Assembly: GCF_000708265.2 (NCBI RefSeq)
Contig: NZ_JCKI01000002.1
Location: 248,001 to 312,000 of the forward strand
Origin: Pedobacter sp. R20-19
GTDB lineage: Bacteria > Bacteroidota > Bacteroidia > Sphingobacteriales > Sphingobacteriaceae
Reading direction: 5' to 3'
Length of the DNA: 64,000 nucleotides
Below the pieces are notes generated by a model. That model was given only the letters and a program-made list of their open reading frames with translations, was not told the DNA's origin and searched no databases. The position numbers and the translations under genes are program-made. Positions 1-64,000 of this stretch are shown here, one piece after another. Positions within the stretch are counted from its first letter, which is position 1. The number at the start of each line of letters is the position of its first letter.

Positions 1-2
1 TA

Positions 3-767
3 AGGGCAATTCCCCTAAAAGATAGCGATGGAAATGTTATAAAATGGTATGGAACCAATACGGATATCCATCACCAAAAGGAACTGGAAAAACAAAAGGA
101 TGATTTTTTAGGCATTGCAAGTCATGAGTTGAAAACCCCTGTAACTAGTCTTAAAGCTTATGCACAGGTGATGGAATCGATGTTTAAGCGTTCAGGAGAT
201 TTCAAAAATGCCGATCTCTTAGGTCGGATGAACAAGCAGGTAAACAGGTTAAGTAATCTAATTAACGACTTACTGGATGTAACAAAGATTAATTCAGGAA
301 GGCTACAGTTTAATGAAACCGAATTTGATTTTAATGAAATGGTGGAAGAAGTAATTGAAGATGTTCAGCGAACTTCATTTAAACACCTTATCCATCCTGA
401 ACTCAGTTTCAAAAAGAATATTGTTGGAGATCGGGATCGGATTTGCCAGGTGGTAACCAATTTGTTAACCAATGCTGTAAAGTATTCTCCAGACGCTAAT
501 GAAGTAGTGATCAATACGCTTGATCTTGGTGATCATGTTCAGGTATCCGTCAGGGATTATGGTATTGGTATTAGCCCTGATTTAAAAGACCATGTATTTG
601 AACAGTTTTATAGGGTTAGTGGAGATAAAGAGCACACCTTTCCTGGCTTAGGTTTAGGCCTTTATATTTCATCAGAAATTGTAAAAAGGGTAGGTGGAAA
701 AATTTGGGTAGATTCTGTAGAAGGTAAAGGCTCTACTTTTTGTTTTTCTATTCCTGTAAATGGATAA
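3..767 (+). CDS. Sensor histidine kinase, 3' part (5' end outside window)
   Basis: Only the C-terminal part is present: the reading frame is open from base 3 and runs in from the left edge. The first ~35 residues look like the end of a PAS/PAC sensor domain, ending in a charged linker. The HisKA H-box follows (HELKTP, phospho-accepting His codon at 123-125). Then comes a HATPase_c domain with an N-box (NLLTNAVKYS), a G1 box (DYGIGIS), an F-box-like FEQFYRV and a G2 box (GLGLGLYIS). All catalytic boxes are intact, so it should autophosphorylate. No receiver domain follows before the stop. The input signal and partner regulator cannot be seen. A TTG at 129 is not a real start because the conserved phospho-His lies upstream of it. 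Confidence 0.93.
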   Translation, partial: RAIPLKDSDGNVIKWYGTNTDIHHQKELEKQKDDFLGIASHELKTPVTSLKAYAQVMESMFKRSGDFKNADLLGRMNKQVNRLSNLINDLLDVTKINSGRLQFNETEFDFNEMVEEVIEDVQRTSFKHLIHPELSFKKNIVGDRDRICQVVTNLLTNAVKYSPDANEVVINTLDLGDHVQVSVRDYGIGISPDLKDHVFEQFYRVSGDKEHTFPGLGLGLYISSEIVKRVGGKIWVDSVEGKGSTFCFSIPVNG

Positions 768-864
768 ACAGAACATAAATTTGTTGGTCAATTTGATAAA
801 ATCTAAACAATTCAGTTAATAGGAGGTTAAAGATAGTATTATATAATACCTATCTAATTTACCT

Positions 865-1848
865 ATGGCGAAAAATAAAATCACTCTTAAAGGAATATGG
901 GGCGTACTTAAGGCAGCTTTTACAGGCTTTGGCGATCATAAAGTGACCAAACTTAGTGGCTCATTAGCTTATTATACCGTGTTTTCTATGGCACCACTTT
1001 TAGTGGTGATCATTTCTTTGTGTGGTGTTTTTTTAGGTAGGGAAATAGCCGAAGGGCAGGTTTATACTCAATTAGAAGGATTTTTAGGTCGTGAGTCTGC
1101 TACCTCTTTACAATCATTAATTAAAAATGCTTATCTGGATGGTAAAAGTACCATCGCCTTAATTATTGGTATAATTACTTTATTAATTGGTTCTACTACC
1201 ATTTTCGGTGATATTCAAGATTCTATTAATACCATTTGGGGAATTAAGCCCAAACCAAAAAGAGGCTGGGTAAAAATGCTTCAAAATCGTTTCTTATCTT
1301 TTTCTGTGATCATCAGTTTAGGATTCGTACTTCTGGTTTCACTGGCCGTAACATCACTTTTAGATGCCTTTAGCGGAAGATTACAGGCACGCTTTGCAGA
1401 CGTATCTTATTATGTTTTTTATGTCATTAATCAGTTGGTTACACTGGCTGTGATTTCTCTTATATTTGGTGTGATATTTAAGGTTTTACCAGATGCGATT
1501 ATTAAATGGAGAGATGTAATTGCCGGCGCAATTGTGACTGCAATTCTATTTATGATTGGTAAGTTTGCCATTTCTCTTTATATCGGACAGAGTGATGTGG
1601 GCGGAACTTATGGTGCTACAGGTTCATTAGTAGTGGTATTACTTTGGACTTATTACTCATCTATCATTTTATATTTTGGTGCTGAATTTACTAAGGCATA
1701 TGCCATCGCCTACGGATCTGAAATTTATCCTTCTCATTATGCGGTAACGATGAAGGAAGTAGAAGTGGAAACAGGCCGTGTTTCTATTCAGGATAATCAT
1801 CCAGAATTAATTGAAGAGGTAAAGAGAGCGGAACAAGAAAGTAAATAA
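865..1848 (+). CDS. YihY/BrkB family inner-membrane protein
   Basis: A 327-residue polytopic membrane protein of the YihY/BrkB (formerly 'ribonuclease BN') family. Landmarks are LSGSLAYYTVFSMAPLL near residue 35, about six hydrophobic segments between residues 30 and 275, and the GGTYGATGSLVVVLLW stretch near residue 245 that is typical of the family. The tail after residue 290 is charged and cytoplasmic. Length is normal. The family's function is not established: the old RNase BN name is known to be wrong, and transport or envelope roles have been proposed. The ATG at 865 follows an AT-rich leader holding an imperfect inverted repeat (about 831-855). A bidirectional terminator lies downstream. 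It is monocistronic as seen here. Confidence 0.9.
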   Translation: MAKNKITLKGIWGVLKAAFTGFGDHKVTKLSGSLAYYTVFSMAPLLVVIISLCGVFLGREIAEGQVYTQLEGFLGRESATSLQSLIKNAYLDGKSTIALIIGIITLLIGSTTIFGDIQDSINTIWGIKPKPKRGWVKMLQNRFLSFSVIISLGFVLLVSLAVTSLLDAFSGRLQARFADVSYYVFYVINQLVTLAVISLIFGVIFKVLPDAIIKWRDVIAGAIVTAILFMIGKFAISLYIGQSDVGGTYGATGSLVVVLLWTYYSSIILYFGAEFTKAYAIAYGSEIYPSHYAVTMKEVEVETGRVSIQDNHPELIEEVKRAEQESK

Positions 1849-1931
1849 TGCTAATGATTAATTCCTTAGGAAGTAACACAAGATAAATACTCAAATAACT
1901 CTCTGGTAAGTTAAGCGAGGTAATAAAAGCG

Positions 1932-1969
1932 AAATTCCCAGTCATTTTTGTATAAGTGATTGGGAATTT
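1932..1969. terminator. Bidirectional terminator between convergent genes
   Basis: Near-perfect inverted repeat: AAATTCCCAGTCA is matched by TGATTGGGAATTT across a 12-nt loop, with one mismatched position. It sits between the convergent brkB-like and yjbQ genes, with A-rich sequence on one side and T-rich on the other, so it can serve both strands. Confidence 0.7.
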
Positions 1970-1981
1970 ATGCTGATACCA

Positions 1982-2404
1982 CTATTCTCCCCAGGCCGTA
2001 ATGATCAGTTGCCTGGATCCACCATAATCTCGATGCTCACCTAGATAAATACCCTGCCATGTGCCAAGAGCCAACTGCCCATTGCGTATAGGAATGGTTA
2101 CTGAACTACCCAGCAATGCCGATTTAAGGTGTGCCGGCATATCATCCGAACCTTCATAATCATGCTTGTAAGCCGGATCGTTTTCCCGTACTGTCTTATT
2201 AAAAAACATTTCAAAATCTACGCGTACGGTAGGATCTGCATTTTCGTTAATGGTTAAAGAAGCAGATGTGTGCTGAATAAATACCTGACAAATTCCGGCT
2301 TTGATTAAACTAATTTCCGGTAGGGCATTTTCTACTTCATCGGTGATGATGTGAAATCCTCTTTTTCTTTCTCTTAGTGAAAGGGCTTGCTGATAAACTT
2401 TCAT
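1982..2404 (-). CDS. YjbQ family protein (UPF0047)
   Basis: A 140-residue protein of the YjbQ/UPF0047 family. Hallmarks are the IFIQHTSASLTINENADP-type core (here VFIQHTSASLTINENAD), the DDMPAHLKSALLGSS segment and the ending LGTWQGIYLGEHRD. Members fold as a small trimeric beta barrel with conserved His residues. Weak thiamine-phosphate synthase activity has been reported for some, but the true role is unclear. I start it at the ATG at 2404; a TTG two codons upstream is possible but has no support. It lies 8 nt downstream of the M23 lipoprotein gene on the same strand, so the two are probably cotranscribed. Confidence 0.9.
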   Translation of the reverse strand: MKVYQQALSLRERKRGFHIITDEVENALPEISLIKAGICQVFIQHTSASLTINENADPTVRVDFEMFFNKTVRENDPAYKHDYEGSDDMPAHLKSALLGSSVTIPIRNGQLALGTWQGIYLGEHRDYGGSRQLIITAWGE

Positions 2405-2412
2405 TTTCAAAA

Positions 2413-3735
2413 TTACTTAACAATCCAGCCAGTTAGTGCACCTTCATCACTAATAAACTGATAATCTCCAAAACTACCCAATACATTCACTAATTGCCCG
2501 TTTGTTAAGGTCTTTTTTATGGCTGCGGTTCGCTCAGGCTGATCATAAACCATTTTTTGTAACATATTAATTTTAATCTTTTTTAAGGGCCTGGTGATTT
2601 CGCTTAATGCTGTACTTTGCACAAATCCAATTTTACCATCTGGTAGTTCGGCTTTGTAAAAGGTGCCCGTGGCCGATTGAATATTTACAATAGAAGCGAT
2701 ACTTAAACGCTCAACAACCGCAGCATCTGGTAAGGGTGCATTTAAAAAGTTAACAGCCTTTGAAGTTCTTAAGGTTTTATTGAGGTTATTAACTGAGGCC
2801 GTAATCTTTTGAGGTGTTTTGGTAACCGGATCAATAAAAGGTAAGGGATTCATAGCGCCATCAGGAGCATATATTCCAAAATGGAGGTGGGTGGCTGTAT
2901 TTTTGGCATTACCAGTATTTCCCATTAAGCCAATGGTATCGCCTACCTTTACTTCCTGTCCCTCCGAAGCAATTTGTTCATCCAAATGTGCGTAATAAAG
3001 CGTATAATCTTTGCCTTTTGGCCTTAACCAAACTACTTTGCCGCCCAGGTTATTTTCATTTACCCTGGTAACGGTGCCTTCAGCAATGGCGAGCACTGGG
3101 CTTCTAAATTTTCCAAAAATATCTACACCTTCGTGTTTCCTGGCATTATTATCCCGGCCATCACCCCAATAGCTGCCAATACTTTTACTGCTGTTAGTTG
3201 ATGTTGGAAATGATAAAGATGGCCCGGTAGTAATTTCTAAAGTGTATTGAACACTTTGTAAAAGTTCTGGCTGTAATCTGATCAGGTAATTTCCCGTAAC
3301 ATCTATCTCATATTGAATGGGGTTATTTAAGGTGTCTGCTGATGCCACTAATTTACTGCTTCCGCCTACAGGAAAATGCCAAACATCAAGATAAAGCATT
3401 GCGGCATTAGCAGGTTTTTTAGTAATGGAGATATTGATCTTCTGACCTTTGGTTGCCGTAAATTGATAAGCAGCAGCTGGCGCCTTATCCGAAGCAAAAT
3501 AGCCTGTTTCCTGATAAGGCAAGGTGATATTTAAAGCTTTTTCGAGGCTTAATGATGCTGATTTAATCCAGGCTGAACCCATAGCTGTTTGATCAAGGCC
3601 GGCATTAATTAACTTTCGCTGATATTGCTCATGAGGAGTAGCGGCTTTAAACAGATTCACAGAACCAGTTTTGCAGGAAAATAGTGTTAAGGAAATCAGT
3701 ACAAAAAATAGGAAGTGTAAAAAACGGTTTGACAT
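2413..3735 (-). CDS. M23 family metallopeptidase lipoprotein (peptidoglycan hydrolase)
   Basis: A 440-residue envelope protein. The ATG at 3735 gives a classic lipoprotein signal (hydrophobic stretch ending LTLFSC), whereas the longest frame starts ~58 codons upstream with sequence that is not signal-like, so I reject that start. The middle of the protein carries an LytM/M23 zinc peptidase domain: HEGVD supplies the first His and Asp ligands and HLHFG the HxH pair, both intact. An Ig-like, probably prepeptidase, domain lies before it and an SH3-like segment after it. It should cleave peptide cross-links in peptidoglycan from an outer-membrane or periplasmic anchor. Upstream is the divergent kduI; downstream, 8 nt away, is yjbQ. 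Confidence 0.9.
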   Translation of the reverse strand: MSNRFLHFLFFVLISLTLFSCKTGSVNLFKAATPHEQYQRKLINAGLDQTAMGSAWIKSASLSLEKALNITLPYQETGYFASDKAPAAAYQFTATKGQKINISITKKPANAAMLYLDVWHFPVGGSSKLVASADTLNNPIQYEIDVTGNYLIRLQPELLQSVQYTLEITTGPSLSFPTSTNSSKSIGSYWGDGRDNNARKHEGVDIFGKFRSPVLAIAEGTVTRVNENNLGGKVVWLRPKGKDYTLYYAHLDEQIASEGQEVKVGDTIGLMGNTGNAKNTATHLHFGIYAPDGAMNPLPFIDPVTKTPQKITASVNNLNKTLRTSKAVNFLNAPLPDAAVVERLSIASIVNIQSATGTFYKAELPDGKIGFVQSTALSEITRPLKKIKINMLQKMVYDQPERTAAIKKTLTNGQLVNVLGSFGDYQFISDEGALTGWIVK

Positions 3736-3867
3736 CTTATTTGAATTTCTTTGATAACAAAATAAGCGACCACAAGTTTCATTACCCAATACAGGGGAGG
3801 GATAATCTATATTGCCGAGATTTGATACAAAGTTGAATATTAATGCCTTTAATAGCGATGGGTTAAA

Positions 3868-3900
3868 TATATTTGCAATAGAGGGTTGATCCTTCAACCC
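3868..3900 (+). promoter_or_regulatory. kduI promoter -7 element and adjoining palindrome
   Basis: TATATTTG at 3868-3875 fits the Bacteroidota -7 box TAnnTTTG; no good -33 TTTG is seen. Directly after it, GGGTTGA-TCCT-TCAACCC (3883-3900) is a perfect 7-bp inverted repeat lying over the expected transcription start. It could be an operator for a sugar-acid regulator or a 5'-leader hairpin. Confidence 0.5.
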
Positions 3901-3925
3901 CAACCACATCTCAAATTTTTAACCA

Positions 3926-4765
3926 ATGAATAAATTCGAAAGCCGTTACGCTCAGAGCCCGAAAGAAGTTAAACAAATGGATACCGCAGCACTGCGGGAA
4001 AATTTCTTAATCGAAAGCATTTTTGAAGCTAACCAAGTTAACTTAACCTTATCGCACTTTGACAGATATATTGTTGGCGGAGCAATGCCCGTAAATCAGC
4101 AATTAGCTTTACCCAACCCTGACGATTTAAAAGCCAGTTATTTTTTAGAACGCAGAGAATTGGGAATGATCAATGTTGGTGGCAAGGCAATTATCACCGC
4201 TGATGGTGAACAATATGAGCTTAACTACAAAGAGGCTTTATATATCGGGAAGGGAACAAAAGAAGTTTCGTTTGCCTCGGTAAATACCAATGAACCTGCA
4301 AAACTATACCTCAATTCAGCGCCTGCACACCATACCTATCCAACCAAAAAGGTAAGTAAGGCTGAAGCTGAAATTGTTGAATTGGGAACTACTGAAACGG
4401 CTAACCACCGGATTATTAATAAGCTTTTGGTTAACAGTGTTTTGCCAACCTGCCAGTTACAAATGGGGATGACAGAACTAAAATCAGGAAGTGTTTGGAA
4501 TACCATGCCAGCACATACACATGATAGAAGGATGGAAGCTTATTTTTATTTTGAAGTTCCACAGGGCCAGAGTGTTTGCCACTTCATGGGGCAGCCACAA
4601 GAAACCCGGCACATTTGGATGCAAAATGATCAGGCCGTAATTTCTCCAAACTGGTCAATTCATTCTGGCGCCGGAACCAGTAATTATACTTTCATTTGGG
4701 GTATGGCAGGTGAAAATCTTGATTATGGTGATATGGATCATTGTGCAATAACTGAATTAAAATAA
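3926..4765 (+). CDS. kduI: 5-dehydro-4-deoxy-D-glucuronate isomerase
   Basis: A 279-residue KduI. It converts 4-deoxy-L-threo-5-hexosulose uronate, released from unsaturated pectin or glycosaminoglycan oligomers, to 3-deoxy-D-glycero-2,5-hexodiulosonate. Family signatures run through the protein: FDRYIVGGAMP near residue 50, LERRELGMINVGG near 75 and the zinc site PAHTHDRRMEAYFYFE near 200, with HxH and Glu ligands, plus the late His in SIHSGAGTSNY. Length matches the family. kduD follows 70 nt downstream, the usual pairing, so the two probably form an operon. Their product enters the KDG pathway. This links them functionally to the pectin-type locus at 22-41 kb, though they are not adjacent to it. 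Confidence 0.96.
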   Translation: MNKFESRYAQSPKEVKQMDTAALRENFLIESIFEANQVNLTLSHFDRYIVGGAMPVNQQLALPNPDDLKASYFLERRELGMINVGGKAIITADGEQYELNYKEALYIGKGTKEVSFASVNTNEPAKLYLNSAPAHHTYPTKKVSKAEAEIVELGTTETANHRIINKLLVNSVLPTCQLQMGMTELKSGSVWNTMPAHTHDRRMEAYFYFEVPQGQSVCHFMGQPQETRHIWMQNDQAVISPNWSIHSGAGTSNYTFIWGMAGENLDYGDMDHCAITELK

Positions 4766-4835
4766 TTTTTAAAAAATGGTATTTAAGCTTTCTGCCAATT
4801 TTAGCAGGTTGAATACCATTTATAACTAAACAAAA

Positions 4836-5603
4836 ATGTCAGCTAATATATTTGATTTGGCAGGTAAAACTGCATTAGTAACAGGTTGTAAAAGAGGAAT
4901 TGGAAAAGCAATGGCCTTGGCTTTGGCCGAGGCTGGTGCTGATATCATTGGTGTTTCAGCAAGCCTGGAACTCGAAGGAAGCTCAATAGAAAATGAAGTG
5001 ATCCGTTTAGGTAGAAAGTTTTATGCCTATCAATGTGATTTTGGTAAGCGTGAATCTACACTGGCCTTTGCGGAAAAAGTTAAAGCAGATCATCCCATCA
5101 TTGATATCTTGGTGAACAATGCCGGAACCATTTTACGTAAGCCCATTGCAGAACATCCGGATGAGATGTGGGATGAAGTAATTGCCGTTAACCAAAATGC
5201 ACCTTTTATTTTAACCCGGGAAATTGGGAGAGATATGGTGTCAAGAGGCAGTGGCAAGGTTATTTTTACAGCATCTTTGTTATCATTTCAAGGTGGTATT
5301 ACCGTTCCTGGTTATGCGGCGAGTAAAGGTGCTATTGCTTCATTAACAAAAGCATTTGCTAATGAGTGGGCTTCGAAAGGTGTAAATGTTAATGCGATTG
5401 CCCCAGGTTATATCGCAACAGATAATACATCAGCATTACGTGATGATGAGGAAAGAAGTGCTTCCATATTATCTCGTATTCCTGCCGGAAGATGGGGAAC
5501 ACCAGAAGATTTTAAAGGCCCAACCTTATTTTTGGCTTCAAGTGCCAGTGACTATGTTCATGGAACAATATTAACCGTTGATGGCGGCTGGATGGGACGG
5601 TAG
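4836..5603 (+). CDS. kduD: 2-dehydro-3-deoxy-D-gluconate 5-dehydrogenase (KduD, SDR family)
   Basis: A 255-residue classical short-chain dehydrogenase/reductase. The cofactor motif TGCKRGIG lies near residue 16, NNAG near 92, the catalytic Ser in TASLLSF near 145 and the YAASK Tyr-Lys pair near 157; the ending LTVDGGWMGR is typical of the family. With kduI just upstream, the role is reduction of 3-deoxy-D-glycero-2,5-hexodiulosonate to 2-keto-3-deoxygluconate. SDR specificity is hard to read from sequence alone, so the name rests mostly on the kduI neighbour and the close family resemblance. Transcription ends at the strong hairpin 40 nt downstream. Confidence 0.93.
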   Translation: MSANIFDLAGKTALVTGCKRGIGKAMALALAEAGADIIGVSASLELEGSSIENEVIRLGRKFYAYQCDFGKRESTLAFAEKVKADHPIIDILVNNAGTILRKPIAEHPDEMWDEVIAVNQNAPFILTREIGRDMVSRGSGKVIFTASLLSFQGGITVPGYAASKGAIASLTKAFANEWASKGVNVNAIAPGYIATDNTSALRDDEERSASILSRIPAGRWGTPEDFKGPTLFLASSASDYVHGTILTVDGGWMGR

Positions 5604-5640
5604 TTAGTTTGGAGTCTTAAGTCCAGAGTCAAAAAAAATA

Positions 5641-5697
5641 AAGACTGGTATCCGAAGTTAGCACGTGCAAACACGCTTTACTTCAGATACCAGTCTT
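5641..5697. terminator. Long bidirectional hairpin terminator
   Basis: Arms at 5641-5658 (AAGACTGGTATCCGAAGT) and 5680-5697 match in 17 of 18 positions. An A-run lies on the left and T-rich sequence on the right, between the convergent kduD and carbonic anhydrase genes. The loop holds its own small palindrome, GCACGTGC (5661-5668). Confidence 0.8.
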
Positions 5698-5717
5698 CTT
5701 CTTTAAAAATCTTTATT

Positions 5718-6347
5718 TTACGAATAAAGGTTGTAAATTTCTTTAATGTCTTTCAGAATACTATCAAAATCGATTTTTAAATCAATTAGGCGACCTGTAT
5801 GGATATCAAAAACCCAACCTTGCACGGTTAGACCTCTTAATGTGATTGCTTCTTGTACAGCTGCGGTTTTAAGTAAATTAACGCACTGTTCCTGTACATT
5901 TAATTCCACTAATCTATTGTAGCGCTTACTCTCATCTTCAATGGCATTCAATTCATCACGATGTGTGCGATAAACATCACGAATGTTTCTAAGCCAAGGG
6001 TTCAAAATACCCATATCTGCTGGTTGCATGGCCGCTTTTACACCTCCGCAATTGTAATGGCCGCAAACAATAATGTGTTTAACCTTTAAATGGCGTACTG
6101 CGTAATTTAAAACCGTCATTACACTTAAATCTACATTATTTACCAGGTTGGCAATATTTCTATGGATAAAAGCTTGGCCAGGTTGTATCCCCATTAAATC
6201 TTCTGCAGTTACCCGGCTATCAGAACAGCCAATATATAAAAACTCAGGAGTTTGTCCTTTTGCCAATTCAGTAAAATAATCCGGATTGTTAGCTAATTTT
6301 TTGCCAATCCATTCTTCATTATTTTTAAAAACTTGCTCTACATTCAT
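5718..6347 (-). CDS. can: Beta-class carbonic anhydrase
   Basis: A 209-residue cytoplasmic beta-carbonic anhydrase that interconverts CO2 and bicarbonate. The zinc ligands are all present: Cys41 and Asp43 in GCSDSR, and His97 and Cys100 in CGHYNCGG. The length and the N-terminal NNEEWIGKKLANNPDYF helix fit the Can/CynT-type subfamily. It probably supplies bicarbonate for carboxylations. It is transcribed alone toward kduD, with the shared terminator between them. Confidence 0.95.
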   Translation of the reverse strand: MNVEQVFKNNEEWIGKKLANNPDYFTELAKGQTPEFLYIGCSDSRVTAEDLMGIQPGQAFIHRNIANLVNNVDLSVMTVLNYAVRHLKVKHIIVCGHYNCGGVKAAMQPADMGILNPWLRNIRDVYRTHRDELNAIEDESKRYNRLVELNVQEQCVNLLKTAAVQEAITLRGLTVQGWVFDIHTGRLIDLKIDFDSILKDIKEIYNLYS

Positions 6348-6771
6348 ATTCTTTCTTTTAATTTATAGTTACGTTGGAATAAACCATGGATGATGATTTA
6401 TTCCAAAAATAAAAATTTTCCTTTCAACCTGAGTTCGATAATTGCTTATTACTTTTTACACTCCGGTCTGCAGCAACCCATCCAAAGGAAAGGTAGTTGT
6501 AAACAAAAATAACCTGTTAAATATTATTTCGGTGTATATCATTAATTGAATTCAGTTGGATCAGGCATTCCTTAGATTTGATCCCATATTTAACGATGGG
6601 AACATCAAACCTATTGTATATTTTTTAACAAACTAAAATATAAAATGTTTGTCATTCTAATGGTATAGCAATGACCCAACAACCAAAAAATGGCTTTGGT
6701 AAGCAGTAAGCGTTATTGATTTATAGTAATGCTTTGCTAAAGAGCTTGAAGTTAGAGAAGATGAAGCGGAA
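6348..6771. other. Non-coding stretch upstream of carbonic anhydrase
   Basis: 424 bp, AT-rich, with no coding pattern that I can support. One short inverted repeat (CCCAT ... ATGGG, about 6577-6601) could be a weak terminator for the unknown gene on its right. Otherwise it probably holds only the carbonic anhydrase promoter. Confidence 0.4.
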
Positions 6772-7386
6772 TTAAGAGTGTGTTTTTACAAGTGGAATTG
6801 AAAGGGGCTTTTCTTCTACTACGTTTGATAGTTCTTCTAAAGAATAGAGGTTTGCCATACATTCTGCAACAGCATTTTTATGCGTATACCAAACATCATC
6901 ATTTGTGAAATGACAAATGCCCAGGCCCATTTCAGTTACAATGCTTCCAAATAAAGAAGCCAGGTGGTGTTCGAACAAATTTCCAGGATAGTATTTAATA
7001 GAGAAAACTTTATTATACCTTTTAAGTTGTACTTCTACTTCAGCGCTAATTTTTATGGGCTTATATACTTTCTTTTTTTTCTTGCGCAATAGCTTATCAA
7101 TGAAACTTTGTTTAACCACTTTCTGACGGAAGTTTTTTCTTTTAAATTCTGCAAGCTCAAATGGCTTAAAGGATGTGCTAAACTGGACTTTTAAATCACT
7201 TGTATTTAATATTTCAATACTGGGTTTAGTCCATCGGAATATTAACGATAAGATACTTCTCGGATTTTCAAATGTAAATGACTTCTCCAGACTCAATACA
7301 TTTTCGTGTTGATTTAAGCGCTCTAAAATTTCAGGAATTAGTTCGTCTTTTAAAGAATTGGTATATATGTTTATATAAGCACTCAT
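6772..7386 (-). CDS. Hypothetical protein, no recognised domain
   Basis: A 204-residue protein that I do not recognise. It has no signal peptide and no membrane segment, so it is probably cytoplasmic. A basic patch with the run KKKKK lies near residue 105, between an N-terminal half rich in hydrophobic/charged alternation (ELIPEILERLNQHENVL) and a C-terminal half with aromatic and His residues (LFEHHLASLFGSIVTEMG). Codon use and base composition resemble the neighbours, so I take it as a real gene. It stands alone between two non-coding stretches of 424 and 328 bp and gives no context clue. The basic run could suggest contact with nucleic acid, but that is a guess. Confidence 0.65.
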   Translation of the reverse strand: MSAYINIYTNSLKDELIPEILERLNQHENVLSLEKSFTFENPRSILSLIFRWTKPSIEILNTSDLKVQFSTSFKPFELAEFKRKNFRQKVVKQSFIDKLLRKKKKKVYKPIKISAEVEVQLKRYNKVFSIKYYPGNLFEHHLASLFGSIVTEMGLGICHFTNDDVWYTHKNAVAECMANLYSLEELSNVVEEKPLSIPLVKTHS

Positions 7387-7714
7387 AATTTTTTTATTAA
7401 ATCAACAATATAAATCTGTTTCGAAGCACAGGTTTATCAATTAATATTAAGCAATAGTTAAAGTTTGCAATTGCAAGCTTATATAGCCTCTCAGAAAATT
7501 AGGTTAGAAATTAATATGCTCATTGTGTTTTAGAGGTTAATTTGTTAGTTAAACGTTGCAAATATATTCTTAATATTATTTATTTATACCTTTAAACGCA
7601 AGAATTATTAAAAACGTTACAGTGACATATCATTTTATTAAAAATATAATTACACTAGATTTATTTTTCTGATTTGGGTAGTCTTTCCTTTTAAGCCCTG
7701 CTTCTGCGGTATTA
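7387..7714. other. Non-coding stretch between two minus-strand genes
   Basis: 328 bp, very AT-rich. It should contain the promoter of the unknown gene on its left and the terminator of the Crp/Fnr gene on its right. No coding frame, convincing hairpin or repeat was seen. Confidence 0.4.
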
Positions 7715-8290
7715 TTACATAGTATTTCTTTTCATAATAGCCTTTAATGTTCTGTTAAAACTCCTTACTGAGATGCCTAAGTAAGCGGCCATATCCTCTT
7801 TAGAGATGGTAATTTGAGCTTCATGCTGAAGCTGTTGTAATTTTAATAGACCATATTCCAGTGTATATAATTGTTGATAGGATGCCCTGGTGCTGGTCTG
7901 AATGATTCTTGTAGATAACTCCTGCAACAGGATTTTTGTAAAGGCCGTGTTTTTCTCAATTAATTCAAAGAACCTGTAATCAGGAATTGAATAGACCATT
8001 ACTTCACTTATGGCTTCAACGTTGCAGAGGCAATTTATTTTCTTTAGCGCTTCCAGTTCGCCCATCACCTCACCTTTGCCTAAAAATTCGATGATGAAAT
8101 CCTTTCCATTTTCTTCAGAGATAAAACATTTCGTTATGCCATCCTTTATCAGGTAAACATGGGAGATGGTTTCACCTTGCTGAATAATTTTATGGCCGGG
8201 TTCAAATGTTTTTTGCAGAATGTTGGAATCCGCGTTTTCGGCATAAAACTTTTCAATAAAGGAAAGAAATTCCAGGTTCGTTCTTAGCAT
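7715..8290 (-). CDS. Crp/Fnr family transcriptional regulator
   Basis: A 191-residue regulator. Residues ~25-115 form a cyclic-nucleotide-binding-type beta barrel (QQGETISHVYLIKDGITKCF; GEVMGELEALK), and a C-terminal helix-turn-helix contains MAAYLGISVRSFNRTLKAI. No Cys cluster for an iron-sulfur centre is visible. This is the common Bacteroidota Crp-like type, whose ligand is usually unknown. I start it at the ATG at 8290; a TTG 6 codons upstream is less likely. It is divergent from the HAD/acetyltransferase operon with ~80 bp between, so it may regulate that operon. Confidence 0.85.
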   Translation of the reverse strand: MLRTNLEFLSFIEKFYAENADSNILQKTFEPGHKIIQQGETISHVYLIKDGITKCFISEENGKDFIIEFLGKGEVMGELEALKKINCLCNVEAISEVMVYSIPDYRFFELIEKNTAFTKILLQELSTRIIQTSTRASYQQLYTLEYGLLKLQQLQHEAQITISKEDMAAYLGISVRSFNRTLKAIMKRNTM

Positions 8291-8314
8291 ATGGCTGATG
8301 GAGGACAAATGTCC

Positions 8315-8345
8315 TTTATTAAATAGTGCTGTTATTTTACTTTTG
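8315..8345 (+). promoter_or_regulatory. Promoter of the HAD-acetyltransferase operon
   Basis: TTTA (8315-8318), a 19-nt spacer, then TACTTTTG (8338-8345) matches the Bacteroidota pattern TTTG-N19-TAnnTTTG at all but one position. The start codon is 23 nt downstream. The -33 part lies close to the divergent Crp/Fnr gene. Confidence 0.6.
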
Positions 8346-8368
8346 TCGCACTAAATTTAAGCATAAAC

Positions 8369-9064
8369 ATGAATAATCAAATTTCGGTCATTGCATTTGA
8401 TGCTGATGATACCCTTTGGGTAAATGAACCCTATTTTCGTGAAGCAGAAGAACTGTTCGCCGCATTATTAGAAGATTTTCTACCAAGGCATAGCATTATA
8501 GCAAAGTTATATCAAACAGAAATTGCAAATCTATCTTTGTATGGTTATGGCATTAAAGGCTTTATGTTGAGTATGATAGAGGCTACTTTGCAAATTACCG
8601 AAGGAAAGGTAGATCCTCTAATTATTCAAAAGGCTATTGATTTAGGGCAGGAAATGTTAAATAAACCTGTTGAATTGCTTGATGGTGTGGAGGAGGTGCT
8701 TAAAGCTTTATATGGAAAATTTAGACTGGTGGTAGCCACCAAGGGCGATTTGCTTGATCAGCAAAGAAAATTAACGAAGTCTGGTCTGGATCATTATTTT
8801 CATCATATCGAGATTATGAGCGATAAGCAGGAAAATGATTATCAAAAATTAATTAAGCACCTGGATTGTAAGCCCGATGAGTTTTTGATGCTTGGTAATT
8901 CCTTAAAATCGGATGTGTTGCCTGTTTTGGCCATTGGCGGAAGTGCGGTTCACATTCCATTTCATACCACCTGGATGCATGAACATATTGATCATACTAT
9001 TGAGCATCCTAATTTTTATCAGATGGAAAGTCTATCTGAAGTTTTATTAAAATTAATACCATGA
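8369..9064 (+). CDS. HAD family hydrolase
   Basis: A 231-residue haloacid-dehalogenase-type hydrolase, probably a small-molecule phosphatase. Motif I is AFDADDTLW with the nucleophile Asp near residue 11; the Thr/Ser of motif II lies in VVATKGD, the Lys of motif III near SGLDHYF, and motif IV is FLMLGNSLKSDV. A helical cap occupies residues ~20-95, giving a type C1 member. The substrate is unknown. Its TGA overlaps the ATG of the next gene (ATGA at 9061-9064), so the two are translationally coupled. Confidence 0.88.
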   Translation: MNNQISVIAFDADDTLWVNEPYFREAEELFAALLEDFLPRHSIIAKLYQTEIANLSLYGYGIKGFMLSMIEATLQITEGKVDPLIIQKAIDLGQEMLNKPVELLDGVEEVLKALYGKFRLVVATKGDLLDQQRKLTKSGLDHYFHHIEIMSDKQENDYQKLIKHLDCKPDEFLMLGNSLKSDVLPVLAIGGSAVHIPFHTTWMHEHIDHTIEHPNFYQMESLSEVLLKLIP

Positions 9065-9720
9065 GAGAGAAATTAGATTTAAATAATTGGAGTAGAAAAG
9101 ATCATTTTGAATTTTTTAATACATTCGAAGAACCCTTTTTTGGAGTGACAGTTGACGTAGATTGTACGCTAACTTATCTTGAAGCGAAAGAAAAAGGCAT
9201 ATCATTCTTCTTGCTTTACCTGTACAAATCCTTACAGGCAGCCAATAGGGTTGAGCCATTTCGTTATCGCATTATAGATGGCGATGTGTGGGTCTATGAG
9301 CAGGTTCATGCCTCAGCCACCATTAACAGAGCTAACGGAACTTTCGGTTTTGGATACCTGGATTTCTATCCGGATTTTGAATTATTTAAAGCCGAAGCCA
9401 TAAAAGAAATTAAGAAGGTGGAAAATAGCACTGGACTTATACCTTCTTCTTCCGGTGAAAATGTGATCCATTTCTCAGCATTGCCATGGCTTAATTTCAA
9501 ATCACTATCGCATGCCCGTAGTTTTTCTTTTAAAGACAGTTGCCCGAAAATATCTTTTGGTCAGGTTAGGGAGGAGAATGGTTGTAAAATTATGACTGTT
9601 TCAATTCACGTAAACCATGCCTTGATGGATGGATTCCATGTTTCGGAATTTGTTAATACTTATCAGGACCTTCTTAATCAAAAAAAACGGCAAGTTAATT
9701 TCAATATAATGATGACTTAA
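9061..9720 (+). CDS. CatA-like acetyltransferase (chloramphenicol acetyltransferase family)
   Basis: A 219-residue protein of the type-A chloramphenicol acetyltransferase fold. The catalytic signature HVNHALMDGFHVSEF lies near residue 180, with the general-base His and the structural Asp of HxxxDG intact, and FFLLYLYKSLQAAN and LPWLNFKSLSHA match family blocks. Active CATs acetylate the 3-hydroxyl of chloramphenicol, but many chromosomal Bacteroidota homologues have no known resistance role, so I do not call it a resistance gene. It overlaps the HAD hydrolase by 4 nt. The C-terminus is short and unstructured. Confidence 0.85.
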   Translation: MREKLDLNNWSRKDHFEFFNTFEEPFFGVTVDVDCTLTYLEAKEKGISFFLLYLYKSLQAANRVEPFRYRIIDGDVWVYEQVHASATINRANGTFGFGYLDFYPDFELFKAEAIKEIKKVENSTGLIPSSSGENVIHFSALPWLNFKSLSHARSFSFKDSCPKISFGQVREENGCKIMTVSIHVNHALMDGFHVSEFVNTYQDLLNQKKRQVNFNIMMT

Positions 9721-9744
9721 CATTAAGCTTATAATTTAGGTTTA

Positions 9745-9945
9745 ATGTTTCTGATGACCATCTCTGTTCCCATTTACACGCTAGCCATCATAGCCATGTT
9801 TTACATGGATACGTTTTTGAAGGCAATGATGTTTATGGTATTGGTTTTGATGGCTACCTTTATTCTTTTCCTTTGTATCAACTATCCCTTGCCATCTGCA
9901 TTAAGCGTAGTGGTGATGATGGCATTCTTTGCTATTAAAATTTAA
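9745..9945 (+). CDS. Small hydrophobic membrane protein
   Basis: A 66-residue frame, Met-rich and almost wholly hydrophobic, with probably two membrane helices (about residues 3-22 and 27-62, with a Pro-containing break at YPLPS). It starts at ATG 9745, 24 nt after the acetyltransferase stop and on the same strand, so it could be the third gene of that operon. I do not recognise a family. A hydrophobic reading of a non-coding stretch is possible, but the gene-like spacing and lack of other explanation favour a real small protein. Confidence 0.45.
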   Translation: MFLMTISVPIYTLAIIAMFYMDTFLKAMMFMVLVLMATFILFLCINYPLPSALSVVVMMAFFAIKI

Positions 9946-9982
9946 GGCTTTGTAAATGATATTAAATAATTATGAATTATCA

Positions 9983-10013
9983 TTTGCATAAGCTAAACAA
10001 ATTACTATTTTTG
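9983..10013 (+). promoter_or_regulatory. Consensus promoter of tRNA-Ala
   Basis: TTTG (9983-9986), exactly 19 nt, then TATTTTTG (10006-10013) is a full match to the Bacteroidota housekeeping promoter. Transcription would begin within a few bases of the tRNA 5' end at 10022. Confidence 0.85.
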
Positions 10014-10021
10014 CAGCACAA

Positions 10022-10098
10022 GGGGGATTAGCTCATTTGGCTAGAGCGCTTCGCTGGCAGTGAAGAGGTGATCGGTTCGAATCCGATATTCTCCACCA
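10022..10098 (+). tRNA. tRNA-Ala (anticodon GGC)
   Basis: A 77-nt cloverleaf with encoded CCA. The acceptor stem GGGGGAT pairs with ATTCTCC and includes the G3:U70 pair that marks alanine tRNAs. The D arm GCTC/GAGC, the anticodon stem CTTCG/TGAAG with loop CTGGCAG (anticodon GGC, reading GCC), and the T arm ATCGG-TTCGAAT-CCGAT are all well formed. Confidence 0.97.
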
Positions 10099-10113
10099 CA
10101 ACTCAGAATGCAT

Positions 10114-10140
10114 TGATAGACAGGAACTAACTGTCTATCA
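10114..10140 (+). terminator. Hairpin downstream of tRNA-Ala
   Basis: A perfect 10-bp inverted repeat TGATAGACAG / CTGTCTATCA with a 7-nt loop, 16 nt after the tRNA. There is no strong T-run, so it may be a processing or weakly terminating hairpin. Confidence 0.5.
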
Positions 10141-10468
10141 ACTGCAAAGTCTGCCAAAATACGGCCTCAGACTTCTAAAGATCAATCGCAAATTTACCGG
10201 CCAAGCGAAAATCTTATTCTCAAATTCATAAAAATTTAAAAAAAGGGAATTCCTATTCAAACCAAATCTTTTTGGACAAGGACTACAGTAACATCAATTA
10301 TTAAATAGGTTGAAAAAATAATTTTAAACTTCTCATTAATAAAAGGGTGTACTGGTTATTTTGAAATAGAATATTCAGAAGAGCTTGACAATCTTCAAAA
10401 AAAAATGTTCTTAATAAATAAAATTAACCTAATTTTTCTATTACTTTGAATAACCCTTATCAATCTCA
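10141..10468. other. Non-coding stretch upstream of the sigma factor gene
   Basis: 328 bp without a supported gene. A weak -7-like TTACTTTG lies at 10441-10448, about 20 nt before the sigma factor start. Confidence 0.4.
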
Positions 10469-11062
10469 TTGAAAAAAGCAATTACTGACTATGATCTCTG
10501 GCAGAACCTGTTAGATGGGGATAGGCTTGCGTTAAATGAAATTTACGAAAGAAGCTTATCTCCACTTTATCAGTATGGTATGCGTATGCTTCAAGATGAA
10601 GATGCAGTGCGAGACTGTTTGCATAATCTTTTTGTGAAAATCTGGGTTAATCACAAAACACTTAAACCAACTGATAACATCAAATATTATTTAATATCTG
10701 CCTTACGCAATAGTATTATTAATTATAAAGCCCAGGAAAAAAAAATCCAAAAGGTTGATATTCATGAGAACGAAGTTTTTGATTTAAAGTTCACCGTTGA
10801 AGCTGAATACATTAAGAAAGAAGAACAAAGCCAAAAGGTAATGCAGCTTAGCGATGCAATGAACAAGCTTACACCCAGGCAAAAAGAAATTATCTACTTG
10901 AAGTATTTTGAAGAGATGGATTATGATGAAATCGCTGAGATAATGGATTTAAGTAAAAAAGGGACTTATAAACTTAGTGCAAGAGCATTAGAAGCCTTAA
11001 GAGAAATACTAAATGTAGATAAAGCCATGCTCTTGGCGGTTTTGTTGGCGATAAAAAGATAG
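10469..11062 (+). CDS. ECF RNA polymerase sigma factor (Bacteroidetes sigma-70 family, FecI-like)
   Basis: A 197-residue ECF sigma factor. Region 2 covers residues ~10-80 (LYQYGMRMLQDEDAVRDCLHNLFVKIW) and region 4 residues ~125-180 (LTPRQKEIIYLKYFEEMDYDEIAEIM). It begins at TTG 10469: an in-frame stop at 10451 leaves no upstream ATG, and the next in-frame Met is already inside region 2. The FecR-type anti-sigma gene follows 83 nt downstream, then SusC with an STN domain, the standard cell-surface signalling trio. The sigma factor should switch on the transport genes when the receptor is occupied. Confidence 0.93.
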   Translation: MKKAITDYDLWQNLLDGDRLALNEIYERSLSPLYQYGMRMLQDEDAVRDCLHNLFVKIWVNHKTLKPTDNIKYYLISALRNSIINYKAQEKKIQKVDIHENEVFDLKFTVEAEYIKKEEQSQKVMQLSDAMNKLTPRQKEIIYLKYFEEMDYDEIAEIMDLSKKGTYKLSARALEALREILNVDKAMLLAVLLAIKR

Positions 11063-11145
11063 TTTTTTGATTTTTTTTGAAAAAAGATTAAAATAATTCA
11101 ATTTCTGTGGGGTAATTTTTAATTCTTTCCTGTTTGTATAATTGA

Positions 11146-12186
11146 ATGATCATTAAATCATTCAAAGTTATGCCAAACAAAACATATACTTCATACAATA
11201 CTGAGAATTTTTTAGATGACGCAGACTTTTTGCGTTATGTAAAATACAATAATTCTACTGATGTTTCTTTTTGGGATATTTGGCAATCTACTGCTCCAGA
11301 AAATTTAAAATCGTTTAACGAGGCAAAATTACAACTACAAATTATTCTAAGTGATCAACCAAGAGTTGAAACAATTAATTTTCGTGATCAGCTTTTGCTG
11401 GATATTAATGGATCAATTGATGTTATCCAAAAAAATAAGCAAAGAAAAACCATTCGTTTAGTATTGAATTTGGGAATTGCTGCCAGTTTGTTGGTTTTTG
11501 CCTTTATTTCATGGTTTTTCCTTTCTACCGTTACAGTTAAATCCAATTTCGCAGAAAACCGTTTGGTGCATTTGCCTGATGGATCAGAAATTCAATTAAA
11601 TGCGAATTCAGTTTTAACTTATGCCCGTGCTTTTAAATGGAAAGCCCGCAGAGAAGTTCACTTAAAAGGTGAAGCCTATTTCAAGGTAAAACACATTAAT
11701 ATCAATCCTGATCAGGTAAAAAAAGGGGAACTGTTTGTTGCCGTAACAGATGGGGCAAAAGTCCAGGTGCTGGGAACAGAATTTAACCTCAAATACCGTC
11801 ACAATATAACCGCTGTAGCCTTAATAAAAGGTAAAATTCGGGTGAGTTCAAATAAAACTGGCAAAAGCTACATGATGCATCCAGGCGATTTTATCGATTT
11901 TGATCATGATGGAAACCGTATTGAAAAGGCTAATACTTTAAACAATCAAACCGCCTGGTTAAGTGGAAAAATCATTGTGAACCAAACCACTGTAAACGAA
12001 ATTTTAAGAGAATTTGAAGACTTGTATGGCTATAAAGTAATTCTTGATAGTCCTGCACTTGGAAATAAAAAAATAGATGGCGCCATATCTATAAGAAGCG
12101 AAGAAAGTTTACTCTTTACCCTCAAAAACATTTTAAATGTAAACATACAAAAAGAAGGAAAAACAATCTACCTGAAGAACAGATAA
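11146..12186 (+). CDS. FecR family anti-sigma factor
   Basis: A 346-residue inner-membrane anti-sigma factor. The ~100-residue cytoplasmic N-terminus would bind the sigma factor encoded just upstream. One membrane helix lies at about residues 105-127 (LNLGIAASLLVFAFISWFF). The periplasmic FecR domain follows (RLVHLPDGSEIQLNANSVL, GEAYFKV, VLGTEFNL), then the C-terminal DUF4974-type segment (NEILREFEDLYGYKVIL), which contacts the receptor's signalling domain. The start is ATG 11146; ATG 11170 is an alternative. SusC is 44 nt downstream. Confidence 0.93.
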   Translation: MIIKSFKVMPNKTYTSYNTENFLDDADFLRYVKYNNSTDVSFWDIWQSTAPENLKSFNEAKLQLQIILSDQPRVETINFRDQLLLDINGSIDVIQKNKQRKTIRLVLNLGIAASLLVFAFISWFFLSTVTVKSNFAENRLVHLPDGSEIQLNANSVLTYARAFKWKARREVHLKGEAYFKVKHININPDQVKKGELFVAVTDGAKVQVLGTEFNLKYRHNITAVALIKGKIRVSSNKTGKSYMMHPGDFIDFDHDGNRIEKANTLNNQTAWLSGKIIVNQTTVNEILREFEDLYGYKVILDSPALGNKKIDGAISIRSEESLLFTLKNILNVNIQKEGKTIYLKNR

Positions 12187-12230
12187 CAACTGTTTAACTA
12201 AAATCAACAACCAAACCAAACCAGTACAAA

Positions 12231-15200
12231 ATGAAAAAAAGATTTACCCGATTTTTCGGCTGTTTCTCTATGTTATTAATTATCGGATTTGCAGTGCCAT
12301 TAATGGCACAACAATCTGTAAATCGGATAACAGTAGAGGCTGCGCTAAATATCATTTCCAGGAAATATAACACCAAATTTGCTTATGAACACGACATTGT
12401 TCAAGGGAAAACAACATCAGCTGAAAGCACAAAAGCGAAAAGTTTAGACGAAGCTTTGAAACAAGTATTATATCCTAACAACTTGTTGTTTTTATATGTA
12501 AGTGATGGAAACTATACTATCGTAACCCGTGATGAACGTTTGTTTGCGCCCAGAACAACACCTGCAGGGCAATCAGGAGCAGAAAACAATGAGATTTACA
12601 TCACTGGAAAAGTGATAGATGAAACCGGTAATTCGCTTCCCGGGGCATCAATTAAAGGTAATGGATCCAATACTGTGATTGCTACTGATGCAAACGGACG
12701 ATTTAGTATGCGGGTTCAACCTGGCAATACTATGCTTGGCTTTTCCTATATCGGTTACGAAAACTACAACTATCCTATTAATGGTCCGCAAGGTAATTTA
12801 ACCATAGTAATGAGAGCGTCTACAGCTAATCAGCTTAGCGAAGTAAATGTAATTTCTACAGGTTTACAAAAAATATCAAAGGAAAGAAGTACGGGTTCTG
12901 CGGAATTGGTAACTGCTGCACAATTGGAAAAAGTTCCTGTTCCGAATTTATTGTACCGTATGGAATCTATGGTGCCCGGTGTTAAAATCAACATTAATTC
13001 TGGTGATAACAGCTTTGTTTATGGTAATACACGTAAGTCTATTAATGGAGGGTCGCGTACCAGGGGACGTAGCGATTATAGCTTTCTTGTAAGGGGAACG
13101 AGTACCATTTCACCTGAAACAGAATTACTTCCATTGATTGTTGTTGATGGTGCAATTACCGAAAATGATATTTCTGCTATCAACCCTAATGATGTGGCGT
13201 CCGTAACTTTCTTAAAAGATGCTGCTGCGGCCTCCATATGGGGAACAAGAGCTGCTAACGGCGTAATGGTTATTACCACAAAAACAGGTAAAATTGGCCA
13301 GGCACCCGTAATTAATTTTTCAATAAATGCGTCAGTTTCCAATCATCCGGATCTGGGTTATTTGAGGACAATGAATGCTGCGCAAGCAATTGCTTATGAA
13401 CAAGAGCTGGTAGCAAAAAACGTAATTTCGGCACCTAGCAGTACTACCGCTCTTAGTACAAATGTAGCTGATGTAACAGATTTAACTTTTAAACTCAGGG
13501 CTGGAACCATTACTCAAGCGGCTTACAATAACATTATTGAACAATACTCTACCAGAAATAGCAGAAGCCAGATTGAGCAATACCTGTTAAAGCCCGCTAC
13601 ATCACAAACCTATAATTTTTCAATTAGTGGCGGCAATAATTTCTCTAGCTATTTCTATGCAGCATCTTATTCAAAAGAAAACCCTTATGCTGTGGGCAAT
13701 AGCGGCCAACGCCTAACAGTAACGCTAAATAATACATTTAAGTTATTCAAGATCGCTACCTTAACTACAAATTTAAAAGGGGCATTTTTAAATTATAAAA
13801 CTAACGGCATAAGCTTAAATAGCCTTTATAGCCCAACATTGGCAACATTTATGCCTTATAGCCAAATTGTTGATGATAATGGCAACCGCGTTTCTTATTC
13901 AAAAAGATTTTACACCGGCTGGTTAAACACGATATATCCAAGCGGTTTCTTAAACTGGGGATATAATGCTTTAGATGAAATTGATAACGCTGATAATAGT
14001 CAAAGAGACAATAACTATTCAGCCAATTTCAATTTAAATGTACCTATTCTAAAAGGGCTTTCAGCTAATGCTTTCTTCAATACAGAACGGAGTTTTATCA
14101 CCAGTAGAAACTTTTATAACGATAATACCTATTACTACCGGGATTTTGTAAATGGATTTACACCGATTCCTACATCAGGAAGAGCCACAAACAGCCTGGG
14201 TTTATCAGGCGGTAGTGGGATCTATAATGTAGGTAACGGCAATACCAATAATTACACAGTTAGGGGGCAATTAAATTACGATACAACCTTAGGTACCAAT
14301 CACCAAATCAACGCAATTGCCGGTTCTGAAATCAGACAAACGCAACAGGGTGAAAGCTTGTCTACGCTTTATGGATACAATATGGGCACAGGTATTGCCC
14401 GCCCAGTGAATTTCTTTACCCCATATACTACAATTTCTGGCTCAACAAACAGTATTGGCGGAGCGCCTAGCCAACAGGATAAAACCCGGAGATATTTATC
14501 TTACTACAGTAATGCAGCTTATACTTATAAATCTAAATATACGGTTTCTGCCAGCGTTAGATATGATGACTATAATAACTTTGGGGTAGATCGGAAATTC
14601 AGGGCAACGCCGCTTTATTCATTTGGCGGAAAATGGGATGCCGCAAAGGAATCATTTTTTAACAATATAAAATGGGTTTCTAATTTTAGTTTGAGGGGAA
14701 CTTATGGGGTAAATGGGAACATTTCTACTTCTTTGTATCCTTTTACCTATATCTCTTTGGGTGGGGTAGATGCTTCAACAGGTTTAAGTACATCAAGTAT
14801 TATTGCACCTGCAAACCCGGAACTACGTTGGGAAAAAACTTATGTAACTAACTTAGGCTTAGACTTTGGATTCTTAAACAATCGAATTAATGGTTCGGTA
14901 GAAGTTTATCGTAAACATGGTACAGATTTATTTTATAATTTTCCAATTAGCGGAACCTACGGTGTAACAAGTTTAACCCGTAATACCAGCGAATTAAATG
15001 GACGAGGAGTTGATTTATCATTAGGAGGTATTTTTTACGTCGCTAAAAATTGGGATATCAATGGAAGATTAACGTATGCTTATAATACCAATGATGTCAA
15101 AGATACCCGTTTTATACCTACTTCGTCATTTTATGCAAATCCTGCTTATGGGTCGTTAATTGCAGGTTACCCAACCGATAAACTTTTAGTGTATCGCAAT

Positions 15201-15821
15201 GCCGGTCTGGATGCTACAGGTATGACTTTGATTTATGATCAAAATGGAAACAAAATTGCCCCAAATGTAAACTTAAACTCAATTGATGCCCTAGCCTATG
15301 CGGGCAGAACAATAGCACCACATTTTGGTAGTTATACGCAAACAGTTCGTTTTAAAGATTTTACCTTAATGGCTGTGGCAACTTATCAATTTGGTAACGT
15401 ATTCTTAAAACCAACCGTAAGTTCTTATCCATCATCACGGGTGGGGGTCATTTATGATTTAAGTGAAGACGTAGCTAAGCGTTGGCAAAAAGCTGGTGAT
15501 GAGCAGTTCACCTCAGTTCCCGGGGTTGCTGGTAGTTTTGCCACCGTTAGTTTAACCCGTTATCAGCAATCAGATATCAATGTTTTAAAAGGAGATTATA
15601 TCAGGTTGAGAGAACTTTCACTATCCTACAGAATACCTTTTGAGCATATCACCAAAGCAGTTAAAGGCGCAAATTTTGCATTTGCTGTTCGTAATCTTGG
15701 TTTATTGTGGACTGCTAATAAAGAAGGCATAGACCCTGATTTTACGAGTGGCTTAAATTCAACTACATTGGGCTTGCCCGCAACAGTTTCTTATAATTTT
15801 TCACTTAATGTTAACTTCTAA
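12231..15821 (+). CDS. SusC/RagA-type TonB-dependent transducer with STN domain
   Basis: A 1196-residue outer-membrane TonB-dependent transporter. In order: signal peptide (ending near AVPLMAQQ), STN signalling domain (~30-105), carboxypeptidase-regulatory-like beta domain (~125-190; GKVIDETGNSLPGASIKG), plug (~205-355; SFLVRGTSTISP, PLIVVDGAI, RAANGVMVITTKTG) and a long beta barrel ending in an aromatic strand. The STN domain makes it the receptor for the sigma/FecR pair upstream. It pairs with the SusD-like lipoprotein encoded 11 nt downstream, which should form the lid. The imported ligand is unknown; the locus encodes a thioredoxin and a hydrolase rather than a glycosidase, so a non-glycan ligand is possible. 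Confidence 0.95.
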   Translation: MKKRFTRFFGCFSMLLIIGFAVPLMAQQSVNRITVEAALNIISRKYNTKFAYEHDIVQGKTTSAESTKAKSLDEALKQVLYPNNLLFLYVSDGNYTIVTRDERLFAPRTTPAGQSGAENNEIYITGKVIDETGNSLPGASIKGNGSNTVIATDANGRFSMRVQPGNTMLGFSYIGYENYNYPINGPQGNLTIVMRASTANQLSEVNVISTGLQKISKERSTGSAELVTAAQLEKVPVPNLLYRMESMVPGVKININSGDNSFVYGNTRKSINGGSRTRGRSDYSFLVRGTSTISPETELLPLIVVDGAITENDISAINPNDVASVTFLKDAAAASIWGTRAANGVMVITTKTGKIGQAPVINFSINASVSNHPDLGYLRTMNAAQAIAYEQELVAKNVISAPSSTTALSTNVADVTDLTFKLRAGTITQAAYNNIIEQYSTRNSRSQIEQYLLKPATSQTYNFSISGGNNFSSYFYAASYSKENPYAVGNSGQRLTVTLNNTFKLFKIATLTTNLKGAFLNYKTNGISLNSLYSPTLATFMPYSQIVDDNGNRVSYSKRFYTGWLNTIYPSGFLNWGYNALDEIDNADNSQRDNNYSANFNLNVPILKGLSANAFFNTERSFITSRNFYNDNTYYYRDFVNGFTPIPTSGRATNSLGLSGGSGIYNVGNGNTNNYTVRGQLNYDTTLGTNHQINAIAGSEIRQTQQGESLSTLYGYNMGTGIARPVNFFTPYTTISGSTNSIGGAPSQQDKTRRYLSYYSNAAYTYKSKYTVSASVRYDDYNNFGVDRKFRATPLYSFGGKWDAAKESFFNNIKWVSNFSLRGTYGVNGNISTSLYPFTYISLGGVDASTGLSTSSIIAPANPELRWEKTYVTNLGLDFGFLNNRINGSVEVYRKHGTDLFYNFPISGTYGVTSLTRNTSELNGRGVDLSLGGIFYVAKNWDINGRLTYAYNTNDVKDTRFIPTSSFYANPAYGSLIAGYPTDKLLVYRNAGLDATGMTLIYDQNGNKIAPNVNLNSIDALAYAGRTIAPHFGSYTQTVRFKDFTLMAVATYQFGNVFLKPTVSSYPSSRVGVIYDLSEDVAKRWQKAGDEQFTSVPGVAGSFATVSLTRYQQSDINVLKGDYIRLRELSLSYRIPFEHITKAVKGANFAFAVRNLGLLWTANKEGIDPDFTSGLNSTTLGLPATVSYNFSLNVNF

Positions 15822-15832
15822 TCGAACTCAAC

Positions 15833-17230
15833 ATGAAAACATCATACAAATTATTCATTATTGGTTTAACTGCTTTATTTGCATCTGGATGCGAAAAATA
15901 CGTCGAGATTAAAACGCAAGGAAATTTGGTTCCAAGTCAGGCAATCAATTATCGTTACCTGTTAAATGGAACGAGTAACTTCGAATCTAACCCGAACTTG
16001 GCAGATTTTGCATCTGATGATATCAATATTGCCGATGCAGCCCAAATAAACTCCCTTTCAGGAAGTTTATTTTATGCTTATTTTATCAATTCTTATACTT
16101 GGAAACCAGTTATTTATACCTTAGGTTCAACCTATGAACAAGATGATAACTGGAACCGGATGTATAATAACATTTTGTACAGCAATACCATTATTGCAGA
16201 ATTGCCATCAGCAACGGGAACAGATGTAGAAAAGGCAGAAATGACCGCAGAGGCAAAAGTACACCGAGCCGATTCCTATTTGGCATTGATTAATACCTAT
16301 GCCAAACCCTACAATAGCTCAACTGCAGCATCAGATCTGGGTGTGCCTTTAATTCTTACACAAACGGTTACACAAAGTTTAAGCCGACCATCTATACAGG
16401 CGGTTTATAACCAGATTATTGAAGATTTAACCAGTGCTATCCCAGCATTACCAGCATCACAAGCTTATAATACCTTACCATCAAAAGTAAGCGCTTATGG
16501 AGAACTGGCCCGTTGTTATTTGTATATGAATGATTATGCAAATGCAAATCGATATGCAGATCTAGCTTTGTCTTTACGCAGTACTTTAAATGATTTAGGC
16601 GCGTTAACGAGCGTGAGCAGTGCTAATTATCCACGTCGAATTACCGATCCGGAGATTTTATTATCCAAAACAGCTTATGGCAATGCTTTAAGTTTTGCGC
16701 CAACTGCTTTACGGTTAAGTGATGATTTATTGGCTGTTTTGGGCACTACTGATCAGCGCTACACATTATTTACTGTTCCGGCATCAACCATATCATCAAC
16801 TTACACTGGTCGTTATGCATACAGGGAAGCTAGAATTGGTGAAAACCGTAACGTTGGACCAAATGTTCCTGAAATGATGTTAATTAAAGCCGAGTACTAT
16901 GCAAGAAATAATGATGCAGCCAATGCCATGCTGTGGGTAAATAACTTGAGAATTAAACGCTTTAAGCCAGCTGATTATATACCATTAACGGCAACATCTC
17001 CGGCTGACGCATTAAGTAAAGTTATTGATGAACGCAGACGTGAATTTTTCTGTCGCATGCTGCGTTGGTGGGATATGCGCCGTTTGAAGAGTGAAACTGC
17101 ATTTCAAAAAACATATACCCGTACCGTTAGTGGCGTAACTTATACGCTAGCACCAAACAGTAACCGTTATGTATTCCCAATTGCAGAATACCTAACCAAT
17201 TTAAATCCAGAACTGGAAAAAAATCCTTAA
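15833..17230 (+). CDS. SusD/RagB family outer-membrane lipoprotein
   Basis: A 465-residue SusD-like ligand-binding lipoprotein. The lipobox is ALFASGC (Cys near residue 20). TPR-like helices include AKVHRADSYLALINTYAKPYN near residue 140, and the C-terminal family signature is DERRREFFCRMLRWWDMRRL near residue 400. It closes over the SusC channel made by the gene 11 nt upstream. It is shorter than typical glycan-binding SusD proteins (~500-600 residues) and near the size seen in RagB-like peptide binders, though length alone is weak evidence. Confidence 0.93.
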   Translation: MKTSYKLFIIGLTALFASGCEKYVEIKTQGNLVPSQAINYRYLLNGTSNFESNPNLADFASDDINIADAAQINSLSGSLFYAYFINSYTWKPVIYTLGSTYEQDDNWNRMYNNILYSNTIIAELPSATGTDVEKAEMTAEAKVHRADSYLALINTYAKPYNSSTAASDLGVPLILTQTVTQSLSRPSIQAVYNQIIEDLTSAIPALPASQAYNTLPSKVSAYGELARCYLYMNDYANANRYADLALSLRSTLNDLGALTSVSSANYPRRITDPEILLSKTAYGNALSFAPTALRLSDDLLAVLGTTDQRYTLFTVPASTISSTYTGRYAYREARIGENRNVGPNVPEMMLIKAEYYARNNDAANAMLWVNNLRIKRFKPADYIPLTATSPADALSKVIDERRREFFCRMLRWWDMRRLKSETAFQKTYTRTVSGVTYTLAPNSNRYVFPIAEYLTNLNPELEKNP

Positions 17231-17249
17231 ACACAACACACAATTATAA

Positions 17250-17280
17250 ATTACTGCCAGGCGAAAGTCTGGCAGGTAAT
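17250..17280 (+). promoter_or_regulatory. Intercistronic hairpin before the thioredoxin gene
   Basis: ATTACTGCCAG and CTGGCAGGTAAT form a stem with one bulged base, ending 10 nt before the next ATG. No T-run follows. It could be a 3' stabilising stem for susCD mRNA or a control of translation of the next gene. Confidence 0.5.
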
Positions 17281-17289
17281 GAAACTCAG

Positions 17290-19287
17290 ATGAAAATACA
17301 AATCAGATTCTTCCTACTCTTAATTTCGTTCTCTCTTTTTGTTACGGTTGCCTCATCGCAAACTAAACCCAATTTTAGGTCTGTGCCTGAATTTGTAAAT
17401 AATGGCGATACGATCAAAATAGAATATGATGCAAGTGGCACTGTTTTAAAAAATCAGAAAAACGTATCAGCGATAATGTACAGCTATCAAAATTATAAAT
17501 GGTATGCCAGTGATATTACCTTAAATGGGACTGGAAATAATTGGAGTGTTACAGTAAAGGTTCCAAAAGATTGTGGTTTACTCGCTTTTAAATTTAAGGC
17601 GGATACGCTCATAGATAATAATCATGATCAAGGTTACTTTCTTATGATGAGGGATAAGAAAAGGGCTGGTTTGATGGCTAAGGGTGCGTACGCTGGTTGG
17701 GCATTTTCACGCTCACCGAAATATGGAAAAGACATTCCAGATTATATCAAATTTGAGGGGATTAAAGACTCTGCTACTTACCACTGGTTAAATCAGGAAA
17801 TCAGTTTCAATCAGGAATCAAAATCAGTTTTGGTTTATCCTTACGCAATAGCTGTTAATGCAACTTTTAAAGGAGATGCGCTACCCAGATTACAACGTGT
17901 TCTAACCTATTTAAAAAGAGCTGATGCAACAGAAAGTGATCTGTTGAATGCCAGAAAGATTTTATTGGGATTATTACAGGATAAAAAAACAGCCGATTCA
18001 GTTGACAAGGTATTGGCGCAAAAATTTCCAAAAGGCAGTTTAGCACGTTTGGCTGCATTTAAAGCCATACCCAGAGGCAACGATATGAAAATAATGTTGG
18101 CTGGATTTAAAAAATTTTTAGCTGATTTTCCGGAAGAAGGAACAGATAAAACATTTAATGAAGAGAACCGAATTAACTACGACATCATTAAGCAGAATAT
18201 TATTATTTTCAGTAGTTACGCAGATAAAAACTATGCTGATTTAGACAAACATTTAAATGAGCTGTCTTATGGAATGATCAATAACCTATACTATAAGATT
18301 GTAGATATTCCTTTGAAAAGAAAGGAAGTAGATGAAAAAACCTTGCTCGCTGTTTCGGAGAAATTGATAAAACGATTGGAATTTATCAGGGCAAACAGGC
18401 CAGAAGATTATAGTTATTTATCTCCAAAGGAGTGGGTTGAAATGGTAAACAATAACATGGCAAAACAAATGGTTACCGATCATATCCATCTGTTAAACAG
18501 TGCGGGGAGATATAAAGCCGCTTTAACTTATGCCGACAATGCGCAACCGATTTTAGGATATAAAAATGCAGCATTTAATAATGAGCTTTCAATCACTTTA
18601 GATAAACTTAGCGATAAAGAGCGCCTTTCTACATTATTGGCTAAAAGCGTTTATGAAAACCAGGCCAGTACAGAAATGCTAGCCATGTTAAAAAACTCCT
18701 ATATAAAAGCAAAAGGCAATGAAGAAGGTTTTGACACCTATCTGGCAAGCCTTAAAAATACTGCTGATAGTAAAAAAATGAAGGATGATATTTTAAAAGA
18801 ACAAATGGAAATTCCAATGGTAGATTTTGCGATGCAGGACTTAAATGGAAAAACGGTTAAGCTAAGTGATTTCAAAGGCAAAACAGTTGTTTTTGATTTC
18901 TGGGCAACCTGGTGCGTTCCTTGTAAAGCATCCTTTCCAGGGATGAAACTTGCTGTGGAGAAATATGCAAAAGACCCAAATGTAGTTTTCTATTTTGTAG
19001 ATACCGAGGAACGTGGTGAAACCTATAAAAAAGAAATTGCAGCCTACATTAAGGCCAATAATTATCCTTTTAATATTTTGTTTGATAACAAAGCAGCAGA
19101 TGGTAAAGCAACCGGTGAAGTTTTTGATCGAGTTTGTAAAACATTCAAGATTTCCGGTATTCCACAAAAAATAGTTGTCGATCATAATGGAATAGCAAGA
19201 TTCAGATCAATTGGTTTTAATGGGAGTGCCACTGAATTGGCAGACGAGATTTCGACCATGGTAGACATCACTAAAACAATTCAATAA
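17290..19287 (+). CDS. TlpA-like thioredoxin-fold lipoprotein/periplasmic protein
   Basis: A 665-residue exported protein. A signal peptide (to about residue 24, VTVASSQ) is followed by an Ig-like N-terminal domain, a long helical TPR-like middle (about residues 190-490) and a C-terminal TlpA/ResA-type thioredoxin domain (~510-655). Its active site is FWATWCVPC, Cys542 and Cys545, with a late cis-Pro in SGIPQK. It should act as a periplasmic thiol-disulfide reductase. Large TlpA-type proteins next to SusCD pairs are common in Pedobacter, and their substrates are unknown. Its stop overlaps the next gene's start (TAATG), implying coupled translation. Confidence 0.92.
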   Translation: MKIQIRFFLLLISFSLFVTVASSQTKPNFRSVPEFVNNGDTIKIEYDASGTVLKNQKNVSAIMYSYQNYKWYASDITLNGTGNNWSVTVKVPKDCGLLAFKFKADTLIDNNHDQGYFLMMRDKKRAGLMAKGAYAGWAFSRSPKYGKDIPDYIKFEGIKDSATYHWLNQEISFNQESKSVLVYPYAIAVNATFKGDALPRLQRVLTYLKRADATESDLLNARKILLGLLQDKKTADSVDKVLAQKFPKGSLARLAAFKAIPRGNDMKIMLAGFKKFLADFPEEGTDKTFNEENRINYDIIKQNIIIFSSYADKNYADLDKHLNELSYGMINNLYYKIVDIPLKRKEVDEKTLLAVSEKLIKRLEFIRANRPEDYSYLSPKEWVEMVNNNMAKQMVTDHIHLLNSAGRYKAALTYADNAQPILGYKNAAFNNELSITLDKLSDKERLSTLLAKSVYENQASTEMLAMLKNSYIKAKGNEEGFDTYLASLKNTADSKKMKDDILKEQMEIPMVDFAMQDLNGKTVKLSDFKGKTVVFDFWATWCVPCKASFPGMKLAVEKYAKDPNVVFYFVDTEERGETYKKEIAAYIKANNYPFNILFDNKAADGKATGEVFDRVCKTFKISGIPQKIVVDHNGIARFRSIGFNGSATELADEISTMVDITKTIQ

Positions 19288-20363
19288 TGAAACAATTATT
19301 CTTTATTCTAATCCTATTTTCCGGCTTTACCTCCTTTGCACAACAAACAAAAATTGTTAGTGATAGCGTTACTTTTAGAAGTACAGATGGAAAAATTACT
19401 TTCGGAGGCACATTCAGCAAACCTTTGGGTGTTAAATCTTTTCCTACATTGGTCATCATTTCAGGAACAGGGAAACAAGATCGCGATGGCAACATGGCGG
19501 GGCATAAAATTTTCCTTGAAATAGCAAGTTATCTTAATCAGCATGGAATTGCAGTTCTGAGAACAGACGACCGTGGGGAAGGTAAAACAACAGGCGTATA
19601 TGAAACATCAACCACAGCAGACTTTGCCAATGATGCAATTGATGCCATAGCCTACCTGAAGAGTAGAAAAGATATTAATCCTAAAGAGATTGGTTTATTA
19701 GGTCATAGCGAGGGTGGGGCCGTTATTTCATTGGCAGCAGCAAAAAGTAAAGATGTTAAGTTTCTAATCAGTTTAGCTGGATTGGCCATGAACGGATTTG
19801 ATGCACAGATTAAGCAAAATGAAGATCTGGTTAATCACTCTATTCTGCCTGATTACGATAAAAAACGATCAAATGAAATTAATCGAATCATGTTTGAAAC
19901 TGCTCTGAAATATGCAGATTCTGATAGCATGGAAGTGAAATTGAATGATACATACAAAACCTGGAAAATAAAAGATGATGCATATTTTAAAACATTGAAT
20001 ATTCAGTTCGATCATTTTCGATTTCCAATCTATAGCTATGTACGCAACGCAACTGGTGCCTGGTATCGCTATTTTATAAAATACAATGCTGAACAAACCA
20101 TTTCTAAAATCAAGGTACCTATTCTGGCGCTAAATGGCGATAAAGATCTAATGGTTGCTGCCGATGAGAATTTGTCGAACTGGAAAAAATATTCGTTAGC
20201 CGGAGGAAATAAAAAAGTAACCACTATCAAGTTGCCAGGGCTGAATCATTTATTTCTAACCTGTGTAACCTGCGATAACGCCGAAAGTTCAAAAATCAAA
20301 ACTGGTTTTTCTGAAGATGCCCTCATCATCATCAAAAACTGGATCAATAAAAATATTCGGTAA
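19287..20363 (+). CDS. Exported alpha/beta hydrolase
   Basis: A 358-residue secreted alpha/beta hydrolase. A signal peptide (FILILFSGFTSFAQ) is followed by the fold: oxyanion region ISGTGKQDRDG near residue 58, LRTDDRGEGKT near 93, nucleophile elbow GHSEGG with Ser near residue 141, a probable acid in LALNGDKDLMV and the His in LPGLNHLF. It resembles the dienelactone-hydrolase/prolyl-peptidase-like esterases of Bacteroidota. Together with the upstream TlpA protein and SusCD it suggests processing of an imported ester or peptide. It is last in the operon; a terminator lies at 20404. Confidence 0.9.
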   Translation: MKQLFFILILFSGFTSFAQQTKIVSDSVTFRSTDGKITFGGTFSKPLGVKSFPTLVIISGTGKQDRDGNMAGHKIFLEIASYLNQHGIAVLRTDDRGEGKTTGVYETSTTADFANDAIDAIAYLKSRKDINPKEIGLLGHSEGGAVISLAAAKSKDVKFLISLAGLAMNGFDAQIKQNEDLVNHSILPDYDKKRSNEINRIMFETALKYADSDSMEVKLNDTYKTWKIKDDAYFKTLNIQFDHFRFPIYSYVRNATGAWYRYFIKYNAEQTISKIKVPILALNGDKDLMVAADENLSNWKKYSLAGGNKKVTTIKLPGLNHLFLTCVTCDNAESSKIKTGFSEDALIIIKNWINKNIR

Positions 20364-20403
20364 TTAAAAAAATAGAAAATTTATAGTTAATGATGATTGA
20401 TAA

Positions 20404-20439
20404 ATGGCCAGGATGGATATTCTGGCCATTATCATTTTT
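20404..20439 (+). terminator. Rho-independent terminator of the SusCD-TlpA operon
   Basis: An 8-bp stem ATGGCCAG / CTGGCCAT (20404-20429) is followed by TATCATTTTTA. It ends the plus-strand operon that starts with the sigma factor or SusC. Confidence 0.7.
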
Positions 20440-20495
20440 AGCGTTAACACCCCAAAAAAGATAGTGCTAAAGCTGATGTATAATAAATCTTCGAA

Positions 20496-21458
20496 TCAGA
20501 ATAAAATTTGTTCACCCTTCCAGTTGGTTTTTAGAAGAAAAGCTTCCCAGCTCAGGCTATTTCGATTTACTTTACGGCTCCATTGCCAGTCGCGGTCTTT
20601 GTTGAAATAACCATGTTCAACTGCGAAACTTGCCATTCCTACAATTTCATTTACCAAAGTATCATTGGTTTCCATAGATGGAAAATGATGTAAAAATTCT
20701 GACTTGGTATAGGCAGAACTGTAAACTGCTTTTTTTCCGGTAACTTTTACAAAAGTATCAATCATCTCTTGAGGAGAAATGAAATCGCCAATAACAGGTA
20801 GTGCCTGGTCTGCATATTTTATTGGATCAGAGAATATTTCTAAAACAGCAGGTCCTGTGGCCGTTAGAGGATCGACAAAGGGAGCCTTAAAATCTCTTGG
20901 CAGATAAATAGGAAAGATAAGTTTATCCCCATCAAACCTGGGTGTATAAAATTCCATGAGGTTAGTATAGAAGAATGCCATATAGATGAAGGAACTGGTG
21001 ATGGGCAACGTGCGAATGTATTCTTCTATTTCAGCCTTATCTGTGAAATGAGGTGCGAACATTTTTCCATTAGTAAGTTTGTCTACATTTTCCAGACTGC
21101 TGAAAATTAAATGTTGTACGCCAGCAAAAACAGCTGCATCTGCCAGCTCTTTACCCAATTCAAATTCATGTGTTTGTGGTGGAGATATATTAGGCGTCAT
21201 CATAAACACTCCATATGAGCCCCTAAAGGCTTTCTGAAAATCTTGTTGATGGCCTGAATTAAGGGGTATGCTAATCAGTTCTGCTCCGAGATCAATTAAC
21301 TCTTGAGCTACCTGAGAATCAAGACGACGGGTAATTCCACGAACTCGATACCGCCCGCTCTCTAAAAGTGTTCGTGCAGCGCTTTGGCCTTGTTTACCTA
21401 AAACGCCAACAATTGTGATTAGCGGCTTTTCCAAGTTATTATTTTTAGATGCTATCAT
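20496..21458 (-). CDS. NmrA family NAD(P)-binding protein
   Basis: A 320-residue atypical SDR of the NmrA/HSCARG type. The N-terminal Rossmann motif is GVLGKQGQSAARTLLESG, with GITRR next, where NADP selectivity is usually set. FSSLENV and the Tyr/Phe-rich central block (FIYMAFFYTNLMEF) are typical. Such proteins sense NADP(H) or act as quinone or small-molecule reductases. I start at ATG 21458 because the extra N-terminus of the longer frame is hydrophobic and does not fit the fold. It is divergent from the hxlR-type gene with a shared control region, so it is the likely target of that regulator. Confidence 0.88.
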   Translation of the reverse strand: MIASKNNNLEKPLITIVGVLGKQGQSAARTLLESGRYRVRGITRRLDSQVAQELIDLGAELISIPLNSGHQQDFQKAFRGSYGVFMMTPNISPPQTHEFELGKELADAAVFAGVQHLIFSSLENVDKLTNGKMFAPHFTDKAEIEEYIRTLPITSSFIYMAFFYTNLMEFYTPRFDGDKLIFPIYLPRDFKAPFVDPLTATGPAVLEIFSDPIKYADQALPVIGDFISPQEMIDTFVKVTGKKAVYSSAYTKSEFLHHFPSMETNDTLVNEIVGMASFAVEHGYFNKDRDWQWSRKVNRNSLSWEAFLLKTNWKGEQILF

Positions 21459-21490
21459 TCTATTAAAAATTAGTACTATAAAAATTATAG

Positions 21491-21544
21491 TTGCAATATT
21501 ATTTATAGTTAAATAAATTTGCAATAACTATCCAATTGGATAGT
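21491..21544 (+). promoter_or_regulatory. hxlR-type gene promoter with perfect 18-bp operator
   Basis: TTG (21491-21493), 20 nt and TAAATTTG (21514-21521) form a good promoter. The palindrome ACTATCCAATTGGATAGT (21527-21544) is perfect over 18 bp and covers the expected start of transcription. A looser inverted repeat, ACTATAAAAATTATAGT, lies at 21475-21491 toward the NmrA gene. Both are likely binding sites for the adjacent HxlR-type regulator. Confidence 0.65.
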
Positions 21545-21551
21545 ATGTGTT

Positions 21552-21932
21552 ATGAAAAAAACAAGCTTTGAATGTCAAGATGATTTTGTAAGTATAGATA
21601 ATAAGCTCTATCCCTGTACCGTGAGTATTGCGATGGATTTGATTGGTGGCAAGTGGAAGACTGTGATTTTGTATCATTTGAAAGATGCTTCAAAACGATA
21701 CAATCAGCTTAGAAAAGAAATGCCCGGAGTTACTGAAAGAACCTTGAGCTTACAGTTAAAGCAACTGGAAGAAGATGGACTGGTTTCCAGAACGGTATTT
21801 GGAGAAAAACCTCCTATTAAAGTCATTTATAGTTTAACAGAATTCGGTAGGTCATGTATACCGCTTTTAAATTCAATACTGGAATGGGGGAATCAGATTG
21901 CTGAACTAAAAGGTACATTTGTCAAAAGCTAA
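21552..21932 (+). CDS. HxlR family winged-helix regulator
   Basis: A 126-residue regulator with the full HxlR signature: YPCTVSIAMDLIGGKWKTVILYHL near residue 23, then RYNQLRKEMPGVTERTLSLQLKQLEEDGLVSR. There is a Cys near residue 8 and another in YPC near residue 24; such N-terminal cysteines serve as redox or electrophile sensors in related proteins. It is divergent from the NmrA-type gene and is preceded by a perfect palindrome at its own start site, which suggests autoregulation and control of the neighbour, perhaps in response to oxidants or electrophiles (inferred from the family). Confidence 0.93.
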   Translation: MKKTSFECQDDFVSIDNKLYPCTVSIAMDLIGGKWKTVILYHLKDASKRYNQLRKEMPGVTERTLSLQLKQLEEDGLVSRTVFGEKPPIKVIYSLTEFGRSCIPLLNSILEWGNQIAELKGTFVKS

Positions 21933-22218
21933 GTTACATGTTTTACGTCTTTTGAAACACATTGCTTAAGACTTAGATTAAGAAGTCTTCATGCCTTCCC
22001 TAAAAAAATTAATTGAAGACCTGTGTAATCAAGTTGTTATTATTTCTCATTTTTTTAATGATGATCAGCATAAGTGTAAAATAACAAATACTATTTCAAA
22101 ACTATTCTTACAGGATTTATCAATTTCTGTGTTCATTATGCCTATGATTATGAAATCCTATCAAAACCGGTGAGGGAAATTTATTTGTTTGGAAGGTGCA
22201 GAAGGCTCTGAAATTTAG
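21933..22218. other. Region without a supported gene
   Basis: 286 bp between the HxlR gene and the decayed gene. Short open frames exist but their translations look random. Nothing else is recognised. Confidence 0.4.
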
Positions 22219-22505
22219 ATGCCGCTTATAGGAAATCTGCAAATGGATTTCAATGAACAAACCTTCACCATCAAGATTTTTACAAAGGAAAAATTGAACT
22301 GGTACCTGGCTTTAAATTCGGCACCGGGCGCAACGCTTCCTTTTAAAACATCAACAAAAGCAATATTGCCTATCATTTTGAAGGGATGGATTACAGCCTT
22401 TTAATAAATAAAGGTGCTTTTTCAAAGCCATCTAACGGGGCCGTGTTTAGAATGATGCCGCAAGACAATTTGATTTCACTAAATTTAGCAACTAGCGTAA
22501 AATAA
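22219..22505 (+). pseudogene. Decayed 3' end of an unidentified gene
   Basis: Two frames read as one protein once damage is allowed for. Frame 1 from 22219 gives DFNEQTFTIKIFTKEK. Then a frameshift near 22290 passes into frame 3, giving IELVPGFKFGTG, an in-frame stop (TAA at 22344), and NINKSNIAYHFEGMDYSLL continuing to a stop at 22503. The codon pattern is gene-like on both sides of the lesions. I do not recognise the family. It could be a lost member of the adjacent polysaccharide locus. Confidence 0.45.
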
Positions 22506-22509
22506 TGCC

Positions 22510-22542
22510 GGTAAGGGTATGAGAATTTAAGGTAAGGGTATG
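22510..22542 (+). repeat. Direct repeat GGTAAGGGTATG with 21-bp spacing
   Basis: Identical 12-mers at 22510-22521 and 22531-22542, 21 bp apart (two helical turns), about 180 bp upstream of the first GH78 gene. Tandem half-sites at this spacing are typical of AraC-type activators, so it is a candidate activator site. Confidence 0.4.
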
Positions 22543-22639
22543 CTTTACTATCCTATAACTTGAGTTGGATAACTCTTTACTGATTTAACATCCCGGTCCG
22601 CGACCGACCTTGTGAAAGAGGGGAGTTACGGGCGCCATT

Positions 22640-22671
22640 CCCGCCCTTTGGAGGGTAACCCAAAGGGCGGG
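22640..22671. repeat. GC-rich intergenic hairpin
   Basis: A perfect 12-bp stem CCCGCCCTTTGG / CCAAAGGGCGGG with an 8-nt loop. It is much richer in GC than its surroundings and is preceded by GAGGGGAGTTACG, a motif that recurs with one change at about 25653. It looks like a dispersed intergenic repeat. Confidence 0.55.
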
Positions 22672-22720
22672 GTGGTTAAAAGAGAATACGCTATTATTTA
22701 TTTCTACAATTAATACATTT

Positions 22721-25390
22721 ATGAATTTCCACATTCGCCTGATTTCACTACTTACCCATTTCTTTTTATTAACGCTCTTCAGCATAGCTGCTGTGGCAGC
22801 CCAGCCCTCGGCTTTAAAATGTGAATACCTCGTGAACCCGATTGGGATTGATAATGCCTCACCACGGCTTTCCTGGCAGATGCTTGATCATAGAAAAGGC
22901 GCTGTTCAGCAAGCTTACAGGATTTTAGTAGGAACGGATTCTATTCAGCTGATCAATAAAACCGGCATTGTCTGGGATTCGGGAAAGATTTTGGCTGCGA
23001 CTAATTTAATCACTTATAAAGGTGCAGCACTCAGGCCGTTTACAAAATATTACTGGCAATTGGTGTTGTGGGATAAGGAAGGAAAGCCTTTGCAAACTGC
23101 TATCGCTAATTTTGAAATGGGGATGATGGGCATGGAAAACTGGAAAGGAACCTGGATTAGTGATCGGAATGACATTAACACACTGCCAGCGCCCTATTTT
23201 AGAAAAGTTTTTAGTCCGGCAAAGCAAATCAAATCAGCGAGGGCCTATATCGCGGCGGCAGGATTATACGAACTTTATCTCAACGGGAAAAAAGTTGGCG
23301 ATCATCGCCTTGATCCGATGTATACCCGTTTCGACAGGAGAAACCTGTATGTAAGCTATGATGTAACCTCAAACCTGAAAACAGGCAATAATGCCATTGG
23401 CGTATTGTTAGGCAATGGCTGGTATAACCACCAATCTTTAGCAGTTTGGAATTTTGATAAAGCGCCATGGCGGGCCAGGCCCACTTTCTGCCTCGATTTA
23501 AGAATTACCTATACAGATGGCACCGTAGAAGTGATCAAATCTGGTGATGACTGGAAAACAAGTTTAAGTCCGATCATTTCGAATAGCATTTATACCGCCG
23601 AACATTACGATGCCCGATTAGAACAGAAAGGCTGGAATACAGCAGATTTTGACGATTCAAAATGGGGTGGCATCACTTTAAGGGCCGCTCCATCCAAAAA
23701 TATTGTCTCGCAGGTGATGCATCCCATTAGAAACGTGGAGGAAATTACAGTAAAAACCATACGTAAATTCAACGATACCACTTATGTATTTGATTTGGGT
23801 AGAAATATAGCAGGCGTAAGTCAGATAAAAGTTAAGGGAGAAAAAGGTACCGTAATCCGTTTAAGGCATGCCGAACGTTTATATGCAAATGGCCATAGCG
23901 ATCTATCGAATATAGATGTTTATCACCGTCCGAAAGATCAAACCGATCCCTTTCAAACTGATATTTTTATCCTGAACGGCGAAGGTGAGGAAACGTTTAT
24001 GCCCCTTTTTAATTATAAGGGTTTTCAATATGTGGAGGTGATGAGTTCTAAGCCAATTGTATTAAGTGGAAAAAGTCTGGTAGGTTATTTTATGCATAGC
24101 GATGTACCTGCCGTAGGTAAAATATCATCATCCAACAGCCTGGTGGATAAATTATGGTGGGCTACAAATAATTCTTATTTATCAAATCTTTATGGTTTTC
24201 CGACTGATTGTCCGCAAAGGGAAAAAAATGGTTGGACAGGTGATGGACACTTTGCAGTTGAAACCGGTTTATATAATTTCGACGGTATCACCGTTTATGA
24301 AAAATGGATGGGTGACCACCGAGATGAACAGCAACCAAACGGCGTTTTACCTGATATCATCCCGACAAGTGGATGGGGTTATGGAACGGCAAACGGCACA
24401 GACTGGACGAGTACCATAGCCATTATACCATGGAATATTTACCTGTTTTATGGGGATAGTAAACTATTGGGCGATAATTACCAGAGCATTAAAAGTTATG
24501 TCGACTACGTAGAAGGCACAAGCAAAGGCTACCTGACCACATTTGGAAGGGGAGATTGGGTTCCGGTTAAATCAACTTCAGATTTAGAATACACTTCTTC
24601 TGTTTATTTTTATGTAGATGTCGATATTCTGGCAAAAGCAGCCAAACTTTTTGGTCATCAAAACGACTATTTGCAATACAGCGCACTGGCCGATAAGATT
24701 AAAAAGGCCATCAATGCCAAGTTTTTTAATCCGGCCACAGGCATTTATGGCAAAGGCGTTCAAACAGAATTATCAATGGCATTGCAATGGAATATTGTAC
24801 CTGATGCCTCACGACAAATGGTAGCAGATAATTTAGCTGCACGGGTGAAAGCAGATGGGATGCACATTGATGTTGGCGTATTGGGTGCCAAGGCAGTTTT
24901 GAATGCATTAAGTGATAATGGTCATAGTGATATTGCTTATCAGCTGGCATCACAAGAAACGTATCCGGGATGGGGCTGGTGGATTGTTAACGGAGCCACT
25001 ACCTTACATGAGAATTGGGACATGCAGGCTACCCGTGATATTTCTGATAACCACATGATGTTTGGAGAAATAGGTGGCTGGTTTTTTAAAGGAATCGGCG
25101 GAATAAAAATTGATGAAAAACAGCCTGGTTTTAAGAATATTTTGTTGAAACCACATTTTGTTACAGGTTTAAATCATTTTGAAGCAACTCATAACGGGCC
25201 TTATGGCGCTATCCTATCTTCCTGGAAACGAACCGCTAAAGGGGTGAAATATGATTTGGTGATCCCTGCAAATTCAACTGCCAGTGTCGAAATTCCGGTT
25301 ATCGCAGGTACAAAGGTTTATTTAGATGGAAAGCAAATTGGTAATACCATTAATATAAGTGCTGGTCAATATGTATTTGAACTAAAATAA
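22721..25390 (+). CDS. Alpha-L-rhamnosidase, glycoside hydrolase family 78
   Basis: An 889-residue secreted GH78 enzyme that removes terminal alpha-L-rhamnose. A signal peptide ends near residue 27 (AAVAAQ). An N-terminal Ig-like domain carries the family start CEYLVNPIGIDNASPRLSWQ; beta-sandwich domains with YELYLNGKKVGDHRLDP follow. The (alpha/alpha)6 catalytic barrel contains DCPQREKNGWTGDGHF near residue 495, with the conserved Asp, Glu and Asp of the acid site, and GATTLHENWD near 760 with the probable base Glu. A C-terminal beta domain ends it. Length and motifs are complete. It is the first gene of the pectin-type locus and differs in subfamily from the second GH78 at 26.7 kb. Confidence 0.95.
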   Translation: MNFHIRLISLLTHFFLLTLFSIAAVAAQPSALKCEYLVNPIGIDNASPRLSWQMLDHRKGAVQQAYRILVGTDSIQLINKTGIVWDSGKILAATNLITYKGAALRPFTKYYWQLVLWDKEGKPLQTAIANFEMGMMGMENWKGTWISDRNDINTLPAPYFRKVFSPAKQIKSARAYIAAAGLYELYLNGKKVGDHRLDPMYTRFDRRNLYVSYDVTSNLKTGNNAIGVLLGNGWYNHQSLAVWNFDKAPWRARPTFCLDLRITYTDGTVEVIKSGDDWKTSLSPIISNSIYTAEHYDARLEQKGWNTADFDDSKWGGITLRAAPSKNIVSQVMHPIRNVEEITVKTIRKFNDTTYVFDLGRNIAGVSQIKVKGEKGTVIRLRHAERLYANGHSDLSNIDVYHRPKDQTDPFQTDIFILNGEGEETFMPLFNYKGFQYVEVMSSKPIVLSGKSLVGYFMHSDVPAVGKISSSNSLVDKLWWATNNSYLSNLYGFPTDCPQREKNGWTGDGHFAVETGLYNFDGITVYEKWMGDHRDEQQPNGVLPDIIPTSGWGYGTANGTDWTSTIAIIPWNIYLFYGDSKLLGDNYQSIKSYVDYVEGTSKGYLTTFGRGDWVPVKSTSDLEYTSSVYFYVDVDILAKAAKLFGHQNDYLQYSALADKIKKAINAKFFNPATGIYGKGVQTELSMALQWNIVPDASRQMVADNLAARVKADGMHIDVGVLGAKAVLNALSDNGHSDIAYQLASQETYPGWGWWIVNGATTLHENWDMQATRDISDNHMMFGEIGGWFFKGIGGIKIDEKQPGFKNILLKPHFVTGLNHFEATHNGPYGAILSSWKRTAKGVKYDLVIPANSTASVEIPVIAGTKVYLDGKQIGNTINISAGQYVFELK

Positions 25391-25561
25391 CTACTTAGTA
25401 TCCGAATTAAAATCAAAAATTTTTTCAAAATGGAGCATAATTGAAAGCTGAATTTACTGGTTTATATAGCGTGTGATATAATACGCTGGAGGATTATTTT
25501 ATCTGCTGGCAGAAGGTGACTTTATCTATCGATATAATACCGACCGAAATTAAATATTTTT

Positions 25562-25660
25562 TCATCGCCCTTTCCCTTTCAGGGGAAAGGTGCCGATAGG
25601 CGGATAGGGGCTAACCACCCTGCCTTTCAGGCACCCATCCTTAAAAAAAAGGAGGGGAGT
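25562..25660. repeat. Intergenic repeat-like segment with short hairpins
   Basis: It contains CTTTCCC-TTTCAG-GGGAAAG and GCCT-TTC-AGGC stems and ends GGAGGGGAGTTGCG, nearly the same as the motif at about 22618. It is GC-rich relative to the flanks. Probably a dispersed non-coding repeat filling the 296-bp gap. Confidence 0.45.
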
Positions 25661-25686
25661 TGCGATTGCCATAACCTATCAATTGG

Positions 25687-26490
25687 TTATTCCAACACAT
25701 ACCTCCTATAAAAATTCTCAATTTCCGAAATCACCAATTCAGGCTGATCTTGTGGTATGTTATGAGAACTTCCTTTGGCTAAGATCAAACTTCCTTTTTC
25801 CCGCTTTTTAATAAACTGCCGTTGAGCTTCTTGAAATCGATCATTGTCAACTTGGTTATCAAATGGTCCTTTTTCAGCCATCACTACCAATACCGGAATA
25901 TTGGATGGAATAACTTTCTTTCTGATGAAGCTACTATTCTGCTCCATTTGAGCAAGCACATAATATAAACCGAGTTCATTTTTGCCAAAATTACTTAGGT
26001 TTAAGTTTTTAAATACTTTACGGGCAAAGCGCATATCTGCATAGGAGGAGATTCTGGGGTCTAACATGATCATCCCTTTAACAGAGGTTGGATGATTTGA
26101 TGCGAACAGGGTAGAATAAAATGCCCCTAATGAGTGAGAAACCAATAATAGATCTTGATGCGCATAGCCAAGTTTTTGAAGGGCAAATGTGAGGCCTTTA
26201 GCTTCATTTTGGATATGATATGCTGCGGTATCCAATCCACTTAAGCCAAAGCCCTGCCGATCATAAGTAATGATTGTTGCATTTAATTTTTGATGAAGTA
26301 CGGTAGAAATAGAATCCCATTGGCTCGCATCAAGCCCACCGCCAGATTCGAACAATATTGGTGTTTCCTTTCCCTCCAGTATTTTAAAGTGCAGTTTATA
26401 GTTTCCAACGTTAATTAAGGTATCTATCTGGCCATAAGAGACAGCTGTGCCAACTAAAAGGAAAAAGAAACTGATGAGCCAAACTTTCAT
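25687..26490 (-). CDS. Exported alpha/beta hydrolase
   Basis: A 267-residue alpha/beta hydrolase with a signal peptide (SFFFLLVGTAVSYGQ). The oxyanion region is FESGGG near residue 47, TYDRQGFGLSG is near 74, the nucleophile elbow SHSLGAF near 120, and the catalytic His is in SSHNIPQDQP near 242. It belongs to the large generic esterase/lipase-like group, so the substrate cannot be named. It lies between the two GH78 genes but on the opposite strand, so it is not part of their transcription unit. It may be an esterase for acylated glycans or simply an insertion in the locus. Confidence 0.85.
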   Translation of the reverse strand: MKVWLISFFFLLVGTAVSYGQIDTLINVGNYKLHFKILEGKETPILFESGGGLDASQWDSISTVLHQKLNATIITYDRQGFGLSGLDTAAYHIQNEAKGLTFALQKLGYAHQDLLLVSHSLGAFYSTLFASNHPTSVKGMIMLDPRISSYADMRFARKVFKNLNLSNFGKNELGLYYVLAQMEQNSSFIRKKVIPSNIPVLVVMAEKGPFDNQVDNDRFQEAQRQFIKKREKGSLILAKGSSHNIPQDQPELVISEIENFYRRYVLE

Positions 26491-26695
26491 AATATTTTAA
26501 GATATTAATTTAATAAATAGGCTAGCCTGGGTTTCTCAATTTATTACAAGTCATAAACATTAACGATTAATAAGGTATTTATAGATGTTAAGTTGAAGTT
26601 TATTTTTTTATTATCTTGTCTGAATCGTAAAATTCCGGGTGAGGCCCGATTGAAACCTTTGCACTCGTCATTACAAAAGGTCATAATTATTTGAT

Positions 26696-29593
26696 ATGAA
26701 ATCAGTTGATCAACCTAAATACCACCGTTATTTATCATTGCTTTTAAATATTGCCTGTATCATTATCGGGTTCACAATGCAAGCAAAAGCTATTTTAGTT
26801 ACATCTGTAAAGCCACAGCAGTTAAAATGCGAATCTATTGAAAATCCACAGGGAATTGATGTTTTAAACCCATCATTAAGCTGGACAATCCAAAGTAAGG
26901 CAAATAGAAGAGGACTGATACAAACGGCCTATCGCATCATCGTTTCTACGAGTAAAGAAAACCTGGCTAAAAACATTGGAGATGTTTGGGACTCTGGACA
27001 AGTAAAATCAGCACAGATGAATAACATTCATTATGCTGGTAAAATACTTAAATCCACCTCATTCTATTGGTGGAAAGTAAAGATCTGGGATGAAAAAGGA
27101 ATCTCTTCGGATTATAGTCTGCCCGCCAGGTGGATTACCGGGTTATTAGGTGATGCGCCAATCCATGCTAAATGGATTTCTGCAAAAGGTGCAGAAAAAT
27201 TTGCGCATCAATATCAATCTGCAAAATCAGACTTTAACCTTAAGCGAGATTTGCCTGAATATAGAATGTATGGACCTAAATCATCAGATCCGAATTTCTC
27301 TTCCATGTTGTTGCGCAAATCTTTTATGGTTAAGCCCAAACTTAAAAGTGCTATTATTCACATCAGCGGGCTAGGGCAATATGAATTGACCATAAATGGC
27401 GAAAAGGTAGGAAAAGATATTTTGTCACCAGGCTGGTCTGATTACACTAAAACCGTTTTGTATGATACCTTTGATATTACAGCACAGCTTAAAAATGGAG
27501 AAAATGCCATTGGTATAATCTTAAGCAATGGAATGTATAACATCCAGCCTGATTCGGTCAGGTATGTAAAGTTTTTGGTTTCTTATGGTCAGTTAAAGGC
27601 AATTGCCAGCATTCACTTGCAATATGCAGATGGTTCTGCTGAAGTAATGGGTACAGACCAGTCCTGGCAAGTATCGCCAGGCCCGGTAACCTATTCCAAC
27701 CTTTTTGGTGGTGAAGATTATGATGAGCGTTTAGCTCAGCAAGGGTGGGATGAACCAAATTTTATTCCCAAAACTCAATGGGCGGCTGCCGAAACATGTA
27801 GTACGCCTGGAGGGAAACTCAAGGGCCTGTCATGCGCCGCTGCCCCAATTATGGCTATTGAAAATTTAACACCGATAAAAGCGACTCAGCTTTCGGCAAA
27901 TAATTGGGTTTATGATTTAGGTCAGAATGCATCCATCATGCCCGAAATTATGGTAAAAGGCAATGCCGGATCAATGGTTAGAATTACTCCGGCAGAATTA
28001 TTGAAACCTGACGGACATGTTGATCGTGCTTCAGTTACCCAGGATGGCGTACGTCCGGCATGGTGGCAATACACAATGGGATCATCAAAAGTAGAAAAAT
28101 GGTTTCCTAAATTTTTCTATCAGGGAGCCAGATACCTGGAGGTAGAACTTTTTCCTGCCGAAGGTGACTCTCAATATCCTGTTTTGGAAGAACTTAAAGG
28201 CGTTGTCGTACATTCATCTGCTGCACCGATTGGTAGTTTCTCATCCAGCAACGAACTTTTTAATCGCATTTATTCATTGGTGAGATGGGCGCAGCGCAGT
28301 AACATGATGAGCGTAATGACAGACTGCCCGCAGCGTGAAAAGCAAGGATGGCTGGAACAGTATCATTTAAACGGCCCATCACTCCGATATAACTTTGATC
28401 TTGCGCCCATGTTCCGTAAAATCATGAATGATATGGCTGATAGCCAGCTGGATAATGGCCTTGTTCCTAACATTGCACCAGAGTTTTTTATGGCCGGGGC
28501 AGATATTATTAATAATGGCTTTAGAAACTCACCAGAGTGGGGGAGTTCATTCATCATTGTGCCATGGCAACAATATTTATTTAATGGCGATGTTTCCCTG
28601 GTCAGAAACTATTATGCTAAAATGCAGAAATATCTGGCCTTTCTGGATGCATCAGCAAAGAAAAATCTGTTGCATTCAGGGCTTGGCGATTGGTATGATA
28701 TTGGGCCTAAGCCTGCCTGGGGATCACAACTAACGCCGATTAGCTTTACCGCTTCTGCCATTTATTTTTATGATTATCAGTTAATGGGAAAGATGGCCGC
28801 TTTAATTGGTAAGCCCGAAGAGGCTAAAGCATATTTAAAGAAAGCTGAAATCATTAAAAAAGCTTTTAATGATGAATTTTTTAATCCAGCTACCAATAGC
28901 TATTCAACTGGCTCAAATACCACCTATGCCATGCCATTATTTTTAAAGATTGCTGCGCCTGAACATCGGGAAGCGCTGATTAAAAACCTGGTGGCTGATA
29001 TCCGAAAAGCTGGTAATTCATTTAATTCGGGCGAGGTGGGGTACCGTTTTCTTTTAGGAGCGCTGGACAGGGAAGGTTATTCGGACGTGATTTACGATAT
29101 GAACAATCAATCTGACCGACCGGGTTATGGCTATCAGCTTAAAATGGGCGCAACAGCACTTACTGAAAAGTGGGATGCCAGTGTGGGCAGTTTTGGTTCT
29201 CAAAATCATTTCATGTCCGGGCAGATTAATGAATGGTTTTTTCATGGTTTGGCGGGTATCAGTGAGGATGAAAATGGACCTGGATTTCGAAAAATGATTA
29301 TTAAGCCAACAGTAACCGGAAATTTAAAATGGATAAAGGGAAGTTATAAAAGTGTGAGTGGAGAGATTAAAAGTTACTGGCTCCGCAATGGAAACCAGTT
29401 ATCTCTTGATCTTCAAATTCCGGCAAATACCGAGGCCACAATATATGTGCCTGCAGCAAATCCTGATCTTGTAATGGAAGGATCGAAAAAAGCCATTCAG
29501 GTACCCGGTATTAAATGGATAAAATATGAGGCCCCTTATGCAGTTTATCATATTGGATCAGGCGTTTATCATTTTAAATCAGAAATCAAATAA
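26696..29593 (+). CDS. Alpha-L-rhamnosidase, glycoside hydrolase family 78 (second subfamily)
   Basis: A 965-residue secreted GH78 enzyme. The N-terminal hydrophobic signal lies at about residues 14-32. The family start is KCESIENPQGIDVLNPSLSW. The catalytic barrel has DCPQREKQGWLEQYHLNGPS near residue 545 and GATALTEKWDAS near 825. The first GH78 has GWTGD at the acid site and this one GWLEQ, a variant that recurs in Bacteroidota GH78 proteins, so I take it as active but with a different linkage preference. Having both suggests a rhamnose-rich substrate with more than one rhamnosyl linkage. The sigma factor gene follows 134 nt downstream. Confidence 0.94.
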   Translation: MKSVDQPKYHRYLSLLLNIACIIIGFTMQAKAILVTSVKPQQLKCESIENPQGIDVLNPSLSWTIQSKANRRGLIQTAYRIIVSTSKENLAKNIGDVWDSGQVKSAQMNNIHYAGKILKSTSFYWWKVKIWDEKGISSDYSLPARWITGLLGDAPIHAKWISAKGAEKFAHQYQSAKSDFNLKRDLPEYRMYGPKSSDPNFSSMLLRKSFMVKPKLKSAIIHISGLGQYELTINGEKVGKDILSPGWSDYTKTVLYDTFDITAQLKNGENAIGIILSNGMYNIQPDSVRYVKFLVSYGQLKAIASIHLQYADGSAEVMGTDQSWQVSPGPVTYSNLFGGEDYDERLAQQGWDEPNFIPKTQWAAAETCSTPGGKLKGLSCAAAPIMAIENLTPIKATQLSANNWVYDLGQNASIMPEIMVKGNAGSMVRITPAELLKPDGHVDRASVTQDGVRPAWWQYTMGSSKVEKWFPKFFYQGARYLEVELFPAEGDSQYPVLEELKGVVVHSSAAPIGSFSSSNELFNRIYSLVRWAQRSNMMSVMTDCPQREKQGWLEQYHLNGPSLRYNFDLAPMFRKIMNDMADSQLDNGLVPNIAPEFFMAGADIINNGFRNSPEWGSSFIIVPWQQYLFNGDVSLVRNYYAKMQKYLAFLDASAKKNLLHSGLGDWYDIGPKPAWGSQLTPISFTASAIYFYDYQLMGKMAALIGKPEEAKAYLKKAEIIKKAFNDEFFNPATNSYSTGSNTTYAMPLFLKIAAPEHREALIKNLVADIRKAGNSFNSGEVGYRFLLGALDREGYSDVIYDMNNQSDRPGYGYQLKMGATALTEKWDASVGSFGSQNHFMSGQINEWFFHGLAGISEDENGPGFRKMIIKPTVTGNLKWIKGSYKSVSGEIKSYWLRNGNQLSLDLQIPANTEATIYVPAANPDLVMEGSKKAIQVPGIKWIKYEAPYAVYHIGSGVYHFKSEIK

Positions 29594-29727
29594 GGTCCTT
29601 TGCTAATTAATTTCCATCCGGGCTTTATCGTTTTAGGCGATGGCAACTGATCTTGTTTCCGGAGTTTGTTATCAACGAATAATTTACTTACTTTATACCT
29701 TAAAATTATTAAAAAAAATAGCGAGTG

Positions 29728-30306
29728 ATGGGGGCATTTTCAAAACATTCTGATCATGACCTTATTTGCCTGATAAGGGAGAACAATGTTGATGCCTTTA
29801 CTGAAGTTTATGAACGCTATTGGTCAAAACTCTATAATGCTGCCCATAAGCGGCTTCGCAATGATGCTTTGTGTGAAGAGGTGGTGCAGGATGTGTTTCT
29901 TAAATATTGGGAAAAAAGAGCTACGATTATATTATCCGTTGGATTAAGCAATTATTTGCATACGGCAATTAAATATTCTGTTATTGATTATTACCGGAAA
30001 GAATTGTTAAAAGACAAATATCTTCAAGTAAGCCGATTAGCAGAAACAGCAGATAACTCAAATGAAGAGCATATTTATCTGATGGATTTGAGGCGTTTGG
30101 TTGAAAAAATTATAGATACACTTCCTCCCAAGTGTAAATCTGTTTATCAGTTAAGCAGAATAGAAAATAAAAACAATAAAGAAATAGCATCCCTGTTAAA
30201 CATCTCTGAAAAAACAGTTGAAGGCCACCTAACCCATGCATTGAAATTACTTAAAATTTCACTGGCTGATTTTTCTATGCTCCTGCTGGCAATTTTAATA
30301 AAATAA
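29728..30306 (+). CDS. ECF RNA polymerase sigma factor (Bacteroidetes type)
   Basis: A 192-residue ECF sigma factor. Region 2 includes FTEVYERYWSKLYNAAHKRL and LCEEVVQDVFLKYWEKR; region 4 includes LPPKCKSVYQLSRIENKNNKEIASLLNI. I use ATG 29728; a GTG sits one codon earlier. It is followed by a FecR gene and a SusC gene with an STN domain, so it is the dedicated sigma factor of the rhamnose/pectin locus. It is only distantly similar to the sigma factor at 10.5 kb, as expected for separate specificities. Confidence 0.93.
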   Translation: MGAFSKHSDHDLICLIRENNVDAFTEVYERYWSKLYNAAHKRLRNDALCEEVVQDVFLKYWEKRATIILSVGLSNYLHTAIKYSVIDYYRKELLKDKYLQVSRLAETADNSNEEHIYLMDLRRLVEKIIDTLPPKCKSVYQLSRIENKNNKEIASLLNISEKTVEGHLTHALKLLKISLADFSMLLLAILIK

Positions 30307-30394
30307 TTTTTTTTGAAAATAAACCAAGGGTATTGGTGGTTTCATTCGACTACCTCATATAACCAGTATATAAACCCACATTAATTTTGCAGTT

Positions 30395-31435
30395 ATGACG
30401 AGCTTCCAGCTTTCTAATTTACTGGATAAGTATATTAAAGGACATTGTTCTGAAGAGGAAATTGCCATTGTAGATCAGTGGTACCAATCAAAAGAAAATC
30501 AGCCTGAATACCTCGACAACCTTTCTCCAAGCCATAACGCCATTTTGAAAAAGAGAATGTTGGATCGTATGGTCAATAAAATAGAAGCCGAAAATTCACA
30601 TTTGAATGATGATGCCGTTAAAGTAAAAATGTTTCCGCCGGCTAAAAAATGGTGGATTGGCATTGCAGCTGCATCAATTGTTTTAATATTAATTAAAGTA
30701 CTGATTTTTAATCCGCAGCATCAGCATCAAAAAAATGGTCAGGTTGAATCTGTCATTCATTATACCAACAACACCCAAAAAATTATTAAGCAAACCCTGG
30801 CCGATGGTAGCCTGGTATGGTTAAAGCCAAATGCAATGCTTTCTGTACCCAAAGCTTTTAACAAGGCTTCGAGAACGGTATCTATGGATGGAGAATGTTT
30901 TTTTGAAATCACAAAGAATCCATCATCACCCTTTATCATTAAAAGTGCTCATATCATCACAAAGGTATGGGGCACCAGTTTCAAGGTAATTGATTATAGT
31001 AAGTCTGCCCAGGCCGTGGTAAAAGTAATTACTGGGAAAGTATCTGTAAGTAAAAAAAATGAAACAGTTGAAAGCAATACTACTCAACTAACTAAAGGAG
31101 AGGTTATGCTGCAACCAAATCAAAAGGCTACATATGATGGAATTAATGACGCGCTTTCAACCACATCAAGAACAGATATGCAGGATATGGATTTATGGAA
31201 ACATATTAATCTTTCCTATGATCACACAAAATTTTCTACTATAGTAAAGGAGTTAAATACCAGGTTCAATGCTAACATCAAAATTCAGGATAACCACCTG
31301 AAGGATGAGGAGATGACGGCTGACTTCTCCGGACTTAACTTGCCGGAAGTGCTTGAAGTTTTAAAAGCTTCTATGAGCATAGATTATGAGATAAGCGGCG
31401 AACAAATCACGCTTATAAAACCAATAAATAAATAA
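30395..31435 (+). CDS. FecR family anti-sigma factor
   Basis: A 346-residue anti-sigma factor. The cytoplasmic N-terminus (residues 1-85) begins with the FecR-N-like YIKGHCSEEEIAIVDQWY. A membrane helix spans ~87-107 (WWIGIAAASIVLILIKVLIF). The periplasmic FecR core has TLADGSLVWLKPNAML, GECFFEI and VWGTSFKVI, and a C-terminal DUF4974-like segment follows (STIVKELNTRFNANI). It connects occupancy of the SusC-type transducer downstream with release of the sigma factor encoded upstream. Confidence 0.93.
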   Translation: MTSFQLSNLLDKYIKGHCSEEEIAIVDQWYQSKENQPEYLDNLSPSHNAILKKRMLDRMVNKIEAENSHLNDDAVKVKMFPPAKKWWIGIAAASIVLILIKVLIFNPQHQHQKNGQVESVIHYTNNTQKIIKQTLADGSLVWLKPNAMLSVPKAFNKASRTVSMDGECFFEITKNPSSPFIIKSAHIITKVWGTSFKVIDYSKSAQAVVKVITGKVSVSKKNETVESNTTQLTKGEVMLQPNQKATYDGINDALSTTSRTDMQDMDLWKHINLSYDHTKFSTIVKELNTRFNANIKIQDNHLKDEEMTADFSGLNLPEVLEVLKASMSIDYEISGEQITLIKPINK

Positions 31436-31503
31436 CTAACCAAATAAATAAATGATGATGAGCAATTCAATTAAAACTTAACGGCTACCGTATTTCCTAA
31501 AAG

Positions 31504-31533
31504 GGTACAAAAGTGCTGTCACACTTTTGTACC
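31504..31533 (+). promoter_or_regulatory. Perfect hairpin between fecR and susC
   Basis: GGTACAAAAGTG / CACTTTTGTACC: 12 perfect pairs with a 6-nt loop and no T-run after it. It lies in the 185-bp leader of susC. It could be an mRNA processing or stabilising stem that sets receptor levels apart from fecR, or an operator. Confidence 0.5.
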
Positions 31534-31620
31534 TGGAATTTCAGCCCATGTAGCACATCAATATAATTGGTGAAGGGCTTCTTATTATATTTTTTTTCAA
31601 AATACAATCTTCTCAAATTT

Positions 31621-34600
31621 ATGAATTTTTGTTTACTTCATTCGCACCCCTGGTGCAAGATTATGAAAATTACACTCAGTCAAATTTTATTCATTATACT
31701 GATGACGGGTATTACTTATTCTAAACCAACTGCTGCGCAGGAGATACTGAATAAGAAAATTAACCTCTCGGTAAAAGATAAAACGCTGAACGAGGTGTTG
31801 AAAGTACTTGCTAAAACCCATCAGGTTGAATTTATTTACAACCAGGATGTGGTACAGTCCAGTGAAAAAATTTCAGCAACTTTTGATCAGCAAACCATCA
31901 AGCAAGTGCTTGATAAACTTTTATCACAGTATCATATTTCCTACCAGGTTTTTAAAACAAAAGTTATCCTGATTGATGCCCAGCTGGAAACAACGGCGGG
32001 GATTAACAAACCATCTGTAGCCATTGAGGTGACCGGAAAAGTGGTAGATGAAAAGGATTTGCCCATTCCGGGTGTAAGCGTAACCATTAAGGGTACCAGT
32101 AAAGGAACCATTACCGATCCAAACGGGAATTTTAAAATTTCTGTTTCGGGCAATAGTGATGTGCTGGTATTTAGGTATGTTGGCTATAATGCACAAGAGC
32201 TTCCCGTGAATGGAACTACACCGCTTATGGTTAAGCTTGTTGCCGATAATCAATCATTAAATGATGTGGTGGTAGTGGGTTATGGAACCAAGAAAAAGAG
32301 TGATTTAACTGGAAGTGTTGCCTCTTTGAATGCTGAAGACATTGTAAAATCACGTGCGCCAAATGCTCAGGAAGCCTTACAGGGCCGAATGGCAGGTGTA
32401 GATGTAAAAAGAAGTTCGGGCAAGCCAGGTGCGGATATGACCATTGAAATCAGGGGCGTAAATTCCATCTATGGAAATACACAGCCGCTTTACGTGGTAG
32501 ATGGTATTCCGGTATCCAACATCAATGACATTAATCCGGCCGACATTGAGCGGATGGATGTGTTAAAAGATGCTTCATCTACGGCTATATTTGGATCACG
32601 TGGTGCAAACGGTGTGGTGATTGTAACTACCAAACGGGGAAACAGCGGGCAGACAAAAATCAGTTATGATGGTTATGTTGGCTTTGTAAACGCCTACAAT
32701 TTGCCCGATGTAATGACCGGACCGGAATTTGTAGATTATGCCAGGGAGTTTTACAAAACGCTGGGAAGTAATGTTACGCCAGCGGTAACCTATACAGATG
32801 CCCAGATTTTTTCACCAACAGAATTATCCAATATCGCCAGCGGAAACTATACCGATTGGGTAAGCCTGATTAAACAGAATGGCCTGCAAACCAATCATAA
32901 TTTATCCATTACCGGCGGAGATGCCAAAACCACTTACTTTTTATCTGCAGGTTATCAGCTTTATGAAGGAACCGTTAAGGTAGAAAACACTAAGAAATAT
33001 ACTTTGAAGGTGGGGCTGGAAAAAACTTTTAACAAAACGATAAAAGTTGGAGCCTCCCTTTATGGTGCTTATACCGATTTGAATCTGGGTAGTGGAGAGG
33101 CTTTTAGAAGCGCTTACCGTTTGCGTCCAACAGGTAGTGCCTATAATGCTGATGGCAGTCAACGCTTTTTTGCTTACGAAACAGAGGCACAGATCACCAA
33201 TCCATTGTTTGATTTTGATAATGAGGTGCGCAAAACACAATATGTGCGGATGCTGCCTAATATCTTCGCAGAACTTACTCTTTTTAAAGACCTGAAGTTC
33301 CGTTCTTCTTTTACACCCGACCTTACTTTCCAGCGTGCTGGAACTTACACAGATACCTACTCTAAAATTGGAGCAGGCACCAGGCCAAATGCAGCAACCA
33401 ATAGTGCCAGCCATTTGGTGAACTATACTTTCGATAACCTTTTAATTTACAATAAAACGGTTAAGGATGTTCATAAAATTGAGTTTACCCTGGGTAGCTC
33501 CATGAATTATTATCAGAGTGATAACAACCTGATTACGGTTTCTGGTTTGCCATATCGTTCACTCTGGTATAACGTGGGTAATGTAACCACCATTAACGGA
33601 GTTGCACCTGCAACCACTGTTTCCAGTGCCTACAGCAAACAAACCATTAATTCATATTTTGCCAGGGCCAATTACACTTATAAAAGCAAATATTTGTTAA
33701 CCCTAACCGGTCGTGCAGATGGCAACTCTATTTTCTCAGAAGGGAATAAATGGGGGTTATTCCCTTCTGCAGCAGTGGGTTGGGTAGCCAGTGAAGAAGA
33801 TTTTATTAAAGATATTGATTTTATCAGCTTCCTGAAATTCAGGTTCAGTTATGGTAAGAGTGGTAATGCTGCGGTTAATGGAACCTATTTTTATCCATAT
33901 GTTACCCAGTCTGCCGTATCAACCAGTTTTTACGACTTTAATGGCACAACGGCAAATGGTTCTGGCGTGGTTAACCTGGCGCCAAATAATTTAACATGGG
34001 AAAAAACGACCGAATACAATGCCGGGATGGAACTTAATGTGCTCGCTAACCGCATTGCCCTAACTTTTGATTATTACAACAAAACTGCTAATGGTACTTT
34101 ATTGCCACAGCAAATTCCAGCGGCAAATGGTTATGCAAGTGTTACTGCTAACATTGGTACTATCCGTAACAGTGGCGTAGAACTTGGATTGAATACAGTA
34201 AACATCACTACAAAAGATTTTAAATGGACCACTAACATCAATTACTCAAAAAATAATAACCGGATTATTGATTTATTCGGAAATGGAGCCAACGATGTGG
34301 GTAATGCCCGCTTTATTGGCGAAAAGGCCCGTGTACTTTATAACTATAAAATTATAGGCGTTTGGCAAACCAGCGAAGCAACACAGGCAGCGGTTTACGG
34401 ACAGAAACCGGGTCAATATAAAATGCTTGATGTAAACAATGATAATAAGATTACTGCTGATGACCGGGTAATTCAGGGTAGCGATATTCCGGATTGGTTC
34501 GGTGGAATTACCAATAACTTTACCTTCAAAAATTTCGATTTCGGCATTACAGTTTATACACGCCAGGGCACCATGCAGCAGAGTACATTTTTAGATCAGT

Positions 34601-34965
34601 TTTTAAATGGCGATCAGAACAGGGCCCGCTTTGGCGCCTATGACCGCAGCTATTGGACACCAACCAACCCAAGTAATACCTGGGCAAATAACGCCATTGA
34701 AACCGATGCCACAAGAAGAACAATAGCCACCTACCAAAACTCATCTTACACCAAAATCAGTAACATGACTCTAGGTTATACTGCGCCGAAAGCACTTGCA
34801 GAAAAATTGGGCATGAGCAGTTTGAGGGTTTATTCTACTGCTTACAACCCATTCATCTGGACTAAATTTATTGGATGGGATCCGGAAACGGCTGATTTAA
34901 ATTCATTTGGATTACAGGGATTCAGAAGCCGTACGTTCATTTTTGGTGTTAATTTAACTTTATAA
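31621..34965 (+). CDS. SusC/RagA-type TonB-dependent transducer with STN domain
   Basis: A 1114-residue outer-membrane transporter. Signal region to about residue 40 (YSKPTAAQ); STN domain ~45-110 (INLSVKDKTLNEVLKVLAK); carboxypeptidase-regulatory-like domain ~130-200 (GKVVDEKDLPIPGVSVTIKG); the linker VVVVGYGTKKKSDLTGSVAS; plug ~220-340 (YVVDGIPVSNINDIN, GVVIVTTKRG); then the beta barrel. I use ATG 31621, which gives the long basic leader common in this family; ATG 31663 gives a shorter signal and a TTG at 31567 is unlikely. It should import rhamnose-containing oligosaccharides with the SusD protein encoded next. Confidence 0.95.
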   Translation: MNFCLLHSHPWCKIMKITLSQILFIILMTGITYSKPTAAQEILNKKINLSVKDKTLNEVLKVLAKTHQVEFIYNQDVVQSSEKISATFDQQTIKQVLDKLLSQYHISYQVFKTKVILIDAQLETTAGINKPSVAIEVTGKVVDEKDLPIPGVSVTIKGTSKGTITDPNGNFKISVSGNSDVLVFRYVGYNAQELPVNGTTPLMVKLVADNQSLNDVVVVGYGTKKKSDLTGSVASLNAEDIVKSRAPNAQEALQGRMAGVDVKRSSGKPGADMTIEIRGVNSIYGNTQPLYVVDGIPVSNINDINPADIERMDVLKDASSTAIFGSRGANGVVIVTTKRGNSGQTKISYDGYVGFVNAYNLPDVMTGPEFVDYAREFYKTLGSNVTPAVTYTDAQIFSPTELSNIASGNYTDWVSLIKQNGLQTNHNLSITGGDAKTTYFLSAGYQLYEGTVKVENTKKYTLKVGLEKTFNKTIKVGASLYGAYTDLNLGSGEAFRSAYRLRPTGSAYNADGSQRFFAYETEAQITNPLFDFDNEVRKTQYVRMLPNIFAELTLFKDLKFRSSFTPDLTFQRAGTYTDTYSKIGAGTRPNAATNSASHLVNYTFDNLLIYNKTVKDVHKIEFTLGSSMNYYQSDNNLITVSGLPYRSLWYNVGNVTTINGVAPATTVSSAYSKQTINSYFARANYTYKSKYLLTLTGRADGNSIFSEGNKWGLFPSAAVGWVASEEDFIKDIDFISFLKFRFSYGKSGNAAVNGTYFYPYVTQSAVSTSFYDFNGTTANGSGVVNLAPNNLTWEKTTEYNAGMELNVLANRIALTFDYYNKTANGTLLPQQIPAANGYASVTANIGTIRNSGVELGLNTVNITTKDFKWTTNINYSKNNNRIIDLFGNGANDVGNARFIGEKARVLYNYKIIGVWQTSEATQAAVYGQKPGQYKMLDVNNDNKITADDRVIQGSDIPDWFGGITNNFTFKNFDFGITVYTRQGTMQQSTFLDQFLNGDQNRARFGAYDRSYWTPTNPSNTWANNAIETDATRRTIATYQNSSYTKISNMTLGYTAPKALAEKLGMSSLRVYSTAYNPFIWTKFIGWDPETADLNSFGLQGFRSRTFIFGVNLTL

Positions 34966-34993
34966 TTTTCCTCTACATCGTAAGATATTTGAT

Positions 34994-36733
34994 ATGAAAT
35001 ATTTAAAAAATAAAATGCTGCCCATTCTGTTTTTAGCTTTGGTAGCAGGTAGCACAGGCTGCAAAAAGTATATTGAAGAAACTAACCTTGGTGCTGCAAC
35101 AGACCAACTTTATTATGTAACCAAACAAGGTTTTGAAGATCTTTCCAGGTCAAATTACCCCAATCTCCGTTATATTGCCAGCATGAGCAATCTGTACAAC
35201 CTGGGAACAGATACCTATTCTTCATTGCAAACAACGGATGTAAATGCGCTGAACATGTACAATGTATCGCTCAATTCATCCCTAGCTGATGTGGATAACC
35301 TTTGGAAACAACTCTACTACACCATTGGCGGTAACAATACCACCTTATATTGGGCAACTCAGGTGCAGAACATGGATGCAGCTACATTAAATGCCAGAAT
35401 AGGAGAGGCAAAGGCCATGAGGGCATATTGCTATTATCTGTTGGCAGAAACCTTTGGCGATGTACCTTTGGTATTAACGCGGACAGTGGATGTAAGTACC
35501 TCATTCAGTCGTACACCTGAAAGTGAAGTGTACACGCAAATTATCAAAGACCTAAATGAGGCAATAGCAACTTTACCAGTGGTAACAACAGACTTTGGAA
35601 GGATTACGAGGGGATTCGCACAGCATCTTTTAGCCAAAGTATACCTCACCCGAGGTTACAAAACTTATGGACAAGGTGTTGCAGATTTTAACCAGGCGGC
35701 AAGTATTGCTGATGCCCTGATTAATTCAGGAACATATTCTTTAAGGCCGACTTTTGCCAGTATGTTTGATCCTTCCATTTCAAATTTTCAGGTCAATTCT
35801 GAAGTGATATTTTCTGTACAGTACAGCACAAATGTCGCTTCCAATCAGGTTTATTTTTTGGGTAAGGCTGGTTTGCCAAGTGTGGCAGGAGGAACAATTG
35901 CTGCAGGTACCGCTGCTGTAGGAAATGCATTGCAACAATATTTCTTATGGGATACTTCAGTTATACAACCAATCGGTCGGTCGGTACTTTATAACAGGCC
36001 CGCCACAGCACATGCCTCGGTTCCTGATCCATACTTTTTTAGCTTATTTGATAAAACCCGAGACAGTCGTTATCAAGCTACTGTTTGGACTGCATTGATT
36101 GCGCAAACGGCAGGGAGCGCAAATGGGAAGAGTTTTGTAGCCGGAGATACCGTTGTTTACTATCCTGATGTGGCATTTACCACAGCACAAAAAGCTACCC
36201 GTAAATATTACGTGTTCAATCCAGGCGAATACCGCACTACACCATTTAGCGGAAATACCAGAACCTTCCCGCTCTTTAAAAAATTTAGAGATCCAAATGC
36301 GGCCTTTGCCGATAATGGCGGAACCAGAGATACTTATATTTTTCGTTTAGGAGAAACCTATCTGTTGGCTGCAGAGGCTTCTCTGCAGGCCGGAAATTTG
36401 CCAAAAGCCTTGCAGTTTTTCAATGCCATTCGTACCCGTGCAGCAAAAACAGGAACAAACCCTGCATCAGGTTTATCATATGCTGCAGAAATGCAGGTGA
36501 CCAGTTTAAGCCTGGATGATATCCTTGATGAACGTGCCCGCGAACTATCAGGTGAGGAATTTAGGTGGTATGAATTGAAGAGAACGGGTAAATTGATTTC
36601 CAGAGTGCTTACTTATAACGATGAAGCCAAGGCATCTAATACCTTAAAAAGCTTTCACTTGCTTCGTCCAATTCCTCAAAGTCAGATTGATCTGAACTCG
36701 GGTGCTGCCTTTCCGCAGAACCCAGGTTATTAA
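34994..36733 (+). CDS. SusD/RagB family outer-membrane lipoprotein
   Basis: A 579-residue SusD-like glycan-binding lipoprotein. The lipobox is VAGSTGC (Cys near residue 23). The TPR-like segment EAKAMRAYCYYLLAETFGDVPLV, near residue 137, is the classic SusD block, and the C-terminal signature LDDILDERARELSGEEFRWYELKR lies near residue 505. The length is typical of polysaccharide-locus SusD proteins. It is 28 nt downstream of susC and ends this transcription unit, with a terminator at 36771. Confidence 0.95.
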   Translation: MKYLKNKMLPILFLALVAGSTGCKKYIEETNLGAATDQLYYVTKQGFEDLSRSNYPNLRYIASMSNLYNLGTDTYSSLQTTDVNALNMYNVSLNSSLADVDNLWKQLYYTIGGNNTTLYWATQVQNMDAATLNARIGEAKAMRAYCYYLLAETFGDVPLVLTRTVDVSTSFSRTPESEVYTQIIKDLNEAIATLPVVTTDFGRITRGFAQHLLAKVYLTRGYKTYGQGVADFNQAASIADALINSGTYSLRPTFASMFDPSISNFQVNSEVIFSVQYSTNVASNQVYFLGKAGLPSVAGGTIAAGTAAVGNALQQYFLWDTSVIQPIGRSVLYNRPATAHASVPDPYFFSLFDKTRDSRYQATVWTALIAQTAGSANGKSFVAGDTVVYYPDVAFTTAQKATRKYYVFNPGEYRTTPFSGNTRTFPLFKKFRDPNAAFADNGGTRDTYIFRLGETYLLAAEASLQAGNLPKALQFFNAIRTRAAKTGTNPASGLSYAAEMQVTSLSLDDILDERARELSGEEFRWYELKRTGKLISRVLTYNDEAKASNTLKSFHLLRPIPQSQIDLNSGAAFPQNPGY

Positions 36734-36770
36734 CCTGAGTTTGATAATTAAATTTTTAAATAAATATCAA

Positions 36771-36792
36771 AGCGCCACTAAATGGTGGCGCT
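36771..36792 (+). terminator. Terminator after susD
   Basis: AGCGCCAC / GTGGCGCT, 8 perfect GC-rich pairs with a 6-nt loop, 37 nt after the susD stop. Only a weak T-tract follows. Confidence 0.7.
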
Positions 36793-36866
36793 TATATCAC
36801 AATTTTTCATCTCTCGATAACAAATTCGCCTCAACAAAAGATGGCAGGCATTAACACAATCCCTAT

Positions 36867-38378
36867 ATGATAAAGAACACACTACTCCTTATTGCACTTT
36901 TATGGTCGGCAACAGCTGTTCACGCACAAAAGAATTTTAATATTATTCAATATGGTGCAAAAGTCGGAATGGATAATAATGCCATATTTATTCAAAAAGC
37001 GATAGACGAGGCTTCTACTATGGGCGGAGGAAAAGTTACCATTCCAGAAGGGAATTTTGTTACTGGCCCGTTAACTTTAAAAAATAACGTAGAACTCCAT
37101 TTGGTAAAAGGGGCTGTTTTGTTAGGGAGCACCATGCGTAAAGACTACACGCCAGAAAGAATGGCGGTTATCTCTGCCTATGGGCAAAAAAATATCGCCA
37201 TTACAGGTAAAGGTATTATAAATGGCCAGGCACATGAATTGATGTTTAACATGTTCGAGCTGCTTAGAAAAGGAGAATTGCAGGATACGCAATACCTGGC
37301 CAAACGCCCCCGTGAAGAAAACAGGCCTAATCTTATATTCTTTAAAGGGTGCCAGGGTGTTCGCGTAATAGGAATTACACTGAAGGATGCCGCTAGCTGG
37401 GTACAGAATTATAAAGAGTGCAACAATGTCGTAATCGATAGTATGACCGTATTGAGCACCGCCTATTGGAACAATGATGCCATTGATATTGTAGACTCTA
37501 AAAAGGTACGCATTACCAACAGTTATTTTAATGCTGCTGATGATGCTATCTGTCTGAAATCGGAAATTAAGGATGGTTTTTGTGAAGATGTGTGGATTGA
37601 AAACTGCATCATGCGATCTAGTGCAAACGGATTTAAAATTGGTACCGCTTCTCTCGGTGGCTTCAGGAATATTACCGCTAAAAATCTTACTGTTTTTGAT
37701 ACTTACCGTTCTGCAGTTGCGATTGAAGCTGTTGATGGAGGCTTTTTAGAAAATATTAAGGTTACGAATGTGCGTGGAAAGAATACCGGAAACGCCGTAT
37801 TCATCAGGCTTGGTCATAGAAATCAGGATGAAAGATATAGCTCCATTAAAAATGTATGGATTGAGGATGTGAAGGTAGAGGTTCCGGCAGGTAAGCCAGA
37901 TATTGGTTATCCCCTTGAAGGGCCTGCACCAAAAGTAGCTGCACATAATCTGGTACCCGCCTCCATTACAGGGCTACCAGGTCATTTGGTAGAAAACGTT
38001 ACCTTAAAAGATATCGAAATCTCTTATGGCGGTGGAGCTACCAAATCAAAGGCCTACCACAGTATTGATTCGTTATCTACAGTAACAGAAAATGCTGCAG
38101 GTTATCCGGAATTTACCATGTTTGGCGAATTACCATCCTGGGGATTATACGTAAGACATGCAAAAGATATTAAACTGATTAATGTTAAAATAAGCCTAAA
38201 AGCTGCTGATTTCCGTCCGGCTATGATTTTTGATGATGTTTCTGGATTAAAACTGAATGACCTGAGTATTCCAGAAGATGCCGTACTTCCGGTAATTGTT
38301 TATAGAAATACAAATCAATTATCTACCTCCGGGTTAAAGATTCCTAAAGCTGCAGAAGCAACAGTAATTAAAAAATAA
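36867..38378 (+). CDS. Glycoside hydrolase family 28 (polygalacturonase-like)
   Basis: A 503-residue secreted right-handed beta-helix enzyme. A signal peptide ends near residue 20 (AVHAQ). The N-terminus has the family start FNIIQYGAKVGMDNNAIFIQKAIDEAS. The GH28 catalytic region reads NNDAIDIVDSKKVRITNSYF followed by ADDAICLKSE, supplying the Asp residues; the later loop SANGFKIGTASLGGFRNI stands where many members have GHGxSIGS. That change suggests an exo-acting or rhamnogalacturonan/pectin-related specificity rather than a classical endo-polygalacturonase. It lies between susD and the GH29 gene with its own terminator. Confidence 0.88.
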   Translation: MIKNTLLLIALLWSATAVHAQKNFNIIQYGAKVGMDNNAIFIQKAIDEASTMGGGKVTIPEGNFVTGPLTLKNNVELHLVKGAVLLGSTMRKDYTPERMAVISAYGQKNIAITGKGIINGQAHELMFNMFELLRKGELQDTQYLAKRPREENRPNLIFFKGCQGVRVIGITLKDAASWVQNYKECNNVVIDSMTVLSTAYWNNDAIDIVDSKKVRITNSYFNAADDAICLKSEIKDGFCEDVWIENCIMRSSANGFKIGTASLGGFRNITAKNLTVFDTYRSAVAIEAVDGGFLENIKVTNVRGKNTGNAVFIRLGHRNQDERYSSIKNVWIEDVKVEVPAGKPDIGYPLEGPAPKVAAHNLVPASITGLPGHLVENVTLKDIEISYGGGATKSKAYHSIDSLSTVTENAAGYPEFTMFGELPSWGLYVRHAKDIKLINVKISLKAADFRPAMIFDDVSGLKLNDLSIPEDAVLPVIVYRNTNQLSTSGLKIPKAAEATVIKK

Positions 38379-38383
38379 AATTT

Positions 38384-38408
38384 TCTGCCGTGCCTTAGTT
38401 ACGGCAGA
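38384..38408 (+). terminator. Terminator after the GH28 gene
   Basis: TCTGCCGT / ACGGCAGA, 8 perfect pairs with a 9-nt loop, then TTTATT. Directly downstream of the GH28 stop codon. Confidence 0.75.
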
Positions 38409-38583
38409 TTTATTCTGGTCCATCAGTAGGTTGTCAAGAGTCGTTTGTGCTTTTGCTATCTCGAAATCTATTCTCTGATTTCTAGCAAAAATTAGCAAAT
38501 TTATGGTTAGGCTATTTAGTGAAAAGTCGGATCAGTACAATAATTTGTCGCACTGATACAAGAATTGTAAGTAGGGAGGCATG

Positions 38584-38591
38584 TATATTTG
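38584..38591 (+). promoter_or_regulatory. Likely -7 element of the GH29 gene
   Basis: TATATTTG fits TAnnTTTG and lies 27 nt before the chosen ATG. The -33 element is weak (TTG at 38565). Upstream, ATCAGT ... ACTGAT (38531-38556) is a possible inverted-repeat operator. Confidence 0.45.
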
Positions 38592-38618
38592 TTTCTAATC
38601 TTTTTTGCCAAATATATT

Positions 38619-40280
38619 ATGAAGAGACGAACATTACTTAGGTACATTGCGGCAGGTATCCCCGGACTTTATCTTACACAGGCTGCCAATGCATCATTAC
38701 TCCAACATATTATAGGTAGCCCCAATACTGGTTTGCCAGAGGGTTCCTTTCAACCCACTTGGGAATCCTTAAAAAACTATCAGACACCCGAGTGGTTTCG
38801 CGATGCAAAATTTGGGATGTGGGCACATTGGGGGCCTCAGTGCCAGCCAGAGGCAGGCGACTGGTACGCCAGGCATATGTATATGGAAGGTTCCGGTCAA
38901 TACAAGTTTCACCTTAAAAAATATGGTCATCCCTCAAAATTTGGTTTTAAGGATGTGATTAATACCTGGAAAGCAGAAAAATGGGATCCACAGGCCATTG
39001 TAGATCTTTATCACCGCACAGGCGCAAAATATTTTATGGCGTTGGCTAACCATCATGATAATCTGGATTTATATGACAGTACTTACCAGAAAAACTGGAA
39101 TTCTACCAAAGTTGGCCCCAAAAAAGATATTGTTAAAGGCTGGTCTGATGCAGCCCGCAAAAGAGGGTTACACTTTGGCGTAAGCGTACATGCGGCACAT
39201 ACCTGGAGCTGGCTGGAAACAGCGCAACGTTCGGATAAAACGGGGCCGCTGGCAGGTGTTCCATATGATGGAAAGCTTACAAAAGCTCAGGGTAAAGGCC
39301 AATGGTGGGAGGGGCTTGATCCTCAGGAACTTTATGCCCAGAACCATGCTTTAGGGAAAGATAGCCTGGATGATGGTGCCATACATCGCCAATGGAATTG
39401 GGGCAATGGTGTGAGCATACCCGATCAAAAATATATCGAAAAATTTTATAAACGTACAATCGAACTCATTGATAAATATGGGCCAGACATGGTTTATTTT
39501 GATGATTCTCAACTTCCGTTATGGCCAATTAGTGATGCCGGACTAAAGATCGCATCTCATTTCTATAATAAAAGTATAAAGGACAAAGGAAGCCTTCAGG
39601 CAGTAATTACAGGTAAAATTCTGGATGTGGAACAGCGTAAGGCTATGGTATGGGATATTGAGCGGGGGCAAAGCAATGCCATTGAGCCGCTTCCATGGCA
39701 AACTGATACTTGTATAGGAGATTGGCATTATAACCGGGAAGTTTATAATCAGAACAGGTACAAGACTCCACAGTCTGTTATACATACACTTATCGATGTG
39801 GTCAGTAAAAATGGAAACCTGATGTTAAACATACCATTAAGGGGTGACGGAACCATGGATGAACTGGAAACTAAAATTGTAGAAGAGATTGGCCAATGGA
39901 TGCGGGAGAATGGTGAAAGTATTTACAAAACCCGCCCCTGGAAGATTTTTGGTGAAGGTCCGGCACAAGAAGCTGCAGCAGCACTCACTGCACAAGGTTT
40001 TAATGAAGGTAAGGGTAAGCCATTTAGTGTAGAAGATATTAGGTTTGCCACAAAAGGAGATGTTTTGTTTGCAACTGTATTGTCTGTGCCGAAGCAAGGC
40101 TCAGTATTGATTAAAAGCCTGGCAGATAACAGCACACATTATAAACAGAAAATTAATAAGGTGGAGTTAGTTGCAACAGGTGCACCCTTGCAGTTTTCAC
40201 GTACAGCAGAAGGCTTGAAGGTAATCTTTCCTGAAAACAGCAAACTGCCATCCTTCGCCGTTCCAATAAAAATTAGTTAA
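38619..40280 (+). CDS. Alpha-L-fucosidase, glycoside hydrolase family 29
   Basis: A 553-residue GH29 enzyme, expected to release alpha-L-fucose. ATG 38619 begins a Tat-like signal (KRRTLLRYIAAGIPGLYL), although only two Arg are present and Sec export is possible. The catalytic TIM barrel shows FGMWAHWGPQC near residue 70, YFMALANHHDNLDLY near 140, and MVYFDDS near 295, where the first Asp should be the nucleophile. A C-terminal beta domain starts near residue 430. Fucose decorates plant pectin side chains and xyloglucan, which fits the GH78 and GH28 neighbours. An upstream in-frame ATG (38589) gives a hydrophobic extension before KRR and is less likely. Confidence 0.92.
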   Translation: MKRRTLLRYIAAGIPGLYLTQAANASLLQHIIGSPNTGLPEGSFQPTWESLKNYQTPEWFRDAKFGMWAHWGPQCQPEAGDWYARHMYMEGSGQYKFHLKKYGHPSKFGFKDVINTWKAEKWDPQAIVDLYHRTGAKYFMALANHHDNLDLYDSTYQKNWNSTKVGPKKDIVKGWSDAARKRGLHFGVSVHAAHTWSWLETAQRSDKTGPLAGVPYDGKLTKAQGKGQWWEGLDPQELYAQNHALGKDSLDDGAIHRQWNWGNGVSIPDQKYIEKFYKRTIELIDKYGPDMVYFDDSQLPLWPISDAGLKIASHFYNKSIKDKGSLQAVITGKILDVEQRKAMVWDIERGQSNAIEPLPWQTDTCIGDWHYNREVYNQNRYKTPQSVIHTLIDVVSKNGNLMLNIPLRGDGTMDELETKIVEEIGQWMRENGESIYKTRPWKIFGEGPAQEAAAALTAQGFNEGKGKPFSVEDIRFATKGDVLFATVLSVPKQGSVLIKSLADNSTHYKQKINKVELVATGAPLQFSRTAEGLKVIFPENSKLPSFAVPIKIS

Positions 40281-40324
40281 TTGGTAAACGGGCTACATAT
40301 CTTAATTTACTCCTTATTAATAAT

Positions 40325-40351
40325 GGTCGGAATTTTTTCCGACCTTTTTTT
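40325..40351 (+). terminator. Strong intrinsic terminator after GH29
   Basis: GGTCGGAA-TTTT-TTCCGACC, 8 perfect pairs and a tetraloop, followed by TTTTTTT. A textbook rho-independent terminator. Confidence 0.9.
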
Positions 40352-40496
40352 GTATTGATGGTCAGCAGTAATATTTTGAATGATCTATAAATAATGATCA
40401 GAATGTTTTGAAGCATGCACTGCATTTGATATATTCATTGCGCACTAAATAACCTCCTGTAAGATGGAAAGGAAGATTTAGAATGCAGTCGTACTC

Positions 40497-41366
40497 ATGA
40501 AATTTATAAAAAACCATTTTCATCTTTTAAATGCTGATGCCGTAAGATTAGGAAACAGCTGGAATTTTATCAATGTAATTAGTCCTTACTACAGGCTTTA
40601 TTACATTGAAGATGGAGCAGGTTATATCAATAGTCCAGCCGGACGAACTACGCTCACCGCAGGCCATCTGTATCTTATTCCCAGTTTTACCCTTTGTGAT
40701 TTGCATTGTGATGGTTATTTATCGCAATATTTTGTGCAGTTTTTTGAAGAGTCGCCAAATGGAATTTCTTTATTTGGCCATTGCAGGGAGATTTTAAGAG
40801 TACCAGCATCTGTTATTGATGTCAGTAATTTTAAAAGGTTGCTTGAGGTTAATCCAGGAAGAGGAATTAACCGGTCCGATAACCCAAAAGTATACGAAAA
40901 AGATGTTTATTATAAGGAGTATACCAAATTGAATGAACTTCAAACAGCTTCTACTCAATTTGAAACCCAGGGCATCATTTTGCAACTGCTATCGAGGTTT
41001 ATGAAGTCAGAAAGATTTGGTATCTCCAATCAGGAGGCCATACCTTCTGCAGTTCTGGCGGCAATCAGTTACATACAGATTAATATTGCAAAGCCACTCA
41101 AGGTAAGTCAACTGGCATCCGATGCAAATTTAAATACTGATTATTTCTCACGGATCTTTCATCGATATGCTGGCAAAAGCCCTGTTAATTTTATTCTGGA
41201 AAAGCGTATTGAAAGGGCTCAATATTTGATTATTACTACCAATATGCAATATGGAGAAATTGCTAAATTAACAGGCTTTGAAAACCAGCAATACTTCTCA
41301 AGGATATTTAGAAAAATCACCGGACTGAGTCCGAAAGAGTACCGGAACCAAAACCCTGGTTACTAA
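40497..41366 (+). CDS. AraC family transcriptional regulator
   Basis: A 289-residue regulator. An N-terminal cupin-like sensing domain covers residues ~15-100 (YYRLYYIEDGAGYINSPAGRTTLTAGHLYLIPSF). A C-terminal AraC/XylS DNA-binding domain (~185-285) has two helix-turn-helix units: LKVSQLASDANLNTDYFSRIFHRYAG and YGEIAKLTGFENQQYFSRIFRK, and ends in GLSPKEYR. It lies directly after the fucosidase on the same strand and is probably the local sugar-responsive activator of the GH genes that are not controlled by the sigma/FecR pair. The ligand is likely a mono- or disaccharide from the substrate. Confidence 0.93.
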   Translation: MKFIKNHFHLLNADAVRLGNSWNFINVISPYYRLYYIEDGAGYINSPAGRTTLTAGHLYLIPSFTLCDLHCDGYLSQYFVQFFEESPNGISLFGHCREILRVPASVIDVSNFKRLLEVNPGRGINRSDNPKVYEKDVYYKEYTKLNELQTASTQFETQGIILQLLSRFMKSERFGISNQEAIPSAVLAAISYIQINIAKPLKVSQLASDANLNTDYFSRIFHRYAGKSPVNFILEKRIERAQYLIITTNMQYGEIAKLTGFENQQYFSRIFRKITGLSPKEYRNQNPGY

Positions 41367-41397
41367 AATTATTATTTATTTATCCTTTAGCAATCTG

Positions 41398-41516
41398 TCA
41401 TTGCCGAACCGAAGGGTGGGGCTTAGTGATGGCGTGAAGCAATCTGATTCGCTACAATAGATTGCTTCGTTGGCTTGAAAAAGCCTCCTCGCAAGGACGA
41501 AGAGGCAAAGCGGCAA
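41398..41516. repeat. ~120-bp intergenic palindromic repeat, copy 1
   Basis: First of two copies with a ~129-bp period. It contains the perfect stem GAAGCAATCT / AGATTGCTTC (41436-41445 and 41459-41468). The outer ends (TCATTGC... and ...CGAAGAGGC) also tend to pair. This is the style of dispersed REP/MITE-like repeats seen between Pedobacter genes. Confidence 0.75.
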
Positions 41517-41527
41517 CAGAGAATTCA

Positions 41528-41645
41528 TCATTGCGAACCGAAGGATAGGGTTTAATGATGGCGTGAAGCAATCTGATTCGCTATAATTGATTGCTTTGTT
41601 TGCTTGAAAAAGCCGTCTTGCGATGACGAGGAGGCAAAGTGGCAT
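41528..41645. repeat. ~120-bp intergenic palindromic repeat, copy 2
   Basis: Second copy, most bases identical to copy 1 but with scattered substitutions and a 1-nt deletion near its start. Its inner stem GAAGCAATC / GATTGCTTT has one mismatch. The minus strand reads as a 90-residue open frame with an internal repeat, which is an artefact of the repeat. Confidence 0.75.
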
Positions 41646-41888
41646 CAAATATTACTCATAGCTTATTTTATATCAGTTTCGTGCTACCTTCTAATAGAAT
41701 ATCTGCCTAAATGCATTAAAATCTAAACAATAACGGTGTAGGAAGTGATTCATCACAAAAGATAAGCAACATGTTTTGGTCGACGTAATGCAGCAGTTGA
41801 TCGGCACATCTTCAGCATGGGCATCAATTCTTTAAAAAGTGAATATTCTGGTACTTCATTTGGCTAGGTTTAGGTAAACATAAGGAAA
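41646..41888. other. Leader of the 41889 gene
   Basis: 243 bp with no coding pattern or clear hairpin. It should hold the promoter of the secreted Asn-rich protein. Confidence 0.35.
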
Positions 41889-42440
41889 ATGAAAAGAATA
41901 ATATTTGCGGTTTTATTGGGAGTAGCTTCTATAAACAGCATGAGTGTAAAAGCTCAAACTAGTATAAGTATCAATATTGGTCAGCAACCAGAATGGGGCC
42001 CTTCGGGATATAACCATGTAGATTATTATTATCTACCAGATATTGATGCCTATTATAATGTGCCAGCCAAACAATATATTTACCAGGAAAATGGTGCATG
42101 GGTTTGGAGAAACAATTTACCTTCAAGATACAGTAATTATGATCTGTATAGCGGGTACAAAGTAGTGATGAATAAACCCAAACCTTATCTTTCACATTCT
42201 AGCCATGTAGGCCAGTATAGTAAATACAAAAACTATAAATCACAGCAGCCGATAATCAGAAATAGCCATGATAACCGAGGGGTAAATAACGGGGATAGAA
42301 ATAATGAACAGGCTAAGAGGCCTTCAAAATCAAAACCTGCACAATTGGGTAAAGGCAATAATAAAAGGAATGTGGATGTAAGAAATGAAAGTCCAAGGGG
42401 AAATAATAATAATCCCAACAGGAATAGAGGCAGAAACTAA
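41889..42440 (+). CDS. Hypothetical secreted Tyr/Asn-rich protein
   Basis: A 183-residue protein with a clear signal peptide (cleavage near SVKAQ, residue 23). The mature N-terminal half is Tyr-rich and ordered (PEWGPSGYNHVDYYYLPDIDAYYNVPAKQYIY), a block I have seen in small periplasmic proteins of Bacteroidota without known function. From residue ~115 the chain is Asn/Lys/Arg/Gln-rich, basic and probably disordered (ending NPNRNRGRN). It is monocistronic and followed by a strong terminator. A role in the envelope or in binding an acidic polymer is plausible from charge only. Confidence 0.75.
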   Translation: MKRIIFAVLLGVASINSMSVKAQTSISINIGQQPEWGPSGYNHVDYYYLPDIDAYYNVPAKQYIYQENGAWVWRNNLPSRYSNYDLYSGYKVVMNKPKPYLSHSSHVGQYSKYKNYKSQQPIIRNSHDNRGVNNGDRNNEQAKRPSKSKPAQLGKGNNKRNVDVRNESPRGNNNNPNRNRGRN

Positions 42441-42459
42441 ATCGGATTTTTGTAATAGG

Positions 42460-42495
42460 AGAGGCTTTGGAGTTTAATTCTAAGCCTCTTTTTTT
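42460..42495 (+). terminator. Intrinsic terminator
   Basis: AGAGGCTT / AAGCCTCT, 8 perfect pairs with a 14-nt loop, merging into an 8-T run. Ends the gene at 41889. Confidence 0.85.
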
Positions 42496-42575
42496 AGTTT
42501 CTATCCACTTATCAATGCCTTTTTCCTGTTAAGGTTAATATCGGGAATTTATGAAGATAGAGTGGCTAAATGCTG

Positions 42576-43397
42576 TTATCTGGTTACAGTAAAAATAAGC
42601 ACGGCTAAGTTTACTACGACTAATAATGGTTGTAAAATATTATTTAAACTTTGTAATTTATCGCTGGTTGCAGCACTTTTTGTAGGTTGTAATACGATAA
42701 TGTCATGATTCTGAAGGATTAGTTTTTTACTGGCTAAACTATTGATGTCGTTTAGGTTCACATAAATTAATTCCGGATTTGCACGGTCACCACGGATAAT
42801 TTTTAAGGTTTTCGGGTCTGCTGATTTGCTGATTCCGCCAGCTTCACCAATAATATCAATCAAGGTGGTATTATCACGTTCTAGCAAGAAATTTCCTTGC
42901 TTGCCAAATTCACCCAGTAACGTTACTTTAAGATTGACTACGCTAAGTTCTATAATGGGTTCTTTTAATAGTTTAGTTTTATAAATATCCTGGATTTTAA
43001 TGGCTGCTTCTCGTCGGCTTAATCCGGCAACTTCAATCTTACCAATGGCGGGTAAATTCACTTTACCGTCTAAATCTACAGGATAAGAAAGCACATTTTG
43101 TATACCACCTTGCGCATTTTGGTTATTATTGGCACCGGTATTTGCAGAACTGCCAGTTGTTGCACCAAATTCAAAATTTTGAACATTTCGAATGGCCAAC
43201 TGATCATTCACCTTTATTTTATAGTAGGCATCGCTAATGCCCTGATCATTTACCACATAAACCTGCTTAATCGTGTCAGTTACAATATCTGATGGGGCAT
43301 TAAATAAGGTGCGTTCTTTACGAACGCCACAGCTGGCAAGAGATACAATTATTATACTAAGGAACAGAAAGTTGAAGCGTGATTTTAGATATGGCAT
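42576..43397 (-). CDS. Polysaccharide export outer-membrane lipoprotein (Wza-like)
   Basis: A 273-residue polysaccharide biosynthesis/export protein. A lipoprotein signal ends in VSLASC (Cys near residue 23). The Poly_export domain (~55-150) includes YKIKVNDQLAIRNVQ and SYPVDLDGKVNLPAIGKIEVAGL, and an SLBB-like domain follows (KVTLLGEFGKQGNFLLERDNTTLIDIIGEAGGIS). A C-terminal hydrophobic helix (PLLVVVNLAVLIFTV) could be the outer-membrane-spanning segment. It forms or gates the exit channel for an exopolysaccharide. No Wzc-type kinase gene is adjacent. It is divergent from the first of the six small sorted proteins. Confidence 0.93.
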   Translation of the reverse strand: MPYLKSRFNFLFLSIIIVSLASCGVRKERTLFNAPSDIVTDTIKQVYVVNDQGISDAYYKIKVNDQLAIRNVQNFEFGATTGSSANTGANNNQNAQGGIQNVLSYPVDLDGKVNLPAIGKIEVAGLSRREAAIKIQDIYKTKLLKEPIIELSVVNLKVTLLGEFGKQGNFLLERDNTTLIDIIGEAGGISKSADPKTLKIIRGDRANPELIYVNLNDINSLASKKLILQNHDIIVLQPTKSAATSDKLQSLNNILQPLLVVVNLAVLIFTVTR

Positions 43398-43827
43398 AAC
43401 AATGGCTAATATGTTTCAAAAGTCTAAATGTAGCACAAAAATACAATTTAATATTTTTTTAGTGCAACATGCAATGCTAACTGATGGTTACAGATTTTTA
43501 CATGACAGAATTCTTTACTTAATGAAATTTTTAGGCACATGATTTTATAAAGTCCTTGAAAAACTGAGATTTAATTCTTTTAGTGTTATTAATAGCAACA
43601 AGTATGGCCTTGTTTAAATTGCAAATATAAACCACTTGACATTTATCAATATGTAGGTTGTTTGTATGATAAGTAAGCCTTAATTTCGTTTATTTGTATT
43701 GTAAAATTTTGATAAGGTAAATTACTATCGTTTATTCGTTTTTTAATTTCTCAATTTAAATTTCTGAATAATATTCAGTTGTTAAAGGATAGTTGATATT
43801 AAACATGCAGACGCAGTGTACGGCAAC
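43398..43827. other. Long non-coding region left of the first sorted-protein gene
   Basis: 430 bp, very AT-rich. It holds the Wza-like gene promoter and, from about 43630, sequence resembling the region 44675-44760 upstream of the second gene (shared CACTTGA.ATTT.TCAA and TTTGTATGAT motifs). This shows that the two leaders arose by duplication. No gene is supported. Confidence 0.5.
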
Positions 43828-43920
43828 TTAACTTTCATTTTTTGCGACCATATTTTGCTTAAGGCGGTATAACAGTGATTGCCCCCTTTTGTAATCATCC
43901 CTAATAAATACTTATTGTAG
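43828..43920 (+). promoter_or_regulatory. Conserved ~93-bp leader element, copy 1
   Basis: Shared with 44786-44874. A 20-nt block (43828-43847, starting TTAACTTTC) and a 34-nt block (43887-43920, containing TAATCATCCCTAATAAATAC) are identical in both copies, while the bases between and around them differ. AATAA-ATAC-TTATT in the second block can form a small stem. It lies ~180 bp upstream of the start codon. Confidence 0.6.
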
Positions 43921-44098
43921 TTACGTAATCGGTTTCCTCTACAGAAAACTTGATTCAATGTTTCAATGGATTATATATCATGCTTTGGTATATCATCCGG
44001 ATTGAATCCAATAAGTAATCCAAATTATTTTTTTCTTAGGATTTTTTTGTGACTGTTCATCCCACAGATAACGCAATTAATCAGTTTAACAATGTGGA

Positions 44099-44545
44099 AT
44101 GTTATTACTTAACAAAACAAAAAAGCATGTGTATAGTATGCTAATCAGCTTATGTGTATGTGCCTTATTTAGTCAAAATGTACATGCAGCGAATGGTTGC
44201 CGATACCAGGGAAGAGTTTATTACAATCGGGCTACCAATCCGCCAAACAATAAATATGAGTATTATACTAATGAGTCTTGGATTCAATTTTCATCAAATA
44301 CCAGCTGTAATTCTGTCGGCAATCAAAGCGCTACTTATGTACTGAGTAGTACTGTTACAAATAGAACTGCAAAAGGTGGGAGATGTTATGTGAATTATGC
44401 AAATACTTATACTATTGGTTCAGCCGTTACCTTTCCTCGAACATATCAATGCCCTATCGATAACCTGATTATTTACCTCATGATTGCTATATTGCCCTTA
44501 GTATACTACTCCTTCAGAAAGCAGTTTTTAATTAAAGTTAAGTAG
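44099..44545 (+). CDS. Small four-Cys secreted protein with CPIDN-helix-RK C-terminal sorting tail (1 of 6)
   Basis: A 148-residue protein of no family I can name. The signal peptide ends near residue 30 (QNVHA). The mature part has Cys34 (in NGC), Cys70, Cys96 and Cys118, then the tail CPIDN, a ~19-residue hydrophobic helix (LIIYLMIAILPLVYYSF) and the basic end RKQFLIKVK. Cys spacing matches the gene at 45069 almost exactly (34/70/95/119), so the two are close paralogues with duplicated leaders. The tripartite tail resembles exosortase-type sorting signals, suggesting transfer to the cell surface after cleavage near the CPID motif. Neighbours are a Wza-like export gene on the left and more family members on the right. 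Confidence 0.8.
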   Translation: MLLLNKTKKHVYSMLISLCVCALFSQNVHAANGCRYQGRVYYNRATNPPNNKYEYYTNESWIQFSSNTSCNSVGNQSATYVLSSTVTNRTAKGGRCYVNYANTYTIGSAVTFPRTYQCPIDNLIIYLMIAILPLVYYSFRKQFLIKVK

Positions 44546-44785
44546 ATAAAGCTGGGGCAAATCAGAATTAAATCGGTTATCATTTTTATTTTACTAATTT
44601 ATAAAGACGTTGCAAATCTGATGTTTAACAATTTTATGCCTGTTTTATATAAATTATACTATATCTAGTATAAAGCACTTGATATTTGTCAACATATTAA
44701 GTATTTGTATGATATATCAGCCTTAATATGCTTTCATTTGTAAAGTGAATTTTAATTAGGAAAGCGCACGTATTAACTCCTCCAA
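44546..44785. other. Non-coding region between sorted-protein genes 1 and 2
   Basis: 240 bp without a gene. From about 44675 it is the diverged duplicate of the sequence left of gene 1. No terminator is obvious. Confidence 0.4.
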
Positions 44786-44874
44786 TTAACTTTCATTTTT
44801 TGCGAACATATTTTACAAAAGGTGTAACAACAGTACCACTTTTTGTAATCATCCCTAATAAATACTTATTGTAG
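44786..44874 (+). promoter_or_regulatory. Conserved ~89-bp leader element, copy 2
   Basis: Same two identical blocks as at 43828-43920 (here 44786-44805 and 44841-44874), ~195 bp before the start codon of gene 2. Between the blocks the two copies differ by substitutions and small indels, so the blocks themselves seem to be under constraint. Confidence 0.6.
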
Positions 44875-45068
44875 TGAAATCTTTATTCTTATTATCAATA
44901 AGGAGATTTCTGAGTTCAAATAGACAAATGTATATCATGCATTAGTCTGGTCTCAATTGAACTGAATAAGTAAGTTTTAATTTATTGTTTTTTAAATTTT
45001 ACACAGGATTTTTTTTGTAAACTGCAGATCCGGCAGGTTGCACAAAGATTCGATTTATTAGGTTCTTT

Positions 45069-45512
45069 ATGTTACCATTTAACAAAATGAAAAAGCTTTC
45101 GCTTAGGTCATTAGTTTTTACATTTTTCTTTTTAGTGTTTAGTCAGGTTACTTTTGCTACGCCGGGATGTAGATACCCACCTTACATCTTTTACGTCATT
45201 AATCAGTCCGCTCCGCAAGATGGTAAAGAATACTATACAAGGGATAAATATCAATTAGTTACTAGTACTGTTGACTGTAGTACGACTGCCAATCAAAACC
45301 TTAGTTATATAAAAAGCTCTGAAATTACACTAAGAAGTAGTACTATCGATTGTCGTACGTATCTTGGTGGTTCAAATGCTTATTATAGAGGTACCGCAAT
45401 AGAGTTTACCATCGTATATCATTGCCCTATTGATGATTATATTCCTTATATTTTGCTAGCCATACTTCCTGCTGCATTCTATTTCTCCAGAAAACGAATG
45501 GTATTTAATTAA
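45069..45512 (+). CDS. Small four-Cys secreted protein with CPIDDY-helix-RK C-terminal sorting tail (2 of 6)
   Basis: A 147-residue paralogue of the gene at 44099. The signal peptide ends near residue 30 (QVTFA). Cys34 lies in PGC, followed by Cys70, Cys95 and Cys119; the tail is CPIDDYIPYILLAILPAAFY, then SRKRMVFN. KEYYTRDKYQ aligns with KYEYYTNESW of the first paralogue. The four cysteines could form two disulfides in the periplasm. The C-terminal helix with flanking Asp-Asp and Arg-Lys marks it as a probable sorted or membrane-anchored protein rather than a free secreted one. No function is known to me. Confidence 0.8.
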   Translation: MLPFNKMKKLSLRSLVFTFFFLVFSQVTFATPGCRYPPYIFYVINQSAPQDGKEYYTRDKYQLVTSTVDCSTTANQNLSYIKSSEITLRSSTIDCRTYLGGSNAYYRGTAIEFTIVYHCPIDDYIPYILLAILPAAFYFSRKRMVFN

Positions 45513-46149
45513 CGAATGAAGATGTAGCTCTCTTAAAAGCTAGCCCGGTTATTTTAATTTGATAATCCGAATTGGATAAGAATTAATTGATTTTAAATGT
45601 TCATTTCATTAAAAACACCTCTAAAGGAGAAAAGTTAAATCTCCATTCAACTATTCGGTATAGGATGCTTAAACAGCAGGTTAATTATAATATAAATAGC
45701 CTGTTCAAATCATATTTTATGGCATATTATTAATCTAATTCGAATTAATACTGTTGAGTAGTTACGCACATCTGATACTGATTAAATATGAATTCAAATC
45801 TCTTTATGTAATGAATTTGATTTGTCACCTATATAGTTGTGCCATAAGTCCTTTTATAGAACTATGTATACCTTCCTTTATAAGCTACATATCTAAAACC
45901 TTTTTATAAAACTCGAAGGTTCTACTCTTATTATTTCGTAAATGTTTGAAAATATATATTAAAAATGTAACTGTAAAATGTCAAATAATAATAATAAATT
46001 AGTTAATTTTGTAGTATATTATACCATAGTATAATTATTGACAAAACTCATAAAAAGTGTATGATTTTTTAGATTTTCATGGTATTAAAAATGTTTTTAT
46101 TTACTTTTGAAGTATTTAAATCGTTTTAGTATCTACTTTCAATTTTTTT
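45513..46149. other. Non-coding region between sorted-protein genes 2 and 3
   Basis: 637 bp of very AT-rich sequence with no coding pattern. TACTTTTG at 46102-46109 is a likely -7 element for gene 3. No copy of the conserved leader element is present and no other structure stands out. Confidence 0.45.
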
Positions 46150-46557
46150 ATGCTGTTCCGTTTTTTTTATTTGTCTATTATTAGTTTGATAGTTTTTAGT
46201 TGCAAATTATTTGCGCAATCAGGTTCTGGGTGTTATGTTTCCTCTACAACAACTTTTGCGGTAACTTCAGTTGGTAATGCAGGTCCCGCTAATTCATCAG
46301 ATATAAGGCCTACTTATACTGGGTCACTTGCTTTAGCCAATAGTACTACCTGTCCGAGGGTGAAATCTTTTGGTAATAATAGGGGAGCCAATACCTGTTA
46401 TATCAGAACATCTAACTCAGCTGGCTTTACTTATACATCAGGAAATCTTTATGATTATGAAAGAGAAAACTGCCCTTTGGATGATTACATTTGGTTAATG
46501 CTTATAGCCATTGGCGGATTTGCCTTTACTGCACTTCGGAAATATCATTTGGCTTAA
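46150..46557 (+). CDS. Small four-Cys secreted protein with CPLDDY-helix-RK C-terminal sorting tail (3 of 6)
   Basis: A 135-residue protein. The N-terminal signal includes LIVFSC, which could be read as a lipobox (Cys18), but the Ala-Gln after residue 21 also suits signal peptidase I and matches the siblings. The mature part has Cys28 (in GSGC), Cys68 (TTCPRV), Cys83 and Cys108. The tail is CPLDDYIWLMLIAIGGFAF, then RKYHLA. Apart from this frame of features it is unlike the first two paralogues; CPR at the second Cys recurs in the fifth gene. Ser/Thr-rich between cysteines. Function unknown. Confidence 0.78.
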   Translation: MLFRFFYLSIISLIVFSCKLFAQSGSGCYVSSTTTFAVTSVGNAGPANSSDIRPTYTGSLALANSTTCPRVKSFGNNRGANTCYIRTSNSAGFTYTSGNLYDYERENCPLDDYIWLMLIAIGGFAFTALRKYHLA

Positions 46558-47096
46558 TCTTTCGCAGCGTTTCTGAGTTATTATTAGATCATATGTGCAA
46601 GATATGATCAATTATAGATTGCTCTTAAGCAACCTCCTATTCGGTAAATTCTTTTAAATTGTGTGATGAAATCCTCATCTTATCTTGCTATAAATTCTCT
46701 TTCTTAACTATTACCTTTCTGGATGATATAAGTATTATTCGCTATCAAAATTGCAACCTGATTTTCTTACGCATGCCTACACCTATACATGCTATATAAC
46801 TAAAAATAATAATGTTTTAACCAGGTTTTATTTGGCTATTTAATCATTATTTGTGGTATAATTTAACAAGATTACGATGATATTTTATCAGTGAACAAGA
46901 TGAATAAAATTCGCATCTAAATTTTTTTGTAAAAATTATGTTATTGATATAGATCAATAATTCTAATATTGTTTTTCAGGACTTAAAAATTTTAAAAAAT
47001 CGTTTTAGAAGAAATAGGAGTTGGTTTTTTTGGAAAAAAGTATTATGCCAAAATTTTAAATTATTCAATTTTAAGCTGATTAGGAGGGTTGTTCAT
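46558..47096. other. Non-coding region between sorted-protein genes 3 and 4
   Basis: 539 bp, AT-rich, with no gene or repeat that I can support. Confidence 0.4.
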
Positions 47097-47127
47097 TTTG
47101 TTCATATAACTGTTTTGAATACTTTTG
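47097..47127 (+). promoter_or_regulatory. Consensus promoter of sorted-protein gene 4
   Basis: TTTG (47097-47100), exactly 19 nt, TACTTTTG (47120-47127): a full match to the Bacteroidota housekeeping promoter. It predicts a short (~20-25 nt) leader and supports the start at 47157. Confidence 0.8.
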
Positions 47128-47156
47128 TAGGGTAATTAATACAAATTTTATTCATT

Positions 47157-47789
47157 TTGAAGTTCTCAGCTCTTAACATCTCGCAACAATCAGTATCAAT
47201 TGGAAACCCATTTTATCAACTAACAAATCATATTTATAAATGGGTTAGTTCAAAGCATAAATCAATTGGATTATTGATTATAATGCTATCACTAAATACT
47301 AAAAAATCTGATGCTCAGATTAGTGGAAACGGCTGTGATTTTGGCGGGCGTATAGCTATTCAATATTTGGGTTCTGCAACGTATTATGGTAATTCAAATG
47401 ATGTTGTCGAAGTATATAGCACATCATCTGCAGTTCCGATCAATAAAGGAAATGGAAAGGGGTACGATTGTGATGCGATAAATGATTACGATGCGTTTCA
47501 AGTTTGGGATCCATCCATACAGCCATATGGCGCAAATAGAACTGTTCCGGCTAGTCATGATATCAGGAGAAATCCATCATCTCGCCAGCATGAGTGTGTG
47601 GTTGCATCATCACGTTATGCTACACCGGATGGCGAAGGAACAATTGTTGGCTATACATATAAAGACCCAAATAATTGCACTTCTGCACGACCTAATAACC
47701 TGCCTTTAGATGATTATTTGCCATTTTTGGTGTTAATGAGCGTAATGATCTCTTTACCATTTATTATTAAAAATAGCATTTTTATTTAA
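47157..47789 (+). CDS. Four-Cys secreted protein with LPLDDY-helix-K C-terminal sorting tail (4 of 6)
   Basis: A 210-residue, longer member. I begin it at TTG 47157, which fits the promoter just upstream. The signal peptide is unusual: ~35 polar residues precede the hydrophobic core SIGLLIIMLSL, with cleavage near DAQ (residue 54). Cys60 lies in GNGC, then Cys105, Cys147 and Cys174. Here the fourth Cys is 8 residues before the motif LPLDDY (182-187), followed by a helix (LPFLVLMSVMISLPFII) and a Lys. The start could also be an internal codon nearer the hydrophobic core. No known fold; the features match the other five. Confidence 0.72.
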   Translation: MKFSALNISQQSVSIGNPFYQLTNHIYKWVSSKHKSIGLLIIMLSLNTKKSDAQISGNGCDFGGRIAIQYLGSATYYGNSNDVVEVYSTSSAVPINKGNGKGYDCDAINDYDAFQVWDPSIQPYGANRTVPASHDIRRNPSSRQHECVVASSRYATPDGEGTIVGYTYKDPNNCTSARPNNLPLDDYLPFLVLMSVMISLPFIIKNSIFI

Positions 47790-47790
47790 T

Positions 47791-48172
47791 CCGACTTACG
47801 AAGTTTCAAAGGGCAGTGTGATGGGAAACTTCGTAAGTCTCCATGTTTTTCAAATCAGCTATTAAACTGGCGAAGTTCTGCCACGCTGCTTGCCTTTAAA
47901 ACTTCGCAAGTTTCTAAAACCCGACTTACGAAGTTTAGTTGGGTGGTGTGAAAGAAAACTTCGTCAGTCTCCATATTTTTCAAATCGGCTATTAAACTGG
48001 CGAAGTTCTGCCACGCTTCTTGCCTTTAAAACTTCGCAAGTTTCTAAAACCCGACTTACGAAGTTTAGTTGGGCAGTGTGATGGGAAACTTTGTCAGTCT
48101 CCATATTTTTCAAATCGGCTATTAAACTGGCGAAGTTCTGCCACGCTTCCGGCCTTTAAAACTTCGCAAGTT
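47791..48172. repeat. Three tandem copies of a 130-bp palindromic repeat
   Basis: Units start at 47791, 47921 and 48051 (each with CCGACTTACGAAGTTT), an exact 130-bp period; the third is cut short at about 48172. Each unit has two stems built on the same core: ACTTACGAAGTTT / AAACTTCGTAAGT (perfect in copy 1, 47794-47806 and 47826-47838) and GCGAAGTT / AACTTCGC (47870-47877 and 47900-47907). Copies differ at only a few positions. There is no gene inside; the 63-residue frame over it is a by-product. Confidence 0.85.
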
Positions 48173-48242
48173 AATTCTAAATCTTAATTACTGTTCATAG
48201 TTGTTCAGTGTTTTATTCGTAAGTGGTTGATGTTGAATAAAG

Positions 48243-48262
48243 TGAATGGATTATTCCATTCA
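48243..48262. promoter_or_regulatory. Short perfect palindrome upstream of sorted-protein gene 5
   Basis: TGAATGGA-TTAT-TCCATTCA, 8 perfect pairs, ending 34 nt before the ATG. Possible operator or leader hairpin. Confidence 0.4.
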
Positions 48263-48295
48263 TCTCTGCAGTAGTTTTGGTTAAAAATCAAGTTA

Positions 48296-48712
48296 ATGCT
48301 CCAGAAATTCGCTTTTTTAATTTTGCTATTATCTACCTTCACCTCGGGTCTTTTTGCCCAATCAACAGGTTGCTTGATTGGAACTAATGTATTTACAAAT
48401 TTAAATGGGTATGTAAATGTTACAATTGTTGTTTCGGTTAGCGTTAGAAATTTTGATAATCCAAGCTTTAGTACCCTTACGAATGCTTGCCCCAGGGCGG
48501 TTAACGTTACACCTGTAACTGGTCCATTAACGCTAACAGCATGTGTGGCAAACGGAAATCTACTTTCTATAGGTAGTACGGTAACGTACACTCGTTTGGA
48601 TCCACCTGTTCAGTGCGATTTGGATGATTTAACCCTTCCATTTGCTGCAGCTGCAGGTACATTAGGCTTGTTTTTCATCCGGAGGCGTAAAATTATAGAT
48701 AGGTTATACTAA
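48296..48712 (+). CDS. Small four-Cys secreted protein with CDLDDL-helix-RRRK C-terminal sorting tail (5 of 6)
   Basis: A 138-residue protein. The signal peptide ends near residue 22 (GLFAQ). Cys26 lies in TGC, then Cys65 (NACPRAV), Cys83 and Cys107, followed by the tail CDLDDLTLPFAAAAGTLGLF and the strongly basic RRRK. The core between cysteines is Val/Thr-rich and looks beta-stranded (NVTIVVSVSV). It is the member whose end looks most like a classical sorting tail, with an Ala/Gly-rich helix and an Arg cluster. Its stop codon overlaps by 2 nt the stop of the convergent HEPN-type gene. Confidence 0.78.
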   Translation: MLQKFAFLILLLSTFTSGLFAQSTGCLIGTNVFTNLNGYVNVTIVVSVSVRNFDNPSFSTLTNACPRAVNVTPVTGPLTLTACVANGNLLSIGSTVTYTRLDPPVQCDLDDLTLPFAAAAGTLGLFFIRRRKIIDRLY

Positions 48713-49518
48713 TCTCTTACATCCATCTGCAAACTTAAAACATCAACTAGTTTATTAAGCAAGGTGCTAATCTTATCTTGCAAATAAGCCAAATGTTCAG
48801 GAGCTATTTTGTAATTATCATCATAGCGTGCACCAGTGTAAGCTTGCTGAAGCAATTCAAGCCATTTTAATTCTTTATTCTTTTTAATGTCGAAAATATT
48901 CTTAATTGCTGGCAGATAAAACCCAGCAACTTTTTGAAGTAAAATTAATTGATGACTTTTAGGTGCTCTTTCTTCATATAGTTTGATAATCAGACTAAAT
49001 GTCTGTTCACATACCTGATGAAGCATAAAAGCTGACAGTTGAAATTTGCCTTCCTTAAAATATACTAACGCACCTTCCTGAAAACTTTTGGCCTTTTCCA
49101 GTCCATGATGAATCACCATGGCAGAATGTGCCCGCATTTCAGATAATTTACATGCAGGCGTTTCAATCAATTCGTATTGCGGTGCAGATTGATATATACA
49201 ATGTTCGCGACGACAATAGCTGGAATAAAATAAATTGCCACGCGCTAACATATCATGCATGGTTCCATAAGAAAAATACCTGATTTCTATATTAATCTTG
49301 CCCAGGGCAATAAACTCCAGCATATTTCTTGTGACATCACTGGCCTGGTATTGAAAGCGGTCTAAAACCATAATCAAGGTGATGAGCCTGGTATTGTCCC
49401 TGCGCTGAAAAATATAGGCCAGCGGAATCAGATTAGTGATCAGTTCCAGCAGATGCTTAATCTGCTTTTGAGGAAGAGCAGCAAGGATTCTGTTCGTTTC
49501 CAAGGGGTTGAAGTTCAT
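48709..49518 (-). CDS. HEPN domain protein with degenerate nucleotidyltransferase-like N-terminus
   Basis: A 269-residue cytoplasmic protein. The C-terminal half (~150-265) reads as HEPN: ALVYFKEGKFQLSAFMLHQVCEQTF, SHQLILLQKVA, then LLQQAYTGARYDDNYKIAPEHLAYL, a typical end. The N-terminal half is placed where related proteins carry a minimal nucleotidyltransferase (IFQRRDNTRLITLIMVLD) but lacks the GS...DxD catalytic motif, so it is probably inactive. The HEPN RNase motif RxxxxH is not evident either. Its gene is 1 nt downstream of the gene at 49520, so the two form an operon. HEPN/NTase proteins often act in toxin-antitoxin or stress systems, but activity here is unproven. Confidence 0.75.
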   Translation of the reverse strand: MNFNPLETNRILAALPQKQIKHLLELITNLIPLAYIFQRRDNTRLITLIMVLDRFQYQASDVTRNMLEFIALGKINIEIRYFSYGTMHDMLARGNLFYSSYCRREHCIYQSAPQYELIETPACKLSEMRAHSAMVIHHGLEKAKSFQEGALVYFKEGKFQLSAFMLHQVCEQTFSLIIKLYEERAPKSHQLILLQKVAGFYLPAIKNIFDIKKNKELKWLELLQQAYTGARYDDNYKIAPEHLAYLQDKISTLLNKLVDVLSLQMDVRD

Positions 49519-49519
49519 C

Positions 49520-50704
49520 TTATCGGTTTATAAATGTTTCATTGTGAAAATGTAAGTATAACTTGTCTTCGTCAACCGCAACCAGTAATAAAGCAAGTTC
49601 CATGATTTTGATCAGTATTTCATATAAATCAAAGGCACCGCCTGTAGCTGGGGCAATATGGCCAGCTCTTGAACCACAATAACTCCATTCTTTTAAGTCT
49701 TCTCTGATGTTAGAAATGTTTTCAAGAGTAAGTAATGGTTGGAAAACATCAAGGGGGCTCTCCTTTTCATCTTCCTGCAAAGTTAAAATCTCGTAAGGAT
49801 CGTCCTTTTCCGGCGATGTATGGATGAGGTTCTGCAGGGCAAGCCAACTGGAAAAAAGATGGGGTTGTGCTGAAGCTGCAGTAGGCGTTGAGGTCGGAAT
49901 TTGATAGGCTGAGATAAGGTAACAAGCTTCCAGAAGCCGGGTCAGCTGGTCATGTAGGTATATAAAATCTGGTGGTGCCATAGTTAGGTTATTTCCTATA
50001 ACCGCTTTAAACCATGCTTTGAGCTGATCGCGATAACTGCCCAGGCTTTCTTCTCTGAAAAACTGAATAATTTGATAGTAAGGATTTTTTAGATATTCAT
50101 TTCTGAGTAAGGTTGGGCAGGTATCCTGAAAGTGACCAATTTTTATCACTATGCATTGCCGCTCTAATGCCCTCAATAATCGTTCATAGATCAGCCAGCT
50201 GGCTTCAATTAACCGTTTGGTGTTGCGATAGAGCGAATAAATGGAGGTATCAAAACCATCTGTGATGCCTTGCTCTAATGAATGGCTGAGCCAGTCATAA
50301 AGCAAACTTTTAGATGTAACCAATTGCTGTTCATCAAGAAAATTAAAGACTTTAAGTGGTTGCATTAATTCGTCATCAGTTAAATGCCGGGTTTGATCAC
50401 AATAGAGGTAACTGGTATAGCTGAGCATCTCTTCTGCTATGCTGGTGTGCTCAATTATTAAATTTTTAGCGGTTGATGTTTCTTCATTTAATGCAAATGA
50501 AACTTCATAAAATTCTACGAGGAGCTTATAAAAAAATAGCAGGTCAGACGGTGCATATTTAGGATCATCGGGCTGCTCTGTCAACATGAGTTCCAGCCAC
50601 TCATCCATAAAGAAAAGGTGGGTTGGCATACTTTTAAGTTCAAAAAATTTTTCATAAAATAAAAAGGAGGGATGCAATTGCAAATTGGTTTCAATACTTT
50701 TCAT
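49520..50704 (-). CDS. Hypothetical helical protein, operon partner of the HEPN protein
   Basis: A 394-residue protein with no signal peptide or membrane segment. It appears almost wholly alpha-helical, with many Leu/Phe/Tyr heptads (LLFFYKLLVEFYEVSF; LTRLLEACYLISAY) and few glycines. I recognise no domain. The segment PPDFIYLHDQLTRLLEACYLI near residue 240 is similar in style to conserved helical proteins of Sphingobacteriaceae. It lies 1 nt before the HEPN gene and is divergent from an S24-type repressor with 104 bp between. Together these look like a regulated two-gene unit of unknown purpose. Confidence 0.7.
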   Translation of the reverse strand: MKSIETNLQLHPSFLFYEKFFELKSMPTHLFFMDEWLELMLTEQPDDPKYAPSDLLFFYKLLVEFYEVSFALNEETSTAKNLIIEHTSIAEEMLSYTSYLYCDQTRHLTDDELMQPLKVFNFLDEQQLVTSKSLLYDWLSHSLEQGITDGFDTSIYSLYRNTKRLIEASWLIYERLLRALERQCIVIKIGHFQDTCPTLLRNEYLKNPYYQIIQFFREESLGSYRDQLKAWFKAVIGNNLTMAPPDFIYLHDQLTRLLEACYLISAYQIPTSTPTAASAQPHLFSSWLALQNLIHTSPEKDDPYEILTLQEDEKESPLDVFQPLLTLENISNIREDLKEWSYCGSRAGHIAPATGGAFDLYEILIKIMELALLLVAVDEDKLYLHFHNETFINR

Positions 50705-50808
50705 GAGCTTAATTTTAATTTTATTTACCTTGCGTGTTGCATAACAAAAATAATACTATAATTAAGCAATGCTAAATTTATTTCGTACAACTTATTAACA
50801 TTTTTCTC

Positions 50809-51459
50809 ATGACTGAATTAGATCGTTTTAAATCATTAATGGATATATTAAACTTTAGAACCCAAAGAGATTTTGCCGTTGCACTTAACATTAAGGATGG
50901 TTCTATGTCTGATATTGTGCGTGGTAGAGGAAACAGTATTTCTGCATTCATTAAAGATCGTTTAGCATACAGATTGAATGTTAATATTGAGTGGCTGGAA
51001 ACTGGCGTTGGAGAACCTCTAATGAAAAGCGGGCCGGTTATATCCGAAGCGAAAGAAGGTGTTCCGTACTTTGATATTAGTTTATCGGATTCAGATACAT
51101 TTATATTAATGGAAGAACAAGCCGAATACTTTGTAAATTATAAACCCTTTAATGATTGCACAGCTTATCTTCCGGTTTATGGCGATAGTATGTATCCCAA
51201 ATATGCATCTGGTGAAATCATTGCTATTCGGGAAGTAACTAATTTTGATGTATTACAATGGGGTGAAGCTTATGTTGTGATGACAGATGAAAAAGCAAAC
51301 TACTTACGAAGCATTAAGATGATTTATCAGCATGCTGATCCCGACAAACTTATTCTTCGTTCATCCAATCCAAATTTCAGGGGTGACACCATTATCAATA
51401 AAAGCAATATTACATCATTGTATATTATCAAAGGAAAAATAACAAGAAATTTAATTTAA
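50809..51459 (+). CDS. XRE helix-turn-helix repressor with S24 (LexA/CI-like) domain
   Basis: A 216-residue regulator. An N-terminal helix-turn-helix covers residues ~5-65 (QRDFAVALNIKDGSMSDIVRGRG), and a C-terminal S24 peptidase fold ~110-210. The catalytic Ser is present in YGDSMYPKY (residue ~126). Where LexA and CI have the Lys of the dyad (…VKR), this protein reads YLRSIK, so the Lys seems replaced by Arg and self-cleavage may be lost. Such proteins then act as ligand-independent or differently triggered repressors. It is divergent from the HEPN operon and is the obvious candidate regulator of it. Confidence 0.85.
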   Translation: MTELDRFKSLMDILNFRTQRDFAVALNIKDGSMSDIVRGRGNSISAFIKDRLAYRLNVNIEWLETGVGEPLMKSGPVISEAKEGVPYFDISLSDSDTFILMEEQAEYFVNYKPFNDCTAYLPVYGDSMYPKYASGEIIAIREVTNFDVLQWGEAYVVMTDEKANYLRSIKMIYQHADPDKLILRSSNPNFRGDTIINKSNITSLYIIKGKITRNLI

Positions 51460-51682
51460 TTCCTTTCAATATCATTCTCTTACTAAGACAGATATAACAA
51501 TTTTAATTTTAAAACATATTGGGAATATTAAGGTATATTAAATATTGTTATTGAATTGCGATTTCACTATATTTATCTTAATAAATTTAGTTGTTATGCC
51601 TGCTGATCTAATAGATTTGCTTAAAACAAATATTTCTTCGTTGTAAAACCAGCCTTTATCTAGTGGTATTGTTGCCAAAAAT

Positions 51683-52408
51683 TTGCATATTAGTGATAAC
51701 GGCAGTGGCGAATTAACGCTATATGGCGATTTCACCATCACCTTAAAAGTGTTAGATCTCACTACTAATGGTGCACCCAATTTAAATAGCCTGATGACTT
51801 TTACCCAGCAAGTGATTACCTCTAAGTTAAGGGGCGGTGGGTATAAGAGTGGAGTAATTTATTTTGAATATAATTCTTCAACCAAGTCATTTAATTTTCG
51901 AAAAAATCATACCTATTCCATCCGCTACAATTTTAATTGTGGTGTTAATGTTATACAGATTAATATGCTGAGTCAGTTAAAGGGGAACGATTTTGTATTG
52001 GCCGTAGTAGATAGTATTGGTCATCAGTTTACCGATCAATATGGGAAAAAGCACAATTCAGGGGGACTTGCCCAGAGAGATGGAGGACCAGCAGTTGTGA
52101 GTTACAATGAATGGAGAAAGAATAAATATATAGGTGTACACGAGTTTTTTCATACACTAGGTTTGGGAGACATTGAAGATCTTAGTAAAAAGGACCGGTT
52201 AATGTACCATCTAGGAGATAACACAAGTTATAATATATCTGACAATGAAAGAGGAGATATGATGAGTTTTCTTATGCGAAATATTAGCGACATGACAAAA
52301 GGCACTTATTCATACACAAACCTAAATTTTAACACATTAGATTTATTAAGAAGATTTTTAAAAGATACAACGAATGGTTTCAAATACAACAAGGCTAAGT
52401 TTAGGTAG
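51683..52408 (+). CDS. Metzincin-like zinc metalloprotease, possibly 5'-truncated
   Basis: The readable part is 241 residues. VHEFFHTLGLGD (His153, Glu154, His157, Gly160, Asp163) fits the metzincin pattern HExxHxxGxx(H/D) with Asp as the third ligand, and LMY near residue 173 fits the Met-turn. No signal peptide is seen. Upstream, the same frame runs back from 51683 to an ATG at 51596 but is broken by TAA at 51644, with protein-like sequence on both sides. Thus the gene may have lost its original start, or it may start near the TTG at 51683. Similar domains occur, as I recall, at the C-terminal end of large RHS-type toxins; that is recollection, not a search. The 3' end overlaps the next gene by 35 nt. 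Confidence 0.6.
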   Translation: MHISDNGSGELTLYGDFTITLKVLDLTTNGAPNLNSLMTFTQQVITSKLRGGGYKSGVIYFEYNSSTKSFNFRKNHTYSIRYNFNCGVNVIQINMLSQLKGNDFVLAVVDSIGHQFTDQYGKKHNSGGLAQRDGGPAVVSYNEWRKNKYIGVHEFFHTLGLGDIEDLSKKDRLMYHLGDNTSYNISDNERGDMMSFLMRNISDMTKGTYSYTNLNFNTLDLLRRFLKDTTNGFKYNKAKFR

Positions 52409-52784
52409 CATTCTACTTTTTATGTTTGTCGCCTGCATAAATGAGAACAAAATAAAAATAAAAGCACCAAAAAAAAATAGCCTGCCAGATTCTTGCAGGT
52501 ATTATGCATATGATGCCGGGCAAATAGTTTCTAACCTCAGTTGTTATAATTGCCATATCAGAAGAGGTGAAAGATTAAATAATATACCGTCTTTTGATGA
52601 GCTTGCAGCTATGGATAGTTTAAAACTTTTAAATTTTGTTTTTACTAAGAAACATAATGGTAATTACAGTATTAAAGGAGCATTCAAGACATCCAGAATG
52701 GATACACTAAGTGATTGCGAAATAAAAAGTGCAATTCGTTACATAAGAGATTATGGTAGAGATATTTCATTACCCAGCCAATAA
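52374..52784 (+). CDS. CxxCH lipoprotein, tandem copy 1
   Basis: A 136-residue predicted lipoprotein (signal LFMFVAC, lipid Cys near residue 22). The mature domain has the haem-attachment motif CYNCH near residue 58 and SRMDTLSDCEIKSAIRYIRDY near residue 108, where the Met and the closing helix fit a small cytochrome c. The first of three paralogues in a row. Its first 12 codons overlap the end of the metalloprotease gene in another frame. Its position suggests a role connected with the protease, for example as inhibitor or immunity protein; a redox role is the alternative. Haem binding is not proven. Confidence 0.75.
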   Translation: MVSNTTRLSLGSILLFMFVACINENKIKIKAPKKNSLPDSCRYYAYDAGQIVSNLSCYNCHIRRGERLNNIPSFDELAAMDSLKLLNFVFTKKHNGNYSIKGAFKTSRMDTLSDCEIKSAIRYIRDYGRDISLPSQ

Positions 52785-52789
52785 TAGTT

Positions 52790-53203
52790 ATGGTTTTAAA
52801 TATAATAAAACTAAGTTTCGGTAGTTTTTTATTTTTATTCATTGTGGCATGTGTAAATAAACCGAAATCCAAAGATAATATTGTAAGTAATAAAAAGATA
52901 CTTAAAGACTGCAGATATTATGCTTATGATGCTCAACAAATTGTTTCTAATCTTGGCTGTTATAACTGTCATGTTCGAACCAATGAGCGATTATTTGAAA
53001 TACCAACATTTAGCGAAATATCTATAATTGACAGTTTAAAACTTATAACATATGCATTTACTAAAAAGCATAAAGGTTGGTATGATAAAAGCGGAACTTT
53101 TAAAAAGTCAAGAATGGATACTTTAAGTGATTGTGAAATTAGAAGTGCCATTCGATATATTAAAGATTACAATAGGGATACTCCGCCCATGTCTAGCCAC
53201 TAA
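52790..53203 (+). CDS. CxxCH lipoprotein, tandem copy 2
   Basis: 137 residues, 5 nt after copy 1 and roughly 60% identical to it by eye. The lipobox is LFIVAC. CRYYAYDAQQIVSNLGCYNC-H and KKSRMDTLSDCEIRSAIRYI are conserved. The region between (ERLFEIPTFSEISIIDSLK) varies. The 416-bp spacing from copy 1 indicates a tandem duplication that included the overlap region: its 5' end still encodes GFKYNKTKFR-stop in the frame used by the protease C-terminus. Confidence 0.75.
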   Translation: MVLNIIKLSFGSFLFLFIVACVNKPKSKDNIVSNKKILKDCRYYAYDAQQIVSNLGCYNCHVRTNERLFEIPTFSEISIIDSLKLITYAFTKKHKGWYDKSGTFKKSRMDTLSDCEIRSAIRYIKDYNRDTPPMSSH

Positions 53204-53208
53204 TTGTT

Positions 53209-53613
53209 ATGGTTTCAAATATAATAAAGCTAAGTTTAGGTAGTATTTTGTTTTTATTTACTGCCGCTTGTCTAAATAAACCCAAATCAAAAGAGAATAC
53301 TTTGATTAAAAAAAAGCTAATCGATACCTGCAGGTACTATGCTTATGATGTTCAACAAATCGTATCTAATCTGGGGTGTTACAATTGCCATATTTTGGCA
53401 GGTAATAGATTAAATGAAATATCAACATTTGAAGAATTAGCTAAGATGGATAGCTTAAAACTGATCAATTATACCTTTACAAAAAAACACAAAGGATGGT
53501 ATAGTAAAACTGGATCATTTAAAACTGCGAGAATGGATACCTTAACTGATTGTGAAATAAATAATGTTATTCGTTATATAAAAAGATGCTGCAAGAAATA
53601 TCCCTATGCCTAG
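53209..53613 (+). CDS. CxxCH lipoprotein, tandem copy 3
   Basis: 134 residues, 5 nt after copy 2 and 419 bp from its start. The lipobox is LFTAAC and CYNCH is intact near residue 60; ARMDTLTDCEINNVIRYIK is conserved. The last ~10 residues (RCCKKYPYA) differ because of a small frameshifting indel relative to copy 2, whose DNA continues in parallel to the shared end CTAGCCACTAATT. It also encodes GFKYNKAKFR-stop in the second frame at its 5' end. Confidence 0.75.
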   Translation: MVSNIIKLSLGSILFLFTAACLNKPKSKENTLIKKKLIDTCRYYAYDVQQIVSNLGCYNCHILAGNRLNEISTFEELAKMDSLKLINYTFTKKHKGWYSKTGSFKTARMDTLTDCEINNVIRYIKRCCKKYPYA

Positions 53614-53625
53614 CCACTAATTACC

Positions 53626-53655
53626 ATGGTTTCAAATATAAATTTTCGGCATATA
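53626..53655 (+). pseudogene. Remnant start of a fourth lipoprotein copy
   Basis: ATGGTTTCAAATATAAA at 53626 repeats the first bases of copies 1-3 (spacing 417 bp from copy 3) right after the same CTAGCCACTAATT end sequence, and then similarity stops. Probably the residual edge of the tandem repeat. Confidence 0.6.
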
Positions 53656-53795
53656 TTAAGTATGATTCGTTATCTAAAGAATCATGTAATTGTAAACTGA
53701 TTTATAAATACTAATAACTGATTTTTTTATGTATGCTTAATACTTAAGTATTAAAATATTTTTTTTACATTCGGGTATGATTAATCCATTAGCTT

Positions 53796-54143
53796 ATGAA
53801 AAAGTTGTGCTTAATCATCCCTCTCTATCTCATCCCGTTTTTTGTTTTTGCAGAATATGGTTGTCTGGTTCCCGGCTACCCAGAGTTGCTTACTTATCAA
53901 AGCAACCCACCTGGAGGAATATATTCCAATACACCTGGCGAGATTTATCCTGCTGAAGGTTGCAAGTGGAATTTAGATCCATTACAACCATCGGCTGGTT
54001 GTATAGGGCATGGCAAAGCAGGTACAAAAGGAACCTATTATCAAGAATGCTCTCTTGATGATTTTATCCCGCTATTATTTATATTTACAGCTGGAATGTC
54101 TTTTTTAACCATACGTAAAAAAGCTTTCGCCACGCAACAATGA
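53796..54143 (+). CDS. Small four-Cys secreted protein with CSLDDF-helix-RKK C-terminal sorting tail (6 of 6)
   Basis: A 115-residue protein, the shortest of the family. The signal peptide ends near residue 19 (FFVFA). Cys23 lies in YGC, then Cys56 (EGC), Cys69 (AGC) and Cys85, followed by the tail CSLDDFIPLLFIFTAGMSFL and IRKKAFATQQ. The core is Gly/Pro/Tyr-rich. It is ~5 kb from the other five but keeps all shared features. Its TGA overlaps the ATG of the downstream glycosyltransferase by 4 nt (54140-54143), so the two proteins are translationally coupled, the best link between this family and glycan assembly in the window. Confidence 0.8.
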   Translation: MKKLCLIIPLYLIPFFVFAEYGCLVPGYPELLTYQSNPPGGIYSNTPGEIYPAEGCKWNLDPLQPSAGCIGHGKAGTKGTYYQECSLDDFIPLLFIFTAGMSFLTIRKKAFATQQ

Positions 54144-54883
54144 AAATATCCATTATTACCGTAGTTTATAACGGAGAAGCTTATCTTAAAGAATGTATCG
54201 AATCAATCATCAATCAATCTTATCAGGATATTGAATATATTGTTGTGGATGGCGCTTCTACTGATGGCACCCTTAAAATTATTGAGGGTTACCGGTATTC
54301 CATAAAACATTTTGTTTCTGAGCCCGATCGTGGTTTGTATGATGCCATTAATAAAGGTATTCAACTGGCATCAGGAGATGTAGTGGGAATTTTAAATGCT
54401 GATGATATGCTCGCCGATCGAAATGTGATTGCACAGGTAGCAAAAGCTTTTGCAAAACAGGCTGAAATTGAGGCCATTTATGGAGATCTGAACTACATCA
54501 GGCCATTAAATAATCAAATCATAAGGGCCTGGAAATCTAAACAGGCTGGCATACGTGATATAGCAAAGGGCTGGATGCCTGCTCATCCTACACTCTACAT
54601 CAAAAAGGATTTATTTAAGCAGTATGGTAATTATGCACTTGATATAGGAACTGCAGCTGATTATGACCTCATTTTAAGATATTTTTTTGTACACCACCTA
54701 AAGGCAGTTTACCTACCTATACTTATGGTTAATATGAGGATGGGGGGGCTAAGTAATAAAAACATATCCAGCCTGATTGGTGCTTTTGAAAATGATTACA
54801 AAGCTTTGAAAAAAAATCGAGTTCCAAACCCACTTAAGGTTTTAATCATGAAAAAGCTATCTAAAATTATACAATACTGGTAG
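54140..54883 (+). CDS. Glycosyltransferase family 2
   Basis: A 247-residue GT2 enzyme of the GT-A fold. The N-terminal block is SIITVVYNGEAYLKECIESI, with IVVDGASTDGT near residue 36, SEPDRGLYDAINKGI near 65 and the metal-binding NADD near 87; the acceptor region WMPAHPTLYIKKDLF lies near 137. No membrane helix, so it is peripheral and cytoplasmic. This subgroup (close to WcaA/WcaE-like enzymes) adds sugars to lipid-linked exopolysaccharide or O-antigen units. It is coupled to the small sorted protein upstream, and a WecA/MraY-type initiating transferase follows ~180 nt downstream. Confidence 0.92.
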   Translation: MKISIITVVYNGEAYLKECIESIINQSYQDIEYIVVDGASTDGTLKIIEGYRYSIKHFVSEPDRGLYDAINKGIQLASGDVVGILNADDMLADRNVIAQVAKAFAKQAEIEAIYGDLNYIRPLNNQIIRAWKSKQAGIRDIAKGWMPAHPTLYIKKDLFKQYGNYALDIGTAADYDLILRYFFVHHLKAVYLPILMVNMRMGGLSNKNISSLIGAFENDYKALKKNRVPNPLKVLIMKKLSKIIQYW

Positions 54884-55066
54884 TTTTTAGCCAGAATTTG
54901 CCTCAACTCCTTTTATTATTCGTTTTTGTTCACGCGTGTTTTAGGTTTTTTAATAGCAAAGGATTTAACAGGGCCTTAATATGAAAATAATAATAAGGCT
55001 TTATGAAAAAATACTATTACAATTATCAATTTAAAGAATAAAAAGAACAAATAAAAGCTACAATGA

Positions 55067-56191
55067 TTGTTATCTTTGTTAAAACAGTTCCCCATTTTGT
55101 TTACAAACTTTTTAACAACTACTCCAGAATTATTCTATGGTGCAATATTTTTATTGTCGCTAATACTGGTGATATTTAGTATTCCATCCATTATTCATGC
55201 TTCTTTAAAATACAAGCTTTTTGATGTTAGCGATTTGCATCGTAAAAGTCATGCAGAAAATATATCAAGGCTTGGCGGTTTATCAATCGTTTCGAGTTTT
55301 ACCATTTGTACATTATTATTTTCAGCATTCATTAGTTTTAAAGAAGCTAATTTTTTAATTGTTTCCTGCATCATTTTGGCAGGTTTAGGTTTAAAAGATG
55401 ATGTTTATGGCACCAACACCAGTACCAAATTTTTACTGCAATTAATTGTTGCCTCTATACTTGTTTTTTTTGGAGATTTCAGGCTTACCAGTTTGTATGG
55501 GGTGTTGGGTATAAATGAAATTAATTACGTGGGTGGAGGCATATTTTCTATTATTTTAATAATCTTTTTAAATAATGCCTTTAACCTAATTGATGGTATT
55601 GATGGTTTAGCTGGAACCATCGGCATTCTGGCCAGTTTAACTTTTGGTGTGTGCTTTGCTATCATGCATCAACTGCCTTATGCCTTTATTGCCTTTGCTC
55701 TTGCTGGTGCCATTGCTGGCTTTTTAAAATATAACTGGTTTCCGGCTAAAATATTTATGGGTGATACAGGCGCATTAATTATTGGCTTAACCACAGCTGC
55801 ACTGGCAATTAAATTTATAGAATTGAATAAATTTACTGGAGCCAATAAACCCGCCTTTTATTCTGCACCAGCCATTGCGGTTTCCATTTTAATTGTTCCA
55901 ATCTTCGATTCTCTTCGCATTTTTACCGTTCGCATTTTAAAGAAAAAATCACCATTTCTTGGTGACCGTAACCACATCCACCACAGGCTTGAGGATTTAG
56001 GTTTTAGACCCGATAAAATTGTAATATTAACGGTAATTTTAAATTGTATTGCCATGTTTAGTACCATTATTTTACAGCATATGGGCAGTTTTTTATTAAT
56101 CATTCTTTTAATCGGAATCTGTATGATATTCAATTTGCTGATTTCAAGGCAGCTTACCAAACAGTCTCGTTTGCTAAGCGTAAATAAATGA
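55067..56191 (+). CDS. WecA/MraY-type undecaprenyl-phosphate sugar-1-phosphate transferase
   Basis: A 374-residue polytopic enzyme (about 10-11 membrane helices) that transfers a sugar-1-phosphate from a UDP-sugar to undecaprenyl phosphate, starting glycan assembly. Key blocks are GLKDDVYG near residue 112 (the DD of the metal site), NAFNLIDGIDGLAG near 170, FMGDTGALIIG near 230 and the loop GDRNHIHHRLEDLG near 300. The start is uncertain: the frame has no ATG before the membrane core, so I use TTG 55067; an ATG at 55063 is in another frame. HIHHR points to the WecA/TagO branch rather than MraY. Probably part of the exopolysaccharide set with the upstream GT2. Confidence 0.88.
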   Translation: MLSLLKQFPILFTNFLTTTPELFYGAIFLLSLILVIFSIPSIIHASLKYKLFDVSDLHRKSHAENISRLGGLSIVSSFTICTLLFSAFISFKEANFLIVSCIILAGLGLKDDVYGTNTSTKFLLQLIVASILVFFGDFRLTSLYGVLGINEINYVGGGIFSIILIIFLNNAFNLIDGIDGLAGTIGILASLTFGVCFAIMHQLPYAFIAFALAGAIAGFLKYNWFPAKIFMGDTGALIIGLTTAALAIKFIELNKFTGANKPAFYSAPAIAVSILIVPIFDSLRIFTVRILKKKSPFLGDRNHIHHRLEDLGFRPDKIVILTVILNCIAMFSTIILQHMGSFLLIILLIGICMIFNLLISRQLTKQSRLLSVNK

Positions 56192-56232
56192 AGGCAGAAT
56201 TTACGAGCAAGTGGTAATCTGGAAATAAACAT

Positions 56233-56240
56233 TAATTTTG
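56233..56240 (+). promoter_or_regulatory. -7 element of gap
   Basis: TAATTTTG fits TAnnTTTG and lies 20 nt before the gap start codon. No good -33 element is visible. Confidence 0.45.
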
Positions 56241-56260
56241 CGCTCTAAAATTTTAATAAC

Positions 56261-57259
56261 ATGAGGCTGGCAATTAATGGTTTCGGGAGAATAGGCAGAA
56301 CTTTTTTACGTTTGGCATTGCTAGAGGGCTTTGAGGTAGTTGCTATTAATGATCTGGCAGATGCCAAAGCCATGGCCCATCTTTTTAAATACGATTCTGT
56401 ACATGGTGTTTTTAAGGGAGAAGTAGCCGCCAAACCTGATGCTTTGGTCATTGGCAAAATTACCATTCCTGTTTTTTCCATTAAAGCAGCAGATGAGCTT
56501 CCATGGTCTGCCTTAAGAGTAGATTTGGTGGTTGATTGTACGGGGAAAAACCTAACCATGGAAACTGCCGGCAAACACATTACAGCAGGCGCAAAACAAG
56601 TATTAATTTCAGCACCAGCTGCAGATGATATTCCAATGGTGGTATTAGGCGTTAATGAGAGCCAAATTGATTTAACAAGCAAAATCCTGTCTAATGCCAG
56701 TTGTACCACTAACAATATTGCGCCCATGATCAAAATATTAAACGATCATTGGGGTGTAGAAGAAGGTTATATCACTACTATTCACTCCATGACTGGTGAT
56801 CAAAACCTCCATGATTCCAATCACAAAGATCTCCGCCGGGCAAGGGCAGCATCTTCTTCAATCATCCCTACTACTACAGGTGCAGCGAAAGCCATCACCC
56901 ACATTTTTCCAGAATTGGATGGCTGTTTAGGTGGAGCTGGAATAAGGGTTCCGGTTTTAAATGGTTCATTAACCGATTTTACCTGTTTATTAAAAAAGAA
57001 AACGACCATTGCCGAAATTAATGCTGCATTTAAAGCTGCTGCAGAAAATGAACTAATAGGTGTAATTGAATATACTGAAGACCCGATTGTATCTGTAGAT
57101 ATTATTAATAATCCCCATTCCTGTATTTTTGATTCCCTTTTAACTTCTATAGTAGGCGATATGGTTAAAGTGGTTGGCTGGTATGATAATGAATTTGGTT
57201 ACAGCTCTCGCCTTGTAGATGTGATTAAAAAGATTGATCAGGCAAATCAGTATAACTAA
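56261..57259 (+). CDS. gap: Glyceraldehyde-3-phosphate dehydrogenase, type I
   Basis: A 332-residue NAD-dependent glycolytic enzyme that converts glyceraldehyde 3-phosphate to 1,3-bisphosphoglycerate. The N-terminal Rossmann start is NGFGRIGRTFLRLA; the catalytic Cys lies in SNASCTTNNIAP near residue 148, with the His in TTIHSMTGDQ near 173; the C-terminal WYDNEFGYSSRLVD is present. All key parts are intact. pgk lies 4 kb downstream, separated by the NUDIX and GH3 genes, so the usual gap-pgk pair is split here. It is convergent with the NUDIX-HTH gene. Confidence 0.95.
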   Translation: MRLAINGFGRIGRTFLRLALLEGFEVVAINDLADAKAMAHLFKYDSVHGVFKGEVAAKPDALVIGKITIPVFSIKAADELPWSALRVDLVVDCTGKNLTMETAGKHITAGAKQVLISAPAADDIPMVVLGVNESQIDLTSKILSNASCTTNNIAPMIKILNDHWGVEEGYITTIHSMTGDQNLHDSNHKDLRRARAASSSIIPTTTGAAKAITHIFPELDGCLGGAGIRVPVLNGSLTDFTCLLKKKTTIAEINAAFKAAAENELIGVIEYTEDPIVSVDIINNPHSCIFDSLLTSIVGDMVKVVGWYDNEFGYSSRLVDVIKKIDQANQYN

Positions 57260-57299
57260 AATACACGATGGTATGTAGATATCAAACTGGATATTTTTA

Positions 57300-58034
57300 C
57301 TACCAGTTTAGGCTACCTAATGCTTTTTTATATTTAGCCTCATCGAATTTATACAAATCAGGCGCTCTGTAGGCACCACCTCTCCGTTGCTCATCTAATT
57401 TTATAAGAATATCATAACGCATCATTTTGCGATAAAAGTTTCCACGGTTTAGCTTTTCTCCCAAAATTGCTTCGTACAGGGTCTGTAACTCAGGTAAAGT
57501 AAATGACTCTGGCAACAAATTATAGCCAATTGGTTTATGACTAATGTGTTCCCTCAAGGTAGTTAATGCTCTTTTTATGATAATTTCATGGTCCATTACC
57601 ATATTTGGAATTGGTTGAACAGGCATCCATGCGCAACATTCAGTAAAACTATCTGGTATCGGATTTACCTTGGTTTGATCTACCAATGCATAATATCCAA
57701 TGGTTATAAAACGCTGTTTATGCCATAAGTCATCCGGGTAATCTTTAAAGTATTCTTCAGAGCGGTTAAGGTCGCCAAATACGCCAAAATTATTCAGAAA
57801 TATCTTGTCAGCGCCACTTCTTTCATATAAAATTCTTTTAGCAGCATCATCAATTCCTTCATTTTTTTGTAAATATCCACCAGGCAAAATCCAGTTTTCT
57901 TCATCTTTTATTTTTAGCAATAATACATTTAACTGGTTGTTTAAAAAGCCAAATACAACACTATCTATCGAAATATGAGGGATTGAGTTACGCCATAACG
58001 CTGCGCTTGCATCTTTAATGTCCTGAATAATCAT
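57300..58034 (-). CDS. NUDIX-fold transcriptional regulator (NrtR/AraR-like)
   Basis: A 244-residue two-domain protein. The N-terminal NUDIX fold spans residues ~15-145; the box region GGYLQKNEGIDDAAKRILYERSG-type sequence keeps the first Glu and the Arg but has Ile-Leu-Tyr where the catalytic REUxEE run should be, so hydrolysis is probably lost. The C-terminal winged helix includes LPELQTLYEAILGEKLNRGNFYRKM. This is the build of NrtR-type repressors; in Bacteroides thetaiotaomicron a NUDIX-HTH protein, AraR, senses L-arabinose. Being divergent from a GH3 glycosidase gene, it is probably that gene's sugar-responsive regulator. Confidence 0.85.
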   Translation of the reverse strand: MIIQDIKDASAALWRNSIPHISIDSVVFGFLNNQLNVLLLKIKDEENWILPGGYLQKNEGIDDAAKRILYERSGADKIFLNNFGVFGDLNRSEEYFKDYPDDLWHKQRFITIGYYALVDQTKVNPIPDSFTECCAWMPVQPIPNMVMDHEIIIKRALTTLREHISHKPIGYNLLPESFTLPELQTLYEAILGEKLNRGNFYRKMMRYDILIKLDEQRRGGAYRAPDLYKFDEAKYKKALGSLNW

Positions 58035-58368
58035 AAATGGTTTTTAATTGATTTAATGACTTCTAAAACTAATAATTTGTTTTTCTAAATTAAACATATT
58101 AATATTGCTTCGTAATGAAGCAATGAAAGATGTGCGGATTTGTGCTAACCAATACCTTACCCTTTTAATTTTTGTACCTAAATAAGTTTCCAGTGATACT
58201 ATAATGGTTTAAAGGCAATTATCCTAGAATTGCGCATATATGAAAAGGTAGTTATGGTTTTGGGATGGAGCGGCAAAATTTGCCTGTTATTGGTTGGATT
58301 AACTCATTTGAAGATTGGCTAAATGTTTAAAAAAAAATTAAATTAATTGATAACCAAATAAATAAATT
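58035..58368. promoter_or_regulatory. Divergent control region between NUDIX regulator and GH3
   Basis: 334 bp without genes, expected to hold both promoters. GCAATT-ATCCTAG-AATTGC at 58215-58233 is a 6-bp inverted repeat and the best operator candidate for the regulator. No strong -33/-7 pair was identified. Confidence 0.4.
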
Positions 58369-60822
58369 ATGAAAAAGTATAACGTAAATCAAGCCTTAAA
58401 GCTATCGCTGATGGCTGCATTGGTGTTTTCAAATATCTCATGGAAAAATATACCCGCTAAACACACTGAAAAATCTCTTAAAATTACCATTAACGGTTTT
58501 ACTTTCGAAGATTTAAACCGAAACGGCAGATTGGATAAATATGAAGATTACCGTTTACCCATTAGTGAGCGCATTGATGATTTGATCAGCAAAATGACCG
58601 ATGAAGAAAAGGCATCTATATTAATGGGCACCGGAATGCCAGGTTTTGACGGTTTAACACCTGTTGTTGGCGCTATAGAAGGTCGAGTTCCAGGAGCTGC
58701 AGGCGGCACTTATGCCATTAAACGCTTAGGAATTCCGGAAATTATCGTGGCTGATGGTCCTGCCGGATTGCGCATCAAACCCATCCGCGATAACAATAAA
58801 AATACCTATTACTGTACAGCTTTTCCGGTTGGAACTGCGCTTGCTTCAACCTGGAACCCAGAATTAATCCAGAGCGTTGGTAAAGCCATGGGCAATGAAG
58901 TGAAAGAATATGGGGTTGATGTGCTTCTTGCCCCAGCTTTAAATATTCATAGAAATCCTCTTAATGGACGTAATTTCGAATACTATTCTGAAGATCCACT
59001 GTTATCTGGTAATATAGCTGCGGCTATGGTGAATGGGATCCAATCAAACGGTGTAGGTACTTCTATAAAGCATTTTGCAGCCAATAATCAAGAAACCAAT
59101 CGCCTTTCTATTAATGAACATATTACCGAAAGAACTATGCGTGAGCTGTACTTAAAAGGCTTTGAGATTGCTGTTAAAGAATCCAATCCATGGACGGTGA
59201 TGTCATCGTATAACCTAATTAATGGAACTTATACTTCAGCAAGAAAAGATCTGCTAACTGATATCCTACGCAATGAATGGGGCTTTAAAGGCATTGTAAT
59301 GACCGATTGGTTTGGTGGTTATGCCGGATTCGCCTCAATACAGGGAGGAACCAGTAATGTTGTAGCCCAGCTTAATGCAGGGAACGATTTACTAATGCCC
59401 GGACTCCCTGCCCAGAAAAAAGCCATTTTAGAAAACATGAAAAATGGTAAACTTTCTAAAGCAGTAGTGGATACGAACATTAAAAGAATTTTAGAACTGG
59501 TTTTTAAATCGCCAACCATGGCAAAATATAAATATACTGATAAGCCAAACTTAAAGGCCAATGCTGAAATCACACGTAATGCAGCTGCTGAAGGAATGAT
59601 TTTGCTTAAAAATCAGCATAATTTATTGCCGTATCAGGCTAAAGAAAAGGCCATTTCAGCTTTTGGTGTAACCTCATATGATTTCATTGCCGGCGGAACC
59701 GGAAGTGGTGATGTAAATGAAGCTTACACTATTTCATTGATTGAAGGATTGGAAAAAGGAGGTTATCAATTGGATGCCGAACTTAAAGCCATGTATACTC
59801 CATTTGCAGTAAAAGAAAAGGCAGCAGAACTGGAAAGCCGTAAAAAACGTGGAATCCTGGCATTACCAGAAAGATTACCCGAGCTGGATTTGAGCAAGGA
59901 ACTGATTGCAAAAAAAGCAGCATCAACTGAATTGGCAGTGATAACCATTGGTAGAAATTCTGGTGAGGGTGGTGATAGAACGGTAGATAATGATTTCAAC
60001 CTTGCTGCTGATGAAATAAACTTAATTAACAACGTTACCGAAGCTTTTCATGCAAAAGATAAAAAAGTAGTGGTAATTCTAAATATTGGTGGCGTGATTG
60101 AAACCGCTAGCTGGAAAGATAAAGTTGATGCCATTTTACTCTCCTGGCAGCCTGGCCAGGAAGGTGGAAATTCTGTAGCTGATATTTTTAGTGGTAAAGT
60201 TACCCCTTCAGGAAAATTAACCATGACTTTCCCAATGAAGTATGAAGATACACCATCAGCTAAAAACTGGTTAGGTACACCAGTCTCTAATCCAGAAAAT
60301 GTAACCTATGCAGAAGGTATTTATGTTGGCTATCGCTATTTTAATACCTTCAAAGTGAAACCATCCTTTGAGTTTGGTTACGGGTTATCTTATACCACCT
60401 TCGAATATTCCGATCTAAAATTGAGTAGCAAAACTTTTAATGGAAAGTTGACGGCATCAGTTACGGTTAAGAACACTGGTAAGGTTGCAGGAAAAGAAAT
60501 TGTACAACTCTATCTTTCAGCACCACATCAAAAAATCGATAAACCAGTGGAAGAATTAAAAGCATTTGCCAAAACGAAACTGTTAAAACCAGGTCAGTCA
60601 GAAACGGTTCAGCTTACATTATCTCCAAAAGACCTGGCTTCGTTTATGGAAAGCAAAAGTGCATGGATGGCCGAAGCAGGAACCTATAAAGTTTCAATTG
60701 GTGCCTCATCATTAGCGATTAAACAATCTGCCGAATTTTCTTTAGCTAAAGAATTGGAAGTAGAAAAAGTACACAAAGCTTTTGCCTTAACCACTCCGGT
60801 TAATGAGCTTAAAAGTAAATAA
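58369..60822 (+). CDS. Beta-glucosidase/xylosidase, glycoside hydrolase family 3
   Basis: An 817-residue exported GH3 enzyme. An N-terminal hydrophobic signal (LKLSLMAALVFSNISW) is followed by the (beta/alpha)8 domain with DEEKASILMG, VDVLLAPALNIHRNPLNGRN, GTSIKHFAANNQETNR and the nucleophile Asp in IVMTDWFGG near residue 311. The alpha/beta sandwich (~400-650) carries the probable acid/base region (GEGGDR), and a C-terminal fibronectin III-like domain lies at ~690-790. It removes beta-linked glucose or xylose from the non-reducing end of oligosaccharides in the periplasm. The N-terminal EF-hand-like DLNRNGRLDKYEDY segment may bind calcium. Followed by a strong terminator. Confidence 0.94.
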   Translation: MKKYNVNQALKLSLMAALVFSNISWKNIPAKHTEKSLKITINGFTFEDLNRNGRLDKYEDYRLPISERIDDLISKMTDEEKASILMGTGMPGFDGLTPVVGAIEGRVPGAAGGTYAIKRLGIPEIIVADGPAGLRIKPIRDNNKNTYYCTAFPVGTALASTWNPELIQSVGKAMGNEVKEYGVDVLLAPALNIHRNPLNGRNFEYYSEDPLLSGNIAAAMVNGIQSNGVGTSIKHFAANNQETNRLSINEHITERTMRELYLKGFEIAVKESNPWTVMSSYNLINGTYTSARKDLLTDILRNEWGFKGIVMTDWFGGYAGFASIQGGTSNVVAQLNAGNDLLMPGLPAQKKAILENMKNGKLSKAVVDTNIKRILELVFKSPTMAKYKYTDKPNLKANAEITRNAAAEGMILLKNQHNLLPYQAKEKAISAFGVTSYDFIAGGTGSGDVNEAYTISLIEGLEKGGYQLDAELKAMYTPFAVKEKAAELESRKKRGILALPERLPELDLSKELIAKKAASTELAVITIGRNSGEGGDRTVDNDFNLAADEINLINNVTEAFHAKDKKVVVILNIGGVIETASWKDKVDAILLSWQPGQEGGNSVADIFSGKVTPSGKLTMTFPMKYEDTPSAKNWLGTPVSNPENVTYAEGIYVGYRYFNTFKVKPSFEFGYGLSYTTFEYSDLKLSSKTFNGKLTASVTVKNTGKVAGKEIVQLYLSAPHQKIDKPVEELKAFAKTKLLKPGQSETVQLTLSPKDLASFMESKSAWMAEAGTYKVSIGASSLAIKQSAEFSLAKELEVEKVHKAFALTTPVNELKSK

Positions 60823-60826
60823 TTTC

Positions 60827-60874
60827 AAGGGAGCTATAAGAGCCTTCTCATAGGTTTTTATAGCTCCCTTTTTT
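60827..60874 (+). terminator. Intrinsic terminator after GH3
   Basis: AAGGGAGCTATA / TATAGCTCCCTT, 12 perfect pairs with a 20-nt loop, then a T-run. Ends just after the GH3 stop. Confidence 0.9.
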
Positions 60875-60976
60875 CAAGAATATACATTGTCTGCTCTTCG
60901 GGCTATGTTCCTGAGATTTTCGTCCGCACGGTAATTTGCAGGTTATCATAATCGTTAACAAAATTCTTAATCAATT

Positions 60977-61008
60977 TTAATCAGGTTTCAAATGCTTTGC
61001 TAACTTTG
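60977..61008 (+). promoter_or_regulatory. Promoter of the GNAT-pgk operon
   Basis: TTTA (60977-60980), 20 nt, TAACTTTG (61001-61008) resembles the Bacteroidota promoter with one mismatch in the -33 box. The leader would be about 60 nt. Confidence 0.55.
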
Positions 61009-61076
61009 CGAAGGCGCTTAAAAATATCGTTGTATCTGTCTTGTTAGTAGATACAAAACTTTTGAAAAAGTAATAT

Positions 61077-61508
61077 ATGGTTAAATTCATTCTTCCTGAA
61101 GAAGTTCTCCCGCTTAGAAGCCTGATGTTAAGAAATGGTAAGCCATTGGATGAATGTGTTTTTGATGGAGATAAAGCCTATGATACTTTTCATCTCGGTT
61201 ATGTAAAAGATGATCAAATCGTTTCTGTAGCTACTTTTATGCGGAATGATTTTTTTCCTGAGGATGGAGAAGGTTACCAGCTTCGCGGAATGGCTACGCA
61301 CCCGGATTATGGTGGCCGGGGCTACGGTGCAGCGTTAATCAATTTCGCAATCGAATATCTAAAGGAATACAAAACAAATTACCTTTGGTGCAATGCAAGG
61401 TCTGTTGCTGCACCCTTCTATAAAAAAATAGGGTTTATTAATGAATCGCCTGAATTTGATATTCCCGGTATTGGCATTCATTATGAAATGAGACTAAAAC
61501 TAAAATAA
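61077..61508 (+). CDS. GNAT family N-acetyltransferase
   Basis: A 143-residue acetyl-CoA-dependent acetyltransferase. The CoA-binding motif A is QLRGMATHPDYGGRGYGAALINFAIEYL near residue 65, and motif B is LWCNARSVAAPFYKKIGF near 105. This form resembles the ElaA/YitI-like small GNATs; the substrate is unknown. It lies 9 nt upstream of pgk and shares its promoter, but the pairing gives no functional clue. Confidence 0.9.
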   Translation: MVKFILPEEVLPLRSLMLRNGKPLDECVFDGDKAYDTFHLGYVKDDQIVSVATFMRNDFFPEDGEGYQLRGMATHPDYGGRGYGAALINFAIEYLKEYKTNYLWCNARSVAAPFYKKIGFINESPEFDIPGIGIHYEMRLKLK

Positions 61509-61517
61509 TATATAAAC

Positions 61518-62711
61518 ATGAAAACAATCGATCAGTTAAATTTTAAAGATAAAAAAGCGCTTATCCGGGTAGATTTTAATGTGCCTTTAGATGATGAATT
61601 TAAAATTACCGATGATAAAAGGATGCGTGCGGCATTGCCAACCATTACTAAAATATTAAATGATGGCGGTTCTGTTGTGTTAATGTCTCACCTGGGCAGA
61701 CCAAAAGATGGCCCTACTGATAAATATTCTTTAAAACATATTCTGGGCGATTTATCCCGCATGCTTGATCTGGAAGTAAAATTTGCTGCAGATTGTATAG
61801 GTGAAGATGCTGTTAACCAGGCAAAAAATCTTTTCCCAGGAGAAGTGTTATTATTAGAGAATCTCCGCTTTTACAAAGAAGAAGAAAAAGGCGATGTAGC
61901 TTTTGCTGAGAAATTATCTAAACTGGGTAATGTTTATGTGAACGATGCATTTGGTACAGCCCATCGTGCGCATGCTTCTACTTCCATTATTGCACAGTTT
62001 TTCCCTGATGCAAAATACTTCGGTTATTTAATGGCTTCAGAGGTAGAAAATGCAGAAAAAATCTTAAACCATGCAGAACGTCCGTTTACGGCAATTATGG
62101 GTGGTGCGAAGGTTTCAGATAAAATCTTATTGATTGAAAAATTATTGGATAAAGTAGATAACCTGATCATCGGTGGTGGTATGGCTTATACTTTTGCGAA
62201 AGCACAAGGCGGTGAAATTGGTACTTCGCTTTTGGAAGCTGATAAGCAAGAACTTTCATTAGAGTTGATCGAGAAAGCTAAAGCTAAAGGCGTAAATTTA
62301 ATTTTGCCAGTAGATACGGTAATTGCTGATAAGTTTGCGAATGATGCAAATAAAAAAGATGTAGATTCAGGTCAGATTCCTGCTGATTGGATGGGATTAG
62401 ATATTGGTCCAAAATCAGTTGCATTATTTCAGGATGTGATTAAAAACTCTAAAACCTTATTGTGGAATGGTCCGATGGGTGTTTTTGAAATGGAAAATTT
62501 TCAAGTAGGTACAAAAGCGGTGGCCGATGCTGTGGTGGCTGCTACAACTGAGAATGGTGCCTTTTCATTAATTGGAGGTGGTGATTCTGCTGCTGCAATT
62601 GCTAAATTCGGTATGGAAGATCAAGTTAGCTACGTATCAACAGGTGGCGGTGCTTTATTAGAATATATGGAAGGTAAAGAATTACCTGGCGTTAAAGCAA
62701 TTAACGGGTAA
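61518..62711 (+). CDS. pgk: Phosphoglycerate kinase
   Basis: A 397-residue monomeric glycolytic kinase that makes ATP and 3-phosphoglycerate from 1,3-bisphosphoglycerate. The substrate site includes RVDFNVPLD near residue 20, SHLGRPK near 61 and [15 protein letters not shown] near 116; the nucleotide site includes MGGAKVSDK near 196, WNGPMGVFE near 320 and GGGDSAAA near 355. It ends [19 protein letters not shown], the family's C-terminus. Complete. Cotranscribed with the GNAT gene upstream; REP-like hairpins follow its stop. Confidence 0.97.
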
Positions 62712-62726
62712 TCTTACTTCGAATTC

Positions 62727-62771
62727 GTCATCGGGTGAATAATAGGCTATAGTTTATATTCATCTGATGAC
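62727..62771. repeat. REP-like hairpin, copy 1
   Basis: GTCATCGGGTGAATA / TATTCATCTGATGAC pair over 15 positions (one G-U type change) with a 15-nt loop. Nearly identical to the hairpin at 62835. It lies 16 bp after pgk and may also act as its terminator. Confidence 0.8.
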
Positions 62772-62834
62772 TATTTGATAAATTTGGTTATCAAATAAAT
62801 AAAAATTATGGGCGACCTGCTCATTTCATTTTTT

Positions 62835-62879
62835 GTCATCGGATGAATAACAGGCGACAGTCTATATTCATCCGATGAC
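62835..62879. repeat. REP-like hairpin, copy 2
   Basis: GTCATCGGATGAATA / TATTCATCCGATGAC, 15 perfect pairs, loop 15 nt. It is 108 bp from copy 1 and touches the stop codon of the Y1 transposase gene, as REP hairpins near RAYT genes often do. Confidence 0.85.
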
Positions 62880-63448
62880 TATTTAAAAGACATGCGTTTA
62901 AAATCTAACATCGCTTCACTCTCTTTGATAAATTCATCTTTTCTTATTCCGCTTAGTATAAAAAATAATTCCTTATTACATAAAGTCCCATTTCTCAGTC
63001 CAGCTAAATCCAGGTAAGATGAAAATCGCCATTGGTTTAAGTGTCTTGCCAGGCCAGCCCTGACTGGATTTAAATGAATGTAATGAGCGCATGTTGCCAA
63101 GTAATTTATAGCGTTATTATTATTTTTATCGATCAGCTCTTTTGCTTTTGTTTTTTGCTGAAACAAGGAGCCACTTCTACCTTCCTGAAGATTAATTGCT
63201 CGTGTATAAGACCTGAGCAAAATTCCAATGGCATTATTTAAATCATTAGATTTGAAATCTTCAGGAGTAAGTATCATTAAATGAAAATGGTTAGGCATTA
63301 AGCAATAGCAAAGTATATCACCATGTGGAATCAATTCTTTCCTGATCTTGTCTAGAAAAAACAAATAATTTGCTTCTGTAAAAAATATTTTTTGGCTATT
63401 ATTTCCTCTATTATAAATATGATAAACAGAATGGGTCTCGAATTTCAT
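62879..63448 (-). CDS. REP-associated tyrosine transposase (RAYT, Y1_Tnp/IS200-like)
   Basis: A 189-residue HUH nuclease. The start VYHIYNRGNNSQKIF is typical of the family; the metal-binding HUH pair is in CLMPNHFHLMIL near residue 57; the catalytic Tyr is probably in LLRSYTRAIN near residue 90; and CAHYIHLNPVRAGL plus WRFSSYLDL complete the domain. Single-domain, no TnpB partner, no classical IS ends, which fits the domesticated RAYT group that acts on REP sequences. Two REP-like hairpins lie directly downstream of it. Confidence 0.9.
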   Translation of the reverse strand: MKFETHSVYHIYNRGNNSQKIFFTEANYLFFLDKIRKELIPHGDILCYCLMPNHFHLMILTPEDFKSNDLNNAIGILLRSYTRAINLQEGRSGSLFQQKTKAKELIDKNNNNAINYLATCAHYIHLNPVRAGLARHLNQWRFSSYLDLAGLRNGTLCNKELFFILSGIRKDEFIKESEAMLDFKRMSFK

Positions 63449-63784
63449 TTCTAAATATAATAATTTTGCAACAGCATACTATTTACTACTATAATGTAAT
63501 ACATGCCTCTAATCTCATATTCTATTTCAAAAAAAAATTAACTCCTGATCACTATCGATCAGGATCATTCTGCCAGTTTGTGGCTTTATTTATTCATTTC
63601 TTCAATAATTAGTCTAGATTTGGAGAGAAGCGTTATTCTTTGGGATTAATTCCCACTTTAAGAAATTGCTTCTTATAAAGTATTGGTTATAAGTGTGTAT
63701 GGTGTTTTGTGAGTATATCTAAAGTTGTCTATTAATTTAATTATACCACTCTAATGTAACAAAAAAGATGTTGAAAACTTTTTT
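63449..63784. other. Non-coding region before mraZ
   Basis: 336 bp, AT-rich, with no gene. The transposase promoter is expected at the left; no other feature is seen before the MraZ-type repeats. Confidence 0.4.
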
Positions 63785-63826
63785 GTGGTAAAATGTGGTA
63801 AAAAGTGGTAGAACTCTTTACTTTTA
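63785..63826 (+). promoter_or_regulatory. mraZ control region: three GTGGTA boxes and promoter
   Basis: GTGGTA occurs at 63785, 63795 and 63805, an exact 10-bp period. MraZ binds such short G-rich direct repeats (TGGG-type with 5-nt spacers in E. coli) upstream of its own gene. The boxes end 8 bp before a -7-like TACTTTTA at 63819-63826, so binding would block the -33 region, consistent with autorepression. Confidence 0.75.
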
Positions 63827-63853
63827 CACTAGATAAAAAGTGTAGATACCACT

Positions 63854-64000
63854 ATGACCCAACTTTTAGGAGAATTCGATTGTAAACTTGACGCAAAGGG
63901 ACGCCTTATGGTGCCTGCTGCGCTTAAGAAACAATTGCCTAATGCAGAGAAAGAAGGGCTTATTATCAATCGCGGATTTGAAAAAAATCTGGTGATCTAT
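63854..64000 (+). CDS. mraZ: Division/cell wall cluster regulator MraZ, 5' part
   Basis: The first 49 codons of mraZ; the rest lies beyond the window. MTQLLGEFDCKLDAKGRLMVPAALKKQL is the SpoVT/AbrB-like N-terminal repeat with its DxKGR...P hallmark, followed by the start of GFEKNLVIY. MraZ is a ring-forming DNA-binding protein that controls the dcw operon, normally followed by mraW (rsmH), ftsL and penicillin-binding protein genes. Three direct repeats upstream look like its own operator. Confidence 0.95.
   Translation, partial: MTQLLGEFDCKLDAKGRLMVPAALKKQLPNAEKEGLIINRGFEKNLVIY

Follow-up and report, generated by a model that had tools for sequence, protein, structure and literature searches.

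Several described systems resemble the one analysed here. PEP-CTERM proteins and EpsH (XrtA) are described as having a tripartite tail, an exosortase with Cys, Arg and His, an exopolysaccharide locus and variable secreted carriers (PMC1569441). In Flavobacterium johnsoniae, deletion of xrtF impairs surface colonisation and biofilm formation, and that paper leaves the XrtF substrates to future work (PMC10936215). The Cys of the MYXO-CTERM signal is invariant and needed, according to a third paper (PMC11980579). NCBIfam also holds models of the exosortase XrtY (NF046083) and of PID-CTERM tails (NF046080); searches of an open-licence library turned up no publication about XrtY, its substrates, PID-CTERM or a Pedobacter tail/XrtY system. 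How exosortases recognize their signals is, to our knowledge, an open question in the field.

The window analysed here is a stretch of 64,000 nucleotides from Pedobacter sp. R20-19 (contig NZ_JCKI01000002.1, positions 248,001 to 312,000), in which genes for six small secreted proteins lie among glycan genes (Table 1). Sequence comparison across genomes suggests that their tails are probably a C-terminal sorting signal of XrtY, the one clear exosortase of this genome. The sequence-only reading had described six open reading frames, each with a signal peptide followed by a Gly-Cys, four Cys in the mature protein, and a tail in which [IL]-D-[DN] precedes a helix and basic residues; all were found at the starts it gave. 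In gene order from 44099 to 53796, the proteins are 148, 147, 135, 210, 138 and 115 residues long. Judged by eye from the translations, 6/6 begin with a signal peptide, which is hydrophobic and closes in an A-x-A-like site. Inspection also places a Gly-Cys a few residues past the A-x-A site in the six proteins, which raises the question of a lipobox, and a count by eye from the Cys of this Gly-Cys to the motif gives exactly four Cys in each. The C-terminus of all six is, by inspection, a tripartite tail of [CL]-[PSD]-[IL]-D-[DN], a hydrophobic stretch and Arg/Lys. The protein encoded at 47157 has Leu in place of the motif Cys, its fourth Cys lying 8 residues upstream of the motif (CTSARPNNLPLDDY); the actual start codon of its gene possibly lies downstream of the TTG.

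Table 1. Tail-protein genes and adjoining glycan genes in the window
Feature	Gene	Tail	Strand	Basis
Small secreted 4-Cys protein, tail CPIDN + helix + RK	44099..44545	44444-44530	+	ORF, profile match
Small secreted 4-Cys protein, tail CPIDDY	45069..45512	45417-45503	+	ORF, profile match
Small secreted 4-Cys protein, tail CPLDDY	46150..46557	46465-46551	+	ORF, profile match
Small secreted 4-Cys protein, tail LPLDDY	47157..47789	47694-47780	+	ORF, profile match
Small secreted 4-Cys protein, tail CDLDDL	48296..48712	48608-48694	+	ORF, profile match
Small secreted 4-Cys protein (MKKLCLIIP... type), tail CSLDDF	53796..54143	54042-54128	+	ORF, profile match
Wza-like polysaccharide export protein, divergent from tail genes	42576..43397		-	Pfam Poly_export; synteny
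Family 2 glycosyltransferase, overlaps end of sixth tail gene	54140..54883		+	Pfam Glycos_transf_2
Polyprenyl-phosphate sugar-1-phosphate transferase family	55067..56191		+	Glycos_transf_4

A 29-column profile built from the six tails recovered the six themselves and no others in the 5.0-Mb genome (weakest E 2.9e-12, next match E 0.307), so the resemblance of the tails exceeds chance. The six whole proteins gave no match at E<=10 to 18950 NCBIfam models, their tails alone gave one chance-level NCBIfam match (E 0.2), and the best Pfam match (E 0.022) was below cut-off. The T9SS sorting-domain models of NCBIfam and Pfam had no match among the six proteins, and the family profile had none in the PDB. 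Two PHROGs families without known function matched weakly (E 0.0071 and 0.0085). Other CTERM models matched a few of the 58 relatives described below weakly, LPxTATN being the best (E 0.0039, one member). In the region 42000-56500, no RNA families were found and promoter-like sites stayed at chance level (25 found vs 28.9 expected). An AlphaFold model of the 45069 protein, computed from a six-row alignment (pLDDT 47), gave no fold for the mature part; its C-terminal helix, residues 120-146, is among the best-scored parts of this otherwise poor model.

The six proteins had been read as having little shared sequence, which holds only in part: with relatives added, 58 members including the window's six align as one diverged family with the Gly-Cys, two inner Cys, a Gly and C-P-L-D-D-Y. 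This Cys-rich family is fast-evolving. The counterpart of the 47157 protein in the related genome G094 is 72% identical and that of the 48296 protein only 33%; the 53796 protein has counterparts 83% identical in G094 and 45% in G038. Among 80 tails, chosen by the tail profile so that motif counts are biased towards it, the Asp is present in 80/80 and the motif Cys in 64/80. The latter count bears on a reading in which the motif Cys is the key, as in MYXO-CTERM, this Cys being lipidated and the tail removed by a CPBP-type protease and not by XrtY. The Cys stands directly before the motif in those 64 tails, and MYXO-CTERM itself needs its Cys (PMC11980579). However, the 16 motifs without Cys all have a Cys 2-8 residues upstream, and of the 72 proteins counted, namely those of the 80 with a Gly-Cys anchor, 68 have an even number of Cys. 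The motif Cys therefore fits a disulfide partner better than a lipidation site, and we consider this reading very unlikely. In the four proteins with an odd count, the anchor is visibly wrong for L046 and L053 and placed late for L255; L063 is apparently truly odd. Identity with MYXO-CTERM itself was rejected, since the Cys is not invariant.

The sequence-only reading had seen no exosortase gene in the window and had proposed looking for one in the rest of the genome. XrtY was found at G000:C6:72171-72683, outside the window and on a different contig from the tails, and is the only exosortase-family match over cut-off in the genome. It scores 245.5 bits on NF046083 (curated cut-off 160) and 52.6 bits on the XrtF model (cut-off 90). 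Beside it lie XYAG1 (NF046085; 596 bits, cut-off 400) and the XrtY-associated Wzy (NF046084; 678 bits, cut-off 420), and the locus is a canonical XrtY glycan locus. A new enzyme type was rejected because XrtY explains the system; of the 'possibly undescribed type' proposed earlier, the tail variant is new and the enzyme family is one already named. Against PDB sequences, XrtY had only two chance-level permease matches (E 0.41).

The tail profile was then counted at three taxonomic levels. Its refined version, A3, matched 3/385 phylum genomes at E<=1e-3 with at most 21 candidates scored per genome; all three belong to the genus and none of the 382 genomes outside it matched, so a tail that is merely hydrophobic is not enough for a match. 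In 201 genomes of the order, the six-only profile already found 46 genomes at E<=1e-3, 44 of them with XrtY. A3, which was trained on tails from the very order genomes in which it was counted, found the tail in 49/201 at that threshold and in 1/91 of those without an XrtY match. A looser A3 threshold of E<=0.01 gave 55 genomes (49 with XrtY), and profile A2 at E<=0.1 gave 84, many without XrtY. Within the genus (75 genomes), the tail occurs in 46/61 genomes with XrtY and 1/14 without (Fisher 3e-6, a value that overstates independence because enzyme and tail match mainly through a single event in evolution, one clade). In genome G077 a tail is present, but neither an exosortase nor a wza ortholog nor a close match to WcaF was found; the tail gene there lies almost at the end of its contig.

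An XrtY tree was built from 107 of the 110 genomes with a match in the order sample, leaving out G086 and G128 (broken by stops) and G181 (a fragment); four of the 107 rows (G054, G090, G113, G156) lie far below the XrtY cut-off. One clade, here called clade A, has 100/99 support, a stem of 1.04 and 45 enzymes, all 45 from tail genomes, and tail genomes make up 1/62 of the remainder. Tail matches are thus not scattered without relation to a sorting enzyme, an outcome that had been named as adverse to the idea: 48/49 tail genomes have an XrtY match, and the tails follow a single clade. PID_CTERM occurs in 29/62 genomes outside clade A and 0/45 within it, and 33/62 genomes outside have neither tail type at E<=1e-3. 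Residues C120, R161, H182 and H183 are kept in at least 95% of both XrtY groups and in the four outlying rows. Residue 181, adjoining the His pair, is Tyr in 45/45 clade A enzymes and Asp in 53/62 others; a model of the Pedobacter psychrotolerans protein (pLDDT 67) was judged too weak to place it.

None of the 61 XrtY-bearing genomes of the genus has both PID_CTERM and the new tail at E<=1e-3: PID_CTERM is found in 14 of the 15 that lack the tail and in 0/46 that have it. Plain PID-CTERM membership was rejected, as there is no PID_CTERM match in the window's own genome (E<=10) or among the 58 relatives. The tails could still be processed by XrtY as ordinary PID-CTERM members that the NCBIfam model does not score. 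Both tails have a P-[IL]-D core, one tail each of G002 and G192 matches PID_CTERM weakly (18.1 bits, E 0.02), and a 4-Cys protein of G030 scores close to the cut-off of 26 (26.1 bits in one scan, 23.5 in another) and also matches A3 at 4e-9. This explanation is possible but doubtful, as 0/58 members match PID_CTERM at E<=10 and the 0/46 vs 14/15 split coincides with the long-stem enzyme clade. G030 also departs from the tail-clade match, with tails VPLDDY and VPLDNY, an XrtY outside clade A and Asp at the 181 column. A relationship to named P-I-D tails, suspected from the start, is borne out by the G030 protein scoring with both models and by short proteins in G139 and G065 that resemble PID carriers and end in the new-type tail.

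Pfam families agree with the earlier description of a Wza-like gene and two glycan-assembly genes framing the tail set (Table 1), the last of which is conserved in G094 and G192. In G094, G038 and G192, wza starts a long run of glycan genes that ends with XrtY and WcaF, and most relatives that carry the tail have its genes next to wza and XrtY 24-45 kb away on the same contig. Among the matches listed, the nearest tail is 62-6213 bp from wza (median 789) in 45/49 tail genomes; the count is without G065 (tail place not among the matches listed), G127 and G144 (tail among the matches listed on another contig) and G077 (no wza match). This proximity would suit a C-terminal helix that is a plain membrane anchor of a family beside a glycan locus, hitchhiking with XrtY, as would the fact that one diverged family of 58 proteins carries nearly all tails. 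A plain anchor, however, needs no fixed motif, yet the Asp is invariant in the profile-selected tails. In addition, subsets of the same glycan genes flank XrtY in the 15 genus genomes with XrtY and without the tail, indicating that the tail follows the enzyme clade and not the mere presence of the locus. The match also persists where the genes are unlinked: in the window's own genome they are on two contigs, and in G144, from another genus, XrtY stands among unrelated genes, as does the one tail gene whose neighbourhood was read. Finally, a 78-aa protein ~0.6 kb from the clade A XrtY of G139 ends in CPIDDYVPLL and a helix, placing the tail on a different short scaffold. We consider a plain anchor improbable.

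The conservation of the tail, its co-occurrence with XrtY, the match to one clade, synteny, the conserved active-site residues and the even Cys number together favour sorting by XrtY. The precursor would be exported by Sec, lose its signal peptide and fold with paired disulfides. XrtY, through Cys120, Arg161 and His182/183, would recognize the tail directly and cut at or near the Asp motif. The small protein may then move on, either unattached or coupled to a lipid or glycan made by the same locus, with the surface or the exopolysaccharide as its probable destination. In clade A, enzyme and signal would have changed together, the P-I-D-G-G of other XrtY genomes presumably becoming C-P-x-D-D-Y. 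In our reading, the tail is probably a PID-CTERM-like signal that has been rewritten for one subclade of XrtY and is carried by a Cys-rich family. The chances seem to us about even that this represents a natural specificity switch, in which an XrtY subclade and its signal were co-rewritten, Tyr for Asp directly before the His pair is one candidate determinant, and the proteins delivered are a fast-diversifying family of small surface proteins with disulfide bonds, associated with one exopolysaccharide. An exosortase-type signal tied to an exopolysaccharide locus, as originally supposed, is supported by the place of XrtY in a glycan locus and by the tails tracking one subclade.

Our study connects a family of rapidly changing proteins with an exopolysaccharide locus and gives clade A XrtY a concrete putative substrate set, unmarked in the window's proteins by the 18950 NCBIfam models. 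Two signal types are split between two groups of one enzyme subfamily in one genus, with much operon context in common, so that swaps of tails and enzyme residues can test recognition directly. The genome's XrtY, XYAG1 and Wzy pass the cut-offs of all three named models; the difference is that this XrtY falls into a strongly supported subclade whose putative substrates carry another tail. PID-CTERM shares the P-[IL]-D core, helix, basic end, small secreted carriers and XrtY genomes. However, its motif is P-I-D-G-G and that of the window C-P-[IL]-D-[DN]-[YF], its model misses the window's tails, and its carriers are mostly 60-100 aa among the matches listed, whereas the window's 4-Cys carriers are 115-210 aa. 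MYXO-CTERM/myxosortase has a motif with Cys, a helix and a basic end in common with these tails and differs in that 16/80 of the tails here lack the motif Cys. XrtF is likewise a Bacteroidota exosortase but of another subfamily than XrtY, and its deletion phenotype offers a lead for XrtY. With PEP-CTERM/EpsH, the Pedobacter system has in common the tripartite tail, Cys/Arg/His, exopolysaccharide locus and variable carriers; it differs in tails without a PEP motif, another exosortase subfamily and six putative substrates in one cluster.

Translation of the six tail genes bore out the sequence-only reading: each encodes a protein with a hydrophobic N-terminus, a Gly-Cys, four mature cysteines and a motif-helix-basic tail. 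NCBIfam returned nothing for the proteins at E<=10, and their Pfam matches were weak and all below the cut-off. A 29-column profile built on the six tails (A2) retrieved exactly these tails from the 5.0-Mb, 15-contig genome of the strain (E 3e-15 to 3e-12), and the next match had an E of 0.307. Among 80 distinct tails, chosen by profile, the motif Asp is kept in 80/80, and Pro, Tyr and Cys are each kept in 64/80. As read from the tail listing, each of the 16 tails without a motif Cys carries one 2-8 residues upstream. Counted from the Gly-Cys up to the motif, 68 of 72 proteins have an even number of Cys. From these sequences, we infer that the cysteines may form disulfides, and we take the Asp core, not the motif Cys, as the predicted sorting signal.

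The earlier statement that the window holds no exosortase gene is correct for the window, yet an exosortase is present on another contig of the genome (C6). It is the single match over the cut-off for Pfam Exosortase_EpsH, the second lying far below (E 0.108), and the single exosortase match for TIGR04178. NCBIfam identifies it as exosortase Y (XrtY; 245.5 bits, cut-off 160), and its closest counterparts are those of other Pedobacter (P. psychrotolerans at 93%, P. petrophilus at 88%). Its neighbors include XYAG1 (596 bits, cut-off 400), an XrtY-associated Wzy-like protein (678 bits, cut-off 420), a WcaF-type acetyltransferase and a GT2. The GT2 and XrtY ORFs overlap in this genome, and the two are a single fused protein at loci L152, L156, L159-L162, L166 and L169 of several genomes. 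The fusion is consistent with a working link of glycan synthesis to sorting. Loci L106-L108 encode XrtY proteins similar in length to the fusions.

In three other genomes (G094, G038 and G192) the entire locus lies in one stretch, with the tail genes divergent from wza, the Wza-like polysaccharide export gene. Past wza, the order is Wzc-like (AAA_31), NusG-like, asparagine synthase, ABC exporter, glycosyltransferases, Wzy, XYAG1, GT2, XrtY and WcaF, as assigned by similarity to the strain's own genes and by Pfam on its genes or those of G094; the large AAA_31 protein after wza is read as Wzc-like. In our strain this run is split between wza on C2 and wzc on C6, both inside large contigs. Among the tails listed, the one nearest to wza is 62-6213 bp away in 45 of 49 tail genomes (median 789), and in 41 of those 45 the contig also carries XrtY, at 24-45 kb from wza.

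The tail and XrtY occur together. Of 201 evenly sampled genomes of the order, 110 gave an XrtY match, which was over the cut-off in 95. At E<=1e-3, A2 found tails in 46 genomes, 44 of them with XrtY (those without are G077 and G153). A refined profile of 53 rows (A3) found 49 at this threshold, 47 from Pedobacter plus G030 (genus g6) and G144 (genus g3), and 48 have an XrtY match. At E<=0.01, A3 found 55 genomes, 49 with XrtY; the six gained (G001, G080, G093, G096, G102 and G112) have weak single matches. G077 is the only A3 tail genome lacking an XrtY match. Its contig ends just beyond the tail gene, it gave no exosortase and no wza match at 1e-40, and in place of WcaF it has only 26-31% identical acetyltransferases, suggesting that the locus was lost or left unassembled. 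Among 385 genomes sampled across the phylum, 3, all Pedobacter, have the tail, and 11 have XrtY at E<=1e-30. The main proposal of the sequence-only reading, a predicted exosortase-type sorting system, holds along with its six-protein observation.

Two signals divide the Pedobacter genomes with XrtY. The new tail is present in 46 of 61 and absent from 15; PID_CTERM, the NCBIfam model of a P-I-D-G-G type tail, matched 14/15 of the latter versus 0/46 of the former at E<=1e-3. G043, the remaining one of the 15, has neither type at this threshold, and one tail each in G002 and G192, among the 46, scores weakly for PID_CTERM (18.1 bits, E 0.02). Subsets of WcaF, GT2, XYAG1 and Wzy adjoin XrtY in all 15 tailless genomes; the split therefore cannot be put down to presence of the locus by itself. 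It follows the clade of the enzyme. In a tree of 107 of the 110 XrtY matches, 45 enzymes, all from tail genomes, form clade A (support 100/99, stem 1.04), and the 62 outside it include one from a tail genome, G030. PID_CTERM was found at E<=1e-3 in 29 of the 62 non-clade genomes and neither type in 33. The tree suggests essentially one origin for the enzyme-tail match, so small co-occurrence P-values overstate independence. G144 is a useful independent point: it has a clade-A enzyme and four tail matches, with XrtY among unrelated genes, as is the one tail gene of the four whose surroundings were read.

Residues C120, R161, H182 and H183 are conserved in clade A and in other XrtY. Ten positions differ sharply between the groups, including 181, directly before the His pair, which is Tyr in 45/45 clade-A enzymes and Asp in 53/62 others. 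G030 has new-type tails yet Asp at this position, so recognition cannot depend on residue 181 by itself. A four-Cys protein of G030, ending CNVPLDDYVWLLF, matches A3 (4e-9) and scores near the PID_CTERM cut-off (26.1 bits in one search, 23.5 in another). Short proteins also bridge the signals. G139 encodes a 78-residue protein ~0.6 kb from its clade-A XrtY, ending CPIDDYVPLL plus a helix; G065 has one with CDPDLDPFC and PLDDN, beyond WcaF from XrtY; and in G105, whose XrtY falls outside the clade, a PID_CTERM protein carries CDPFLDPFC and PLDGG. By eye the scaffolds of these short proteins are alike, which suggests that more than one scaffold has had its tail change along with the enzyme. In 39 loci read as carrying clade-A XrtY, from tree placement or BLAST with the strain's enzyme (3-20 kb each, one without an intact XrtY match, some duplicates), such genes were found only in G139 and G065. 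A similar ~285-residue protein adjoins the PID_CTERM short genes in six Pedobacter loci (L175, L176, L179, L183, L185 and L193); it gave no Pfam match in L175, the one tested.

The tail proteins evolve fast. Between our strain and G094, wza is 90% identical, but identity falls to 83, 72 and 33% for the three tail proteins that have a counterpart; no gene of the G094 stretch has 44099, 45069 or 46150 as its best match. The upstream blocks of 44099 and 45069 are 75-84% alike, and their coding parts 52% at the DNA level. A 26-nt element of these upstream regions occurs in the window as two exact copies, and its 18-nt core was absent from the loci of the other genomes compared. Part of the island between the tail genes has counterparts in G094, and one of the three tandem paralogs matches Cytochrom_C weakly (E 0.0024, below the cut-off).

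Features of the tail-gene region and of the XrtY locus in the strain
Feature	Location	Remark
wza	window 42576-43397 (-)	C2
Related upstream copies of 44099 and 45069	window 43544-43921 and 44598-44875	40-nt block 95% identical
130-bp tandem repeat, 2.9 copies, 91% matches	window 47791-48172	gap between tail genes 47157 and 48296
Island: HEPN-domain protein, unassigned 394-aa protein, S24/CI-type repressor, HExxHxxGxxD metalloprotease-motif protein	window 48709-52408	between tail genes; protease motif by eye
Three tandem paralogs, lipoprotein-like N-termini, C-x-x-C-H haem-binding motif	window 52374-53613	by eye; between tail genes
XrtY	G000:C6:72174-72605	extent of the Exosortase_EpsH match
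wzc (L288)	G000:C6:98683-101118	

We found no paper on XrtY or PID-CTERM among the open-licence papers searched. In F. johnsoniae, XrtF mutants are impaired in surface colonisation, and that study leaves the substrates for future work (PMC10936215). The model of motif, enzyme and polysaccharide was set by the PEP-CTERM paper (PMC1569441). The system described here pairs one subclade of XrtY with a rewritten, predicted signal of its own, carried by small secreted proteins that are rich in Cys and belong to a diversifying family.
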